Shown piece after piece: positions 1 through 64,000 of a DNA stretch of 64,000 bases. The DNA comes from Cladocopium goreaui. Its lineage: Eukaryota > Sar > Dinophyceae > Suessiales > Symbiodiniaceae. The DNA lies in NCBI GenBank assembly GCA_947184155.2, contig CAMXCT020003369.1:172501-236500 (forward strand), written 5' to 3'. The stretch's first letter is position 1, and every line of letters starts with the position of its first letter. Below the pieces are notes generated by a model. It did no database searches and was not told where the DNA came from. It saw only the letters and a program-made list of their open reading frames with translations. Position numbers and translations under genes: made by a program.

Positions 1-17
1 AAGCGCAACACCTGAGC

Positions 18-701
18 CACCAATAAACCCCCGCCTGCCTACCGAATTTTACCATGTGGCTGGCGTATTCCTACAAGACCTATTCCAGGTGTATATATAT
101 ATATAATACAATATATATATATATATATCGATGTATATAGACCTATCCCCAAAAAAAAGAATGGGTTGAAGAAAAACTGAAACCATCATGGATCGGACCA
201 GCCTCCAGCGACAATGGCAAGTGATTCACCAACATCGCTAAGTCCTGGAGAAGACTTTTGCCAGTGTGGGAATGCAGATCAGCCCAGAACTGGGTAACTG
301 CAACTCTCACCCATGTGCTACCACTAGATACCTGCCAGTCTCTATCCCCGTCAAACCTCAAAACTGAGTTAACCAAATGAGGTCAAGTCTGAGTCCATGC
401 GGGACTCACGAGTTTAACCGCCAGTATCAAGTGACTGTCCACTGCTCCATGGAACTACCGCAGCAAACTTACCTCACTGCAAACTCCCGTACCACTTCCC
501 TATTGGGGCCTAGTCGCTGCGGATTTCCCAAAACAGCTGTCACACTGCATCCACGTGGGTACACCAATACACGGTACACAAATGGGATGGTGGGGTCCCT
601 TTTTTTTGGCCCGAAAATTGATCCCTACCCATGTGGTGCATTTTGATGTGCCACTGCTGACTAGTTGATTTGTTTGGGGTATTCCAGTTGGTTTATTGGT
701 G
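18..701. repeat. 12-bp inverted repeat around AT-rich DNA
   Basis: CACCAATAAACC at 18-29 is the exact reverse complement of GGTTTATTGGTG at 690-701. Both lie beside AT microsatellites (91-128 and 715-731). This could be the ends of a short TIR element, but 12 bp is little and no target duplication is visible. Confidence 0.25.
91..128. repeat. AT microsatellite
   Basis: Interrupted (AT)n tract. A second tract of the same kind is at 715-731. Confidence 0.9.
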
Positions 702-960
702 ATAGTTATAAACTATATATATATATATATACATGACCCATTTCATAGCGATACCGATTTACCAGCCAGTACAGTGTGGTAAACCCAATCATAAACCGTC
801 CCCAATATTACCATGAATGGGTGGGGTATGAAATCACCCCCAAATGCATCGGTGGTTCATTATTGGGTCTACCACACTATGCCAATCCATCAATTATCCA
901 TTAATCATCCACTATTGTTTGTTATACCCCCATGATTAACCATTGATTCTGGGCAAATTA

Positions 961-983
961 CAATAATTCACCAACCTGAAACT
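961..983. repeat. dispersed repeat CAATAATTCACCAACCTGAAA
   Basis: About 21 bases beginning CAATAATTCACCAACCTG are found here and again at 5,790-5,811. Unrelated flanks suggest the end of a dispersed element family. No coding content. Confidence 0.5.
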
Positions 984-1496
984 TGCAGCCAATATTGAGA
1001 CATCCCCCTTACGAACCATCATTTAACTGAGGTCCCTGTGAGGCCATTATTTAACCAGATTGATTGCTGGGCATGCAAATCACCCCGACCGAAACCCCGG
1101 TCCGAGTCGTACAAACGTATGCAGCCTGTGAAGGACAACTGCACCATCCGCCTGCCAACAACCAGCATACATCTGCCGTTCCCAGATGCGTTGACGAAGT
1201 GAAAATCTCTGCGAAATTTCATATAAGTTGATGCGAAAGAAATAAAATAAGCCCAGGTGGTTTCCCCAACGATAGTTACTTACAGCAGCCAGTGAACACC
1301 TACATCCTACATCGGAACCACCACATGGAACCTCCCGTGTAAAGCCCGGAAGCTGCACCGGAAGCTGCACCGAAAATTATCTGCGTTGAGATTCCTAAAC
1401 CCTGTTGGGGAATAGTGAAACAAAATTGGAACTGAAATTGCACAAGCAACCCCAGATAGCAAAATAGTTTTTTGCGTCAGTCTTCATCAATGAAGG

Positions 1497-1787
1497 GAGA
1501 CAAGACGGGGAGACAAGGCGGCAGCACGATAAGGATCGTCGTTGCTGCACCATTCAACGGGAACATGCATACACGCACCACGCCCATATCCCATATATTG
1601 TCTATATTATAAACACACTGTCATACAATCTCGGTACAATATTTCAGTTGCATGGGTATAATCATAACTCTCGTCAGCTACAAAAATGAATTTGTCGATC
1701 AAAAATGAAACTTGCCAACGAGAGTACATTCCTTGTTGGGCATCCATCAAAATCTCAGCGAGACAAAACTGGGAGACAAGGCGGCAG
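1497..1787. repeat. direct repeats GGGAGACAAGGCGGCAG
   Basis: GGGGAGACAAGGCGGCAG near 1,507-1,524 recurs as TGGGAGACAAGGCGGCAG at 1,770-1,787, with similar sequence (GAGACAA) just upstream of each. The copies are about 263 bp apart. They may be two ends of an insertion or a short dispersed repeat. Confidence 0.4.
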
Positions 1788-2839
1788 TGGCAAAATCAAT
1801 GTTTCGCAATCATGATTTCATTCATTGAAAAGTAAGAACCCCTACGGCTGACGCTATCTGGGGCAACCTGAGAATGAAAGCCAACATCTCCTTTATATTT
1901 ACATATATTTACCAGGTCAGTAAAGTTTATCCGAGAACCAGGCCTAAGATTCCCAGGTCAATATACCTCCGACTCTATCGCCTCTCGTCCGCATCTCTAG
2001 GTCTCGCCCACAAGTCTTGTTTACAACGCCAAGACCGAAACTCCGATCTCCATGTTGATGTCTCTAAATGGCCCCTATGCCTCATCGCCCACAAGCCTTG
2101 TTTACAAGCCCGAAGAGCCGAACCAGAGGGGAATCGATACCCCACCGTCACCCCGTCACTGAATTGCGACTCGGTACATCTCAAAACGTACCCAGCCCAC
2201 CTAAAACACCACCTAATTTCGTGTTTTCTGACCACTTTTGCACGACCCCCAGGCCCCCTAGACTCACTTCGTTCGTAGTATTTACTTCAGCCTCTTTCGT
2301 AAAAAAAATGGAAAATCATAGAGTTAACCCATAAAAGTATGAAAAATTTACCTATCCAATCTGTTTCCATCAGTTTTTGAAGGAGTCATCGCAAGGCGCA
2401 AGGTGCAGGTCTAATCATTCCAATGGAGGAAACGACAATTTCCATAATCTGGGTTGGCACATGATCGTATTGGATGATCACAAAAGCTACCTGGTACCTG
2501 ACTGCTCAACTGAATGTTCACAACTAAATATTGGTCACCTCTGGTCACTTGCGCACCCACGCGTTGAATCCCTTCATTTTGCTTCCGGGAGGGAGAAAAA
2601 ACACCTAAAACATGGGATCTCTCCACATCGGCCGCTCCTGGAGGTGTCAAGCACAAGCGCTTTGGCCAAGGGAGTTGGATCCCAACCCTGCAAAATGCTG
2701 TTGCACCTTGGATCCGCACAGCCCACGTTTTTCCCATCTCTTTGAATCCAACTTGCTCGAACCTAACCGTATCTCATCCTAATCCTAACGACCGTGTCTA
2801 TCTGTCATCTTGTCTATTCCATCTTATCTATCTATCTAT

Positions 2840-2886
2840 CTCATCTCATCTCATCTCATCTCATCTCATCTCATCTCATCTCATCT
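2840..2886. repeat. CTCAT pentanucleotide array
   Basis: Nine tandem CTCAT units flanked by CTAT units on both sides. Confidence 0.9.
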
Positions 2887-3365
2887 ATCTATCTATCCTG
2901 TCTATTGATCTTGTCTCTCCATGGGTCTATCTAACCCAATCTAAATCTAATCCCATCCAATCCAAACCGCTGCTACACACAGCCTGAGTTTGTTATAGCC
3001 TGAGGAGCTTTCTGTTACATATTCCAATACCAAGGTTTGATGGCCTGATTTCCGCCAACGATCCTGTCAACCTTTCAAATCTTGATGTCTTGCGTTCTCG
3101 GCAACGCCTGCCAAAACAAAAAGAATATTCTTAGTCGCTGCCCGAGTACTTGTCAGGCAGACATGTTGACAACAGTAATTCGTGATCCACTTGGTTTGGG
3201 TGGAACCATCTGGCTTTAGCTGGATGGAAACCACGGTCATCACTCAGCTATGTGATGGTTCCCCATTTTAGGTATTGAAGGAGGATTACAAACAATTTTT
3301 CAACGTTGGGACGGCCTTGGGAACCATGCGGAATCATAGGGAAGGGAGGGCTGGATTTGGGTTTC

Positions 3366-3431
3366 CCCATGGTTTTCCCATGGTGTTCCCGTGGTTTTCC
3401 AATGGTTTTCCAATGGTTTTCCAATGATTTT
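3366..3431. repeat. imperfect CCATGGTTTTCC array
   Basis: Six or seven imperfect 11-12 bp units of the form CCAATGGTTTTC. The open frames rich in FPMVFQWFSN and HWKTIGKP over this stretch are by-products of the repeat. Confidence 0.75.
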
Positions 3432-3607
3432 CCAGTTCCCACCCAAAAAAACACGGTTTTTCCAGGGCCAGGGCACCAACTCGCCAGAGCAAACTGCGCT
3501 GAGAGGGCGCAATTCACCGTCTGATACTTCTCGTGTTCCTGTGCCAGAAAAAATATATGTGGCCAGATCGAGAACTGAGAAGCATACTGAATTCAGTATT
3601 CTACACA

Positions 3608-3677
3608 CTTACATATATATATATCTGTGTGTGTGTATGTATATGTACATGTATGTATATGTATATGTGTGTGTGTA
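3608..3677. repeat. AT/GT microsatellite
   Basis: (AT)n followed by (GT)n and TATG units. Confidence 0.9.
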
Positions 3678-4060
3678 CTGGAATTATCCGATGCCCCATG
3701 CATCCACCATACGCAGGAGGAGCAAGCAGAGCCAGGCCATTGGCTCCACAGCTTTGCTCTGAAAAGATTACGCACGTGGGACAGAAAACCACCAAAAGTA
3801 ACAATCCCTTAAAGGGGTTGTCGTGAGGGAAATGGATTTATCATACGTCAACGAGCTTGATTCGATGGTCCCGCTGATTTAGAATGAGCACGCGCCACCC
3901 AGTACGGTGATCACGTACCATTTCAACTTTATACACAAATCTTGAGATCACGTACCTATTCACTTTGGGAAGGTGAACCAATCCGACTTGCCTGGCTGAA
4001 AAGGATTGAAATATCCTGGTGTGCCACCTGCAGTCCACCCCTTGGCCCAAGCCCCATCTC

Positions 4061-7000
4061 CTGCGGTGGCGTAGCAGAAAGCTCTTCCAAACGTGCGTGG
4101 GGGAAGGCGATGCTGTTCAGAATGCGAGTCCTGAAATTGGGGAATGACCAGGACCATATAGGAGTTTCCCCAAAGCATCCATTTGAATAGGATTTTCCGT
4201 TATAAACTTAAAAACCATCCATTGTTGGGTAGCCCCATTTGTGGAAACACCCATATTCGACAGCAAACCTTAGCTACCCTCCTTTTTCTGGGCCAGATAG
4301 TGTTACAGTATTCCGCCATGTTTGGGAGAGAAAAAGACCTAACCCATCGACCTATCAAAAGCACTTGTGGACCCACCAACTCAACTGGAGGTGTACAAAC
4401 AGCATGTGCAAGGTCAATGTATGCCTCGAAGGGTCGAAGGAATCTCAGGGTCTTCGGAATATCCCAAACAAAAACGCCCTGATATGACGTTACCTCCGCA
4501 TAAAGAATCTCCCCATCAACCCCTATCCCCCACCTATCAGCTTCATGGCTGGCTGTAGCCGAAAGGATGTTGATCCTCAGGGCCTTCTGCAAAATGTGCA
4601 TGGGAAACGTCATCTCCCGACAAGTCCTGAGGCCGAATTCGCCGGAATTCCGCCAAGGAATCGTTGGAGGGGCCGAGTTTGAGATACTGACAGATATTTG
4701 TTGGATACTGACAAGGTAACAAGGTAACAAGGTATAATTTCAGAACTCGCCAAGTTCCAAAAAGTCCGACGTTTCAAGATATTTCAAGTGAATCTCGTGT
4801 CAATGGCCACTTAAAACAAACCGAAGCATTGTATAGCATTGTACAACCCTCATTTCAGCTGTACCCAGCCACAGCAAACTCTCGGATCTCGTCCCAGCGT
4901 CTTGTGGTGCAAACCCAGCAGGGGCACCATTTGATTTTCGATCCCTGCCAAGCCATCTGTGATGACGTGCGCGACGCCTAGACATTTGTGGTGAAGGTGT
5001 GGACCACTCCATGTCCAACGTGGTAAATGGGTTTGTCTGAAAATAGGGTATATTCCCAATGAAATAGCCATTTAATAGGGATAATGATCAGCAAAACCAT
5101 TGGGTTTAGGGGTACGCTATTTTCAGACACACCCAAATGTAGTTCTAAATCATCTTGTATCCTTTAGAAGACCTGGTTTGTTAATACGTGTTCTCACATT
5201 CTTTACTCGGCTATTTTTTATGTGCTTGCCTCACGTTGTCAGATTAGTATATAACATGGCAAACCCAAAGCCATTAAAGTATCCCCAATACGGCAATGGA
5301 TTGGTTTGTGTATTTGTACCATCTCCAAATGGTAGTTGCTCATGGCATTGGTTTCACCCAATATGTCAAAACTCATCGCTATATACCCAACTCCCAAAGT
5401 TTTTTTTTGGGGTTCCCCGCCTTTTTACATACACTTGTCATTATTCCCGGTACCAACCAGCCAACCCCCCAACCCCCCAACCCCCCAACCCCGGCACCAT
5501 CGGCATCGGTGGCGCAAACGTCCAACAGCAGCTTATGACGCCGCTCCGTGCCGTTGCGCTTCTCCACCGCGATGGCTTCCTCAAAGCCTTGGAATGCGAT
5601 TTTCACGGGTAAACGCCTTAGGTTTCATGGCAGATCTGGCCATCTATGTAGACTGTAGGGACTTATGGGGATGGGGATATTACCCTTCAATAGTCATGGC
5701 TGGAAAAAAGCCGAATAAATGGAAGTTCAATAGCTGGAAGAATAATCTTCCATTGGCATGTTTGATTACCGGAATCTGCATAAATTGTATTCAATAATTC
5801 ACCAACCTGAAAAATTGAGCAATTTGGGGTTCTGGAAAAATCACTGGTATGTAGAAAGTCACATGAGCCATGTTAACCCCCAGAGTAGCGATAATTCACA
5901 AGAAATCTAGCGTCAAAATGATTCATTGGGATTTTTTGGGCAACATGAATGGATTATTAATGGGGACATTAATGTGGGATATGAATGGTGGACATTGATG
6001 GGGGATATTGTATCAACACTACATGAACAAACATGGACATAGAAGCAACAGCCTTTTACATATTTCTCTGCCTGTTGGCAACTTCAACCAGCCTGGTCAC
6101 TTTGGTCTCAATCATTCCAACTTGAGATGGAACTCGTTCAACCTCCTTTTGCTGATGATTCTCTCCTTTTTGCGAGGTGGTGTCTGGCTCAAGTCATTGG
6201 AAACAGATCTCTTTTAAAAGATCCAGCCAGAGCAACAAATGTCAAAGGTCATCTCATCCCCCGAATATGACATACTTATATACCCCGCCAGGAACCTCTG
6301 GTTTAGTACTGAATCTTTCACGTCATTTGGCCCATACAAGGTGGTGCCCCATAATTAGCGAAGTTGGACCGCAATAACTCCAATTTCATTCAAGTTTATG
6401 GTAGGTGTAGGTATATCATCCATAATTCTACAAGTACTCTGGTTTCAAAACCATATCTGGGGTGTTCACCACCTTTGGCAAAAATGAGATTCTACAGCTT
6501 CGCAACGGTTTTAACGGGCCAAGTGACAACACCAAATTCGCCGAAATGGTGTGGCTTGGTCATCCAGCAGGAGGACCACCCCCTCGCACCGCTGCATGGC
6601 ACGATAGAAGCTGCTCCTGACTCGGGAACCCCCAGGAGGTGGAGCATCCGCGACAGTAGAAGCTAGCCGCGGTTGATCCCCTATACAAAGTTGGAAAATC
6701 ATAGGAAATATGGGAAAACATTGCGACATCCCCTATGAGACTAGAAGTGGAAACTTTCAATGGAGAAATAATCTACAGTTTTTTTTGGCAAGTGTTCATA
6801 GCTATGTAAATTGCCGAAGGATGTGGGTGGAAAGTTTGTCGCACCACTTTGTGGATCTAGGATTCAGAGAACACAGCTTAGGCAACAGGGCAGCACGGTG
6901 CATCAATAAGGCACGACAAAATGCCACCATGAATCATCCCTAAAAAACCGCCATAAATCGGAAGCATGCTCCCATTTCAACCACACCCACATATCATATT

Positions 7001-8533
7001 GTTGATGATATAAATAATATTGCACCTATATATAAATATAGTTATATATATATATATCCTACTGATGTCCCAGTATGTAGTATCGCATTAACATCCTCAT
7101 CAACATCCGAATAAATATTCCGCTCAATACCACACATGTCACATAAATATCCCATTAGCATGTCCATTGTCGTTGGTTTTTTCCCATTGTAAAGGTTGGT
7201 AAATCCCATTGAATCCAAACAGGGATATTAATTTACATACCCCACAAATCTGTTGATTTTATTCCCCACAATTCACACCATTCATATCCTCATTCTTGTT
7301 GGTAATAAATCCCACCCCAGTATTGTATATAGTATTGTTGCCGCAACATGATGGATGGTACATCCCCACATTTTTCATGGTGTTCCCCACATTTTTCATG
7401 GTGTTTTACCACATGTTTCACTGGAAATCACATAAGAAATCACCCATGTTTCGGTGGTGAATATATCCCCCCTTCGACCCCCGGTTCCGCCCAGGAAGGG
7501 CGGAAACGGGCTGCCGATCACCGTCTCCTCCGTGGGTTTTCGCCCACATCTGCCTCCAGGTGATGCTGGTTATTCGCATAGGCACAGACCTTACTTAGCA
7601 GCGGGCAAAGCATGGGCCCAATGGGATCTGGGGAAACGAGATCCCAAAAATGGTGGTTTTTGATGGGGTAAAAACGGAATAAAAAAATTGGGAATAGTAG
7701 TACTACCCTGAAGGGTTTCATCAAACATGGGAAATGGTATAATGGTGGTTTTTGATGGGGTAAAAACGGAATAGATGGCTGGGAAGAGGAGTCTATTCCC
7801 AACGGTTTCATGAAACATGGCTGGGAAATCCCCGAACGAAATGGAGATTTATAGCTGAATGAAGGCGCTTCCTGGTTTGGTCCATGCCAAGCTGCCCAAA
7901 ACGCTGTGTCGAGTTCCAACTGCCTCACGTGCGCGTGCCGGGAGAGGTTCGCCACCTGAGAACCATCTGCGCATGGGAAGAACCAATATCCAAAAGAAAC
8001 AAGATGAGAAACATTAGCCCAGCTTTGCAACCCAACAGAGAAAGGTTCCAACAAGGTTCCAGGACTCCGGATTTTCGGGCCGTGCATTCTCGTGTCACTC
8101 CCTGGAGAGATTGAAAGCCAACAGATTCGCTGTTGGGATGCCAAAATCTCCCCAGCTTGCATCATCCAAGCTGCGAAGAGGGTGATTGGCTCCAACCAAG
8201 CGTGAGACACGAACCATCTTGGTTTCTGAAGTTCCGCATCCTTCAGCCCGAGACGGGACGTTGGCGATGGGTTGCCAACGGTGACTGATGGTTATAGGTT
8301 CTGATTCGGTCATGCTGCGGCATGTTGTGTGGACTTGACTCTACCCCGCTTGTCTGGAAACTCTTAGTCGGAGAAAAAAAAAACTGATCGCTGGAACTGC
8401 CACTGTGATCGCGACTGAAAGCAACATATTGCAACTTCCTTTTTCAAACCATCAAGTTTCACCATCTTCTGATTCCTCAAAGCGCAGGCCTCCGCAATCA
8501 ACTCGACCAACGAACAGCCCACCAGGCCGTAAC
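4061..8533 (-). CDS. multi-exon gene, SHAW/ANNQ/ATPF conserved domain
   Basis: Exons were found as conserved blocks and joined in phase. In coding order: 8533-8490 (YGLVGCSLVELIAE); from about 8240 or 8225 (KPRWFVSHAWLEP, end unclear); 7966-7896 (HAHVRQLELDTAFW); 7589-7528 (VCAYANNQHHLEADVGENPR); 6616-6528 (SSFYRAMQRC, LLLDDQATPFRRIWC); 5587 to about 5498 (FEEAIAVEKRNGTERR, LLLDVCATDADG); about 4686-4534 (CREMTFPMHILQKALRINIL, ATASHEAD); 4130-4061 (TRILNSIAFPHARLEEL). Four joins restore codons exactly: 7896/7589 gives FW-VC, 7528/6616 gives NPR-R-SS, 6528/5587 gives IWC-C-FEEA, 4534/4130 gives EAD-R-TR. Donors are GC (8490, 7896), GA (7528, possibly 4061) and GT (6528, 4534). From memory, proteins with the order F-SHxW, C-ANNQ, ATPxxRxWCxFEE and REkxFP are common in dinoflagellates and other protists; their function is unknown to me. 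Further 3' exons may lie below 4,061. Confidence 0.72.
5460..5492. repeat. AACCCCCC octamer array at an exon edge
   Basis: About four units of AACCCCCC directly next to the 3' end of the FEEAIA exon. On the coding (minus) strand it reads GGGTTGGG repeats, so several alternative GT donors are available. Confidence 0.6.
7651..7830. repeat. about 90-bp tandem duplication in an intron
   Basis: TGGTTTTTGATGGGGTAAAA begins two adjacent copies, at about 7,650 and 7,740. Each continues with ACGGAATA, a divergent middle and GGTTTCAT.AAACATGG. It lies just upstream in the transcript sense of the CAYANNQ exon (7589-7528), inside an intron. Confidence 0.7.
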
Positions 8534-9636
8534 CTGCCGAAGCAAGCAGCACTTGTCACCCCCATCTCGGGGTGTCACCCTACTTCCCTGGCCCAGCCTT
8601 GAGTGGCTGGATTGATGATCCAATAGCTGGCGTGGTATAAATTGAACTTCCTCAGCGTTTTTTTTGCACCATCGGATTCACCGTATGGGGACAACCCCCC
8701 AACAAGATAGAACAGTAAATCACCGTGGCACCAAGGATCTCTTCAGGGATACGACAGCCATAACTGGGACTGTGGCGATGCGCTTCATGCCAAGCAAAAG
8801 CCTGGCAGGGAACCGGCAGAGTCGTCCGTGATGCTGCACAGTGGGGATGGACATACATTAAGGTCCGAATAATTTAAAAAAAAAACGATGTTTCCTTCCT
8901 CATCTTCCTCTTGCTAGCTGCTGTCTAGTTTGTGGTAGGCTTGTTTTGGGGTTCCGGCGGCATGAAGACTCATTGAATACCCATGTCGGAGTGTGCGAAG
9001 TAGAAGCTGATGGAGCGGGGCCAAAGTAGAGGCCCGTGATCGAACTGAAAAAAGATAAACTATGTTACTATAATAATTGAAGTTGACGTTCGAATGCTTG
9101 GATTTTTGAAGGTGCAAGGGGATCGTTTGGATCCAACACAAATTCAAAGTTGGCAACTCTAGCAAACGGCCACAGAGCACAACCCCGAAGCAACTGTGCG
9201 TTGTAGGGTTGTCTCTTTCCATGGTTTTCGTGTCCATTTGTTCTCATCTCCTCTTCAAATTTTGAATAAGAATTGAGCCATTAGTTCTACTTATGCGTGT
9301 CTTGTTTTCCCTTTATATGTCCAAATTGTGTATGCGTTTTCTCGTTTTCACTTTACAACCCAAGTTCAACTTTTGAGACATTTTGAATCTTTGTTCCAGG
9401 TATCGTCCTGTTTCAGTGGGTCTGAAATTTTGAAAATTGCAAGTTCTTCTGAAGTTTTTCTGATGAATTAGCCTTGGAAGCACAAGGCAAGAACATGACA
9501 CACTGTTTGCTCGGGGATGAGGTGGTGGCCTAGTCACCCGGACACGCCGCAACGAAGCTCCAAAATCAAGGACTGACTTTGGACCTCAAGAACTTGTCCA
9601 AGATATCCACTAAGAACATAAGTTTACGTTTGGGTT

Positions 9637-9682
9637 ATAGTGGATTTTCCCATGAAAAATTGTGATTTTCCATAGTTATGTT
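9637..9682. repeat. dispersed repeat, copy 1
   Basis: TAGTGGATTTTCCCATGAAA then GATTTTCCATAGTTATG. A second copy with a few changes is at 12,138-12,183. Both are intergenic or intronic. Confidence 0.5.
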
Positions 9683-9827
9683 AGTTTGCCTTTGGGTTAT
9701 CTTAGGCAAGATGAATATGACCATTGCAATATTACCAGAAATGATGTTGTCAAAAGCCCAACTATATAGTCGTCGTTGACTGGCTGGTTTACCACATGGT
9801 TTTTCGGCTTCCCCTCAGCGATGCGGC

Positions 9828-11633
9828 CTGATGTCCCATGAAGCCCAAGACTTCATGGAGCTGTTGGAGGGTCATCCCTCGATACGCAGTGTCTGGGATC
9901 CAGCAAGGCGAACGTTTGGAATTCATCAACTCGCTGTAGTCCACCAAGGCAAACCTGGCACCATGGGCACCATGGCAGGATGACCCTGGTGAAAGTAGGA
10001 GCTACAAAAAACCATGTCGATGAGAAGAGATAGAAAGGACAGGGCAGCTGTGATGGTAGCTGATTCAAAACCATGCCGCAAAGGGAGTTGCAAACTTGAT
10101 TTCTGGAGGGGATTTGGATCCGATTCATAAAACTCCACCATCCATAGGACAAAATCCTTATGTTTTGTGCTTTATGATTCGCAAGAACCACACTCGAAAC
10201 AAAGATGGGAAAGTGAATTAGTTGAATTCGTTGAAACAAAGAATCCGGATATGTGCAGCTTCTGCAAAATGAATCTTAAAAAAGAAAAAAACTGTCATTG
10301 TTGAGAAACTTGTGCTTGAAACATGGAGCAAATTTGAGCGAAATCCGCTTGTTCAACCGTTCGGATTGGAAATCTTCATTTCGTCCCCGGAGAAACCCGG
10401 AACCCAAGAATTTCTCAAATGCATTCGCAGAACATGTCAAAAAGTATGTTTATATGATTTAATATGTTCGAAAAAATATTAGGCCAAGTATCAGGCCAAC
10501 ATTGAGGCGTCAGCAAAAATGGGGAATAGATCTCAATTGAATATATCTGGATCCTTCACTTCAGGTTGGTGCAATTTAACACCCTCAAGTTTGGCTTGTG
10601 AATGGGTTATTGTTATTATGGAGATTTAAAACAACTGTGACTGGCAGTGGCCTTCATGGGATCGAATCTTGAAAACGTTCAGTTCCCTTGCCCAGTTTTT
10701 TGGGTCGAATTTGCTTCACTTGAAACCAACATGCATGGCTGGGGCCAAGTGGCTATGTGCGAACCATGCGAACCTCGTTTGATTTCCCAATTATGATGGA
10801 TGAAGGGCCTTCAGTTCGACGTGGCCAGCCATCAGTTCTACCAAGGTTTTTTTCAGGGACCCAATGGGGAAGCCTGGCCCAGTGGTCCAGTGGTCCAGTG
10901 GTCCAGTGGTCCAGTGGTCCCCGCCACCGAGCCACGTGGGGTCAGCAAAGCTTCGGCCAGCTGCGGCCATTTCCCCGGTGTAGTTCTCCACTGCGTCCGC
11001 GATGGTCTGGTCGAGGCGAGTCGTCCAATCCCGGTGGTGCGTCAGGATGTTGGAAGATTTGCAGGAACCGTATGGAACCGTTATAGAACCGTTAAATGAT
11101 AATAATAATAATAATAATAATAATATGTATATATATAATCCCTTTATGACTTAAAAAAATAAATGACTCCAACCAAGTCGGGGTCCCAGATGTCCCAGGC
11201 TATCAAAAAACGCGTGGTTCCACAACGGCCTCGTGGCCCTTGAACTGCAAGGGTCCCAGCGACAGCATGTGTCTTCCTCCTGGCTTGGCAGACAGATTGA
11301 CGCGTCGCAGCCAATACAGGCAACATCCGGTCCTTTGTTGGCATCTTCTAGCACATCGTACAGCCTGGACTGTAGACTTGAGAGCGTCTCACCTGGCAAT
11401 TGCAGACTGCTGGTTCAATAGCAAAGTAAATAATGTCTGGAAAGCCAATAGGGTGCCCCGTGATAGCCGCAGTGTAAGATAGACATAGATAGACCAGGTA
11501 TGACCAGGTGTTGCAACCCACCACTGGGATTGGCAGCCTTCGCCCTGCCGCGGATCTGAACCCGGCCTTCAGAGGTCTCCAAACGAAAGATCTGACCGTG
11601 AGCAGCTTCAACGAACACAGGCAGATGAGCCAT
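9828..11633 (-). CDS. candidate 5' exons of the SHAW/ANNQ gene
   Basis: Upstream blocks on the same strand. 11633-11522 begins at an ATG (MAHLPVFVEAAHGQIFRL, later GRAKAANPS) and ends at a GT donor; 11392 onward (ETLSSLQSRLYDVLEDANKG) follows a CAG acceptor, and the join gives AANPS-G-ETLSS in frame. A block near 11070-10940 reads TRLDQTIADAVENYTGEM and AAAGRSFADP. 9892-9828 reads TAYRGMTLQQLHEVLGFMGH between a CAG acceptor and a GC donor; a segment of this kind precedes the SHAW motif in the family as I recall it. Weaker candidates lie at 9044 (strong polypyrimidine tract and CAG) and 8767-8726 (YGCRIPEEILGAT). The start codon, the number of exons and membership in the same gene as 4-8.5 kb are inferred from strand, order and spacing. 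Confidence 0.45.
10881..10920. repeat. AGTGGTCC x5 tandem repeat
   Basis: Five perfect 8-bp units AGTGGTCC. They give the WTTGPLDHW peptide repeats in the minus-strand frame next to the candidate exon at 11070-10940. Confidence 0.9.
11098..11125. repeat. AAT trinucleotide array
   Basis: About nine AAT units followed by an AT tract. Confidence 0.9.
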
Positions 11634-13293
11634 GGAGTCATCAGGCGGGCCGAGCGGGCCGAGCGGTGCGCACTCACCACGGTTCCTTTGTTCTCGAATT
11701 ACAGTTCTGCGTGACGTAACATGTAAGTTAATCAGAGTTCATCTATCACATGGTGCAACTCATGGCACCGATGTCACCTAGATCGGCGGCCAAGAGGATC
11801 CAAGCTCCGGCCACATCCCATGTCCAGCCCCCTATCATGGGCTTTGAATTTCTTCTGGGGGCACATTGATCGATCGGCAGAAATATCCCCTGAGCATGGA
11901 AGGCGCAGGCGCGGCGGTGAGAGTTCCTGTCTTTGGTGCATCGTCAAGCTGTTTCTATCCACCTGACAACTGTGTATTGTGGGAATCGTTCATGGTAACC
12001 CACAGCTTTGGTCATCAGCCTTGGTCAACAAAGCCATTCGGATGATCCATGACAGAGATCCATTCGTGGTGACAATGGCCGCAAAAACCAACAAGTCTAC
12101 CCTCTGGTTATGTCAAAATAGCTATTGAAAATTGCCATTTATAGTGGATGTTCCCATTAAAAATGGTGATTTTCCATAGTTATGGGACAGTTTACCAGAG
12201 GGTATTGTATGCAAACATCTGTGAAAATGGCCAGCTCCGTCACCTCACTCATCTTCAAGGGAAGTTCATGGGAAATTTCCATGGTATGTCCATGGTATGT
12301 CCCTTACTCAAGGGCCAGATTGCAAGGTGCCCAACATTGCCCAACCTCCACTCGTCAAGTTTCATTAAAGAAGATACCCAGCACTGGGAAGATGAATTTC
12401 TGCACCCAGCTCCGCCGCCTCTCAACCTCTGTTCGAACATGCAAAAGGGAGGAGTTCACGTGAGGTTTTAATGGGATTATACATAGTTTATAGTGGCCAA
12501 AATGATGAAATGAAATAGTCCCTTCCCAAAATTTTCAGCACCCAAACACAAGACCATGGCTTGGTATTCATAGGAAGTACAGTATGAAATAATATTGGGG
12601 GGATGGCACTGTTGGGAAGTAAACTGGCAGAAGATGTGCTTGGCTGCTAGACTCCCAAACAACAAGAGGATGCTATGAGAAGAACAACTTGGCGAGTTGC
12701 GGGTGAAAAAAACGGTGAAAAAAACAAAGACTAACCGCGCCAACCTGACATGAACTTATATGCTGTACCTCTCAAAGACTCCATCTAATGCAGGGTGTTG
12801 GTGCCATCAAGCGATTGTTCGCCTTCGGGATCCAAAATGATCCAAAGCATTTTGTGACATTCAACTTACCGCCTCTTTTGGATATAATCTGAACCCTGGA
12901 TCAGTACACCCCCAGTTTATGAAAACACAGGGTGTACTAGTTTTCGCACTAATTCAATGATCTAAATAAAGCCCATTGTGTCTATGTATACAGTCAGGGT
13001 ACTGTATGTCAGGGTTTACTAATCCAGGGTTGGTCCATCACCATGGCCCTTGGGCACCTCATCCTTATCCATGGCCTTTGGCACGGCAGCAGGAACAGCT
13101 GCAGCATCGTCTGAGTAGCTTCCAATCTCCTCGGTTACAGCCGACCAGCTCAAGTCGCACCGATTGCTCGGCATTCCCCAACAGAAATTGGAGGCAGTTT
13201 CCAAACTTCAAAAACAAGAAGGAAATCAGGAAGACTGCAAGTTTGCACTGGTCTTTGGGGCTACGTGTCATGCATCTGCGGTGACCCATGCCG
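11634..13293. other. intergenic spacer between the two minus-strand genes
   Basis: This runs from the TGA of the CIA30 gene (13,294) to the first ATG I assign to the next gene (11,633). No convincing exon. It contains a dispersed repeat copy (12,138-12,183) and a small TIR element (12,891-13,036). No promoter motif is recognisable; dinoflagellate promoters usually lack a TATA box, so this says little. Confidence 0.5.
12891..13036. mobile_element. MITE-like TIR element, copy 1
   Basis: About 146 bp with terminal inverted repeats: GAACCCTGGATCAGTACACC at the left and, reversed, ACCAACCCTGGATTAGTAAA at the right. The core AACCCTGGATYAGTA matches on both sides. A second element with the same ends lies at 35,157-35,279. 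No coding capacity, so non-autonomous. Confidence 0.6.
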
Positions 13294-16200
13294 TCAAGCA
13301 GCAGCAAGGCCAAGGTGAAAGCTACCGTTGCGGAAGTTCTCTAGCCTGAGATGCCATGGCTGGGGGGCGCAGACCTTCAAATAGGCAGCAACCATTCGAA
13401 GGCTAGTTCGGCCAAGGCTCATCTTAACTTGCTCGCTGATCCTGAAAGCCAAAATGTGTGAAGAAGGCGAAATCCATTGGATTTAGAGGTCTGGGCGGGG
13501 CCCCTCTGCGGCAGCAGTCCATCACTTGCATCTCTGTGGAAGATTTCTGATATTCAGAGTTTAACTTGGCGACTTTTGGCAACAAATCCCGTTGATTTCA
13601 GACTCTAGGTCAACTTCCCCCAGCTCAAGGCAACCTGGCAGCGCTCTTTGCAACTGAGAGGCACAAACTTCGAAACCTCAACGCTTTCAGGTGTGCCCGA
13701 AGCTGACGCCGTGAATCCCAAAACACCATTCTAGTCTAGGAGACTGATTGTATTTGTCGCAAATCTGCTGCAACCCTGGGAGCCGACACAAGCAACATAA
13801 CATAAGGTCCTCAATCATCGTCATCACCATCGCCCTGCCCCATCGACCTTCCAAAGATAGCCAGGGAACTGTGAAGCCAATCTGGTAGACAGCACTGAGG
13901 TTGGACAAAGCTGGGGCCTCTGCTAAAGCCTGGGCCCCGCGGGACGCTGCCGGGGACGTCTGATCTCTCAGTGAGAGAAGTGTGGCCACCAAGATGTTCC
14001 AAGAAACCACAGGGCCGCGAACTAAGCGAAAGTCAGCAAAGGGCACCTACCAATGCATCAAAATACACGATGTTACCCAGGTCCGGGAGCATGATGGAGC
14101 ATGTGGATGGACCCAAACATGCGAAACCTTATGTACTTACACGTTATGCCCAGAAAGTGTGCGTGGAAAATAACTAAGAAGAAGCTTCACAGGCCAACGA
14201 TTGTTGCAGAGCGAACCTGGCGGCTCCGGCATTGACCCAACCTTTTTTGGCTACACGATTTGGCAGGGTTTACCGGCAATTCAACGCCTTGACCCTCGTC
14301 ACAGCTCCCACTGCAGGCTGGAAAGGAGCCTACAACGGATAGCCATGAAAAGATGGATTTCATCGATAGGACTCAGCAGAAATAAGAATTTAGCATGAAA
14401 TTTTTAGGGAATTCAGCAGTGAGAAAAAAAAAGTTCGTCAGACTGATCTTGACTGCCAAAAGATCATCTTTTCAATCTTGGGGCCCCTTGGGGCTGTGCG
14501 AAAACGTGGATCGCTGTCACAAAAAGCATCTTCCATCCCTTGCGGCATCACTACCCCAGCCACATATCCCCCAGGTTCCTGGTAGACAACTTCTCCGCGC
14601 CCTTCATCGGTTCGTAAACTCATCTTCCAAGATCTTCTTTGGACATCCTGACATGGTCGGATTCAAAACTGTTCAAACATGAACTACGCTCAGCATCTCT
14701 CTTGCTCTGCTGCGCTCTCTCTCTCTCTCTCATTCTGTGACTTAAACATAAGGTTTTGCGTACAAGGATAGGTTCTTCTTAAATGAATGATTGAATACGT
14801 ACGTGTTTACTATTATTCGATTTGAGAAGGATTTCCAGGATATCAATACGGAATATGTTTTCCATTAAATCAAACATTGTATAGTATTTGGAGTGGCTAA
14901 TTAATGCTTGTCAACACAGTTTGAAGCAAATCCTTGATTCTGCACCAAGAGGGCACGCCCACAGTTCCACGTCGCATATTTGCCCAAAGCAAATAAATAC
15001 ACAGTCCCATTGAACCATCATCCGATCTCATTTTTTCTCCAAAAACTATAGTACAATGTCAGAAACGTCCCAAAGTCTTTGGCTGTTCCACCCTGCCTCA
15101 TCTGACAACAGCGCACAATCCAAGTAAAGGCCATCCGCTCCTATACTGGGCTGCATAGAATTCACAGTTGGATGAAAATTCTTACTAACAGTACTAACAA
15201 GTGGGCATATGTATCTATAATCGATCATCTATTTCATATCGCATCACCCGACTCTAAATCGCATCAATGGATAGTCTATTGGAAAAAAGAACTATCTTGT
15301 ATTGCATCGTTTGATGCAGGAACAAATGGTGTGATACCATGACATTATACGAAAATAATAAATGGTGGTATAATGGTGGTATACGAAATCACATATCACA
15401 TGACATTTATTATACCACCATTATGACATTATACAGCATAACATGACATGTGATTTGACATGATATGCTACGAAATGTCATTATACGACATGATCTTCCT
15501 ACTGATGTAGCAACTTGGTCTAGTTCTTTGTTGCAAACATCCTGGAAGTTCGCCCGCAGATATGGGGGTAACCAAAATCAGCCAACAAACACACTATGAT
15601 TCAACAACTGATGATTCACTGTCTGTTCATTTTGGGTAAAGGATGAAAAATGGCATTAAAAAATTCAAAGGATCAAACCTTGGTCTTGCCAAACCCATGT
15701 TGTTCCGGATGCTTGTGGATAATTTTTGTGGTTGTCCTCAGTGCATTTTTTAGTCCTGTGCCTTCCTTTGGAGTTGTCTATGCGCCTGTTGGATCTGCGA
15801 ACCCTGCTGTTGGATCTCCCCATCCCTCCATGGCGTTCGGCTACATCTTGCTGGTGCTATACAGTATTTTTACATTCCTCTTGTTGTGTACCTTGGTTGA
15901 CATTCGAATAGGCAGGAATTTGTAGAACATTTTGGTGTAGGGGTCGAACTTCGAAAACTGCTGTTGTTGGGGGGCTAGGGCAAGGGCGCAGCGCTGGCGT
16001 CGGGTTGGAGGCTTGTTTTGTATGCAGCTTGTTAGAGGAAGGGAGCGTTTTGTACTTGTGTAGCGTTTTGATGCTCAAGAAAACTCAAATCTGTCATGCA
16101 AGATTTTGAAGATAAACACGTTTATCTGGCATGATATTTGCACGTTTTGACATGGTATTGATAGTGCGTTTGTCGTTGCAACACTCTGGAGCTTGTATTG

Positions 16201-17242
16201 CATGGTATCTGCAGCATTTTGGAGCTGAAACCTCTCATGTTGCATTTTGCAACGCTCTGGAATTCGAACTTCTCACATTTTGAATCTTATTTTTAAATTT
16301 CAAACCTTTCCATATGCATGGTATTGTTTTCTTTCTTTCCTTCCTTCCCCTTTCTTCCTTTCTTCCAGTCATTTGGCAAGTCCTTGCAAATTTTTGGACC
16401 CAATTCTCGAGCCTTTCATTTAGGCATAAAGTGTCCTCCCTCCCTCCCTCCCTCCCTCCTTCCTTTCCTTCCCTCCTTACCTCCTTCCTTCCCTCATTCC
16501 TTCCCTTCTTTGTTCCTTCGTTTCTTCGTTCCTTCCTTTCCTCTTTTTGTTCCTTCCTTCACTTTTGTCTGTCCTTCTGATCCTGGTAATAAATGACAAT
16601 AAATTCTTTTTGATCCTAAGAATCACTGCGTTTTTTTGGATCCGAATGCCCTTCATTTACTCACATCGCTGCGAAATGTAATTGCCGTGGATTATCGTGA
16701 AGGTCAAGGAGAAAACAAATCACAATGTTTACCAGTGATTTGCCACCGTACCAATTCAAAATTACAGTAGTTGAATGTTCCTTTGGCCACTGCTAGGTAT
16801 GCCTCCAAAAACTTCCCCCGCGCCTGACAAATTCAACGGCTTCGAGAACCTGAGTTGTCTGGGTCTTGCATTCCAAAATTTCAAGAACTGTATATTATAT
16901 ATGTATACATATTAAATTATATATAGTAATTTGGAAATATATTCTTCAAACCATAGGATGACAATACTAACAACGAGGCACGGCCGCGTGCGTTGCCCAC
17001 AGAATCCGCCACCCTCGCTGCGCAACACGCCACGCCAACTGGCTCCCAGGTTGCAAGGACTCAAGGAAGAACGACTCAAACCTGGCACCGGGACAGGACC
17101 AGCCGAGCAGCCGGGCGACGTGACAGCCGTGACCCAAAAGATCCCAAAAGTCCGTAACGGGATACCATGATACCTGCCTCCCATGATCACATCATCGATT
17201 CGCTCAAACTGCGACTCAATAGCCTCTGGATCATTTGTAAAC
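13294..17242 (-). CDS. CIA30-domain protein, multi-exon
   Basis: CIA30 (NDUFAF1-type) domain, known in mitochondrial complex I assembly and in related plant and algal proteins. Exons in coding order: 17242-17174 (FTNDPEAIESQFERIDDVIM-GG); 17074-16985 (SSLSPCNLGASWRGVLRSEG, GGFCGQRT); 15145-15067 (IGADGLYLDCALLSDEAGW, QRLWD); 14623-14579 (MSLRTDEGRGEVVYQ); possibly 14329-14303 (APFQPAVGA); 14046-14016 (VPFADFRLVR); 13919-13848 (APALSNLSAVYQIGFTVPWL); 13359-13294 (LENFRNGSFHLGLAAA, stop). The order matches the family: DDVIMGG, GGGF, DGLYLDC, RTDxxRGExVYQ, VPFxDFRxVR, xYQIGFT, FRNGxFxL. Phases agree at 17174/17074, 16985/15145, 15067/14623 and 14016/13919. Donors include GT, GC (16985, 14016) and GA (14579). 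The last join (13848 or 13852 to 13359) is uncertain and the 5' end is not identified. No targeting peptide could be assessed. Confidence 0.75.
14714..14731. repeat. CT microsatellite
   Basis: (CT)9 inside an intron of the CIA30 gene. Confidence 0.9.
15370..15424. repeat. 14-bp perfect inverted repeat, AT-rich foldback
   Basis: ATAATGGTGGTATA at 15,370-15,383 is the exact reverse complement of TATACCACCATTAT at 15,411-15,424. The surrounding 150 bp repeats TGACATTATAC and ATGACATG several times. It lies in a large intron of the CIA30 gene and may be a degenerate foldback element. Confidence 0.6.
16319..16577. repeat. CCTT/CCCT polypyrimidine tract
   Basis: About 260 bp of TTCC and CCCT units with a unique stretch in the middle, in an intron of the CIA30 gene. 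The open frames of repeated LPPSLP or FLPSF over it are low-complexity artefacts. Confidence 0.85.
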
Positions 17243-18479
17243 CTCAGTCCAGGATTGTGGACGAACAACCATCTCTCTTTTCATTGTGTGTTTCTGTTGT
17301 TTTCATTTTTGGGCGTCTCCATATGTCTCCACTGCGCTAGAACAAAATTTGCTGATCATGCGATTAACAGGTCGCGTGAACACAGTGTCAACGAGATTTT
17401 GTTCAACTGCATCTTTTGTTTTTGGAAAGCTGACTGCGAATTTGAAGGAAAAAACGCATTCCCACCAAGACTGACCACCCATTTTACATGGAAAAGGGGA
17501 CAAATTCCAAATTTTTTTGATAGCTTAAACGTGAATACGTTTTTGCGTTTCATTTTTGCAATATAGTTTCTTATAACCACAGAAGGGCTAGGAAAAAGTA
17601 TGGTTTAAAAATCTACGCAAGACAACCGCGCAGATAATGCGCCGCCTCAATGTGACTGTTTAAGATGCGGACCTACCCACAAAAACCTAATCGTCGTCTT
17701 CACGTTCGTTACATACCTGTTTGCAACCACCCCATTCCAAACAACAATGTGACAAAATCATGTTTCAACTGAACGGCAATGCCCATGCTTACCCAGCCTA
17801 AACAGAGGCGTGCCGACAATGATTGCATCGTTGGAAACCTGGGTGGCACGGTGTGTCGCTCACGGCTACCTTTGATTCGGCCCTTCAACGGTCACCAAAA
17901 CAATGCTGTTGTGCCTCCAAGTATCTGCCTTACTTGTCAAAGTTGCCGGCACTGGCAGTCGGCTGAACGCAACACCAGCAAAGGTTGCTATGGCAAATTG
18001 AAACATCACCAAAGATCCATGGCAGCGTTCCAAACAAGAATCTAGTCACTTGCATGTGTTTTCGACATGTGTTGTTGGCTGGTTTTTCCTTTGAAGAGTT
18101 TCCCAACAACTTTTGTCATAAACAGCTGGCCCTAGCCAGTACCATGCTTTGGACGTGCCATGTCTGAAATGTGTCTGAAAATTACGCCTTGTCCACTGAT
18201 CGCAATGGCCATTTCAAGGTGAATTCGTCAAGTGCATCTGTGCAGCGCGCATGCAACCCAAGACATCTACGGATGTCATTGCCTCAAATTTCCCTGCGCT
18301 AGAAACAGGTGGTCCCCGTAAGAAGTTGCCCATGTAAAGGTACACGCAAGGATTTAACAGGTTGAGGTCATAACCAAAGAAATCGCGCCACCATCTCAAA
18401 ACATCCATGCACCCCGCCCCCCCCACCCTAAGCTAGTGAGATCAAGTGCGTGCTCCAAACAAATGATGGTACCATTTAG
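17243..18479. other. no confident gene; possible upstream exons
   Basis: Minus-strand open stretches that could be exons are at 17,962-17,870 (LPVPATLTSKADTWRHNSIV) and near 18,287-18,230 (KFEAMTSVDVLGCMRAAQ). Each follows a CAG, but no junction or family match confirms them. They may be 5' exons of the CIA30 gene. Confidence 0.25.
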
Positions 18480-18900
18480 GATTCTAAATGTCAAAAAATT
18501 GAAAAATGTTTTTTTCGATTTTTCGGATTTTTACACTTTATGATCATTATGGATGTGTCAGATTTTTTTTGCCTGTGTTTTCAGGTTTTTTCACCCGTCT
18601 GCTTTCCAATTCGAAAAAAGTAATGAATTGAAATAGTTTGTTTTTCCGATTTTTTTGGATTTTCGTTTTTTTATTTTTTCTCTGTTTCCTCGGATTTTTT
18701 TGAATTTGTCTAATTTTTCGTACGGTTCGAATTTTTCCGATTTTTCTGATTGTTTGATTTTTTGGGTGGTTTTCGGACTTGTTGTATTTTTTTCGGATTT
18801 TTCGGACTTTTGAAGCTCAACTGCGAATCGGACTTTTTGAACTGTTCGGATTTTTGGCAATTTTTGCAACAAGTTTCTAGCCTTTTTGATCTTCGGCGGA
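18480..18900. repeat. T-rich TTTTTCGGA low-complexity tract
   Basis: About 400 bp dominated by irregular TTTTTTCGGATTTTT units on the + strand. The minus-strand frame of K/S/E-rich peptide over it is an artefact of the repeat. Confidence 0.8.
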
Positions 18901-18925
18901 TTTCGGCAATGTGAGTGAAAGATGG

Positions 18926-18988
18926 AAGGACGGACGGACGGACGGACGGACGGATGGATGGATGGATGGATGGATGCGTGGATGGATA
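18926..18988. repeat. GGAC then GGAT tetranucleotide array
   Basis: Perfect GGAC units followed by perfect GGAT units, then GATA/GAGA. A one-base change has spread through half of the array. Confidence 0.9.
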
Positions 18989-19864
18989 GAGAGAAAAAAA
19001 GATAGATTAGAGCACATTGGATTAGATTAAATGAAAATGGATTAAAAAAGATAGATTGTCAAGAATCGGATGAGATAGGGTGGGAAAGGACAGGATAGGA
19101 AAGGAAAGGATCGATTGGATAAGATCAGAGAACGTATACAAAATATGTAAAAAATAAATAGACTAGTTAGGCCAAAGAGTATTGAAAGACAAGGAAAGGC
19201 AGATAGCCATCCCGGAAAGGATAGACAAAATAGATAGAATATGCAAGTCCGTCAATTAGAGTAGAACATGTGGAATTACAAGAAAGATGAAATATGAAGA
19301 AATTTGATGACTTTATAGATTAGTGAAAGAATAAAACTAACAAACATATTGCCCATGACGTTTAACAGGTGAACTAGACAAGAAAAATGAAATGGATAGG
19401 ACATAAAATATAAAATACAGGATATAAGTAGGATACAGCAGATAAACAAGATGGACAAAATAGATGTTCCAGACAGTTGGATTGATACAAATGGTTTTCG
19501 GGGAAGACAGAAAGATTAAGTAGCAATATGTGCTGAATAGGTTTCACAAATACCACATCACATATCGAAAAAAGAACAACACATGAAACAGGGTAGATTA
19601 ATCCAGCCATGCGCACACAACAGAAGGAAGGTATTGATAGTTTTTTTGCAAAAGCAAAAGTGTATACGTGCATACATAGGGATGACTAGTACATTCATGC
19701 ATCATTGGCACACCTTTACATATAATACATTTCCGTAAATACATGTGAACAAAGACAGAAATTAATAAATATAAAAGTCTGTATATCTAAAGATGGATGG
19801 AGGGGAAAGGACAAGACACGATAGCATTGGGTAAGCAAACACGTGGCAAGAACAGGAAACTAAT
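18989..19864. other. purine-rich intergenic DNA, no gene seen
   Basis: Irregular GATAGGA and AAAATAGAT units grading out of the neighbouring arrays. No exon-like block. Confidence 0.5.
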
Positions 19865-19960
19865 GATAGATGGATGGGCGGATCGATAGATGGATGGATA
19901 GATAGATAGATAGAGAGATAGAGAGATAGGGAGAGAGCAAAGGGGAGAGAGAGCCCTCCC
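19865..19960. repeat. GATG/GATA/GAGA microsatellite
   Basis: Mixed tetranucleotide array that ends about 30 bp before the first coding sequence of the LINE at 19,990, and so may mark its 5' boundary. Confidence 0.85.
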
Positions 19961-19989
19961 CGCGTGCCCGTTCCCATTCGCCTAAACAG

Positions 19990-22394
19990 GTTACTTTCCA
20001 GGAAGGTAATGGCCTGTTGGCAGAATTAAAGGCTATTGTTGTGCGTGCGGAAGTGGATGGGGAAGGTAACCTGTTGCAACAGCTCCGCCACCTTGTCCAA
20101 TGTTCGTGACTACGAGTCCCCAAGGACCCCGCTTGACATCCCACACCGTGTGACCCAGCAAAGGAAAACCGAAACCAAGCATGCCCCGAAACCCAGGGCT
20201 CCTGAACAGCGTATCAGCCTTGAACCCAAATGGTGGCCCGAAGCTCCCACCGCGGTGGCCAAAATGTATGATAGACTCAGCTGAAGTCCCCCCGGGTAAT
20301 CTATCGATCGTTTCCTCCCGGGACGTACTTCAACTTCGTGGCTTGGCACAAATGCACAAAATCAACAAACAATATGCGCTCATTACTTTCGAAACACTTC
20401 AGCAAACGGATGTGGAAAAACATCAAGGTCAGCTTAAATGGTGTAAGGTGGTCAAAGGTCAGTGGAAAAAACTGTGGGTTTTTCCCCTAAACGTTGACTT
20501 GCCGATGTGGCCCACCGAGCCGACCGTTGTTGATGCTTCGGGTAAATCCCCCTCTGACACAAACCTTGCTACATACCGGACTATGTTTCCCAAAAGACTT
20601 TTGACTTCTTCCCAACGGGAGACTGCCAAGAAGAAGCCTACGGCACTGCTGGCTACTGCACTTCCGGATGATATGAGTTTCGGAACATATGGATGGCACC
20701 ACAATGTGCATGAGAAGGAGGAAGCTGTTGTTGGTTTCTTTAAAATTGCTTCCACGGAAACTCATAAGCCACTTGAGAGGTCGGGCTGGACCTGCGTTTT
20801 TTTTCAAAAAGTTTATTTTGGCCATGAAATGCGAAAAAACGAGCCCATCCGTTGGATTCCTTTCTCTCATTCCTCGGCTCATGAATACCTCCGCGACGCA
20901 AGACAGCAAGCCAAGGCGCAGAATGCTGGGCTTGTTATTCGACGTGGCGGCAAATCTTGTTTGGGACTCTTAGGAGTTCAACCTTCCGAACCAATTGAGC
21001 AACTCAGAAGAAGATGGGTGGCTAAAGGTTGGCTCCCCAGTCAACTTGAGGAAATCTTGCAAACGCAAGGATGGAGAGTTTTAGGAAAATTTCAACCACC
21101 GAAATCCCGTAATGGTATTTGGACCTTTAAGAGGGCCCTTCCCAAAGAATCCCAAGTGTGTCTGGTTCTCAACATTGGAAGGGATGTCGATTTGGTCATT
21201 TCTCCCTGGGTCCCGACTAAACAGGTTCGACCCCAAACGGTTCCTTTGTCTGTTCAAAACAAGGGATGGATTACCAATTCTAAGTCGCAAGAGAGCTCTA
21301 GCGTTCAGCCTCAGCAGGTGGCGCTAACTCAGATAGAAGCATCCCAAAATGCGGAGGAAGAAAACGATGACATGGGGGAAAATGATACCACCAACTCTGT
21401 CAAGCGGGCTCATCAAGTATCCCCTAGCAAAAATGCCGATACCTCCGGAGGGCAAGCCAAAAAGAAGCTTGCAGTCCCAGCCAAGCAGTCTCCCAGCGAG
21501 GATACCACTGGTCCAGAGCAGGTCAAAGAATGGGACCTTGGTGGTAATGGTGACTGTGGCTTCCGAGTTCTCGCAGGACTCCAGGCCCGTAGACAAGGAG
21601 AAACTATTGCGGCTATTCAGGAGAAAGTTGAGAAACTTGCCTTGAGCTTGCGCTCTAAAGTTGCTGTTGAGCTTCAAGGATCGGACTCCTGGCGTCCTGC
21701 TTTTGTCAAAGACCCCGAATCCAACTTTCAAACAGAGGATGGTGAACCTGCTGTTGAACCGGCCGCGTTCGTCGAATCGGTCAAAAGACCGCGCAAATGG
21801 TTTGACAACTATTGTTGTCAGGCCGCGTCAAATGTGGTGCAAACTGATATTGTTGTTTTCAAGTTCTTGAGGGGTGAATGGCATTTTATGCAACGTTTTT
21901 CCCCCGTCAAAAAGCAAATTACGCATACTCCCATGCCTATGTTTCTCAAACAAGTTGGTGGCAGTTGGCATTTTACGACCTTGCATCCAGATGCTAACTT
22001 GCCTGAACACTGGAAAGATCTCGATAACGATGCTGCTATGATTCCTATGTCCTTTTTGGGTGGAGTCAACGAGAGCAAAGTCCCTGATGATACTGAATCT
22101 GTTCAGTCCAGTAGCTGCTCTTCTTGGCTGAAACCTTGCCCTTCTGTGGCCGCGCAGGGTAGTGAGGTGAAAGGTGCGGCTGAGAACGGCTCTGATGACA
22201 TCGATAAAAGTAGTGCGTGCTCCTCCTGCTCAAACCCTGCAAAAGTCCTGGCAAAGACCACAAGTCCTCAAACAAGCTTGCTACTGCTAGCTTATATGAG
22301 ACCGATATCTCCGATTGGCTCCACCCAAAAAGCTCTATGCGAAGAGACACTGACATTCGTTCTGAGATCGTTCCCATGCTATGGACTCTATTGA
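19990..22394 (+). pseudogene. LINE ORF1 with OTU-like cysteine protease domain
   Basis: The longest open frame is 20,181-22,394 (737 codons), but coding sequence starts earlier in other frames: 19,990-20,109 (LLAELKAIVVRAEVDGEGNL) and about 20,103-20,280 (QRISLEPKWWPEAPTAVAKM). Near 21,525-22,020 is the OTU signature: GNGDCGFRVLAG carries the catalytic Asp and Cys, and a downstream SWHFTTLHPD is a candidate for the catalytic His. OTU domains are deubiquitinase-like proteases and recur in retroelement ORFs of algae and dinoflagellates. After about 22,240 the better frame shifts to +2 (ETDISDWLHPKSSMRRDTDI). At least three frameshifts break the ORF. Whether they are decay, sequencing indels or recoding cannot be told here. 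Confidence 0.7.
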
Positions 22395-23205
22395 TGAAGA
22401 TTTACATGACATGGACCAGTTTCTGAAACCGCGTCGCATTAGGGGCAAGCAAAAGGTGATTGATCTCCGTTTTGAGAATCCAAAAAACGATTCATTCAGT
22501 TGGATCTGCCCCCATTGCGAAATTTTATATGAGGCTTCTACTTCTGCTGAAATCGATAACAAACGATATAATCACATGAGAATGAGGCACCCTGCGGCCG
22601 ATACCAAAGTGCTCAACCCCAGAAAGGATCCGGTTATTTTATCCACCAAAATCCCTGAAAGTCAGATGGCTTGGAAATGCCCGATTTGTAAAGCGGGCCA
22701 TGGTGCCCTTTCGGATCAAGATCACAAAAGAGCCGTTAAACACCATTGCGAAACAGAACACCCTGACGAGACTCCGTCGACCCTTTCCCACAAATTGGCT
22801 AAGGGAATCCCAAAAAATGACAAAACTGCCATAGTTAAGGCTGTGACTGAACGAATTGAAAAGAAACGAAAGGCCCTTTGGGCGGACCATGACATTGTGC
22901 TTTTGCCTCGGCCTAAAAATGACACGGATAGAGGACGTATATCATACTGTAAAGTCTGTTTGTCCCGGCTTGGTCGGGTGCCGGTGCAAAATAAGGTGTC
23001 TTGTAAGGATCAGCTAGAGAAACTCAAGACCAATGCCGCCACGCGCATGCGTAAGCGAACTTGGCTCAACAATCTGAAAGCTAATGACCCTGACCATTTG
23101 CGAGCATTTTTAGAAAATTCGGATTGGACTGAAGAGAGCCTGACTAATTTTTTGGCTCCCCAATACAAATCTGAAGCAGATAAAAATTGGATGGAAAACG
23201 TATGA
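22381..23205 (+). CDS. zinc-finger ORF of the LINE
   Basis: 274 codons overlapping the end of the OTU frame by 14 bp in another frame. It has two fingers spaced about 50 residues apart: CPHC...HMRMRH and CPICK...HHCETEH, both Cys2-His2-like with aromatic residues before the first Cys. The rest is basic (KRKALWADHDIVLLPRPK), fitting nucleic-acid binding. The sequence before the first ATG continues logically from the preceding frame, so ORF1 and this ORF may have been one protein. It ends 150 bp before the endonuclease domain. Confidence 0.65.
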   Translation: MDSIDEDLHDMDQFLKPRRIRGKQKVIDLRFENPKNDSFSWICPHCEILYEASTSAEIDNKRYNHMRMRHPAADTKVLNPRKDPVILSTKIPESQMAWKCPICKAGHGALSDQDHKRAVKHHCETEHPDETPSTLSHKLAKGIPKNDKTAIVKAVTERIEKKRKALWADHDIVLLPRPKNDTDRGRISYCKVCLSRLGRVPVQNKVSCKDQLEKLKTNAATRMRKRTWLNNLKANDPDHLRAFLENSDWTEESLTNFLAPQYKSEADKNWMENV

Positions 23206-23240
23206 AGGCATGGAGACAAGGCAGACAAGCCAAGGCCTGA

Positions 23241-26200
23241 CGTTGCGGGCTGAGCATCCGCTGGGCGCTGCGGCTTTGCGTTTTATTCTCTTGCCTCGGC
23301 ACGTTTTGTGACGGACGTGGCTTCAGATTTGGCGAAGCCAGTCACCTGGGTCCGGAATTGTTTAACTTGAATACTGGTGGAGCCCCGGGTTGCTGGCGAT
23401 TGTATGAGGAAGATTTCTGTTCGGCTGCTGTCGTCTCATTACAAGAAGTTTGTATGTTTCCAAATGAATGGACTGCTTTCTCCAAAAAAAACGCAAAAAA
23501 GGGGTATCGAAGTTTTTATCAACCGGGCCCCTTTTACAATGATTCCCTAGGGGTCCAACGTATCAAAGGGGGTGTTGCTCTGCTGGTCAACAAATTTGTC
23601 CCACATAAGTTTGATTGCGGTTTCACCTCTCAAAATGCCCAAGGCATTTCAGCTTGGATCAATGGTTCCCTTCTGATCAATTGTTACGCTCCCCCCGGTA
23701 ATGATTTGGTCATGGCTGAAGCGCTCAATCACTTTTGGGTTGAACAAAATCTGGACCAAAAGCAATGGGCCGTCCTTGGGGACTTCAATGCCCTTCCCGA
23801 AGAAAGTATGGTTGCTACTTTTCTTCAGTCCAAACAGGGATTTTTGTTGGGGGATCCTACTCAGGGTACCCGTTGGACAAGTGACCGATGCATTGATTGG
23901 GGCTGGTGCAGCAATCAAAAATTTCCTAGTGTTCTCCCGTGTCAACCAACGTGTTCATATCTCCGATCGCAAAGGCCAGGTGTTTCAAATTTATGAGGCT
24001 GCTTCTGCGGTCAAGCGCGGCCGGCTCAAACCAGGACCGAAATGGACAAGGCCCACGTGGCTGAGTCCTGAAGAATGGATGGAGGTGTTAGAAACAAGTT
24101 GGTCTAACCATGTTGTGGGTTGTCCCACGCATCAACGACTCATGAACCATTTTGAGGTCACTTTTCTCGACTGTACACAGTTGGATGTGCAGAAAGAATG
24201 GGATCTGTACATGGAATGCCTTAGGTCTTGTTTCCTCCATGCTTATCAACTTCTTTTACAACGAGGGGTGTCCGATGAGCAACAGATGGAACTAGTTCGC
24301 ATTCTCAAAACGCCGGGTGTTCGCACTAGAGGCGCGATGGCTCAATTTCAATGGGTTAATGGCCATAACCCTGTAAAAGGTGATCCTTACCCTGGGGAAC
24401 CACTGAGAAGGGTTCGTCGTCAGCTGGCTCGTTCATTCGAAATCTTACGGCTGTGTCGGCAGGGCAAAGTCCCTAACAGGTCTTTGCTCCAAAAGGTGTG
24501 GCCCAGAGGCCCGTTTCCCAACCAATTTCAAGATATTCGGAGTGCAGCTCAAACGCAGATCCATCAGTTACAACAGCAACAATCTAGTATTGAAGAACAA
24601 CAAAAACGAACACGCATCCAGGCGTGGAAGTTTAAAATCAATGACCCCTCTCTGAAAGGTATTTCCAGATGGATCAAAAGCCGAGAACAGCAGAATGCTC
24701 AAGCTGAGGTTGTTTTCAGGGATACCAAGGGTTCCTTACCCCATGAAATCACATCTATCATTCATCAATATTGGAACCAGGAGTTCTCGTCCTCTAATTT
24801 TGATGTTCCTGCGGCCATTGATCGTATCGTGCCGTATTGGTCCCCCACCGGCCTAAGTGATCTCTGGAAGGCTATTCGGGATGCCCACGGTACTCATGGT
24901 CCTGATAACTGGAACAGCGACGAAATCAAGTACGTTCCGGTTCCGGCCATCCAGTGCTTCCATCAATGCACTTTGAGGTGGCATCATACTGGCTGGGTCC
25001 CAAAACAATTGTTCCAATCTCGGCACATCAATTTGTTCAAAAACCATAAAATCAGAAACGACCAGATTCAGGCCGGCGATCTTCGACCCATCAGCATCAT
25101 GAGCGTTTGGTGGAGGGTTTTTTCTTCCGCTTGGACAAAAAGCCCCCAAGTTAGGGAATGGACTACTAGGTTTCTCAACAAGCAGGTTTCCTATGGGAAA
25201 GATGCTGTTGGTACTGAATCCCTCATGGATGTCATTCAAGATAAGTTCGCTTCTCACCCTAACGGTTGTGTGACCTCCCTGGACTGGACTCATGCTTTTG
25301 ACACCATGCGACCAGTTGTCACCACTGAAGTGATGAAAAGGTTTAACCTTGCCCCCCAGTTGGCTAATGTCCTCCAAGCTGTCTGGATGAATCAAACTCG
25401 TTTTCTTCAATTTGAGAATCACGCCCATAATGAAGTTCTACCTGCCAGCCAGGCAATGCCCCAAGGCGATCCCATCAGTCCCCTTCGTCTCAGTATTTGG
25501 GTTAGTGCGGGTCTTAATGCAATTTCCAAACCCGGAATTTTACCCCCTGAGGCGGATACCATGGCGGTATGTTACATGGATGACCGGTCCTTCTGGTCTA
25601 ATCCCTTGCAATGCGCTTTGGTTCAGATCAATGCTTGGGCAGCCTGGTCTCAGAATGTTGGACTCAAAGAAAGCGCTCACAAGACTCAAATTGTCGTAAA
25701 GGGTTCCACTGATGAACAATTCTTCAGGGAAAACCACCCCTCCTGGTTAGCTCGGGAAGCCACCATTTTGGGGATTTCCACTACCACCACTGTTCGTAAA
25801 TCCACTGAGAATGAACTTAACAGAATCCAGCGCGCCAAAAAAAGGGCTGTTCTACTTTTGGTCATCCCTCTGGTTTGGGGTCTTAAGATCAAAGCGTTTC
25901 AGAGCATGGTTGTTTCCATGGCTGCTTACGGTTGGGTTGGTAAGAACCCCACGGTTGAAATGGGTGATTCTTTGTTCAATCTTTTGACTAAATGGCTGAA
26001 TACTGGAAAGGGCGCATCGCGCGAATTGAGAAAGTTTTTTTATGGCAGTATCACTTGGCTTCCATGGGTTGTCACCCAAAGAAGGTGGAGCCGCATGTAC
26101 CGGCGAGACCGATCAGGGCTTCGGTGGAACAGCAAACCCCACACACCTCTTAGGTTGCTCCAACCATCTCTTTCTAAGCTGGGTTTCACTTCTGACGAAC

Positions 26201-26746
26201 CGTGGATTTGGAAGCCGTTGCCAGATTTTCGGCTGGTTTTCACCGGCGACGAGTCCAAACTGGATCTTCGTCCGCTGTCCCGACAGCCGGTAGAGCTGCA
26301 GCTGCATATCATCAGGCGCATGTGCAAATTCCAGTCCTATCTTAAGTTCTCTAAGCAGTTACATCGTCGTGATGCTGTTCCAAGACCGTGTCCAAAGTTT
26401 TGTTGAAGTGGACTTGACCGCTGCTAGGTCATCGCTCGAAAACAGCGGCTCCTGCCGCGCTTTTTTCATGGGCAGTTTCCTCTCGCCCGCTGCCAGATAT
26501 TTCGAGTGTGGCTTGGAGGAAATCCATCAATGCGAGGATGCATGTCCGTTCTGCGTGCAGGTTTCGGGCTCCCATGATCACATATTTTGGAACTGCAATC
26601 AAAATGTGGCTCCATTTCCTGCCCCGATAAATTGGTTACAAACACGATTTGGATGGCCTATTTTGGGGAATGTCAATAACCTTAACATTATCCAACATCT
26701 CACTCGCACCGTGGGAGAATTGTGGTCCCTTCGACACCCATCTTAA
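23241..26746 (+). pseudogene. endonuclease-reverse transcriptase of the LINE
   Basis: The endonuclease/exonuclease/phosphatase domain lies at 23,241-23,930: SLQEV (catalytic Glu), INCYAPPGN, GDFNALPEE, GTRWTSDRCIDWG. Near 23,910-23,930 the frame changes by one, and the final VNQRVHISDRKGQ block is in the next frame (an SDR where SDH is usual). The RT region (23,930-26,380) has RPISIMSVWWRVF, SLDWTHAFDTM (catalytic Asp), MPQGDPISPLRLSIW, CYMDDRSFW (catalytic Asp pair) and VGLKESAHKTQIV. Near 26,372 a further frame change leads to 26,369-26,746, with the C-terminal zinc motif CPFCVQVSGSHDHIFWNC. No in-frame stop interrupts the 2.7-kb RT frame. If the two frameshifts are sequencing errors, the enzyme would be complete. 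Confidence 0.82.
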
Positions 26747-26805
26747 TGACCGTCTGTGTTCGTTTCATTCCTAAGGTTTCCCCGACAACTACCGAGGGAT
26801 TCTCA

Positions 26806-27205
26806 GGGTGCATGTTCATGTATCACCAAGAGAGCTGGGTGGCGCTGGACGGCGCTGATGGCTCTCCCTGCAGCTGCTCGCATAGCTATGGGCGGCAGCT
26901 GCGCATCAACGATATCGATTGTTGGGGGGTGGGTTGGCGGGGTTTGACGTGCTTTATGTTGTGCCAGCAGCGTGGTGAAGGAGGCTGCCTCCCGGCTCCA
27001 CCCGCCTCCCACTTCCAATCCTACGACCACCAATTTGCAGCGTCGGCTGCGGAGAAGTTCTGGGTATGTTGCTCTTTCCTGCGACGAGCATCCCGCAGAG
27101 CTGCCCCGGCGAAGGTCCCCCCCCGTTGTCTTGGCACCCCTTCTCGCGTCAGTGGTGAGACGAGGGTCGTATCCACTGCGAGTTGGTTCCAACATTCCAT
27201 CACAA
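26806..27205 (-). pseudogene. LINE C-terminal fragment (distal part)
   Basis: Minus-strand blocks QLAVDTTLVSPLTREG, then in other frames ERATYPELLRSRRCKLVVVG and LEVGGGWSREAASFTTLLAQ. They belong to the conserved C-terminus that follows the zinc motif in dinoflagellate LINEs. At least two frame changes. The 3' end at about 26,806 faces the 3' end of the plus-strand LINE tail to tail. Confidence 0.65.
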
Positions 27206-27725
27206 CAGCGCTGAGCATCCCTGGTTGAAACCTCCCAAACCCTCGCCAATCACACCAACACCGAAGGCAATGAACCAACTTTCAACCAACTTCTTGCGGA
27301 AACACCCCTCAAATCCCCCAGCCAGCCGGCTCCCACCACAGTAAGCCCTCCCTAAAGCATATCTGGAGACTGGCCAGTATAAAACAGTCAGCAGAGAGAG
27401 CTGGACCTCAAGCGGAAAAAGGAATGCGGAAAAAAAGGTATATAATAATTTGAAAAAACAATGATTTGTTTCAATCATTTTCAATCCATATTGACGAATG
27501 CGGGCACCGAGAGCATGGAATGAAATATGTGAAGAATAGGACAGCAGACTCTGCAACATACAAATGCCAACGCCATTGTGGTCCCCGCCACCGGTGAAGG
27601 ATAATCTGTGCCCACCAGGAGTTTCAACAATTTTTTCCTCTCCATCTCGCCATGTTTTGGTGCAAAGTCCAATATCGAAATCAGGAGCGTCAATTTCATC
27701 CAGACAAAAAGGTTCAGGTGAAAGT

Positions 27726-28160
27726 GTGGGAGGCTTTGGTGCAGAGCCAGGTCAACTTCAACTTGGTTTGGAGAAGGTTTTGGAGAGGTCTGGGAGGCTT
27801 TGGTGCAGAGCCAGGTGAGGTTCAACTGGGAGGCTTTGGTGCAAAGCCAGGTCAGGTTCAACAGGGTTCCGGAGGAGGTGAAGGTCTGGGAGGCATTGGT
27901 GCAGAGCCAGGTCAGGGCCAACAGGGTTCCAGTTCCGGAGAAAGTCTGGGAGGCTGTGGTGCAGAGAAGGTTCCGCAAAAGTTCCAGGAAACCTTGGTGC
28001 AAAGCCAAGTAAGGTTCAACTGGGTTCCGGAGAAAGTTCCGGAGAAAGTGCCTGAGAACGTCGGACAGGCCTTGGTGCAAAGCCAGGCAGGTCAAGTTCA
28101 ACCGGGTTCCGGAGAGGGTTCCGGAGAAGGTTCTGGAGAAGGTCTGGGAGGCTTTGGTTG
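27726..28160. repeat. 60-bp minisatellite, GGAGGCTTTGGTGCAGAGCC core
   Basis: About eight copies of a core GGGAGGCTTTGGTGCAGAGCC, starting near 27,728, 27,792, 27,828, 27,888, 27,948, 27,992, 28,070 and 28,145. Several are exactly 60 bp apart. Open frames of repeated ALVQSQ, GGFGAEPGQ or (minus) LTWLCTKASQ all come from the same repeat read in different frames. Confidence 0.85.
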
Positions 28161-28439
28161 TAGCACCCTTCAGAAAGGTTTGTAAAAATAGAACGTTGCA
28201 GCTCTTGAGATTTCCACCGAAACTTATTTTTTATTTAACATTCATTGTTCCATCTGTATTGATCTTATTTCATTTATCTATCTGTATTTGCTTAGCTGTT
28301 TGCCTATCCTTTCTGATTTCATATTTGTTGTATGATTTAGTTTGTCCATGTTGTCCGTCGATCTGTTTAGCTAGTTGTTCAGCTATTTGTTTAGTTACCT
28401 GTTGTTATTTAACTATCTGTTTAGCCATTGTTTTGCTAT

Positions 28440-29637
28440 TTATCTGTCCCTTTACCTATCTCTATCTCTGTCTTTTGTCTCTCTCTCTCTCTCTCTCTCA
28501 CCTGGTGTCTCTATCTTTATCTCTATCCCGATCTCTATTTCTATTTCTTTAACCCATTCAGCGATAGACCGATCCATCGATCGATCCATTGACGGATCGG
28601 CTTATCGATTTCCGATCTGTCTATCGATTGCCATTTATCTAACTATCTATTCGTACCTATGAATCCATCTATCTATTTATCTACTTGTTTATCTGTGTAT
28701 TCATGTGTCTGTTATGATCTATTTCTTTCTAGTAATTACTATCTTTTACAATTTATTGCTATCTATTACTGTCCGTTTCTTTGTATATTTAGCAATTATT
28801 ATTTCTTGCTATCTATTACTATCTCCTGCTATCTAAGACTGTTTTTATTTTACAATTTTCTACAATCTTACGATCTATTACTATCTGTTGCTATCTATTA
28901 CTATGTGACTATCTATTGCTATCTCTATCCATCTATCTGTCAGTCAGTCAGTCTATCTGTCGGATTGACTATCTATGTACCTATCTAGTTGCCTGCCTAT
29001 CCCTGCTCCTCACTATCTATCCAATGATCGATCCTATCTACCTACCTATCTACCTACCTACCTACCTACCTCTCTATTTAGCTATCCATCTATCCACCTA
29101 TCCATCTATCCATCTATCCATCTATCCATCTATTTATTTGTCCTATCTATCCTATCTATCCTATCTATCCTATCGATCCTATCGATCCTATCGATCCTAT
29201 CTATCCTATCTATCCTATCTATCCTATCTATCCTATCGATCCTATCGATCCTATCGATCCTATCTATCCTATCTATCCTATCTATCCTATCTATTTATCT
29301 AACTCTCTATCTCTCTATCTATCTATCGATCGATTGATCGATCGATTCATCGATCGATCTATCGATCTATCGATCTGTCTATGTATCCATCTATCTATCT
29401 ATCTATCTGTCTATCTATCTATCTATTTATCTATGTATCTATTTATGTATCTGTCTCTCTCTTTCTCTCTATCTATCTCTCTATCTATCTATCTATCTAT
29501 CTATCTATCGATCTATCTATCGATCTATCGATCTATCTATCTATCGATCTATCTATCGATGTATCTATCGGTCTATCGATCTATCGATCTATCGATCTAT
29601 CAATCTATCTATCTATCTCTCTCTCTCTCTCTCTCTC
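28440..29637. repeat. long CTAT/GATC/TCTC microsatellite region
   Basis: About 1.2 kb of tetranucleotide arrays (CTAT, CTAC, CCAT, CGAT, CTGT), ending in (TC)n at 29,615-29,637. YLSIYLSI-type frames across it are artefacts. Confidence 0.95.
29142..29294. repeat. 9-bp array with 63-bp higher-order unit
   Basis: Seventeen tandem copies of CCTATCTAT or CCTATCGAT. The T and G variants run T3, G3, T4, G3, T4, so the block of three G and four T copies (63 bp) is itself repeated at 29,169-29,231 and 29,232-29,294. Confidence 0.9.
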
Positions 29638-29957
29638 GAGTTGCCTTTGTCCTCAAGCAGGGGCCCCCCTTTACCTTTACCTTTCCTTCTCGTAGGTGAC
29701 TTGCCTCTTTCTTTACCCTTGCCTTTGACCTGCCACCCGGGGCTAGGCGACTTTTCACGGGGAGAGGCAGGAAAGGTTTCATCAAGACTGGCCAGGAGTT
29801 GTTGCAGCCCAGCCAAAACTTTGTTTCTTGCCGTTTGCGTGCTGTTGCTGCAGACCCACCGGCCCCCGCATGGAAAGGTAACCCACCAAGAGGAACGACA
29901 GGAGGCTGAAATGTTTCGCGGTCGGATAAGCCAACCTTGGGCAGTTGAAGATAACAC
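29610..29957 (-). pseudogene. Lys/Gly-rich LINE ORF1-like fragment
   Basis: Minus-strand frame reading NKVLAGLQQLLASLDETFP, then GWQVKGKGKERGKSPTRRKG, ending in the GAGA array. A short helical segment followed by GKGKGKG-type sequence resembles ORF1 of dinoflagellate LINEs as I recall them. It has no start I trust and is cut off by the microsatellite. Confidence 0.35.
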
Positions 29958-29960
29958 GGC

Positions 29961-30650
29961 TTAGTAAGCACAGCATCCCATTTGTGTCCAACTGACAGAC
30001 GCAACACGATTTGCCATAGCCCTTCGTCTATACGCAATGTTTGCAAGCTTCAGTCTTCGTTTCAGACACTTCCTACACATGAAAACTCGTTTCTCATACG
30101 GTTTGAACCTTTTTTCCTTTAATGACCGTCGTCTGTGTTTTTGTCGCAAAATCCGCAGTCTGCGCTTTGAAGATCGTTTTCGTTTTTTCCTGACATTTCT
30201 GTCTACATCAGCAAGCTTGTATGTGGACAAAGCCGACAACAACACAAGACAAAAAGCCAAAACCTTCACCTTTGAACTAGGTTCCAGGTGTTGAGTCCAC
30301 TGATCCACATCTTGCAAGCTGCACGAAGGCTGCCAAGTTGCATCAGCCCATGGCAGGACCGCCGAATTGTCACAAGCGAAGGGGGCCCGCAGAGGGCCGA
30401 TGATGTTGAAGGCCGAGCTAGCCCACAACTCTTCAAAAGGATGAAGGCGTGGTATCACACGCAGCAGAAGGCAGAGCAAACAGATTGCACAGCAGGAGAA
30501 ACCAAAATCCCAATTTTGAGGTCCCCATCCCCTTATTATTGAAATAATCATGGCCACAATGGCCCTCATTTTTTTTTGAATCTTGACCGCAGTGGTCCGC
30601 CCTTGTCTTTCCACAAATTGATCGGCCGCAGTGGCCCGCTCTTGATGCAA
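29961..30650 (-). CDS. unrecognised basic ORF, 229 codons
   Basis: Open on the minus strand from 30,650. The first part has two hydrophobic stretches (CCAICLLCLLLRVI and LAFCLVLLSALSTYK); the last third is strongly basic with Cys pairs (RVFMCRKCLKRRLKLA). I recognise no family. It may be chance or a remnant of a mobile-element ORF. It lies in the block interrupting the LINE. Confidence 0.2.
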   Translation of the reverse strand: MHQERATAADQFVERQGRTTAVKIQKKMRAIVAMIISIIRGWGPQNWDFGFSCCAICLLCLLLRVIPRLHPFEELWASSAFNIIGPLRAPFACDNSAVLPWADATWQPSCSLQDVDQWTQHLEPSSKVKVLAFCLVLLSALSTYKLADVDRNVRKKRKRSSKRRLRILRQKHRRRSLKEKRFKPYEKRVFMCRKCLKRRLKLANIAYRRRAMANRVASVSWTQMGCCAY

Positions 30651-30867
30651 TTCTTTTTTCCAGCAGCTTCCTAATCCCAGGGCTGCTGAATTCCATTTTG
30701 TTTGTGTTTTTTTTTTTCATTTTTGATTTTTCTTTTGTTTTTTTTTTATTTTTTATCACACCAATAGACCCTGACCCTGACCACTAATGAGTTCCATTCG
30801 TACTCACCGCCACAGAAGCGATGAGCCCGCCAGCACCACTCAGAGGTTGAAATTCGCCGGCACCGAC

Positions 30868-32620
30868 CCCCCCACAATGACAGGCCATTTGCTATGACTT
30901 CGATCCTTCTGTCATCTTGGCGGTCGAGGTGTTCGAGGTTGAGGTCGACCAGGCGGGTGTTTGTTGTTACTCGCGCCCCCGCTTCCCTGCATATACGGGC
31001 TGCTGCCCGTTCCAGGGGGCCCCCCCGTGCTCGCAAGAGTCCAGACTGCGCACAAGCCGCCCGGTGGTCGCCAAGAAGGTCCAGACACCGTCAGAAGCGG
31101 GCAAATAAGGGCAATGGCAAGCGAAGGCGCCTCAAAAGAAGCAGGCGGAAGAAGTGCCGCGGGTAGCTGTTGCCATTGTGGTATGGGATTGTGGTGAATG
31201 CTCAGCTGGCGTGTGGCCCTGTTTGTGATTCAAGCAGCGCTTGGCTCCCGAGGTCAAGCCGATCGCGGATTTCAGTTTGGAATGCTGTGTGGGTGGCTGT
31301 AGCTGCTGTGTGCTGCCAGCCTCTCCCCAGCGCAATCTCGTCTTCAAAATTGTAGTGAAAACGGGGACGGGCCGCCCCATCGGCGATGTGTTGCCAATCA
31401 AGCAGGAGCCAACCGTAGGTTTGGATGGCGGTGGCGTTTGACCGTGTGTGGTCAGCTTGCCACTGTTGAAGTAGCTGTGCGAATGTTTCCGGTGTTTGTT
31501 GGTCACACCACGATGGCGTCGGCCCATGAAGCCCAATAGGCGGAAGGTGCCAGAATCGTTGCCGAAACCAAGCCGAGCCCCCCTTGGTTGAGAGGGAGGC
31601 GGGCGATTGCGAGTGAAGTGGCTGGCATTGGTGCTGTGTCCAAAAAGTCGGTGAGGCAGGCTGCAACTGCCGCATCGTGTTCTGTGGAGAAGGCTGCTGT
31701 GATGTTGGGCGGGGGGGGCATGCGGAGACTGTGGTGGCAATGCGGGCTGGCGCAAAATAGGAGAAGCAGCCAGGCGGCCTGCAAGTCTTCGAGGTCTGGA
31801 AGGCGCTGCAGCAAGAAGTTGTGTTGGTCCCTGGTATGCTGAAGTAGCTGGAGTTTGTATGCGTCGCTGCCGACCGGGGTTCCTAAAACCATGAGCCCTT
31901 GTTCCTCCGGAGGGTTTTTTTGCCACCGACCCAGAGGTCTGGCCCCAAAGTCTGGATGTTTGGGGGGGGGGTTTGGTTTGCTTGATTCCAGACACGTGTT
32001 TTGCCTGCGTTGTGTTGAACGTGCGTTTGGTGGAACACGTGGTGTTGCAAAAGGTCGTAAATTGGGCGCACCCGATGTGGCGGGAGAACCACATATACAT
32101 CGTCGAGGAAAGCGAGCAATGTTTCCCCCTGCTGGAAGTTGTTGTGAAGCATGTGGAGGGCTCCCTGTTCCCCGCCTTCTGCTTGCAGAACTTCGTGGGG
32201 CTGGCCGTTGTGGTCGTGCCAAATGTATGTGGATGTGGTGGCAAAAAATGGTCGAACAAAGGGCAGGCAAGTGTTGGCCCCCTCCACCTCCGAGAGTGTT
32301 TGTAACATGCTGGCCCGTGCTATGGTGTCATAAGTTCCGATGCCATCAATAAACAGGATGATGCTGGTTGGCTCAAGTTCTGTGAGTGACGTGATTGCAT
32401 GGACGACTGCCTCCGACCCAGCACGGGTGGACAACGCATATTGGTGGGGGCTGCACGCCTGCTGGAACGTGTGGGCGTGGTGTTGGGCTAAGCTGCGTGC
32501 CACCACTCCGCGGAGAAGATCTCCGACGACAATGCCCCGGACTCAACCATTTGGTTTTAACAAGGCCATGCACCCAACGGTTTGGGCTAACAGAGAGGGC
32601 GTAGAAGAGGTGCATCAAAT
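30868..32620 (-). pseudogene. LINE reverse transcriptase, decayed
   Basis: In coding order on the minus strand: LLKPNG-stop-VRGIVVGDLLR, HQYALSTRAGSEAVVHAI, IILFIDGIGTYDTI (RT motif A, catalytic Asp), EGGEQGALHML (motif B, shortened where GEQGDPLMP is usual), LLAFLDDVYVV (motif C Asp pair), NAGKTRVWN (motif D), VLGTPVGSDAYKL, IARLPLNQGGLGLVSA, then RPRFHYNFEDEI, LDLGSQALLESQTG and, at 31,036-30,868, RARGGPLERAAARICREAG and RRIEVIANGLSLWGG. Stops and frameshifts interrupt it and part of motif B is gone, so it is inactive. The endonuclease half is absent; the element begins abruptly at about 32,630, where a plus-strand LINE fragment starts. Confidence 0.75.
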
Positions 32621-32633
32621 TTTGTAACTGTAG

Positions 32634-35065
32634 TTGGCAAACGTGAAACGAGCACAAAGAACACCATTGTTGGGAGGACATTTCAATGCTTGCATCGGAC
32701 CTGCCAAAGACCATGGTCACATTGATTTTATAGGACCCTTCGGAATGGGGAGCAGAAACCAGCGAAACACCGATCTTATTCATTTTGTTTTCGGAAGGAG
32801 GACTTCGGATCTGCAATCGCCAGATGGATGTGGAGCATGCACATGACAGCTGGACATGTCGCCGCAATTTCGATGGCGTTTTGGTACAAACAAATTTTAT
32901 TGTCACTGATTTAACAACGAATGTGGAAATAGTTTGGCATGATTGCGCTGTGGGCGTTCATTGCGTGTTACGCTGTTTTGTGCGGAGTAAAACGCCAAAA
33001 CATGTACATCTATCAATGACAGGGTGGCGCCCCCACCTAGACGAAAATCAGCCACGTGCGCAAATTCTTCCTGCAATTCGAGGATGCAGACGTGATCACA
33101 ATAGCATTTCACTCGCGAACGTTGAAAACACTTTGTTGAATGCTGCTAGGTGAGGCCGTTTTGTCTCGATGACCCACACTAAATTCCAACAATCCACCTT
33201 TTTGTCCCCCTTGCGCATGGCAAGGAACATAGCTGCAGATGACGATAAGCGAAAACGACTGAATTTTCACATTTGAAAATTACACAAACATGAAGTCAAA
33301 CTGTGGCAAACTTCACAGGTACAAAACAAATTTGGGTCCCTTTCATGTTGGAAGTACTTGTGGATCTTAGATTTTCCGATCTATGGACGGTTCATTGTCA
33401 AACAGCCTTCGCCGGATGATCTTGATAATATGTTGGCGCAAATGTTTTTCCGCGATTTCCGTGCCGCCAGAAAAGTCTGATCATTTGAGGGACCTCCTTG
33501 GTTTTTTTATGAGTTGAAACACGCTATCCATCATCTGAAGTCGAACAAAAGCGGTGATGACATAGGTTTGGTCACCAAAATGTTGCGACATGTTTTAAGG
33601 ATTTTCACAACACTGTTTACTCTTTATAACGATGTTTTCGGGAAAGGTGTGTACCGCAAGCTTGGCATACCACTTGGTTTTTCATGTTGGCAAAATCACA
33701 GAGGGCGAAAAAATCAAGTGATTTCAGACCAATTGCCAGCATTCGTTTGCTGCATATGTTTTTAAATATGTTTTTGTCGCGAATTGAGAATGTTTTGGAC
33801 ACAATGCAGTTATATGCAGTTTGAGGAACAACACGGATTCTGCCAAGGTTACAGGCTGGAAGAAGACCTGGTAAATGCGAATATTGTGATTGATTGTTTT
33901 TAGCAGTTGGCGTGCCTGTCTGGGTGCTCCATTTTGATCTATCAAAAGCATTTTACAGAGTGAATTGGATACAGCTGTGGCACGCACTAACAGCACATGT
34001 TGTTTCGAGGCACCTGGTTTGGATTATTCAATGCTTGAACTGGAAACAAAGTGGGTGTGTCCAAAGTGGGTCGGGTGAAAGCCATGCATTTGCCATCCGT
34101 GCCGGCGTGAGACAACGGTGCGTACGGAGCCCTGGGCTATTCAATTCACAGCTGTCTTGCAATGGGCCACGCATAAATAGAGAAAAAATATGGAAACAGC
34201 AGGTGGGTGTGGGGACAAAAAACGAATATGGTTTGCCAAATCTACTTCACTTGCGGTTTGCGGAGGACATACTGTTGTTTGGGCGCAGTGCTGATAAGAT
34301 AATTTTTATGTTTGATTCTTTGATGGGTGCACTTGCGGAGGTTGATTTAATTTTGAAACCCTGGGGAAAGCATAATTTGGACAAACGAAACTCAACTTGC
34401 AACCCGCCTAGTGAACATTGGGAATTCAGGACCTAAGTGGTTCGGTTGCATCCTGGGGGTGGGTCGTGCAAACCGGACTTCATTGGATTTACAACATCAC
34501 CTCCAAGCAGCCGGGCTTTCTTTGCGCACACAAAAATAGTTTGCGACCAAAGGGCCCGTGTGAAGGATCGTTTGCGGTTTTTCGATATTGTTATTAACTC
34601 CTGTTGCTATGTTAAGTTCCGGGCACCGCACTGTTTATCAATCCGCTTTGTGCCGCATGGATGTGTTATTCCACAAGCTGCTTCGTATGGTGATAGGAGT
34701 TCCGGTCAATCTGGATTGGTCGCGTCCCTGGCAGGAGATTTGGCACGGGTGGAACATGAAGGCTCAGACAATCGTAAGTAAACATCGGGTGAAATCATCG
34801 TCCAACCGTTGTTTAGACTCATATTGGAAGCTTCGATTGTACATTGCTAATTTACCTCCTGAAGGGTTGGTCCAAAAAACCCTGCTTTGGAAACCTGCCT
34901 ATGCACGTGTTGCAGGGACATCGTCGACATGACTGGACATCAAAATTTCAATCGTACACCGGGTACCAACAGACGGATGATCGGTACGCCGTGGCATCCA
35001 ACACGGAATTGTGGACACACTTGGCAGACGATTTCGTTATTTGTGCTTCCGGCCGGACCCAATGA
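32634..35065 (+). pseudogene. third LINE type, endonuclease-RT pseudogene
   Basis: Endonuclease part 32,640-33,150: GGHFNACIGPAKDHGHI, GMGSRNQRNTDLIHFVFG, FIVTDLTTNVEIVWHD. RT part from 33,514: AIHHLKSNKSGDDIGLVTK; EEQHGFCQGYRLEEDL in another frame; HFDLSKAFYRVNWIQLWHAL (motif A, with Tyr where Asp or Phe is usual nearby); RAGVRQRCVRSPGLFN (motif B); LRFAEDILLFG (motif C, AED where ADD is needed). C-terminal part to 35,065: WKLRLYIANLPPEGL, TSKFQSYTGYQQTDD, ELWTHLADDFV. Several stops and frameshifts plus the changed catalytic pair make it inactive. A related fragment is at 36,489-37,090. Confidence 0.72.
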
Positions 35066-35156
35066 AAAACAGTGAGCACTTTGTAGGAAGTTTTCACCCA
35101 TTTTTTCCAAGTTCCTGCGCCCAATACAGGCTGCCCACAAGCATGCAGCATAATGT

Positions 35157-35279
35157 CAACCCTGGATTAATAAACCTCTGGGTTGTTTAGTTGGGGGGAT
35201 ACCATTTAAATATCAAATTATGACTATTTGGGGAGTACCCTCCCTAATTAATAAACCGTAGCTTATTAATCCGGGGTTG
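35157..35279. mobile_element. MITE-like TIR element, copy 2
   Basis: About 123 bp. Left end TCAACCCTGGATTAATAAAC; right end, reversed, CCAACCCCGGATTAATAAGC. The ends share AACCCYGGATTARTA with the element at 12,891-13,036; the interior differs. It lies just after the 3' end of the LINE pseudogene. Confidence 0.6.
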
Positions 35280-36488
35280 GTATTAAATTTGAACTCAAGC
35301 ACTTGGAAAGCAACCTTTGCATGGCCATAACAACCCACTGGAACCCTTGTGTCGTCCATGAAACAGCAAAAGCTTTTTAAACAGCTAGCCGCATAAAATC
35401 ATCAGGCGTTGCTCTCATCACGCCATCCTAGGACACACTTCCAGACCGCATCAAACTCAACCAGGAATGGGTCGCAAGGAAATTATACGGAACCGATGTA
35501 GCGCCAGTCTTGTCGTGATGATGAACTGCACCTGCATCTGGTGGATGGCAAACGCCCAAACCCCACAGGCGTTCAGCTGCGATTTCATCAAGGATTTGAA
35601 ACTAACATGATGACCGGTGTCACCTTCGGGTTTCCTTCAATTAAAAAACAATTACTTGGTGAAACACGTACCGTTGGAACAACGAATTAGTTAATTGCGT
35701 TTCTTGCATTAAACTATTTTCCCGTCGACAACTCCGTCCCGCTGGCAGGCAACAAGTTGTTGTTTTTATATTAAAAAACGAAAGGGTCCCGCGCTGTTGA
35801 TCTTTCCCAACCCATTGCTTTCGTGTACACACCCCTGGGTCCTACATTCGCCTTACGGCCTGCAAATAAGTGTTTTATGTCCTTCCATGTTTTTTCTGGC
35901 AAGGTTTACCCTCAGGGCAGGTTGTGGGGCAGCCTGCAAAGGTGCGTGTGGGTAGGAACCGGGTGGTCCCCAAACAACGCGGGTATAATTGGGTGAGGGC
36001 GGGCTCATCACAGCCCGCAAATACCATATGAGAGTTATCTTGGTGCGAAGGCACGACGGGTTTAAGGCAATAGAGCGCGCTACATCGCGATACCTATGTC
36101 GCAACAAGCAGCGGCCCGTAAGGTTGCTTGAGCGCGGCACCCTTTTGGTCAGGCCAAGCGCCGAGAGTGTCGATGCCCTCCGTGCGCGAACACGACCACC
36201 CAGCACCGATCAGCCAGCTAACAACACTGCATTGCGGAACGCGTAATCACTACAAATTTATCGCCTGACAATGCTCCAACCGGTGGTTTGCGTGTTTGGG
36301 TGGTGTATTTCGATCGAATTCAGACGTTTAAAAAAAAAACGCCCTAGGACGCCATAGGTGCCAATGGCATCTTTGATTCTAGAGAAGTAGATCGCGTATG
36401 ATGTTATACGACAACGAATGTGGTGAAGCGATTGGGGACGCAACCATGTTTTTCATATTGGAGTTGATGTGCGGCAAAGGTTTCTGCT
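35280..36488. other. no gene recognised
   Basis: About 1.2 kb of mixed sequence. Open frames up to 117 codons exist on both strands (for example 35,853-36,206 minus), but none resembles a known family or shows motif structure. Confidence 0.4.
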
Positions 36489-37090
36489 AAATCGTTCCAC
36501 TTGCAATGAGCGTTGACACCGTGGCCGAGCAACACGCGGTTTGTTGGACTCCATTTGTTGGATGGTTTACTACCGTTTTTGGTTTTGCGATTTGGGAACA
36601 ACCTTCGTCTTTTCCACCGTTACCACGGAAAAGTAAACATGATTTTGGACTCTTTGGTGCGTCACCTAGCAGCACGTCTGTTGACAATAAACAAATGCAA
36701 AATTGTTATTTTGAAAGAGGGTCGCAACCGCCCGACATGTTTGTTTTGGATGCAAATAAAAACCACCAAATGGCCGGGTCGCAAGTTTGAAAAAAAATGC
36801 AAACCACAATTTGGACATATGTTATTTTTCCATTAGGCACCGAAAACTTACCATGCCAACAATGTTGGACAGTAACGTTTCCATCAATGAATCATTGGTT
36901 TCACTTTTTTGAACTGTGGTAGGTTCATTTTTTGTTTCGGGTCGCACTGCTTGCCTCGCCGATTTAACCTCAAACTAGTTTTCGGCCCGCGGGCCCGAAT
37001 TTGCCGTATGAACGTTGGATCAAACGTGTCCTCTTTTGAACCCTGTGGGTTGCGGCTGGGAAGGGAAAGCTTGGAACATATGAAAAAATA
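36489..37090 (+). pseudogene. LINE RT and C-terminal fragment
   Basis: RT motif C/D region near 36,560-36,730: FLVLRFGNNLRLF (FADD replaced by FGNN), VNMILDSLVRHLA, NKCKIVILKEGR. A C-terminal piece near 37,010-37,090 reads ERWIKRV and SLEHMKK. It is the same LINE type as 32.6-35.1 kb, 5'-truncated and decayed. Confidence 0.55.
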
Positions 37091-38593
37091 AATAAGAGGC
37101 CAGCGTCCCCAGCGCCCAAAAAAACGATATGAAATGGTTTAAGCGACCTGATGTTTAATTTTTTTTCTTCTACTTTCCTGTCTATATCTGCCGCTGTGTG
37201 TCTCCCATCATTAAAAAATGTGATCCATGTATTTGAAGGGGGCCCTTGCCTTGTGGAAATAGTGAATGGTCTTACACCAAAATTTCGTTTGTAATCTATA
37301 TGTGCCAGTCTGTTTTTCTACTATATTTGTCCCCAATGAATAGTTTGCTAGATGTGTTGATCTAGTGAATCTACTGCGAAACAAATGTCAATAAGAAAAG
37401 TGTTGCAGACATATTTCGATATAAGAAGGCCAATTGTACTGCACATGTAGTCTGGGCAAAATTGCCATGTTTTGCAGGTCGTACTGTCAAAACAGACTCT
37501 AGCCACTGACTTTTGTTTCAATGTTGTAGGGCAAATGCTGACAAATGCCCGCGATACTCTGAAGCCCTATGTAAACAAATGTTGAACAGAACGTATACAT
37601 TCCAAAGATTGCAAAGATCGTTTTATTTAACGATTAGCAATCATGTTGATGCAAAAATCACTGTTTTTACTGGATTTCATGTCATGGTGCACTCATGACA
37701 AGAAAATTACATTGTAAAGCACGAGGAAATTGTTTTTTACTGATAGCGAACAGAACTGTTGTTCATCTTCCTTCGTGCTGCAGATGCTTAAGGAAAATCA
37801 ACAAATTGTCCGAAGAAACTGTCTTTCTACACATAGAGGTTTGTCCGGTAGAGTGAGCATCAGTATATTCAAATTCATCCAGCACCCAACTTAAGTCTGG
37901 AAGGCCATGAAATAGTTGTATAGGTAAGGATTGCAAAGGACAAGGCTGCGCGAATTGGGTAAATTTTTGCTGAAACGGTAAAAAAAATGGAACTATGTGA
38001 GCTGGAGGCACCCCATTTCCCTGATTTTTTTGTGTTTGTTTTTTTTTTTCCAGGTTGAAAGGCAATGCAGAAGAAGGGAGAAAGGCAACGCAGAAGAGTG
38101 GAGGAAGAAACAGATGGAGAAAACATTTGCAAAACAATCAAAATCAAAACCCTCAAAACTGGAAACGTTGAAAAACTGGGCGCTCACAGCGTTGTTTTCA
38201 GAAATAAATATAAAGACATTCAAAATTACATGTAGGGAAATCATCAGGGTTCAGATAAGGGTGGAGGAGTTGTGCAGAGGATTTTGATAGGTACACGACA
38301 CAAAGCATGGGGTGCGCAACTACAAAATTCGATGCATGGTACCTTTTTTGCAACTACAAAATACAAAACACAACTTAATTTGACTCGGAAAATAATTCCA
38401 AACATGCACGACAAAAAAACAATGCATCTGAAGTTGAAAAATAACTGAAAATCGGAAATGTTAACCTGAATTTTCCCAATAACATTTTGTAGTTGGGTCT
38501 ATGCCATCCAAAGTTCCGACCAACATAATTCCTGCAAACATTTTGGGGGTGACGTCGTGACGTCGAACTAAATTTTATAGATTTTATGGATGT
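37091..38593. other. AT-rich DNA, no gene recognised
   Basis: No coding block or repeat structure I can support. Poly(T) and poly(A) runs are scattered. Confidence 0.4.
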
Positions 38594-38748
38594 TTCAACT
38601 TCCTCAACATATATACAACTACAAAATGGACATGAAATTTTATGTTGGATGCTTCAACTATTCAATTTGTACAACTACAAAATGCACATGATATTTTGTG
38701 TTGGATGCTTCAACTAACTCAACATATACAACTACAAAATAAATGAGG
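38594..38748. repeat. 56-59 bp tandem repeat
   Basis: Two full copies and one partial copy starting at 38,594, 38,653 and 38,709. Each has TTCAACT, a variable stretch, ACAACTACAAAAT and TTGGATGC. The motif ACAACTACAAAAT also occurs upstream near 38,320-38,350 and at 38,760. Confidence 0.8.
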
Positions 38749-39589
38749 ATTTGAAAGGAAACAACTACAAAATGAATGCAAATACAAAAAGGTTGGCCCA
38801 ACTCCACTTTTTTGTACAAAACGACCCTTGGCTGGTAATCTGTACTGTCCAAGTCCTCCCCTTTATGTACCTGTTATTTGATCCCGGATGGAAATCAACA
38901 ATGCGATGTCGATGATGTCGCAGTTCATTATTGTAGCTGAATGATTGTGAAATGTGGTTCATGTTCAATTGTTAGGTTCCGGGTGGTTTGGGTGGTTCCA
39001 CACGTTCTGGTGTCAAGGTTTTGGACGTTCCAAAAGGTTTGAGGTGGGTCCTTCTACCATAACCATCTGCAACACTTGTAACGGCCTTCGAACAATGTCG
39101 TATGGACGTTGGATATCAACGGTGATGCAAACAGTTTCAATTATGCACGCAAATGCAATTCAAAATGGCGCGGTGTATGTCAAACCATGTATTATGCATA
39201 AAGGTGCCGATTCATTACAACCAACAAACACGTTATTGTAGAAATAGATTGTTACTTGAACTCGAAATGGTACATTATTCTCTAACGCCACTCTTCTGTT
39301 GCACTTGACTGAAACTGCTGCCGCTGAAGTTGAAGTGAAAGCTGAATGATCTGAAATGCAGTTGACTCACGTCTTTTTGACACTTGGGTTTTTGTTATCA
39401 GCCTTCTTGGCTGGGGGTATGGCCTATTCGGTCAATTGCAAAAGGTTCGTTTTACGAACTGAAAATGTCACATCGCTTGACGATTGAGCTCGAGCTTCTG
39501 GATGACAAAACGCAAGCAAAACGAATGGGCCCACCCGCCCTCCACTTTGAACCAAAACCAGAATCGTTTGAATTGATCCATGCTCAATT
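38749..39589. other. no gene recognised
   Basis: Short open frames only. No motif or repeat noted. Confidence 0.4.
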
Positions 39590-40094
39590 CACATTCGTGA
39601 ATAAGCTATTGTCACACGACGCACCTACTCTTACAAGCTCTGGCTGACCCCAACATTCTTCCGCCGAAGCAGCAACCGACAACTATGCTGGAACTGGCAG
39701 TAGCGCTGGGAAGCTCGAATCTTGTTCAGCTGCTCCTTGACGCAGGAGCAACCGTTACCTCGGAAGAAAACTTAGTGCCACCTTTAGTGATTGCTGTCCT
39801 GCATCGGCATCGGGGAAATGTACAATTGCTCGAGCAGACCCATGGCAAGCTGTACCTATATGTTCTCTTTGTGACCACCCCTGGTACTGGTTTGGGCTCC
39901 TGTCACGACGTGAATATGTCAATGCAGTGCAAGTATCCGTTGCACAGGGCCCAGCGGATACGGTGGCTGACTTACTCACCCAAAGCAGAGACGCTATGGA
40001 TCATCTGAGAGCAGAATGGCCCTTGAACTCACAGCCCAACCTCACTGCCATGACAGAACGTGCCACCCTCATCTTGGATAGTGTAGTCCACTGA
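39590..40094 (+). pseudogene. ankyrin-like fragment of a shattered gene
   Basis: Frame 1 (about 39,625-39,835) reads LQALADPNILPPKQQP, MLELAVALGSSNLVQLLLDA and ENLVPPLVIAVLH, with the helix-loop pattern of ankyrin repeats (ELAVxxGSxxLVxLLLDAGA). After a frame change near 39,810, frame 0 continues: CSLCDHPWYWFGLLSRREYV, SVAQGPADTVADLLTQSRDA, RATLILDSVVH and a stop at 40,092. The single frame change may be an intron edge or an indel. It lies upstream on the same strand as the glycosyltransferase-like fragment. Confidence 0.5.
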
Positions 40095-40249
40095 CCTGTT
40101 GCCAAATTATGATGCCATCTCTCCATTCGTGTCGCCTGAGTGATATCGTCTTGACGTGGCTAGTAAGACATGGATGCACTAATGAGGCTAAGATTTAGGT
40201 TACTAAGAGAGTATGTCCCTGAAGGATGTATTTACCCTAGGGCAATTAA

Positions 40250-40394
40250 GTGCATATAGAGGCAGGATATAGCAACCAGTACATACTTGTTTCACTTGAT
40301 GTTACATCTTGCGCTGCCCACTGTGGCTCAAACCATCGACTAGAGCTGGTCATCCAGCCCTTAGTTTGGAGCTCGGGCTACTACTTCATCGCAG
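40250..40394 (+). CDS. candidate exon before a GC-AG intron
   Basis: Open frame ending VTSCAAHCGSNHRLELVIQP and LVWSSGYYFIA. It runs into CGCAG|GCAAGTTG, a good GC donor, followed by a 766-bp pyrimidine-rich stretch that ends in CACCACAG at 41,160. No family recognised. Confidence 0.35.
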
Positions 40395-41160
40395 GCAAGT
40401 TGTTCCCCTTAATCCCTTACTGGTTACCTCTCCCTCTTTCCTCACTTACTCTTTCACCGTCGGTTTATTGGCTTAACATCCCCCTGTTTCCTGGTCCTTC
40501 CCCGTGTTATTGTTTCCTTGTCATCTCTCCATTACTTGGTACCTGGCTTTTCTGGCCGCAGACTGGTCCGGACTGTCAGTACCTCTCCACTTCAATTTTT
40601 CCCTTGTTGCCCCCTGGTCCTTGAGACCTAGCCCTAACTCTCCTGGCCATTCACTGATCGGTACTGAAGGTGTGACTTTTTTGGTTTCACCTTTCCTTTC
40701 TTGGTTCTCTCCTCTCTTCCCTTGGTGCTGTTGTGCTTTGGCTCTTCGTGTCCCTTTCTTGTTTCTTGTGCTTCTGTGTCTCTCCTCTTTTTTCTCGTGT
40801 TTTTTTCCCTTGCTTCTGTCTCTTCTGGCCGTTTACTGGTCCGGGTGGTCAGTGCTCTTGCTCTTCCTCTCGTCCCTTCTCTCTCTTTGTTTCTTGTACC
40901 CTTCGGGTGTTGTGCCTGGTCTTTCTGGCCGCAGACTGGTCCGGATTTCCAGCGCCACCCTCATCTCCTCCTTTCCTTCCTCCTGCACTTTCCTCATCCC
41001 TGTCTTGATTGCTCTTCGGAACCGAAGCTTCAGTGTGGTACCTCTGGCCGCAGACTGGTCAGGGGTATCACTTTGCTGGCCCCTCAGTTTTACAATCCCC
41101 CCCTTCGAAACCAAGCACTGTCTCCGGCCGCAGACTGGTGCGGGCCTTTGCTTCTCACCA
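40395..41160 (+). other. pyrimidine-rich intron-like segment
   Basis: C/T-rich on the + strand over 760 bp, bounded by AG|GCAAGT and CACAG|AC. Embedded in it are five copies of a GC-rich 21-mer, given separately. The long plus frames here (LFLSCFFP type) are low-complexity. Confidence 0.5.
40551..41143 (+). repeat. five spaced copies of TCTGGCCGCAGACTGGTCCGG
   Basis: Copies start at 40,551, 40,824, 40,924, 41,043 and 41,123. The first 18 bases are identical or differ by one to four bases; the second copy has GTTTA for GCAGA. Spacing is irregular (273, 100, 119, 80 bp) and the DNA between is unrelated pyrimidine-rich sequence. Such a conserved short motif in a loose background could be a mobile-element end, an RNA structure or a protein site. 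Confidence 0.75.
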
Positions 41161-41961
41161 CAGACTCATGGTACTCCTCACAAGACAGCAAGCAGAGCAG
41201 ACATGGTTTGAACCTGACCCTAATGCGCAGTTCGATGATCTATTGGAAGCACTGGGCCTATATAAAGATATTTCTACTGAGTATGGCTTGAATCAGACTG
41301 TCCATCACCAATGGCGCTTTGAGATCCCTACAAGAAGTCTGGCGAGCCAGATAGGCACGATTATGAGATCAAGGTTTGGGGTTGCACCGGGACCCAATTG
41401 GCACAGTCTCTATCGCTGGGTCGTGAGCCAAGCTGCTGAATTCTTAGCTTTTCAGACTGTCTACCTTATCACTGACAATCGAGACCTACTAGCGGACACG
41501 GTCGCAAACCCTCCAGGGTTAGGCCACTGGCCCATGGTTGCTGCGTGGTGGAAAGAGAGAATCCAATACGTGGGCCCCTATGGTGAGCGCACCACTGTCG
41601 TCTTCGTGCCCATATCTGCAGACACGGGATTAGACAAGGTGCACCCTACATGGGCTGGCACCTACATACTTGATGCATGTGTCTTTCTCTTCCCGGCCAT
41701 CAACTTTGCCCTTATTGACAGCGATTGTGTGCCTGTGACGCTTTTCGGAATTCAGGAGCTGTGGCTATCGTGCACAGGCCATGATCATTCTGCTGAATGT
41801 TGCCTACAACCTGAACCGATGCCGAGCAGTCCAATTGCGCCAGCGCATAAGAGAGCACGATCTGTTGATACGGGGAGAGCCACGCAACAACCTGGCCCTC
41901 CTGTCAAGCTGTCAAAATCGCGAAGTGTTGAGAATCTTGCAGCCACTCACATGCGGGCACC

Positions 41962-42107
41962 GTCTCCAGATGCTACTTGCTTTTTTTGTGGACGGCGCCA
42001 ATCGGCTTTCGCCTGGTCACCACACTTTGAGGCTTGCGGATTAGCGGGGAATCGAACCGCCACCGGTAGTCTGTCCGCGACGTCAAGAGTCTCCAGATGC
42101 TACTTGC
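41962..42107 (-). mobile_element. tRNA-derived SINE 1 with 19-bp TSD
   Basis: The insertion occupies 41,981-42,088 and is flanked by a perfect duplication of GTCTCCAGATGCTACTTGC (41,962-41,980 and 42,089-42,107). On the minus strand it has a tRNA B box GGTTCGATTCC (42,048-42,058) and ends GCGCCGTCCAC followed by A7. The 5' part with the A box is missing. Same family as SINE 2. Confidence 0.85.
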
Positions 42108-42121
42108 AACTTTGAGGATGA

Positions 42122-42297
42122 GGTTGATTTTGGTGGGTCCTTTTTTGTGGTCGGCGCCCATTCATTGCCTTTCGGCGGGTCGCACTTGAACCTTCCGAGT
42201 GGACCAGCAGGGATTCGAACCACCACCGGCAGTCTGTCAGCGCTGGCAAGACCAACGCCATACCAACTGAGCCATCGGGTCGCCTGGTTGATTTTGG
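42122..42297 (-). mobile_element. tRNA-derived SINE 2 with 12-bp TSD
   Basis: Insertion 42,134-42,285 flanked by GGTTGATTTTGG (42,122-42,133 and 42,286-42,297). On the minus strand the tRNA-like head has A box TGGCTCAGTTGG (42,274-42,263) and B box GGTTCGAATCC (42,221-42,211). The body ends GCGCCGACCACAAAAAA, shared with SINE 1. The anticodon arm does not fold as a normal 5-bp stem with 7-base loop, so this is a SINE head and not a working tRNA gene. Confidence 0.85.
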
Positions 42298-42660
42298 GTC
42301 AGATCCGCCGAGTCCCCATCCAACTGACCGAGAAGAAGTGAAAAGTGGCCATTCCTCTCCCACTGCCCAATCGCTCTCTGGTTCAGCAGACAAGGGGGTG
42401 ACCTCGAAAGCACAGCAACTTTTGGCCAGTAAGGGTGTCATTCTAGTCAGCGAAGACTTCACCGGAGATCAATGCGGGATTAGTCATTGTCTTAGCGTCT
42501 GGTCACCAGAGCCCACTCCTGGAAACTGAACTTGCTGATCCTGAACGGGATCCAGATGAGCTTGCTACCCTTGCCGCCCAAGCCTACCGTGACCATGTTG
42601 AAAGTTACCTCTTGACCAGCCAGCCACCTCATGACACAGAAAAAAAGCCGTTTCTAGTGG

Positions 42661-43095
42661 TTTGCTTGGATCACCGCTGCTAGGCACCACCACCAGATTT
42701 GCAGCTGACTGGTGTCATGCATGGAGCCTGCTTGGGCAATGGTCTGGGTGGGTTACATTTCCGGTCCCTGAGACGGGTGTTTGGCCTTGGCATGGACACT
42801 TGCGAGGAATCCTTGATGGGTTCCAAGGCAGACAACCCAACTTTCATAAGTGGCCCGTCCTGCATATGAGCAAGGGGCTCTGCCAACGCTAAGCCTCCTC
42901 CTAGGAGAGGTCACTATCAGAGTGTTACCAGGAGACAGGTTCATGCGAAGATTCCACCTTCCCCGCTCTCCTATCAGCAGACCGTTGCTAGGCTTGTGGG
43001 AGCGAAGAGCCACTCTGGGAAGCCAGTGCCGTGCCCTCACCCAGGCAGCGGAACTCAGTTTTGGTCTCCCAGCGGCATGTAGTGCACCGAATTGA
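42661..43095. other. decayed coding-like DNA, no clear frame
   Basis: Short open stretches in more than one plus frame (for example FRSLRRVFGLGMDTCEESLM and KIPPSPLSYQQTVARLVGAK) between better preserved coding fragments. Probably part of the same broken gene. Confidence 0.3.
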
Positions 43096-43604
43096 CACGT
43101 CTTTGATGTAGTTCAGTGTGCCCAGCAAATTTACACTGGAGCTGCCGCCAGTACGTCAGTCGTTTCGCTCGACCGTCCGCAGAAGTGGGCGCAATGGGTC
43201 TTCTCGTTGGGAGATGTTTGGCAAGAGGACTCTCCCATGCCAGATCGACCCCTCACAGTGCATTGTAGTGGGCTGGGTGGAGGGCTGCTGAGCCCTGATA
43301 TCTTCTTTCAGAATCACGCACAAATGAAAGTCTATGGCCCTTCACTTGCAATGACAGATGACTGGGAGCAGCGCACCACTCAGCTAGGGTTTGACCAAAA
43401 CCACTCATGAGTACACAATCTACCAGCTGTTCTCCACTGCCCTGGAATGGAGTGCGTGGAAGGCTTTCCTTCCGGACAGGTTTGCAAATCACAAGCTCCT
43501 CATCACCCGAGCCATACGGCTGCTGACTGCTGCTACGATCCGGCCTGCGCATGCAAGGCCACCACATCCGACGTGGGTTACTGCTGTTCGTCAGATTCTT
43601 CGGT
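43096..43604 (+). pseudogene. coding fragment of the shattered gene
   Basis: Frame 1 (43,096-43,410): VVQCAQQIYTGAAASTSVVS, WVFSLGDVWQEDSPMPDRPL, TVHCSGLGGGLLSPDIFFQN. Near 43,400 the better frame becomes 2: YQLFSTALEWSAWKAFLPDR, THPTWVTAVRQILRCYSRG-like ending. Sequence of this kind recurs in dinoflagellate predicted proteins near the glycosyltransferase-like segment, to my recollection; its function is unknown. The frame is cut by the left end of the large inverted repeat at about 43,604. Confidence 0.45.
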
Positions 43605-43697
43605 GCTACAGTCGAGGTCCCTTTCTGGCCGCCATGTTTCTACTAGTTTTTTGGATCCTGTTTTGGGAGCCATGATGAAGCAGGTTTGTTGGCATTC

Positions 43698-44317
43698 GAG
43701 GCGCTCCAAGGCTTACCGAGGCCTGCCCGAGGCACGCATGGCAGCCTCAAGGTTGCTGCGCATGTGTTGGTCAAGCCATGGTTTGCCGCGCCTCCTCCTT
43801 GCACCTTTCACTGCTTCGTCAGAAAAGTGAAACAAATGCCCATAGAAAATATACATCTTGCGCTGGCTCCCAATCCAAGAGTTTTACTTGGTTCCTGTGC
43901 GCCTTCTAGTGCAGTTTCGGTTGCAGGCGGTTGGTGGGTTGCTGCAGTAGGTTTTGTTGTTGTCTTGCAGCGATATCGCTCATGTGGCTCTTGGGCGTGT
44001 CCTGGTGGGTTAGTTAGTGGCTGGACATGGTGTTGGGGTCGCATTTGGGGGTACCTTGCGGGTTGGATCTGAAGTCTCAAAGTCTTGTGATTGAAAGCTT
44101 CTCTGTCGGGAGTAGGGCGGTACTTAGTACCATGGGGGAAGGTTTTGGCGGCAGCAGGTTCAAAGTCCTTTATGGCCCTAGTTTCTAGGGTCACAAAGGA
44201 AACAACATGCGTGGAGGAATCTATTGCAGGTTCTGGCACGCGAGCTGAACCACTTGAAGCAGCAGCACAAAGCGTTGCGACAGGCATCTCAACTGTGTTG
44301 CTTTGGCTTGCAGATGC
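43698..44317. other. 620-bp segment present in only one arm
   Basis: Absent from the right arm, where TTGGCATTC and TCACTG are separated by six bases only. Open plus frame near the end: ASLSGVGRYLVPWGKVLAAA, SVATGISTVLLWLADAIC. It is either an insertion in the left arm or a deletion in the right. Confidence 0.5.
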
Positions 44318-44767
44318 AATTTGTCACTGTTTTCTGATGTTGGCCCTCTTGAGACCATCGCGGAGAACAAGAAAGAACAGAAGTCGGCAGCAAAGCGCCG
44401 CCAGCGGTTGCTAAAAGCAGCCCAACAGCCGCCAAGCTAGGATGTGCGTTTTCCCACAGCGCGGAGCGTATAGTTGATGAACTTGGCCTACTATACCCTG
44501 AAAACCGTGGAAATTTGCGGAAAAACATGGCCAGCGTATAGCGTATAGTTGGTTCAATTCGATAAAAAAACCCTACTAAAAAAATCTTTCTTAGAATGTG
44601 AGCTGACCGGCCAAAATGGATCTCACGCCACAGCGCGGAGCGTTTAGTAGGGTACTAAACCGTCTGGCCCGCAACACCAAAATTGTGTTCTCACCACAGC
44701 GCGGTGGGTTTAGTTGGGCTCTTTGTTTGTACGATTATTTTACAGATTCCATTTGTTTGCGTGACGG

Positions 44768-44967
44768 GCGCAGCACTTGAGAACCCCGTACGGCCATCTA
44801 AAAGGTTGAAGGGCGGCAGGCACAGCGCTTGAGAACCCTGTACGGCCATCTTAAAAGTTGAAGCGCGGCAGGTGCAGCGCTTGCGAACTCCGTGCGGCCA
44901 TCGTAAAGGTTGAAGCGCTGCAGGCGCAGCGCTTGAGAACCCAGTACGGCCATCTTTCCTTGCATGG
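44768..44967. repeat. 52-bp tandem repeat, 3.8 copies
   Basis: Copies start at 44,768, 44,820, 44,872 and 44,924, each exactly 52 bp apart: GCGCAGCGCTTGAGAACC, TACGGCCATCT, AAAGGTTGAAGCGCGGCAG. The right arm of the inverted repeat keeps a single copy (about 45,720-45,771 reversed), so the array expanded on one side. Confidence 0.9.
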
Positions 44968-45094
44968 CCCCCACAAGGGCCAACCACAAACTGAACCCCT
45001 GCGACCCCATTGTCAATGTTGAGGGTGTGTTGATGCTATTGCAACTAAGAAGTGAATTCCAATTTGAGGATGTGACCTGAGGCAGGGTTTCTTT

Positions 45095-45331
45095 TTGATG
45101 GCTATCAGTTCAAAAGGTGAAACTGCAACATTTAAGCTTCCGTCCAACATTGAAGATGGGGCGCGGGGGTTTAAACATACGTCAAATCCTCATCTTGGAT
45201 TTGCAACTGCAAGTCTGGAGTCTGGAAGCGCAAACATCGACGATTCCCCTTTGCAGGAGGCACTCTTGGGAATGCCGATGTCGGGATTCTCCACAGGAAC
45301 TGTAAATCTGAACACCACAAGCCGCTTTTGA
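45095..45331 (+). CDS. small ORF inside the inverted repeat
   Basis: 78 codons between the arms, with a composition that looks coding (GETATFKLPSNIEDGARGF, LESGSANIDDSPLQEALLG). No family recognised. It could be a fragment of a captured gene. Confidence 0.25.
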   Translation: MMAISSKGETATFKLPSNIEDGARGFKHTSNPHLGFATASLESGSANIDDSPLQEALLGMPMSGFSTGTVNLNTTSRF

Positions 45332-46302
45332 AGCATCTATAAATCTCCGAGCGTCACACCGGCTTTCGGTGTGTGTAGATAGTCCAATCTTCCAGAGAGT
45401 CAAAGATCGCGTTTATCTTTCGTCTTGGTGGAGGCTTCAGGTTGGGCTTGCCACTGTGTTGGGTGCTGTCCTTCTGCTGCAAGAGCGCTGTTGATTTCCA
45501 ACCACATTGATGAGAAAGAGTTCACTACTGCAATTTTTTCAGCTTTGTTCCATGGACGGGGCAAGCAACGAAAGATAGCTTTGTTGGGTTCCTCTGCAAA
45601 TGAGGGAAATCTTTCATCTGGGCCCCAATGAGGAGATCTACCCACAGGGCAGTGTGTGCTTGGCACCATCGGCTTCCGCCTTTCCACTGCTCCATGTGGA
45701 GGCGTCAAAAAGTATCCAGCCGCGCTTCAACCTTTAAGATGGCCGTACGGGGTTCTCAAGTGCTGCGCCCGTCACGCAAAAAATTCAATCTCTAAAATAA
45801 TCGTGCAAACAAAGAGCCCAACTAAACCCACCGCGCTGTGGTGAGAACACAATTTTGGTGTTGCGGGCCAGACGGTTTAGTACCCTACTAAACGCTCCGC
45901 GCTGTGGCGTGAGATCCATTTTGGCCGGTCAGCTCACATTCTAAGAAAGATTTTTTTAGTAGGGTTTTTTAATCGAATTGAACCAACTATACGCTATACG
46001 CTGGCCATGTTTTTCTGCAAATTTCCACGGTTTTCAGGGTATAGTAGGCCAAGTTCATCAACTATACGCTCCGCGCTGTGGGAAAACGCGCATCGTAGCT
46101 TGGCGGCTTTAGGGGTGCTTTTAGCAACCGCTGGCGGCGCTTTGCTGCCGACTTCTGTTCTGTCTTGTTCTCCGCGATGGCCTCAAGAGGGCCAACATCA
46201 GAAAACAGTGACATGGAGAATGCCAACAAACCTGCTTCATCATGGCCCCTAAAACAGGGCCCAAAAAAGTGGTCAAAACATGGCTGCGATAAAGGGACCT
46301 TG

Positions 46303-46597
46303 ACAGTAGCAACCGGACTTGGGACGCACAAAGAGAAAAAGGTATGAGTTGACATTCATGTTCAAGCTGCAGGGTCCCAAATCTGCTTGCACAACATGTG
46401 CGGGCAGCAGCGAAATTCTCCGATGGCTGACCCCATTTTTGGGTCCAAATATGGACCCCAAAATGGGGTCCAGAATTGGATCACATTTTCATTCCTTCTT
46501 TTAGGTCTTTGCTTGGGCCCCGTTTTGGGATCCAGATTTGGACCCAAAAATGGGGTCAGCCATCGGAGAATTTTGCTGCTGCCCGCAGTGCTTTTTC
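46303..46597. mobile_element. foldback element, copy A
   Basis: Contains a near-perfect hairpin at 46,399-46,587. The left arm starts TGCGGGCAGCAGCGAAATTC and the right arm ends with its reverse complement; arms of about 74 bp differ at a handful of positions and the loop is about 41 bp. Inside are GACCCCATTTTTGGGTC palindromes. A copy about 98 percent identical lies 8,404 bp away. The element also contains AG|GTATGAGT (46,340) and TTCTTTTAG|GTC (46,504), which look like splice sites. Confidence 0.8.
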
Positions 46598-46675
46598 CCC
46601 ACATCTTTGTGTGGGGTTCTTGTTTTTGATTCTGTATCCCGGGCTTCTCCTCCTCCTCCCGCCGCCTCCGTAACA

Positions 46676-47189
46676 CAACACACACAAACTTAACATACAA
46701 TAATTTAACACACACAAACTTAACACACACAAACTTAACACACACAAACTTAACAGACAATAACTTCACACACACAAACTTAACATACAATAATTTCACA
46801 CACACAAACTTCACATACAATAATTTCACACACAAAAACTTAACACACACAAACTTAACACACACACAAACTTAACAGACAATAACTTCACACACACAAA
46901 CTTAACATACAATAATTTCACACACACAAACTTAACATACACAAACTTAACACACACAAACTTCACACACACAAACTTAACAGACAATAACTTCACACAC
47001 ACACAAACTTAACACACACAAACTTAACAGACAATAACTTCACACACACAAACTTAATATACAATAATTTCACATACACAAACTTAACACACACAAACTT
47101 CACACACACAAACTTAACAGACAATAACTTCACACACACAAACTTAACATACAATAATTTCACACACACAAACTTCACATACAATAATT
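46676..47189. repeat. CACACAAACTTAACA minisatellite
   Basis: About 510 bp made of two alternating unit types: CACACACAAACTTAACA (16-17 bp) and one with an added TACAATAATTTCA or GACAATAACTTCA (28-30 bp). The order of types varies. Minus frames of repeated VCVKFVCVKLLYV are by-products. A short piece of the same repeat is at 51,470-51,517. Confidence 0.95.
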
Positions 47190-49765
47190 TTTTTTCCCTC
47201 CGATTTGGCCGATCGCACTAGGCACGGTCCTTACAATTGCGTAAGCGGTGAGAAGCAGTAAAGTATAGGACACGTGTGGTCCAAAAACTCTGGCAAATCA
47301 TCACTAAAAACAAACAAAACAAAACAAACAACGCAACCAAAAACGACCCGCAAATCCCCCAGCCAGATTTGCGTTTCGCCACAAAGCAAAACAGCGAAGC
47401 AACAAAGAAAGGGGCAGGGCCCAACAAAAAACCAAACCAAATCATGAGATTTGCCATGGATACAGTGACCTAAGCCACTGTATCATACTCAAAAACATGC
47501 AAACTAATTAATTGCGGCAGTGCATAGAGTATAGTACACGATCATCCAGACTGTCTTACCTGAGAAGAGAGAAACGAATCCAATTTGCAGGCAGACTGAA
47601 GTGTAACACGACAGAGGCCACCTGTATGGACTGCTTGTCAATAGCAACTTCGCATCGCGGCTGTCCACTCTGTATCGTTCAGCGTATGCACGGCAGTCTG
47701 TTCCTGTCAATATGCACCACCGCAAGGGATTGTAATCTATTTCCCCCCCTAGGTGGGGAGGAGAGCACTGGACAGCCTGCAAAATGGTGTGAGCACTCGC
47801 AGGAACCGTCAGAGCGCAATGGGCCCAAGACCCTAAGACCATGGGTAAAAAGGTGGCTATAGGCCTGCCCGGCACAAAACGGCCATGACAGACTGATGAA
47901 ACTTCCGACCATAGCATGGGCTCGTGAGCACTTCCAGTATGATACTGCCGCTATGTATGCAAAAGTCGCATTCGCATTGCTGTCAAACTCGTTCCCCTAA
48001 ACTATGGAGGTTGAAGTGGTTCACTGCGTCAGCACCAGGTCTCACACAGGGGTCACTAGGCGTCATCGTCCCAGCAAGTCCTGCAGGGAGGACCAGAAGC
48101 ACCGTATGTTAGCTGTGTTTTCCAGACGAGGCCACTCTCTCCCACCGAGTGGGCCATTGCCAGGGCAGTACAGAACATCCGCACAACGAACCATGTGGGC
48201 AGGCTTTGCTGCACTCGGGCGCTCCAGACTGAACAGCAGGAAGCACAACTGGACAGCGCCAGTAGTGCTCACTGCAGTGCAGCCTAGTCCATGGCTCTAC
48301 CGGGAGTCTACCGCCCCTCTCGAAAAAACGCAGAAACAGAACAGAGCGAGAAGGGCCCCCCCCAATACAGCCAAAGAAAGAGCCACAAGACTCACCACAC
48401 CAAACAACAAACGAATTCACAGGGGAAAAAAGGAGAGGGGGGGACGGTGACAAAAACGCCCCACCTCGGACAAATCCTTAGTCACTACCAAATGAGTATG
48501 ATGTAGCAAAGGTGAAACGAAAAGTTATGATGTAGAGCGGTAACCTCGGTATCCAGGCAACAGTTGAAGCAAAACGACAAAAAGCCAACCAAAAGAAATC
48601 TGCCATCATGGGGGGAAGCACTAAGGGGGGAGCGGCCAAATCATAACACACACAACGACACAAGCCACACAGAGAGAGCGAGGAGAGGAGCCAGGAGGCA
48701 GCAGAGGACAGAGTGAGAAAGGACACACACGCACTAGAAGGGGTACGACAGTGCCTTAGCGGAGTCCAAAAAGGGGCCAAGGATCATACAATGATGAATA
48801 CCTCAGTGAGGGAGCACACAGCACCCAACAACACATGAAGCATGGTGTAGAGGGAAAGATCCCCACACAGGGCCAGAGGCCTTTGTTGCCATGAGACATG
48901 ATGAGGAGGGGAGACAATGCGCAACAAACACTCCACGCACAGAGGCAAGGCAACCAGGCCGTCGCCGGAAGCAACGATACCCAGAGGGAGGGACCAGTAA
49001 AACCTGGGCCAAGGCGCCAAAGAGGACCATCCGAGGGGGAGGGAGGGCCACGTCAGGCAGGGAACAGGCAACAAAAACCAGAACAAGATAACAAGGCACC
49101 AACACCTACTGTAGCTCAGCTAAGGGCAAAACCTAGGGATTAGTCACCGAATTCAGATACCTTAACTAGTGGGAGGGGTGGGAAAGTGGGTGTCTCGTCA
49201 AGACTAAGTCTGGGGAGAATCACAACAGCTTCCTTACCCATCGATGATTGTCAGGCAAAGGCTGCGAGAGCGTGCGCTCGTGCAATAGGCTTCATGGTGG
49301 AGGCGACCTTAGTATAGTCTAAGCTCTCGACTGGACAACACATTCTGAAAACTAGTGCAAAGAGAGATCGTGCTGCCCGATCTGTTATGCCTAAGTTGGC
49401 ACTCACACACAACTACAAATGCGGCTACCAACTGTTGAGAGATCTGAGTAGGTAGGGGCCAGGCATGTACAGCATCATGAACCTAACAATTATAAATGAG
49501 GAAGAGCTGTGTCCCCTACTGCATACCAGTGCACCTGTCACGTCTTTGGACAGACACACCAGTATGGACAGTAACCTTAAGTAGAGCTGACGACGGGACC
49601 AATAGAGATTTAGGTCAGCTCCCACCACCATTGTTGATGAAACAAAGGCCGAATACTGTGTGAGGGAGCAATGGGGAGTGAAACCGAAATAAGACAAAGG
49701 AGGAAGGGGGGGTAGGGGTGGACACAAAAGGGGGATAAGTGGTGCGAGCAGGGGTGAGTTGGGGA
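47190..49765 (+). pseudogene. scattered plus-strand coding remnants
   Basis: Short open stretches with coding character, in different frames: 47,893-47,998 (LMKLPTIAWAREHFQYDTAA, KVAFALLSNSFP), 48,130-48,287 (SPTEWAIARAVQNIRTTNHV, CCTRALQTEQQEAQLDS), about 49,220-49,313 (LPIDDCQAKAARACARAIGF), 49,360-49,455 (VMPKLALTHNYKCGYQLLRD). Between them are purine-rich segments (48,300-49,140) that on the minus strand resemble the pyrimidine-rich intron at 40.4-41.2 kb. No family is recognised. Probably exons or remnants of the same large locus. Confidence 0.3.
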
Positions 49766-51455
49766 TCATGTCATACCTCTCGTGAAATGTTCCAAATAAT
49801 GCTTTTTATCAGATGTGATAGTGTCGTTCCATTCGTTGGTGAGTCCAAACGAAACTGGGTTCACTCCTTGCTGAGCAATAGCACGCTGATGAAGCGCTCC
49901 GATTGCCCTTTGATGTTCGTCCAGATCTTCAGGAGAGACTCTCTTGCGGACTTTCCTGTCCGGGAAATTTCGTTCCCGCAGGTTGGTTTGCAAGGCATGT
50001 CCCGCTACATAAACTGCAGGTTGCTGGAATAAAACTCGCTCTGCAAATCTGTGGAGATGCACTGTCCACTCAGCAAACATATGGCTGTGTGACAGTTGAT
50101 TCCTGAGTCGCGCTTCTGTTTGATGAAGGCTTCCATTGGTATGCCACAATCGCAACAGACTGTAGTTGGAAGGCCAATCAAGTGGGCACAGTGTGGCTGT
50201 TTCTTTCCACTTTTCAGGTGTAAGCCCTACTTGAGAGGGTATGATCACTTCCAGAGTAGTGCGATTCGGTCCCAACGGTTGAAGACCTCGCATCATATAT
50301 GGTTCAACGAGCCCTGTGGTATATCCATGGATGAGCTCCTGGAAACATCCAGCCATTTGAAAGTCTTCATCCAATCCAAGGCGAAAACCAGGCATGTTTT
50401 TGGCAGCAAATTTAACTGCCTGGAGTAGCTGCTTCGTTCCCTCCACTGGAGTCTCGTCACAGGAACGTTTCGGGCACGTGATGTTGATTTCTTGTGGTTT
50501 CTGCGCATTCTCAGGAGCATTCTCGAGAAGTTTGGGAGCAATTTTGCTGGCCCAGCTAGCCGGGAACCATGCCAGTAGGGCAGAGGCACCACTCGTAAGG
50601 TCCACTAACCCAGTAGTGCGTCGATGAGGCCGATCTGTGACCAGGACTTTAACTGGGCCACTCGGCGCTCGACTTCGATTCACCTCAGAGCTCTCTCGGG
50701 CCGAGCCAATGAATTCAGACAGGATGGGCCGAAACCAATAAGTGGCATACAACAGGCATTCAGTTTCTGGAGTCACCATGGATTCAGCCAATCTCATCAG
50801 CGAGCTCATCGCCTGGGCGAGCTTCTCTGCCAGTCGTATTGTGAGAGCTCTTGCCGTCTGCTGGAGGACATCCTCCACACTGGCAATTTGCCCGCGCAAC
50901 CACAGTTCACAGGCCACACTCAGCAAGATGCGCGCAAACTTTTCTTGGATGGCAGTCAAAGACAACGTCAATCTCGCCTGTAGCCACAGCGGCGGGAGAA
51001 TCCCAAGGTTTTCGGGTATGCAAAAAGGTTTCCGTTTGGTTGGACATTAGTAATCAGAATTGCGAGCTGGTCAGCTGCACTCGCAATCTCGTCCTCAGAG
51101 GTATCTTCAGCTGCATCAGGTATGGGTGGGCACCACGCAACCATCAGTAGAGGCTGCTTCCTCATCCGAGGAGGGGTCGTTCACTGTGTCTCCTGCACCC
51201 TCAGGGCTTGCGAGTTTCATAGACCCTGGATCAAATTGGCGATCCAATGTGGCCAAAAGGTCCGGCTGCAACCGATGGGCATCGAAGTAATGGATACCCG
51301 GGATTACGACAAGTTGCCGATCCTGTATACCCACGTGAAAGAAGACTTTGTGGCCTCTATGTCGATGAACAAGTGCTGGGGATCCATTATAGGCTGCACA
51401 TAGCCAGAGGGGAGATCTGTAGCCATCAGCAGCGTAACCATCAAGTATTCACGAT
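49766..51455 (-). pseudogene. inverted coding block, unrecognised protein
   Basis: The main minus frame runs from about 51,050 to 49,766: LTAIQEKFARILLSVACELW, ETECLLYATYWFRPILSEFI, LVDLTSGASALLAWFPASWA, NITCPKRSCDETPVEGTKQL, MMRGLQPLGPNRTTLEVIIP, NPVSFGLTNEWNDTITSDKK, over 400 codons without a stop. Upstream pieces in other frames continue it: 51,334-51,116 (GHKVFFHVGIQDRQLVVIPG, DPSSDEEAAS) and 51,165-51,000 (DTSEDEIASAADQLAILITN). The first codon of the longest frame is TTG and the frame is open before it. It ends at CACGAGAG|GTATGA, which could be a splice donor, with pyrimidine-rich DNA following on the minus strand. I recognise no domain. Its orientation is opposite to the neighbouring coding fragments. 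Confidence 0.5.
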
Positions 51456-51469
51456 CAATCGAGCAGGGA

Positions 51470-51517
51470 CAAACTTAACATACGCAAACTTAACAGACAA
51501 TCACTTCACACACACAC
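51470..51517. repeat. short piece of the CA minisatellite
   Basis: ACAAACTTAACATACGCAAA and CAGACAATCACTTCACACAC match units of the minisatellite at 46,676-47,189. It directly abuts the first unit of the 159-bp satellite. Confidence 0.8.
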
Positions 51518-53995
51518 CGTCGTTTTGCGTGGCAGGCGTGGTACACATGGCACTGGGTGGCGCACTTGGTTTTTTTTCCGTCCAACGCCATGTGGCTTCC
51601 GCCAGGTCGTTCAACAGCTATCCAAGCCTGTTGCAATTAAGATTAATTATTTAATTCGCACAGGGGCCGATGCTGTAGTGGCCGCAAAAGTAAACTGGAA
51701 GAGGACCGATACATAGTACAGAGGCTTGTCACGTTCCAGGGTTTAAAAACGGAGAAAGCGTAAAAATTGCAAGAATGACCTTGACGATCAAACTTGACGG
51801 GAATTGGAGTAGTTTTCAACTACAAACAGCGCACCTCCGCCAAGCGTCACTGATAGCGCACCCTCGTTTCACGTGGCAGGCGTGGCACAAAACTCGCATC
51901 CACCGTCGTTTTGCGTGGCAGGTGACATCCACTCTCGTTTCACGTGGCAGGCGTGGCACAAAACTCGCATCCACCGTCGTTTTGCGTGGCAGGCGTGGCA
52001 CTCCTGGGTGGCGCGCTTGGTCCGGATTTGTCGCCTGTGACGCCGCGGCACTTTGCGTGGCAGGCGTGGCACTTGGTGACATCCACCCTCGTTTCACGTG
52101 GCAGGCGTGGCACAAACTTGCATCCACCGTCGTTTTGCGTGGCAGGCGTGGCACTTATGGTACTGGGTGGCCCGCTTGGTCCGGATTTGTCGCCTGTGAC
52201 GCCGCGGCACTTTGCGTGGCAGGCGTGGCACTTGGTGACATCCACCCTCGTTTCACATGGCAGGCGTGGCCACAAAAACTCGCATCCACCGTCGTTTTGC
52301 GTGGCAGGCGTGGCACTCATGGTACTGGGTGGCGCGCTTGGTCCGGATTTGTCGCCTGTGACGCCGCGGCACTTTGCGTGGCAGGCGTGGCACTTGGTGA
52401 CATCCGCCTTCGTTTCACGTGGCAGGCGTGGCACAAAACTCGCATCCACCGTCGTTTTGCGTGGCAGGCGTGGCACTCATGGGTGGCGCGCTTGGTCCGG
52501 ATTTGTCGCCTGTGACGCCGCGGCACTTTGCGTGGCAGGCGTGGCACTTGGTGACATCCACCTTCGTTTCACGTGGCAGGCGTGGCACAAACTCGCATCC
52601 ACCGTCGTTTTGCGTGGCAGGCGTGGCACTCATGGTACTGGGTGGCGCGCTTGGTCCGGATTTGTCGCCTGTGACGCCGCGGCACTTTGCGTGGCAGGCG
52701 TGGCACTTGGTGACATCCACCTTCGTTTCACGTGGCAGGCGTGGCACAAACTCGCATCCACCGTCGTTTTGCGTGGCAGGCGTGGCACTCATGGTACTGG
52801 GTGGCGCGCTTGGTCCGGATTTGTCGCCTGTGACGCCGCGGCACTTTGCGTGGCAGACGTGGCACTTGGTGACATCCACCCTCGTTTCACGTGGCAGGCG
52901 TGGCACAAAACTCGCATCCACCGTCGTTTTGCGTGGCAATCGTGGCACTCATGGTACTGGGTGGCGCGCTTGGTCCGGATTTGTCGCCTGTGACGCCGCA
53001 GCACTTTGCGTGGCAGGCGTGGCACTTGGTGACATCCACCTTCGTTTCACGTGGCACCTGTGACGCCGCGGCACTTTGCGTGGCAGGCGTGGCACTTGGT
53101 GACATCCACCCTCGTTTCACGTGGCAGGCGTGGCACAAAACCTGCATCGACCGTCGTTTTGCGTGGCAGGCGTGGCACTCATGGTACTGGGTGGCGCGCT
53201 TGGTCCGGATTTGTCGCCTGTGACGCCGCGGCACTTTGCGTGGCAGGCGTGGCACTTGGTGACATCCATCTCGTTTTACGTGGCAGGCGTGGCACAAACT
53301 CGCATCCACCGTCGTTTTGCGTGGCAGGCGTGGCACTCATGGTACTGGGTGGCCCGCTTGGTCCGGATTTGTCGCCTGTGACGCCGCGGCACTTTGCGTG
53401 GCAGGCGTGGCACTTGGTGTCGACGTGGCAGGCGTTCGCATCCACCGTCGTTTTTGGCAGGCGTGGCACTCATGGTACTGGGTGGCGCGCTTGGTCCGGA
53501 TTTGTCGCCTGTGACGCCGCGGCACTTTGGGTGGCAGGCGTCTTGGTGACATCCACACGTCGTGGCACAAAACTCGCATCCACCGTCGTTTTGCGTGGCA
53601 GGCGTGGCACTCATGGTACTGGGTGGCGCGCTTGGTCCGGATTTGTCGCCTGTGACGCCGCGGCACTTTGCGTGGGTGGCGCGCTTGGTCCGGATTTGTC
53701 GCCTGTGACGCCGCGGCACTTTGGGTGGCAGGCGTGGCACTTGGTGACATCCACCTTGTTTCACGTGGCACGCGTGGCACAAAACTCGCATCCACCGTCG
53801 TTTTGCGTGGCAGGCGTGGCACTCATGGTACTGGGTGGCGCGCTTGGTCCGGATTTGTCGCCTGTGACGCCGCGGCACTTTGCGTGGCAGGCGTGGCACT
53901 TGGTGACGTCCACCTTGATTACATGCAAGGTCGTTTTGCGTGGCAGGCGTCTCACTGATGGCACTTGGTGACATACACCTTGATTTCACGTGGCA
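51518..53995. repeat. satellite array, 159-bp unit
   Basis: The unit contains three copies of the 17-mer CGTGGCAGGCGTGGCAC at spacings of 41, 77 and 41 bp. The two 41-bp pieces are similar (ATCCACC.TCGTTT); the 77-bp piece carries CTTGGTCCGGATTTGTCGCC. Unit starts near 52,090, 52,249, 52,411, 52,565, 52,724, 52,883 and 53,043 show periods of 159, 162, 154, 159, 159 and 160. Edges are partial: a rearranged start at 51,518-52,010 (with a non-repeat piece at 51,560-51,840) and degenerate, deleted units after 53,400. Because 159 is divisible by three, frames of up to 349 codons stay open on both strands; I do not regard them as genes. Confidence 0.95.
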
Positions 53996-54059
53996 CGCGG
54001 TGGGCACAATCTCACGTCCATGACGCCAGCAGTTGATCATGACTATATACCAGGTATGA

Positions 54060-54279
54060 TTACCAGCCACAGGGCATGCAGAAAGAGTTCGCAAAAATTT
54101 GCGGCTTCGCCCGAAAGAGTGCAGAATATTACTTTGGTCAGCGGAAGTATGGAGAGCACACCATCGCTTTGATAGAGGGCTCTGCCATAAAAGCTCTTTC
54201 GGGAAGCAACGTCGGGGAAAAAACCATCAGAGCCTGGTGGAACTCGAAGAAGGCGAGTGAGACACGTCGTGAGACCTAG
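54060..54279 (+). pseudogene. short coding remnant
   Basis: Plus frame from 54,076: MQKEFAKICGFARKSAEYYF, HTIALIEGSAIKALSGSNVG, IRAWWNSKKASE. The composition is coding-like (Lys, Glu, Ile rich) and unlike the satellite just before it. No family recognised. Confidence 0.35.
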
Positions 54280-54404
54280 TGTTCAGCACACACCCTTGGA
54301 TCCCACAAAGAATTTCCGTGGTAAGCATATCTTGTTTCTTTTCTGGCCTTCAGTGACAAGTCACTATCTAGTGGAAGAAACACCACCAGACGCGCAACTT
54401 TGTC

Positions 54405-54545
54405 ACACACATACACATACATACATTCATTCATACATACATACATACATACATACGTACGTACGTATGTACATACAGACATACATACGTACGTACGTAC
54501 GTACATACATATATATATATATACATACATACGTACATGCATACT
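54405..54545. repeat. CATA/CGTA microsatellite
   Basis: Tetranucleotide array of ACAT and ACGT units with an AT tract. YIHTYIHTYVRTYV frames over it are artefacts. Confidence 0.95.
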
Positions 54546-54675
54546 ATCTTTTCACATACTTTCACACACAGTCTTTCACCACCTCCTTTGTCTTTCCTTC
54601 CTTCTCCGACCCCGCTACAACCTTTGAAACTCATTATTGGAAGAAGTTGACTTGTGGGGTTATCCGGTCCTTTAA

Positions 54676-55035
54676 TTCTCTCTCTGCGTCCCACTTTGTT
54701 TCTTGTACAGTAGCAACCGGACTTGGGCCGCACAAAGAGAAAAAGGTATGAGTTGACATTCATGTTCAAGCTGCAGGGTCGCAAATCTGCTTGCACAACA
54801 TGTGCGGGCAGCAGCGAAATTCTCCGATGGCTGACCCCATTTTTGGGTCCAAATATGGACCCCAAAATGGGGTCCAGAATTGGATCACATTTTCATTCCT
54901 TCTTTTAGGTCTTTGCTTGGGCCCCGTTTTGGGATCCAGATTTGGACCCAAAAATGGGGTCAGCCATCGGAGAATTTTGCTGCTGCCCGCAGTGCTTTTT
55001 CTCTCTCTGCGTCCCACTTTGTTTCTTGTACAGTA
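54676..55035. mobile_element. foldback element, copy B, with 37-bp direct repeats
   Basis: The same element as at 46,303-46,597 (hairpin at 54,803-54,991), here at about 54,713-54,998. It is flanked by a perfect 37-bp duplication, 54,676-54,712 and 54,999-55,035, that begins TTCTCTCTCTGCGTCCCACT and ends TTTCTTGTACAGTA. The duplicated stretch is a polypyrimidine tract ending in ACAG, like an intron 3' splice site. Removing 323 bp (element plus one repeat) joins frame 2 before it to frame 1 after it. Confidence 0.8.
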
Positions 55036-55935
55036 TCACCCTTAGGGCAAACTGCTGTTTCTGCGAGCCTGCTTTCCACAGTATGTGACCGCACCTGTTC
55101 CGGAGAGAATACGGGACTTGCAATCCATAAAGTGGTCAATGAGTTTGCCTGCTTCCCGGGAACCACCAAGGTTGCGGCAATTGCCTCTCCGCCTGAAATG
55201 CTGCGTCTTGCAACAGGGGAACGGCGGGTGATACTCCTTCACTGTTTAGAGGACCGACTCTGTGTGTGGCGTCCGGATTCACTCACAGACCTGAGTTACA
55301 ACATTGTACTAATAGAAGGACATCCAGCGTGGAGTGGCCGCGCCAGGCATGCATAAACCCCTCAGGTCATCCCGCATGGGGTTCGATGTGAAGGGCTCTT
55401 ACGAGTGCTCTCATGGGTGAGCTTTGATCTCCCAGACCATTGCAAACGCACCCTGAGTGCTTTATTACAGGCTGCTGGTAATGGATGCTCGGACCTGCAG
55501 ACAGTGCCATGTGAAGGCAGAGACATGCGAGATGACCCCCTTGTCACCGAACATGACCTGCGCCAGGTACTGATTGACATGATACCCATTCTTGGACAGG
55601 CTCATGCGGAAGGTGGAAACCTTATGCGAAACCTGCTTGCTGAATTTTTACGAGGCTTCTCCCTGTGAACCCTAATATTTTTGCTGGACATGGTGTTGCC
55701 ACAGCTGGACGCCTATCATGCAGGCCGACAGCTTCAGCACCTACAACCGTGGATCAGTGTTGAGCTTGCGCAACAGCAGGCACGAGGTCAACAAGGCACA
55801 AAGCTCGCGGCTAAATACCTATATGAAGCCTATGCTGGATTTCATGTCATCCAGCTGCTCACAGATGGCGCTCCGATTTTGCTCTTCACCCTCACGCTTC
55901 ACCTTGGAACCTATGTGCAGCTGGAAATCTAGGCA
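55036..55935 (+). pseudogene. coding fragment upstream of helicase motif
   Basis: A single plus frame across 900 bp with only two stops (TAA at 55,354 and TGA at 55,666): TGLAIHKVVNEFACFPGTTK, EMLRLATGERRVILLHCLED, LCVWRPDSLTDLSYNIVLIE, DHCKRTLSALLQAAGNGCSD, VTEHDLRQVLIDMIPILGQA, LLDMVLPQLDAYHAGRQLQH, YEAYAGFHVIQLLTDGAPIL. I do not recognise a domain here. Position and strand suggest it belongs with the helicase-like fragment after 57,946, the TIR elements having inserted between. A continuation, KRILIATGASDW, runs up to 56,012. Confidence 0.45.
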
Positions 55936-56012
55936 GCATGGAATCCAATGTGATGGCAGACAGGGGGGGGGGAAAGCAGATAAGCGTATTTTGATTGCGA
56001 CCGGGGCTTCTG

Positions 56013-56695
56013 ACTGGGGAGGACCACTTCTTGGAGTCCAAAAAGCCAATGTGTTCACGGCCCCGAGAATGAGATTACTGCAGTGACCTTTTTAGTGAAA
56101 AATGGCGCAGCTTTAACAAAAAGCAATACTCTTGCAAGTGTAACGGAATGGCAGGATTCCGGCGAACACGGTTGCTGATTGAAGGTCTCTAGCCCCGCCT
56201 GCATGTTGCCAATCTTTGCCGAAGCACCATGTTGTTTGGAATTGTTTGGGTGTTGTTGTCGCAGGCTTTCGCAACATGGCGTGGGTGCGGTGCTGATTCT
56301 GCTGCGACATTGCTGGCGGGATGCTTTTTGCGTTGGCATAAAACCGGATAAATCCTTTGTTTGCATTGGGGGAAGAGTTTCGATTTCATCACTCCAGCAG
56401 ATTCCGTAAGAAGGCTAGAGATGCAAAACTTCGGTTTTACCACAGTTTTGTGCCAGTTTTGGTGTCTTTAGCTGCGGAGTCTTGCCGGAGTCGGGCGGAG
56501 TCGGTACACCTGCTGAAACCCTATTTACAATGGGGAAAGGGTTGAAAAAGTTCCAACTTTGTGACTCCAGACGACTCCGCAAGAAACCGCAAGATGCGCA
56601 AGATGATGTCATGCACTGAACTGTTCGATTTGTTTGATGCCCATTTTTGGGGTTGGAAAGGTATATAGAATTTGGACTCCAAAGGCGTCCCCAGT
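56013..56695. mobile_element. TIR element, copy 1 (683 bp)
   Basis: Begins ACTGGGGAGGACCACTTCTT and ends with the reversed version GGACTCCAAAGGCGTCCCCAGT. It is nearly identical to copy 2 about 1,031 bp downstream but lacks about 200 bp found there (57,360-57,560). No transposase; the interior has no coding sense. No target-site duplication recognised. Confidence 0.75.
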
Positions 56696-57043
56696 TGCGT
56701 TGAAAGCTTGCTGCTTAAACAAAACCCAACTTTGATTTATTTGCGTAATGTAAAGAACTTCGTGTTTCGAGCAGGTCGCAAGGTTCCACAGTGCCAAAAA
56801 TGGGATTGCCACGCGCTACCGCTTTTCGCTTTGGACAGGGCCATTTCGAGGTTTTCAATTTCTATTTTAATAGCAGGCGAGACCAAAAACGGGCGCGCCA
56901 AATCCAACGCGTTGGAGCGTGTGGCAATCCTGTTTTTGGGGTTGCGACATGACGGTCGGAACGCACCCAGCTGCTTCAAAAGTTCGCCAGAAACCATGAA
57001 ACCACAAAAGGCAGGAAGGATGACACAAACAGCCACGTGCTGA
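56696..57043. other. spacer between the two TIR elements, with a hairpin
   Basis: It contains a 24-bp inverted repeat with three mismatches: CCAAAAATGGGATTGCCACG... at 56,794-56,817 against 56,916-56,939. The plus frame of about 123 codons across the region gives no recognised protein. Confidence 0.5.
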
Positions 57044-57925
57044 ACTGGGGAGGACCACTTCTTGGAGTCCAAAAAGCCAATGTGTTCACGGCCCCGAGAA
57101 TGAGATTTCTGCAGTGACCTTTTTAGTGAAAAATGGCGCAGCTTTAACAAAAAGCAATACTCTTGCAAGTGTAACGGAATGGCAGGATTCCGGGGAACAC
57201 GGTTGCTGATTGAAGGTCTCTAGCCCCGCCTGCATGTTGCCAATCTTTGCCAAAGCACCATGTTGTTTGGAATTGTTTGGGTGTTGTTGTCGCAGGCTTT
57301 CGCAACATGGCGTGGGTGAGGTGCTGATTCTGCTGCGACATTGCTGGCGGGATGCTTTTTTCTGTCTTCGCGTTGGCACTGGATTGTTTTGTCACAATTG
57401 GGCGTCGCACTGCTCAGTTTTGTTTTGGTCTCTTGATGCGTTGTTTGTTTTTGGGCTCCCCCCCTCGCCCCTACTAGACTCCTAACGCGGCAACTTTGCG
57501 GGTCGGGTTGTGCATGTCGCCCGGAGTTCAGTATCATCCGGTTAAAGAATAATAGTATATATTTAAAACCGGATGAATCCTTTGTTTACATTGGGGGAAG
57601 AGTTTCGATTTCATGACTCCAGCAGATTCCGTAAGAAGGCTAGAGATGCAAAACTTCGGTTTTACCACAGTTTTGTGCCAGTTTTGATGTCTTTAGCTGC
57701 GGAGTCTTGCCGGAGTCGGGCGGAGTCGGTACACCTGCTGAAACCCTATTTACAATGGGGAAAGGGTTGAAAAAGTTCCAACTTTGTGACTCCAGACGAC
57801 TCCGCAAGAAACCGCAAGATGCGCAAGATGATGTCATGCACTGAACTGTTCGATTTGTTTGATGCCCATTTTTGGGGTTGGAAAGGTATATAGAATTTGG
57901 ACTCCCAAAGGCGGTCCTCCCCAGT
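57044..57925. mobile_element. TIR element, copy 2 (882 bp)
   Basis: Terminal inverted repeats of 27 bp: ACTGGGGAGGACCACTTCTT...GGAGTCC at the start, and GGACTCCCAAAGGCGGTCCTCCCCAGT reversed at the end. Apart from the 200-bp internal segment, it matches copy 1 almost base for base. Coding sequence of the helicase-like fragment resumes within 30 bp of its right end. Confidence 0.78.
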
Positions 57926-57945
57926 ACTCATCATTCAGCCTGTAG

Positions 57946-58143
57946 CTTTCCAGGACTTGGCTGGCATTTATGGATGAAAGCCAGCAGTACGTCAATTATC
58001 ACGAAATCGCTGCACTTGCTGCCATCCAACAGCCGGCGCTTATTGTATTTGTAGGGAACCATAGGCAAACACCCGGGGGCCTCTCCAAAGGAAGAGCTGC
58101 GGCAGCAAATAGGCAGAAGCTGCTACACCGAACTGTTGGGTAG
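57946..58143 (+). pseudogene. SF1 helicase-like fragment
   Basis: Open frame LAFMDESQQYVNYHEIAALA, LIVFVGNHRQTPGGLSKGRA, AAANRQKLLHRTVG then stop. A hydrophobic strand followed by DESQ matches helicase motif II (Walker B), and VGxHRQTPGG matches motif III of superfamily 1 (UPF1-like) helicases, where GDxxQ is usual; here Asp is replaced by Asn. The P-loop and motifs IV-VI are absent. It is the last piece of the plus-strand coding locus before the copia element. Confidence 0.65.
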
Positions 58144-58845
58144 GTGTTGCGTAGTCGTTGCTGCAGTCCAGACTCCGGTATGTGGCGCTTGGCCCACATT
58201 GAGCAGACACGCAACATTGTGAAAAATCATCCTATGTACAGCTAGCGTAGCGATCTTGTGCTTGAACTCAGGTAGTTGTTAGTTGCTTTGTAGTTGTAGT
58301 TTGTGGACTTGCGTAGTTTGGACTTTGTTTTGTAGTTAGCAGGTGATTGTGATGTAGTTAATCGATCTCATCTCATTCCGTTACAAAGAGTTGTGACGGA
58401 GTTGCCATTTTTCGTTTGTAGTTAGCCGTTTTTAGGTTTTCTGCACGTTGTAGGGTATTCCACACGAGAACCAAACTGCACGAAACCAATCTTAGGTTTT
58501 TAGGAACCGAGAAACGTGTTTTGCACGTTTCTAGAATCGTTTTTGCACAATTAAGTTTGTAGAGATTTTGGAATCTCCTTGACTGGACCGGAATCCAGTT
58601 TGCTTTGCCCACAGAAACTCACTTAGTTTCTGTGTTCTGAACTGTGTTTACCAACGTGAACGTTGGCTCAAGCCTGCGAGAGCGAAAAGTGTGTGAGTGT
58701 GTCGCCGTGAGACGGCCTGGGAGAGTCGCCGCTGCAGAAACGCGAAACGATCACCGTTTGTTTGTGTTTTGGTTTGGGTTTACTTTGAGCACGAGAGGTT
58801 TGAAAGCGGTTTTCGCGATCTAACTTTGTGTGGCAAAGTTTTACG
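58144..58845 (+). other. probable 5' LTR and leader of the copia element
   Basis: Non-coding DNA between the helicase fragment and the primer binding site. The LTR should end just before 58,846. Its start is unknown because the 3' LTR lies beyond the window; TGTACAGCTAGCG at 58,235 is one possible TG start. Confidence 0.45.
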
Positions 58846-58857
58846 TGGTAGCGGAGC
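58846..58857 (+). promoter_or_regulatory. primer binding site for initiator tRNA-Met
   Basis: TGGTAGCGGAGC is close to the TGGTATCAGAGC and TGGTAGCAGAGC type sites complementary to the 3' end of initiator tRNA-Met, the usual primer of Ty1/copia elements. It lies 131 bp before the gag start. Confidence 0.7.
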
Positions 58858-58988
58858 TTGTGTGCTCCCTCCACAAGAGATCCTGTGAGGATCTGGCACG
58901 CCTGTGTGCGTCTTGTGTGTGCCTGGTTCCAGGGAAGTTGGTGTGAGTTGCGTTTGACTGTCGTGTGTTTGACTCCGAGGTGTCAAAA

Positions 58989-60768
58989 ATGTCTCAATCA
59001 GGAAAAATGTCTCAATCAGGACAACCACAGCTTTTTCGCATGGACGGCCAAGGTACCCAGAGCGGAGAGAAAGGATATGGTAAGGGTTTTCAGGCAGGTG
59101 GACCGACTGGACCGTACCCTGTTGGAGAAGTTGGACCGAGGAGTCCGCAACCTGCGTCACCGACGCACCAAGAGCAGCCTAGTATGCCAGGAAGTCCAGG
59201 TCCGCAAGGTCCTTTGTTCACGCCAGATCAGTTGACCCAGATCGCACAGATCTTCCGCATGGGAATTGAGCCTGTCGTAAGGGAAATAAGTACGAGACTT
59301 GATGGTTTGCAAGCTCAGGTGACTCGCGTTCCAGAGGGAACTGCAGCCTTGCACGGTGCGAGACCGGCTGATGCATCCTTGTCTTCAGGTTTAAGCAGTG
59401 GACCTTCACGGTTTGGTGAACAGCCACCCACGAGTCCAGGACCTGCGTTCCGACCTGTGGGGTCGCCGCCAGGTATAGCACAAGTGACACCCCAGAGGGG
59501 GGAGAGAAATCCGAATCAAGATGACGAGAGAGATGGTCGTGACATCTTCAGTAAATCTGAAAAATGGTTACCTCCTATGCCCACTGTGGATTTCAGGAAC
59601 TGGAGAACCCGTGCAGATGAAGTCCTTGGATTTTCGGACTGGGTTCAAGCTTTACGTGCTTGGGTTTCCTTAGGAAGTGACATCTTTGCCTGGGAGATTG
59701 CCCAGTGCATTGGTTGGGAACAAGAGATTCATATGTCTGTGCTGAAGCCCGCTCAACAGACTCGAAGTGCGCGTCTTCTTGCAATCCTCATTCAGACGTT
59801 CAAGGATTTCCCAAGGGGGAACACCATGCTGCAAGCTTATGTTGAAGGAGTTGGTGTTGATGGAGCGTTCTTGGCAACCAGAGGTACGAGTGGTTTTGAA
59901 GGTTTGCGTTTGTTGGCAAGAGAGTTTTCTTTGCGTTCAAGGGCAGAAGCGTCTTTCTTTCGGACTGAGTTTTTGGCGAAGACGTTTAAGGCGTCTGCTG
60001 GTGTCACTCAGGTGAGCGACATCATCCGCCAGATCGACGTCGGACTGTCAAGGTTTCGCAAGATGATTGAAACTCTACCTGCAACTGTGTCCAGAGTTGG
60101 ACTTGAGGTGCAAACAAGTGATCTAACCATCATGCTTTTACGTTCGCTGCCACATGATGTTCGTTCATACACCACTCTACATGCAGCAGGTGATGCTTAT
60201 ACCGACCTTCGCACTGCTGCGTTGCGTTTCGAGATGCAGCAACGCATGTTTGCTGAGTTGACTGGCCCATCTTCATCAGGTGCACGAGGTGTGCATGCAC
60301 TTGAGAGTGCTGAGACCGCTGAAGAGTGGTGGGGATACGATCAGGAAGGTTATGGCAACTCTGAGTATGCCCAGGAAGAAGATCCTGATGATCAATGGGA
60401 ATGGGACGAAGATGCACAGGTTTGGATCAGTGCTACTGTTGCCAAAGGAAAGGGAAGTCCCAAGAGCATGATGAAGTGTCATCTGTGTGGGAGGCGAGGC
60501 CACATGGCCAAGCAATGCATGCAAGGCCGATTTGAGCAAGGTGAAGTGTTTTCATTGCTCGAAGTTTGGTCACATTGGGGCACAATGCCCTGAGCCAAAG
60601 CCCAAAGGTGACAAGGGAAAGCAGCAGAAGAAGCCCCAGCCGAAAGGTGGAAAGAGCAAAGGTAAGGGAAAGATGCACGAGTTGGCAGAGGAGAATGGGC
60701 AGGAAGCTGCTCCAGCACAAGGTGAGGTGCTGATGCCATTGACATTCTCGGATGCTTTTCGGTGTTGA
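58989..60768 (+). CDS. copia Gag with two zinc knuckles
   Basis: The preferred start is ATG 58,989 (MSQSGKMSQSGQPQLF), since the open frame before it starts only at a GTG. A Gly/Pro/Gln-rich N-terminus is followed by the Gag core: WRTRADEVLGFSDWVQALRA, FKDFPRGNTMLQAYVEGVGV, then an acidic stretch (EEDPDDQWEWDEDAQVW). The CCHC knuckle CHLCGRRGHMAKQC is at 60,477-60,518. A frame change near 60,530 leads to a second knuckle, CFHCSKFGHIGAQC (60,547-60,588), and a KGKGKGK-rich tail. Two knuckles are unusual; one is typical for copia. The frameshift may be an indel or the site of recoding. Confidence 0.82.
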
Positions 60769-60985
60769 CAGTGGCACTGTCTCAGTGTTGTCTGAGCAGT
60801 TCAAGGGCAGTGCAGCGCAGAAGAGCAGGTGATGGACACCTTATGCAGGTGGGTCTGCAGTCACCATGGAGGTGAAGTTCAGGTTGAGTTGGATCTATTC
60901 AACAGAACTTTCGTTTGAAGTGAAGGCGACAACATTTGAGCACAACCCAGCTTGTGAACTGGATGCAAAACTTCTTTCGCAGTAG
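60752..60985 (+). pseudogene. copia protease remnant
   Basis: Frame 2: MLFGVDSGTVSVLSEQFKG, an in-frame TGA at 60,828, then TPYAGGSAVTMEVKFRLSW. DSGT is the aspartic protease active-site triad in the DTG/DSG position. Overlaps the end of gag in another frame by 17 bp. Only the first half of a retropepsin is recognisable. Confidence 0.55.
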
Positions 60986-61149
60986 GTTGTACCGTTTGAT
61001 GTCTTTGTGCGGTGTGTTGGGTGAGCCGGGGAGCGGTCCCTGCTGAGAACCTACAGACAAATTCAGAGTTCCAACTTTGGATCAGACGAGCCGATGATGG
61101 ATGTGCAGATGATTGAGAGACTGTTGGTATCCTGAGAACCCACCAGGTT

Positions 61150-62880
61150 TTGATCACGTTTCAACAGTGGTTGGCTGGGAAGCCAGTTGCTGTCGAAGTT
61201 GGTGGAGCGATCAGAAGAATGCTGTTCTGTTCTAGGGTTCTTGCGGAGACACCTGACAGTGTGAACAGCATCGGAAGGTTCGTGACTGCTGGATACCTGT
61301 ATCCTGTGAGGAACTCGTTTGCACACTTTGTAGTTGCGTCAATTGAAGGTGAACTGAAATTTTTCCAAGCGAAGAGCCTGAAGCTCGTTTTTCCAATTGT
61401 GTATCCTCTGGAATTGGTTGGAAGGTTCTTGCGTGCAGTGGACTCTGCTGGACCTGCACCCGCCATCTTGGACCAGGAACCGATTGAGATCGTTCCAGAG
61501 GACTTTGCACGTCTGCCCGACAAGGTGCAACCTCCACGGCATTGGATTGATGCCCATGGACGGACCGAAGGTTGTAGTTCTTGTGCTACTCGTCAAGGTC
61601 GACACTCCAAGAAGTGCTGTGAGCGCTATTGGACATGGCTTCGGAACCAGAGATCCAAAGAAGCCGTTGTGCCTGAGAAACAACTCCCACTTGCCGAGCC
61701 CAATGACCAAGAAGTGGCGGTACCAGTACCATCACAGCCACTACCAAAGATTCCAGGTTTGCCATCTGGAATGTTGCCTACAAGGCACTGTCCGAGTTGT
61801 GAATCAGGTATGAATGCTCCTGGCACCCGCCATTCGGCTGAGTGCCGCAAGAGGCAAGGTGAGTTCTTGTCTACTCCTATCAAGCCGTCGCTTGAGGATG
61901 TGGAGCAAGCTTTGGAGCAAGCAGGTGAAGGTGGAGACGTCCCCTACTCACCATCTCTGGGTCCCGAACATGCTGATCTTGCCGATGTGGACATGGACTT
62001 ACCACTTGAGGCGAGTTCTGCACCAGCTGAGGCTGCATCCTTTTCGGAGCGAGACGCTCCAGAATTTCAATCCGAAGATGTTGAGATGGAAGTTGAACAG
62101 CCACAGACGATCCCGATGATCGATGTGTGTCTTTGCTCTGAGAGAGTCAGGATTGGATGTTTGACTTCTCCCGATCTGCTCTCCGAGGAGCGGTTCTCTG
62201 TTGAGTCTATCAGTTTTTCAGGTGGAGCTCATGACTCTGAAGTTGTTGAGCTATGTGGATCCAAGGTTCGATTGTGGAAGCCAACAGGAGCTGTTTCGGA
62301 TACCACTCTTGAAGAACTGGACCCCCAAGGAACTTTCCTTGCGATGGTCAAAGAGCTCAAGGGATTGACTCATGTGAATGCAGGTCGTATCATGAAGGAG
62401 AAGGAAGCCTTGCAGTTTTGCAAGAGGCACAGCATCAAAGTTATCTCCTGCAGGTGGGTTACGAACAGTAAGCCTGAAGCCGACGAAGGAGTTCGTGCTC
62501 GGATAGTCGTGAAAGATTTTGCTAAAGGTCAGAAGACTGCCAGACAGGAAGGTATTTCTTCCCCCACACCCTCGATTGAGTCGCTACGACTTCTGTTGGG
62601 AGCGGCAACGGGTATGTGGACTGGTGGAAAAGGTTTCAACCTTTATGCAATTGACGTCAGTCAGGCGTTCATGAATTCACCGCTCACTGTGAAGGTTTGT
62701 GTCCGGCTTCCATCATCAATCAGCACACTTGACAATGAACCGGTTTTTCTTGAGGCTTACAAGGGTTTGAATGGACTTCGTATCGCAAGTTTGACTTGGG
62801 TTCTGTTCTTTGATGGGATTGTCAAAAGCGTTGGCATCCGATCTGGACTTGTGGAGCCATGCTTGTACGGTGGGATGGTA
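61150..62880 (+). CDS. copia post-integrase region and RT part 1
   Basis: The start of the frame is arbitrary. FVTAGYLYPVRNSFAHFVVA and GELKFFQAKSLKLVFPI resemble the strand-rich stretch after the integrase. Two Cys/His clusters follow, CSSCATRQGRHSKKC and CPSCESGMNAPGTRHSAEC, both of the form C-x2-C-xn-H-x3-C, then an acidic linker. RT (RVT_2): CRWVTNSKPEADEGVRARIV, then FNLYAIDVSQAFMNSPL (motif A, catalytic Asp) and FLEAYKGLNGLRIASLTWV. The frame changes near 62,866; the out-of-frame tail to 63,009 is not coding. The LYGL block typical of copia is altered to GLNGLR. Confidence 0.75.
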
Positions 62881-63629
62881 CGGGTGCCCCCATCCTTGTC
62901 ATCTGTTATGTGGATGACCTGTTGGTTGCCACGCCCAGCGAGGCTGCGTATCGTGTTCTGTTTGAAGCTCTTGAGAAGCAGGTCAAGATCCGAGAGACTG
63001 GCCGAGTGACCATGTCTGGTGGTTCATTGAAGTTTCTAGGCCGTACCATCCTCAGAGAGAAGGGAAGCTCAGGTTTGCAGTTGTTTGTCGACCAGGATTA
63101 CCTGAACGGTGCGTTCGAGGAGTATGGAATCTCCAAAGGTTCCACTGCATTTCCTGATCTTCGTCCATTTTTGGAGCAGACACTGCAAGAAGAGCCTATC
63201 AGCGCTGAGGCGCACTCCAAGTTCAGGAGAGTTCTTGGACGTTTGTCATGGCTGGCACAGACCCGACAGGATATCTTGATCCTGATTGCAATGCTGTCGA
63301 CTGGACAATCTTGTCCAAAGCCAGGCCATGAGAAAGCTCTGCGAGCTGTGCTTCGATTTATGTTGTTGCACATGAAGATGTCCCAGAAATTTCCCTCACC
63401 TGGACTTGAGGACCTTTCTGAGAAGGACATCGGTCTGGAAGTTTATAGTGATGCTGGATTTGCCCCTATGCAAGCTACTCAGAGGAGAAGCATCACTGGA
63501 TGTGTTATTGTTTTCCGACGTGTTGTCTTGAAGTGTTTCTCTCGACATCAGGCATCTGTGACGTTGAGTTCATGCGAGGCAGAGCTCGTTGCGTTCAGGC
63601 AGCTGTCCAAGAAGCCATTGGTTTGCTGA
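62859..63629 (+). CDS. copia RT part 2 and RNase H
   Basis: ILVICYVDDLLVATP carries the catalytic YVDD. Next come SLKFLGRTI, RRVLGRLSWLAQTRQDILI and AVLRFMLLHMK. RNase H: GLEVYSDAGFAPMQATQRRS (catalytic Asp), TGCVIVFRR, VTLSSCEAELVAF (catalytic Glu; SSAEAE is usual). A frame change at about 63,596 ends the correct reading; KKPLVC before the stop is out of frame. Confidence 0.85.
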   Translation: MLVRWDGTGAPILVICYVDDLLVATPSEAAYRVLFEALEKQVKIRETGRVTMSGGSLKFLGRTILREKGSSGLQLFVDQDYLNGAFEEYGISKGSTAFPDLRPFLEQTLQEEPISAEAHSKFRRVLGRLSWLAQTRQDILILIAMLSTGQSCPKPGHEKALRAVLRFMLLHMKMSQKFPSPGLEDLSEKDIGLEVYSDAGFAPMQATQRRSITGCVIVFRRVVLKCFSRHQASVTLSSCEAELVAFRQLSKKPLVC

Positions 63630-64000
63630 GAAGTCTGAGTTTTGTCCTGCGTCGCATTCAGGTATATCCACCGTCTTCATCCGAGGACGACGGTTTGGAT
63701 GTTGTCTGTCCAATCCTCTTGTGGACCGACTCCCTGAGTGGGAAGATGCTTTTGGAAGGTTCCGACCTCCAGCGTAGGTCAAGACATATCGACATCAAAG
63801 TGAACTGGTTGAGGGAACTTTTGGCAAAAGAGATTTTGCAAATTGGGCATGTCCGAGGAACTGGAAACGTCGCTGACCATTTTACCAAATGTTTGCCGAC
63901 GATCAAAGCGTTGCAGTACATGGAGGTACTTGGTTTTTCGTCGTTTGAAGGTATTCTTTTGGACTGTTTGCTCGATTTTGAAATCTGCGACAACAGTTTC
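63596..64000 (+). CDS. copia RNase H C-terminus, runs off window
   Basis: Frame 2: AAVQEAIGLLRSLSFVLRRI, ILLWTDSLSGKMLLEGSDL (catalytic Asp), RRSRHIDIKVNWLRELL, GHVRGTGNVADHFTKCLP. The last block is the conserved copia tail (RSKHIDIR, NxADxxTK). The frame is still open at the last base, so the end and the 3' LTR lie beyond. Confidence 0.85.

Follow-up and report, generated by a model that had tools for sequence, protein, structure and literature searches.

Known LINEs are compact retrotransposons, roughly 3–10 kb in length, that usually carry one or two ORFs. The nearest known system to the element analysed here, compared by its published description, is SymbioLINE-Dnmt, a set of Symbiodinium LINEs whose ORF1 contains a DNMT (de Mendoza et al. 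2018, PMC5890265). As published, SymbioLINE-Dnmt has two ORFs, conserved UTRs and TSDs, and no poly-A tail (PMC5890265). Retroelements of far greater length have been described in bdelloid rotifers, where the Terminons, giant retroelements of the Athena-type Penelope-like class, reach up to 40 kb; they are endonuclease-deficient, PLE-type and telomeric, they contain hammerhead ribozymes, and their accessory ORFs include esterase/lipase and other enzymes (PMC6431247).

We analysed a 64,000-nt stretch of the 1.17-Gb Cladocopium goreaui genome (the window), and the comparisons below make it very probable that it contains two dead copies of a family of giant, polycistronic LINE-type retrotransposons of this dinoflagellate. 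An earlier note, made from the window alone, had described ankyrin, DSDC, VWQEDSPMPDRPL and SF1-helicase pieces lying in order on the plus strand, and tblastn with a relative from the same genome confirms this, at 39618–58140. Chance is ruled out because the plus-strand ORF B pieces have E values of 1e-29 to 1e-116. Less broken relatives elsewhere in the genome hold the pieces linked and in the order seen in the window, and a search for the opposite outcome, namely best matches in unrelated, unlinked proteins, did not find it. The note had read the pieces as a very large multidomain protein or a helicase-bearing transposon. What holds of this is a single gene-bearing mobile element with long multidomain ORFs and a helicase, but the element is LINE-type, with an endonuclease (EN) and a reverse transcriptase (RT) upstream.

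The older copy lies on the plus strand, and nothing of the element is left 5′ of its ORF A remnant, which covers aa 179–338 of the ankyrin protein with one frameshift (39619..40088; tblastn identity 73% and 40%) and matches Pfam Ank_2 at E = 2.7e-4, under the curated cut-off. In the linker between ORF A and ORF B, three intercistronic hairpins on the plus strand are recognized by our covariance model R1: hairpin 1 at 40537..40586 (66.9 bits, E = 4.8e-18), hairpin 2 at 40910..40959 (65.1 bits, E = 1.7e-17) and hairpin 3, of a longer stem type, at 41029..41078 (29.1 bits, E = 4.6e-6). ORF B then appears as aa 39–307 (41168..41962, plus strand, 60% identity by tblastn), is broken by an insertion of ~305 nt (41981..42285) whose flanks are 14 nt apart in contig C4430, and continues as aa 322–845 (42287..43609, plus strand), a piece that holds VWQEDSPMPDRPL, frameshifts and an internal gap at aa 547–607; by tblastn its sub-pieces are aa 322–546 at 42287–42960 and aa 608–845 at 42949–43609. 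It resumes with aa 845–1195 (55034..55967, plus strand, tblastn). By tblastn and repeat comparison, aa ~1196–1505, with the Walker A motif, are gone and repeats stand in their place (55968..57921). The SF1 helicase motif II/III region, aa 1506–1578, is found at 57922..58140 (plus strand, 79% identity by tblastn), and the last recognizable part of this copy is a short piece at 58139..58217, on the minus strand and reversed compared with relatives. Within ORF B, the labels glycosyltransferase-like for the DSDC region of aa 39–307 and alpha/beta-hydrolase-like for the neighbourhood of aa 845–1195 in relatives (GFSAGSYTG) are motif-only labels with zero Pfam support, and a Pfam scan of the DSDC region gave no match.

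The large gap in the older copy (43609..55033) is inserted material, since its flanks at 43608 and 55034 adjoin, or nearly so, in all seven examined contigs that hold both: they are adjacent in five (L010, L011, L015, L018 and L022) and within 6–9 nt in the other two (L026 and L028; contigs C685 and C3655). The seven include C1906 and C2766, which are near-identical and were counted as one locus. The interrupting repeats noted earlier are present, as a 436-nt inverted repeat of 97% identity (44322/45778), a 15-bp minisatellite (46677–47187), a 159-bp satellite (in 51.9–53.9 kb) and a repeat in two copies at 99% (in 56.0–57.9 kb). The block at 49.8–51.5 kb, which had been read as an inversion within one copy, is something else: it comes from another subfamily and has a 3′ end of its own, which rules out that reading and identifies a second, younger copy. 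This copy runs on the minus strand from 51.47 to 47.19 kb and is 5′-truncated at ~51468–51474, at ORF B aa 1995. It consists of ORF B aa 1995–2562 (49769..51445, minus strand, open for 426 aa at 49769–51046), a 3′ region that includes the conserved tail TGTAAGGACCGTGCC...TCGGCCAAA (47197..49768, minus strand) and an A-run at its own 3′ end (47189..47196, minus strand, T8 on the plus strand). Its homology reaches the 3′ end at 47188, with 87.5% identity over 4357 columns, and its ORF B has 93–100% aa identity to 98 places among the matches listed. Units of one 15-bp minisatellite flank it on both sides (the right side judged by eye) and would mask any duplication. Structure prediction for the 426-aa ORF B C-terminus was uninformative (mean pLDDT 42).

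Across the genome there are hundreds of copies, and the 3′ tail pattern was found 738 times, against 0 in the control. The conserved tail is common to 16 inspected ends, 14 of which carry an uninterrupted run of A8–A12 (the runs are interrupted in C685 and C783), and the 3′ end showed no LTR. Given how short the A-run is, it could be templated. Visual inspection of C1164 and C1574 revealed no TSD, the examined stretch of C1164 stopping before its 5′ end. These common A-run ends, together with the element's own EN-RT upstream of all window pieces, rule out the DNA transposon with terminal repeats that had been suggested. The flanks beyond the tail differ across the 16 inspected ends, and this bears on whether the copies could have arisen by tandem or segmental duplication or as an assembly artefact. 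C1906 and C2766 are 99.9% identical over ~18 kb, and therefore some copies duplicate one locus. For the copies with inspected ends, however, duplication is refuted by the differing flanks, the copies are spread over many contigs, and one sits within a minisatellite, so as a general explanation duplication is extremely improbable.

Putting the copies together gives the order DNMT-motif ORF1, EN-RT-RNase H ORF2, small ORFs, ORF Z, ankyrin ORF A, ORF B, 3′ tail and A-run. We infer an intact LINE-type element of ~33 kb, a length obtained by summing parts of different copies. ORF1 has open frames of up to ~2272 aa, ORF2 is 2027 aa, several ORFs of 135–430 aa lie between ORF2 and ORF A, and ORF B is 2533–2562 aa, so that ~20 kb with conserved ORFs and hairpins lies downstream of ORF2. 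No complete 5′ end was present in any copy compared. A comparison of C1164 with C1574 had hinted at a 5′ end at 'CCCTATCCCC', and this was dropped on finding that C1164 and five further copies share sequence upstream of there. Rough first-look candidate counts fall unevenly (ORF B end 1928, A 833, Z 610, RT 992, ORF1 end 555), and 31 of 54 RT matches have no Z, A or B match downstream among the matches listed.

Curated cut-offs are not reached by any of the EN, RT, helicase and DNMT matches. The RT (PF00078, E = 6.1e-6) has YIDD (YxDD), PGPDG and KAFERV motifs. N-terminal to it is an APE/EEP-type EN (PF03372, E = 6.7e-4, profile positions 3–204 of 225; PF14529, E = 0.014) with QET, GGDFN, LDRV and SGHY in order. 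The RNase H of the C612 copy exceeds its cut-off (PF13456, E = 6.4e-5, 23.3 bits versus 21.6). For the putative C5-DNA methyltransferase of ORF1, motifs I and IV are seen in copy C6131 and VI and X in copy C5542 (PF00145, E = 0.011), and the best PDB matches, though weak (E 0.08–0.3), are of DNMT3 and DRM2 types. When the ORFs of C5542 were scanned whole against Pfam, EN, RT and DNMT went undetected, with EN and RT showing only in sub-region scans. Of the 2685 candidates of a PF00145 genome search, 123 were scored, and comparison by eye placed none of these beside the ORF1 or RT places. ORF B encodes an AAA_19-like SF1 helicase with weak Viral_helicase1 similarity (E = 0.0058, under the cut-off). 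PDB searches with ORF B, EN and RT pieces gave nothing meaningful.

ORF2 upstream rules out a non-autonomous element without RT. It also weighs strongly against a host giant multidomain gene family that is not itself mobile and owes its copies to repeated retroposition of its mRNAs by ordinary LINEs. Such retrogenes are a known dinoflagellate feature in the part of the literature consulted (PMC12014239), and A-run 3′ ends and 5′ truncation would suit retroposition. However, the EN-RT-RNase H and DNMT-motif ORFs lie upstream at a fixed distance on the same strand, the 3′ ends number hundreds, and the compared copies keep the non-coding linker and 3′ region; a retrogene origin is thus very unlikely. 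An endogenised RNA or large DNA virus would account for the big gene set and the Viral_helicase1 similarity, and the sources consulted report protist DNMT genes that derive from viruses. We nevertheless regard a virus as most unlikely, for an IMG/VR close-relative scan returned zero relatives of ORF B or the RT region, and the scanned ORFs contain neither a capsid family nor any polymerase family besides RT. The A-run ends, EN-RT and dispersed 5′-truncated copies are instead LINE traits, and of the LINE features sought the following are present: RT with YxDD, EEP-type EN, RNase H, an A-rich common 3′ end and 5′-truncated copies.

Purifying selection acts on ORF B (strongly) and on ORF A, and two subfamilies that are ~64–66% identical in DNA have the same ORF order. 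A covarying RNA hairpin, with no Rfam match, stands ahead of several cargo ORFs. A hairpin pair occurs at a fixed distance downstream of RT in 10 of 10 RT matches checkable against the hairpin listing; for ORF1 the hairpin is missing in 2 of 13 checkable matches, one at a contig end and one unexplained, and strict matches are absent before O135, O217 and O145 in C5542. An ordinary DNMT-bearing LINE might have acquired the cargo as a passenger by 3′ transduction, a process known for L1, with cargo-free LINEs still mobile; the ORF1-ORF2 architecture is that of SymbioLINE-Dnmt, which in its published description is without cargo. Against this, the same order in two diverged subfamilies means that the union of LINE and cargo is old, selection acts on the cargo, and the cargo hairpins accompany all ten checkable RT matches. 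We consider this composite rather unlikely; it is a question of origin and is compatible with the giant LINE-type retrotransposon that we favour.

Set beside SymbioLINE-Dnmt, this LINE-type element has the same kind of host, element genes under purifying selection as published there (PMC5890265), and a DNMT-motif ORF just upstream of an Exo_endo_phos-RVT-RNase_H ORF. It differs from the published description in its A-run 3′ end and in the ~20 kb beyond ORF2. The Terminons, as described, offer a functional parallel as RT elements of similar size with accessory ORFs and mostly 5′-truncated copies, whereas here there is an EEP-type EN, a LINE-type RT-RNase H and dispersed copies, and an Rfam search of six loci gave no hammerhead match at E ≤ 0.5. 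Helitrons and other helicase-bearing DNA transposons likewise carry a large helicase ORF in a mobile element, but the helicase here is AAA_19-like SF1, the 3′ end is an A-run, EN-RT is encoded, and Pfam scans of the element ORFs found no Rep/HUH family. The giant LTR retrotransposons Burro and Ogre, from the account consulted, share extreme length and extra domains (PMC6431247); unlike these LTR elements, ours has LINE-type enzymes and, as noted above, a 3′ end at which no LTR was seen.

From its parts, we propose how the element would have worked. A promoter at the unseen 5′ end would yield an RNA of ~33 kb, in which spacer hairpins would set off one cistron from the next, with spliced-leader trans-splicing or other processing as their most plausible purpose, so that each ORF could be translated. 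ORF2 protein would bind the conserved 3′ tail, nick target DNA and, by target-primed reverse transcription, start copying from the A-run; the ORF B helicase would aid copying or unwinding of so long a template, and newly made DNA may be methylated by the putative ORF1 methyltransferase. Unfinished copying would leave 5′-truncated copies, and the younger copy would have inserted into a minisatellite within the material splitting the older one. The roles of the hairpin in trans-splicing and of the helicase are conjecture from sequence. The hairpin loop carries AG and some spacers have a pyrimidine-rich stretch nearby, but at least 18 pyrimidines in 20 precede only three of eight ORFs (O217, Z and B), and so the tract with AG as a trans-splice signal stays conjecture. 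We tentatively entertain, at somewhat less than an even chance, an operon-like LINE that spans ~33 kb and comprises eight to ten cistrons; in it, the reused covarying hairpin would be a processing or trans-splice acceptor module marking cargo genes, the element's own helicase would make copying of a long RNA feasible, and dinoflagellate spliced-leader trans-splicing would lift the usual two-ORF limit.

A ~33-kb LINE in which ORFs for a helicase, for an ankyrin protein and for several unknown products are kept under selection alongside a methyltransferase-like ORF1 would stretch the limits of size and gene content of target-primed retrotransposons, and would add a second, independent case next to the rotifer Terminons. 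Such an element could account for the 'giant multidomain' gene models that recur when dinoflagellate genomes are annotated, and its repeated hairpin would be a testable handle on multi-gene RNA handling in trans-splicing organisms.

The genome searched was the 1.17-Gb assembly of 6202 contigs that contains the window; in it, the spliced-leader motif of dinoflagellates has 172 exact occurrences, compared with none for the reversed control, which makes a dinoflagellate host very probable. The gene pieces that the earlier note had placed in order on the plus strand hold up: by blastn and tblastn, they run from 39618 to 58140, and seven further contigs (C4430, C1906, C2766, C612, C1579, C685, and C3655) carry collinear relatives. 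C1906 and C2766 are 99.9% identical across ~18 kb and, as probable duplicate contigs, were counted as one locus. The gap flanks of this old copy of the giant element, at 43608 and 55034, directly adjoin in five of these contigs and are separated by 6–9 nt in the alignments of C685 and C3655. Because the flanks adjoin or nearly adjoin in relatives, the 11.4 kb between them is a later arrival. The old copy is 80–91% identical to C4430 versus ~67–74% to young copies, and is a member of an older subfamily. It lacks ORF B aa ~1196–1505, and repeats occupy that place. A repeat present twice (99%) lies at 56013–57926, the site expected for ORF B aa 1196–1505, with 300-nt reference pieces spaced 1.03 and 1.23 kb. 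Another repeat, at 43604–46311, has 436-nt inverted arms that are 97% identical to each other. A relative of this repeat also truncates the C5542 copy of the element on its 5′ side, and the repeat looks like an independent mobile element that recurs. Within the repeat truncating the C5542 copy (9811–9946 of L055, a stretch of that contig), a palindromic segment matches Rfam MIR6450 on each strand, below the gathering score.

The block at 49.8–51.5 kb, previously read as an inverted part of one copy, is instead ORF B aa 1995–2562 of a younger subfamily, with its own 3′ end. The 426-aa open part of this minus-strand young copy is 93–100% identical to the 98 places scored of 1928 in a first look at the genome. 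Homology with C1164, C1574, and C5542 extends across a 2.6-kb 3′ region up to an A-run at 47189–47196 (minus strand), the 3′ end of the copy. The copy is bordered on both sides by units of one 15-bp minisatellite (right side read by eye), an arrangement that would mask any target-site duplication, and a 159-bp satellite at 51921–53919 lies beside its 5′ end.

Of the 98 places listed for ORF B, 10 keep a frame of 2533–2562 aa open; its domain labels apart from helicase should be taken as readings of motifs. Upstream lies ORF A, with ankyrin repeats (PF12796, E=1.4e-8); on C1574, at the start of stretch L035/L036, an 844-bp inversion sits inside ORF A of a copy otherwise 98.7% identical. Upstream of ORF A on C5542 are ORF Z and then ORFs of 145, 258, and 284 aa, plus smaller ones of 217 and 135 aa; for Z and for the ORFs of 284, 258, and 145 aa, the comparison extended to their C4430 counterparts. 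ORF2, upstream of the small ORFs, matches endonuclease (PF03372, E=6.7e-4) and reverse transcriptase (PF00078, E=6.1e-6) profiles below their curated cut-offs and, on the C612 copy, RNase H above it (PF13456, E=6.4e-5). Scans of longer ORF pieces recovered neither endonuclease nor reverse transcriptase and gave only a weak RNase H trace. The ORF2 frame is exactly 2027 aa in 14 of 54 listed places, one with an internal TAG, and is split into two overlapping frames on C5542. Immediately ahead of RNase H on L055/L054 is a cysteine-rich stretch (CECGDYHC...) reminiscent of SET/post-SET domains. A distantly related endonuclease region (29–33% identical to ORF2, E=1e-40) at 429–1504 (+) of another stretch, L014, and at the same locus in L013, is another LINE family that perhaps shares ORF2's clade; by eye, a 1110-aa open frame at L014 2806–6138 (−) resembles a DIRS-type retrotransposon polyprotein.

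ORF1, immediately upstream of ORF2, keeps an open frame of exactly 2272 aa at 12 of the 79 places listed. It bears C5-methyltransferase motifs, weakly backed by a profile match (PF00145, E=0.011), and its PDB matches are of DNMT3 and DRM2 types (E 0.08–0.3). On C5542, its 5′ part is truncated by another repeat. Since ORF1 measures 6.8 kb and 26.0 kb separates its end from the 3′ end on C5542, we infer an element length of ~33 kb, summed across copies rather than read from one to a 5′ end.

A covarying RNA hairpin recurs ahead of several cargo ORFs. C5542 has eight strict matches on the sense strand and none on the opposite strand, and shuffled C5542 gives a mean of 0.095 and a maximum of 1. 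Seven of the eight lie in spacers or just 5′ of the conserved starts of O284, O258 (named by aa length), Z, A, and B (three at B), and one falls within the 3′ region; no strict match precedes O135, O217, or O145. The outer stems vary in sequence between sites, yet each complements its own partner, and only this stem is a free test of pairing because the search pattern already includes part of the inner stem. Its pairing was equalled by 2/5040 permutations in C5542, 4/720 in C4430, 1/24 in both C3655 and C384, 2/24 in C685, and 1/6 in C612. In an alignment of 14 sequences hand-picked from 28 sites, omitting other stem layouts and over-similar sites, 92% of cells are paired, two-sided changes occur at 11 of 16 pairs, and the covariation score was matched in 0/500 shuffles. 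Within the window, a covariance model (E≤0.5) finds three clear and two weak matches in the A–B linker of the old copy and one weak match in the 3′ region of the young copy. Rfam searches across six loci at the same threshold gave three matches, to two microRNA families, all below gathering scores. We conjecture that the hairpin might act in processing or trans-splicing.

The element works like a LINE and, set beside the published description of SymbioLINE-Dnmt, is probably related to it. In the available text of that description (De Mendoza et al. 2018, PMC5890265), a DNMT ORF lies upstream of an Exo_endo_phos-RVT_1-RNase_H ORF, and TSDs are present without a poly-A tail. The element studied here fits neither the reported poly-A absence nor the short structure, and was therefore kept out of SymbioLINE-Dnmt. 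Among the giant elements treated in "Giant Transposons in Eukaryotes" (PMC6431247), a review, are Terminons and LTR elements; its available text mentions no giant LINE. Among the titles and abstract openings listed from the open-access literature, there was no published account of this composite element, with subscription journals and preprints outside that scope.

A degenerate 3′-tail pattern has 738 exact occurrences in the genome versus none in the control. Among 16 distinct 3′ ends examined, 14 carry an uninterrupted run of at least 8 A, the A-runs of the other two (C685 and C783) are interrupted, and the sequences beyond the ends are unlike one another. For ORF B, dN/dS is 0.17 between near-identical copies (dS 0.02), 0.095 between C1164 and C5542 (dS 0.33), and 0.045 between C3655 and C4430 (dS 1.5); a single ORF A pair gives 0.26. 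Each of the seven remaining comparisons pairs different subfamilies; there dS has reached saturation, but third codon positions are the ones that change most. From these ratios and the third-position excess, we conclude that the genes stayed functional during the spread of the family.
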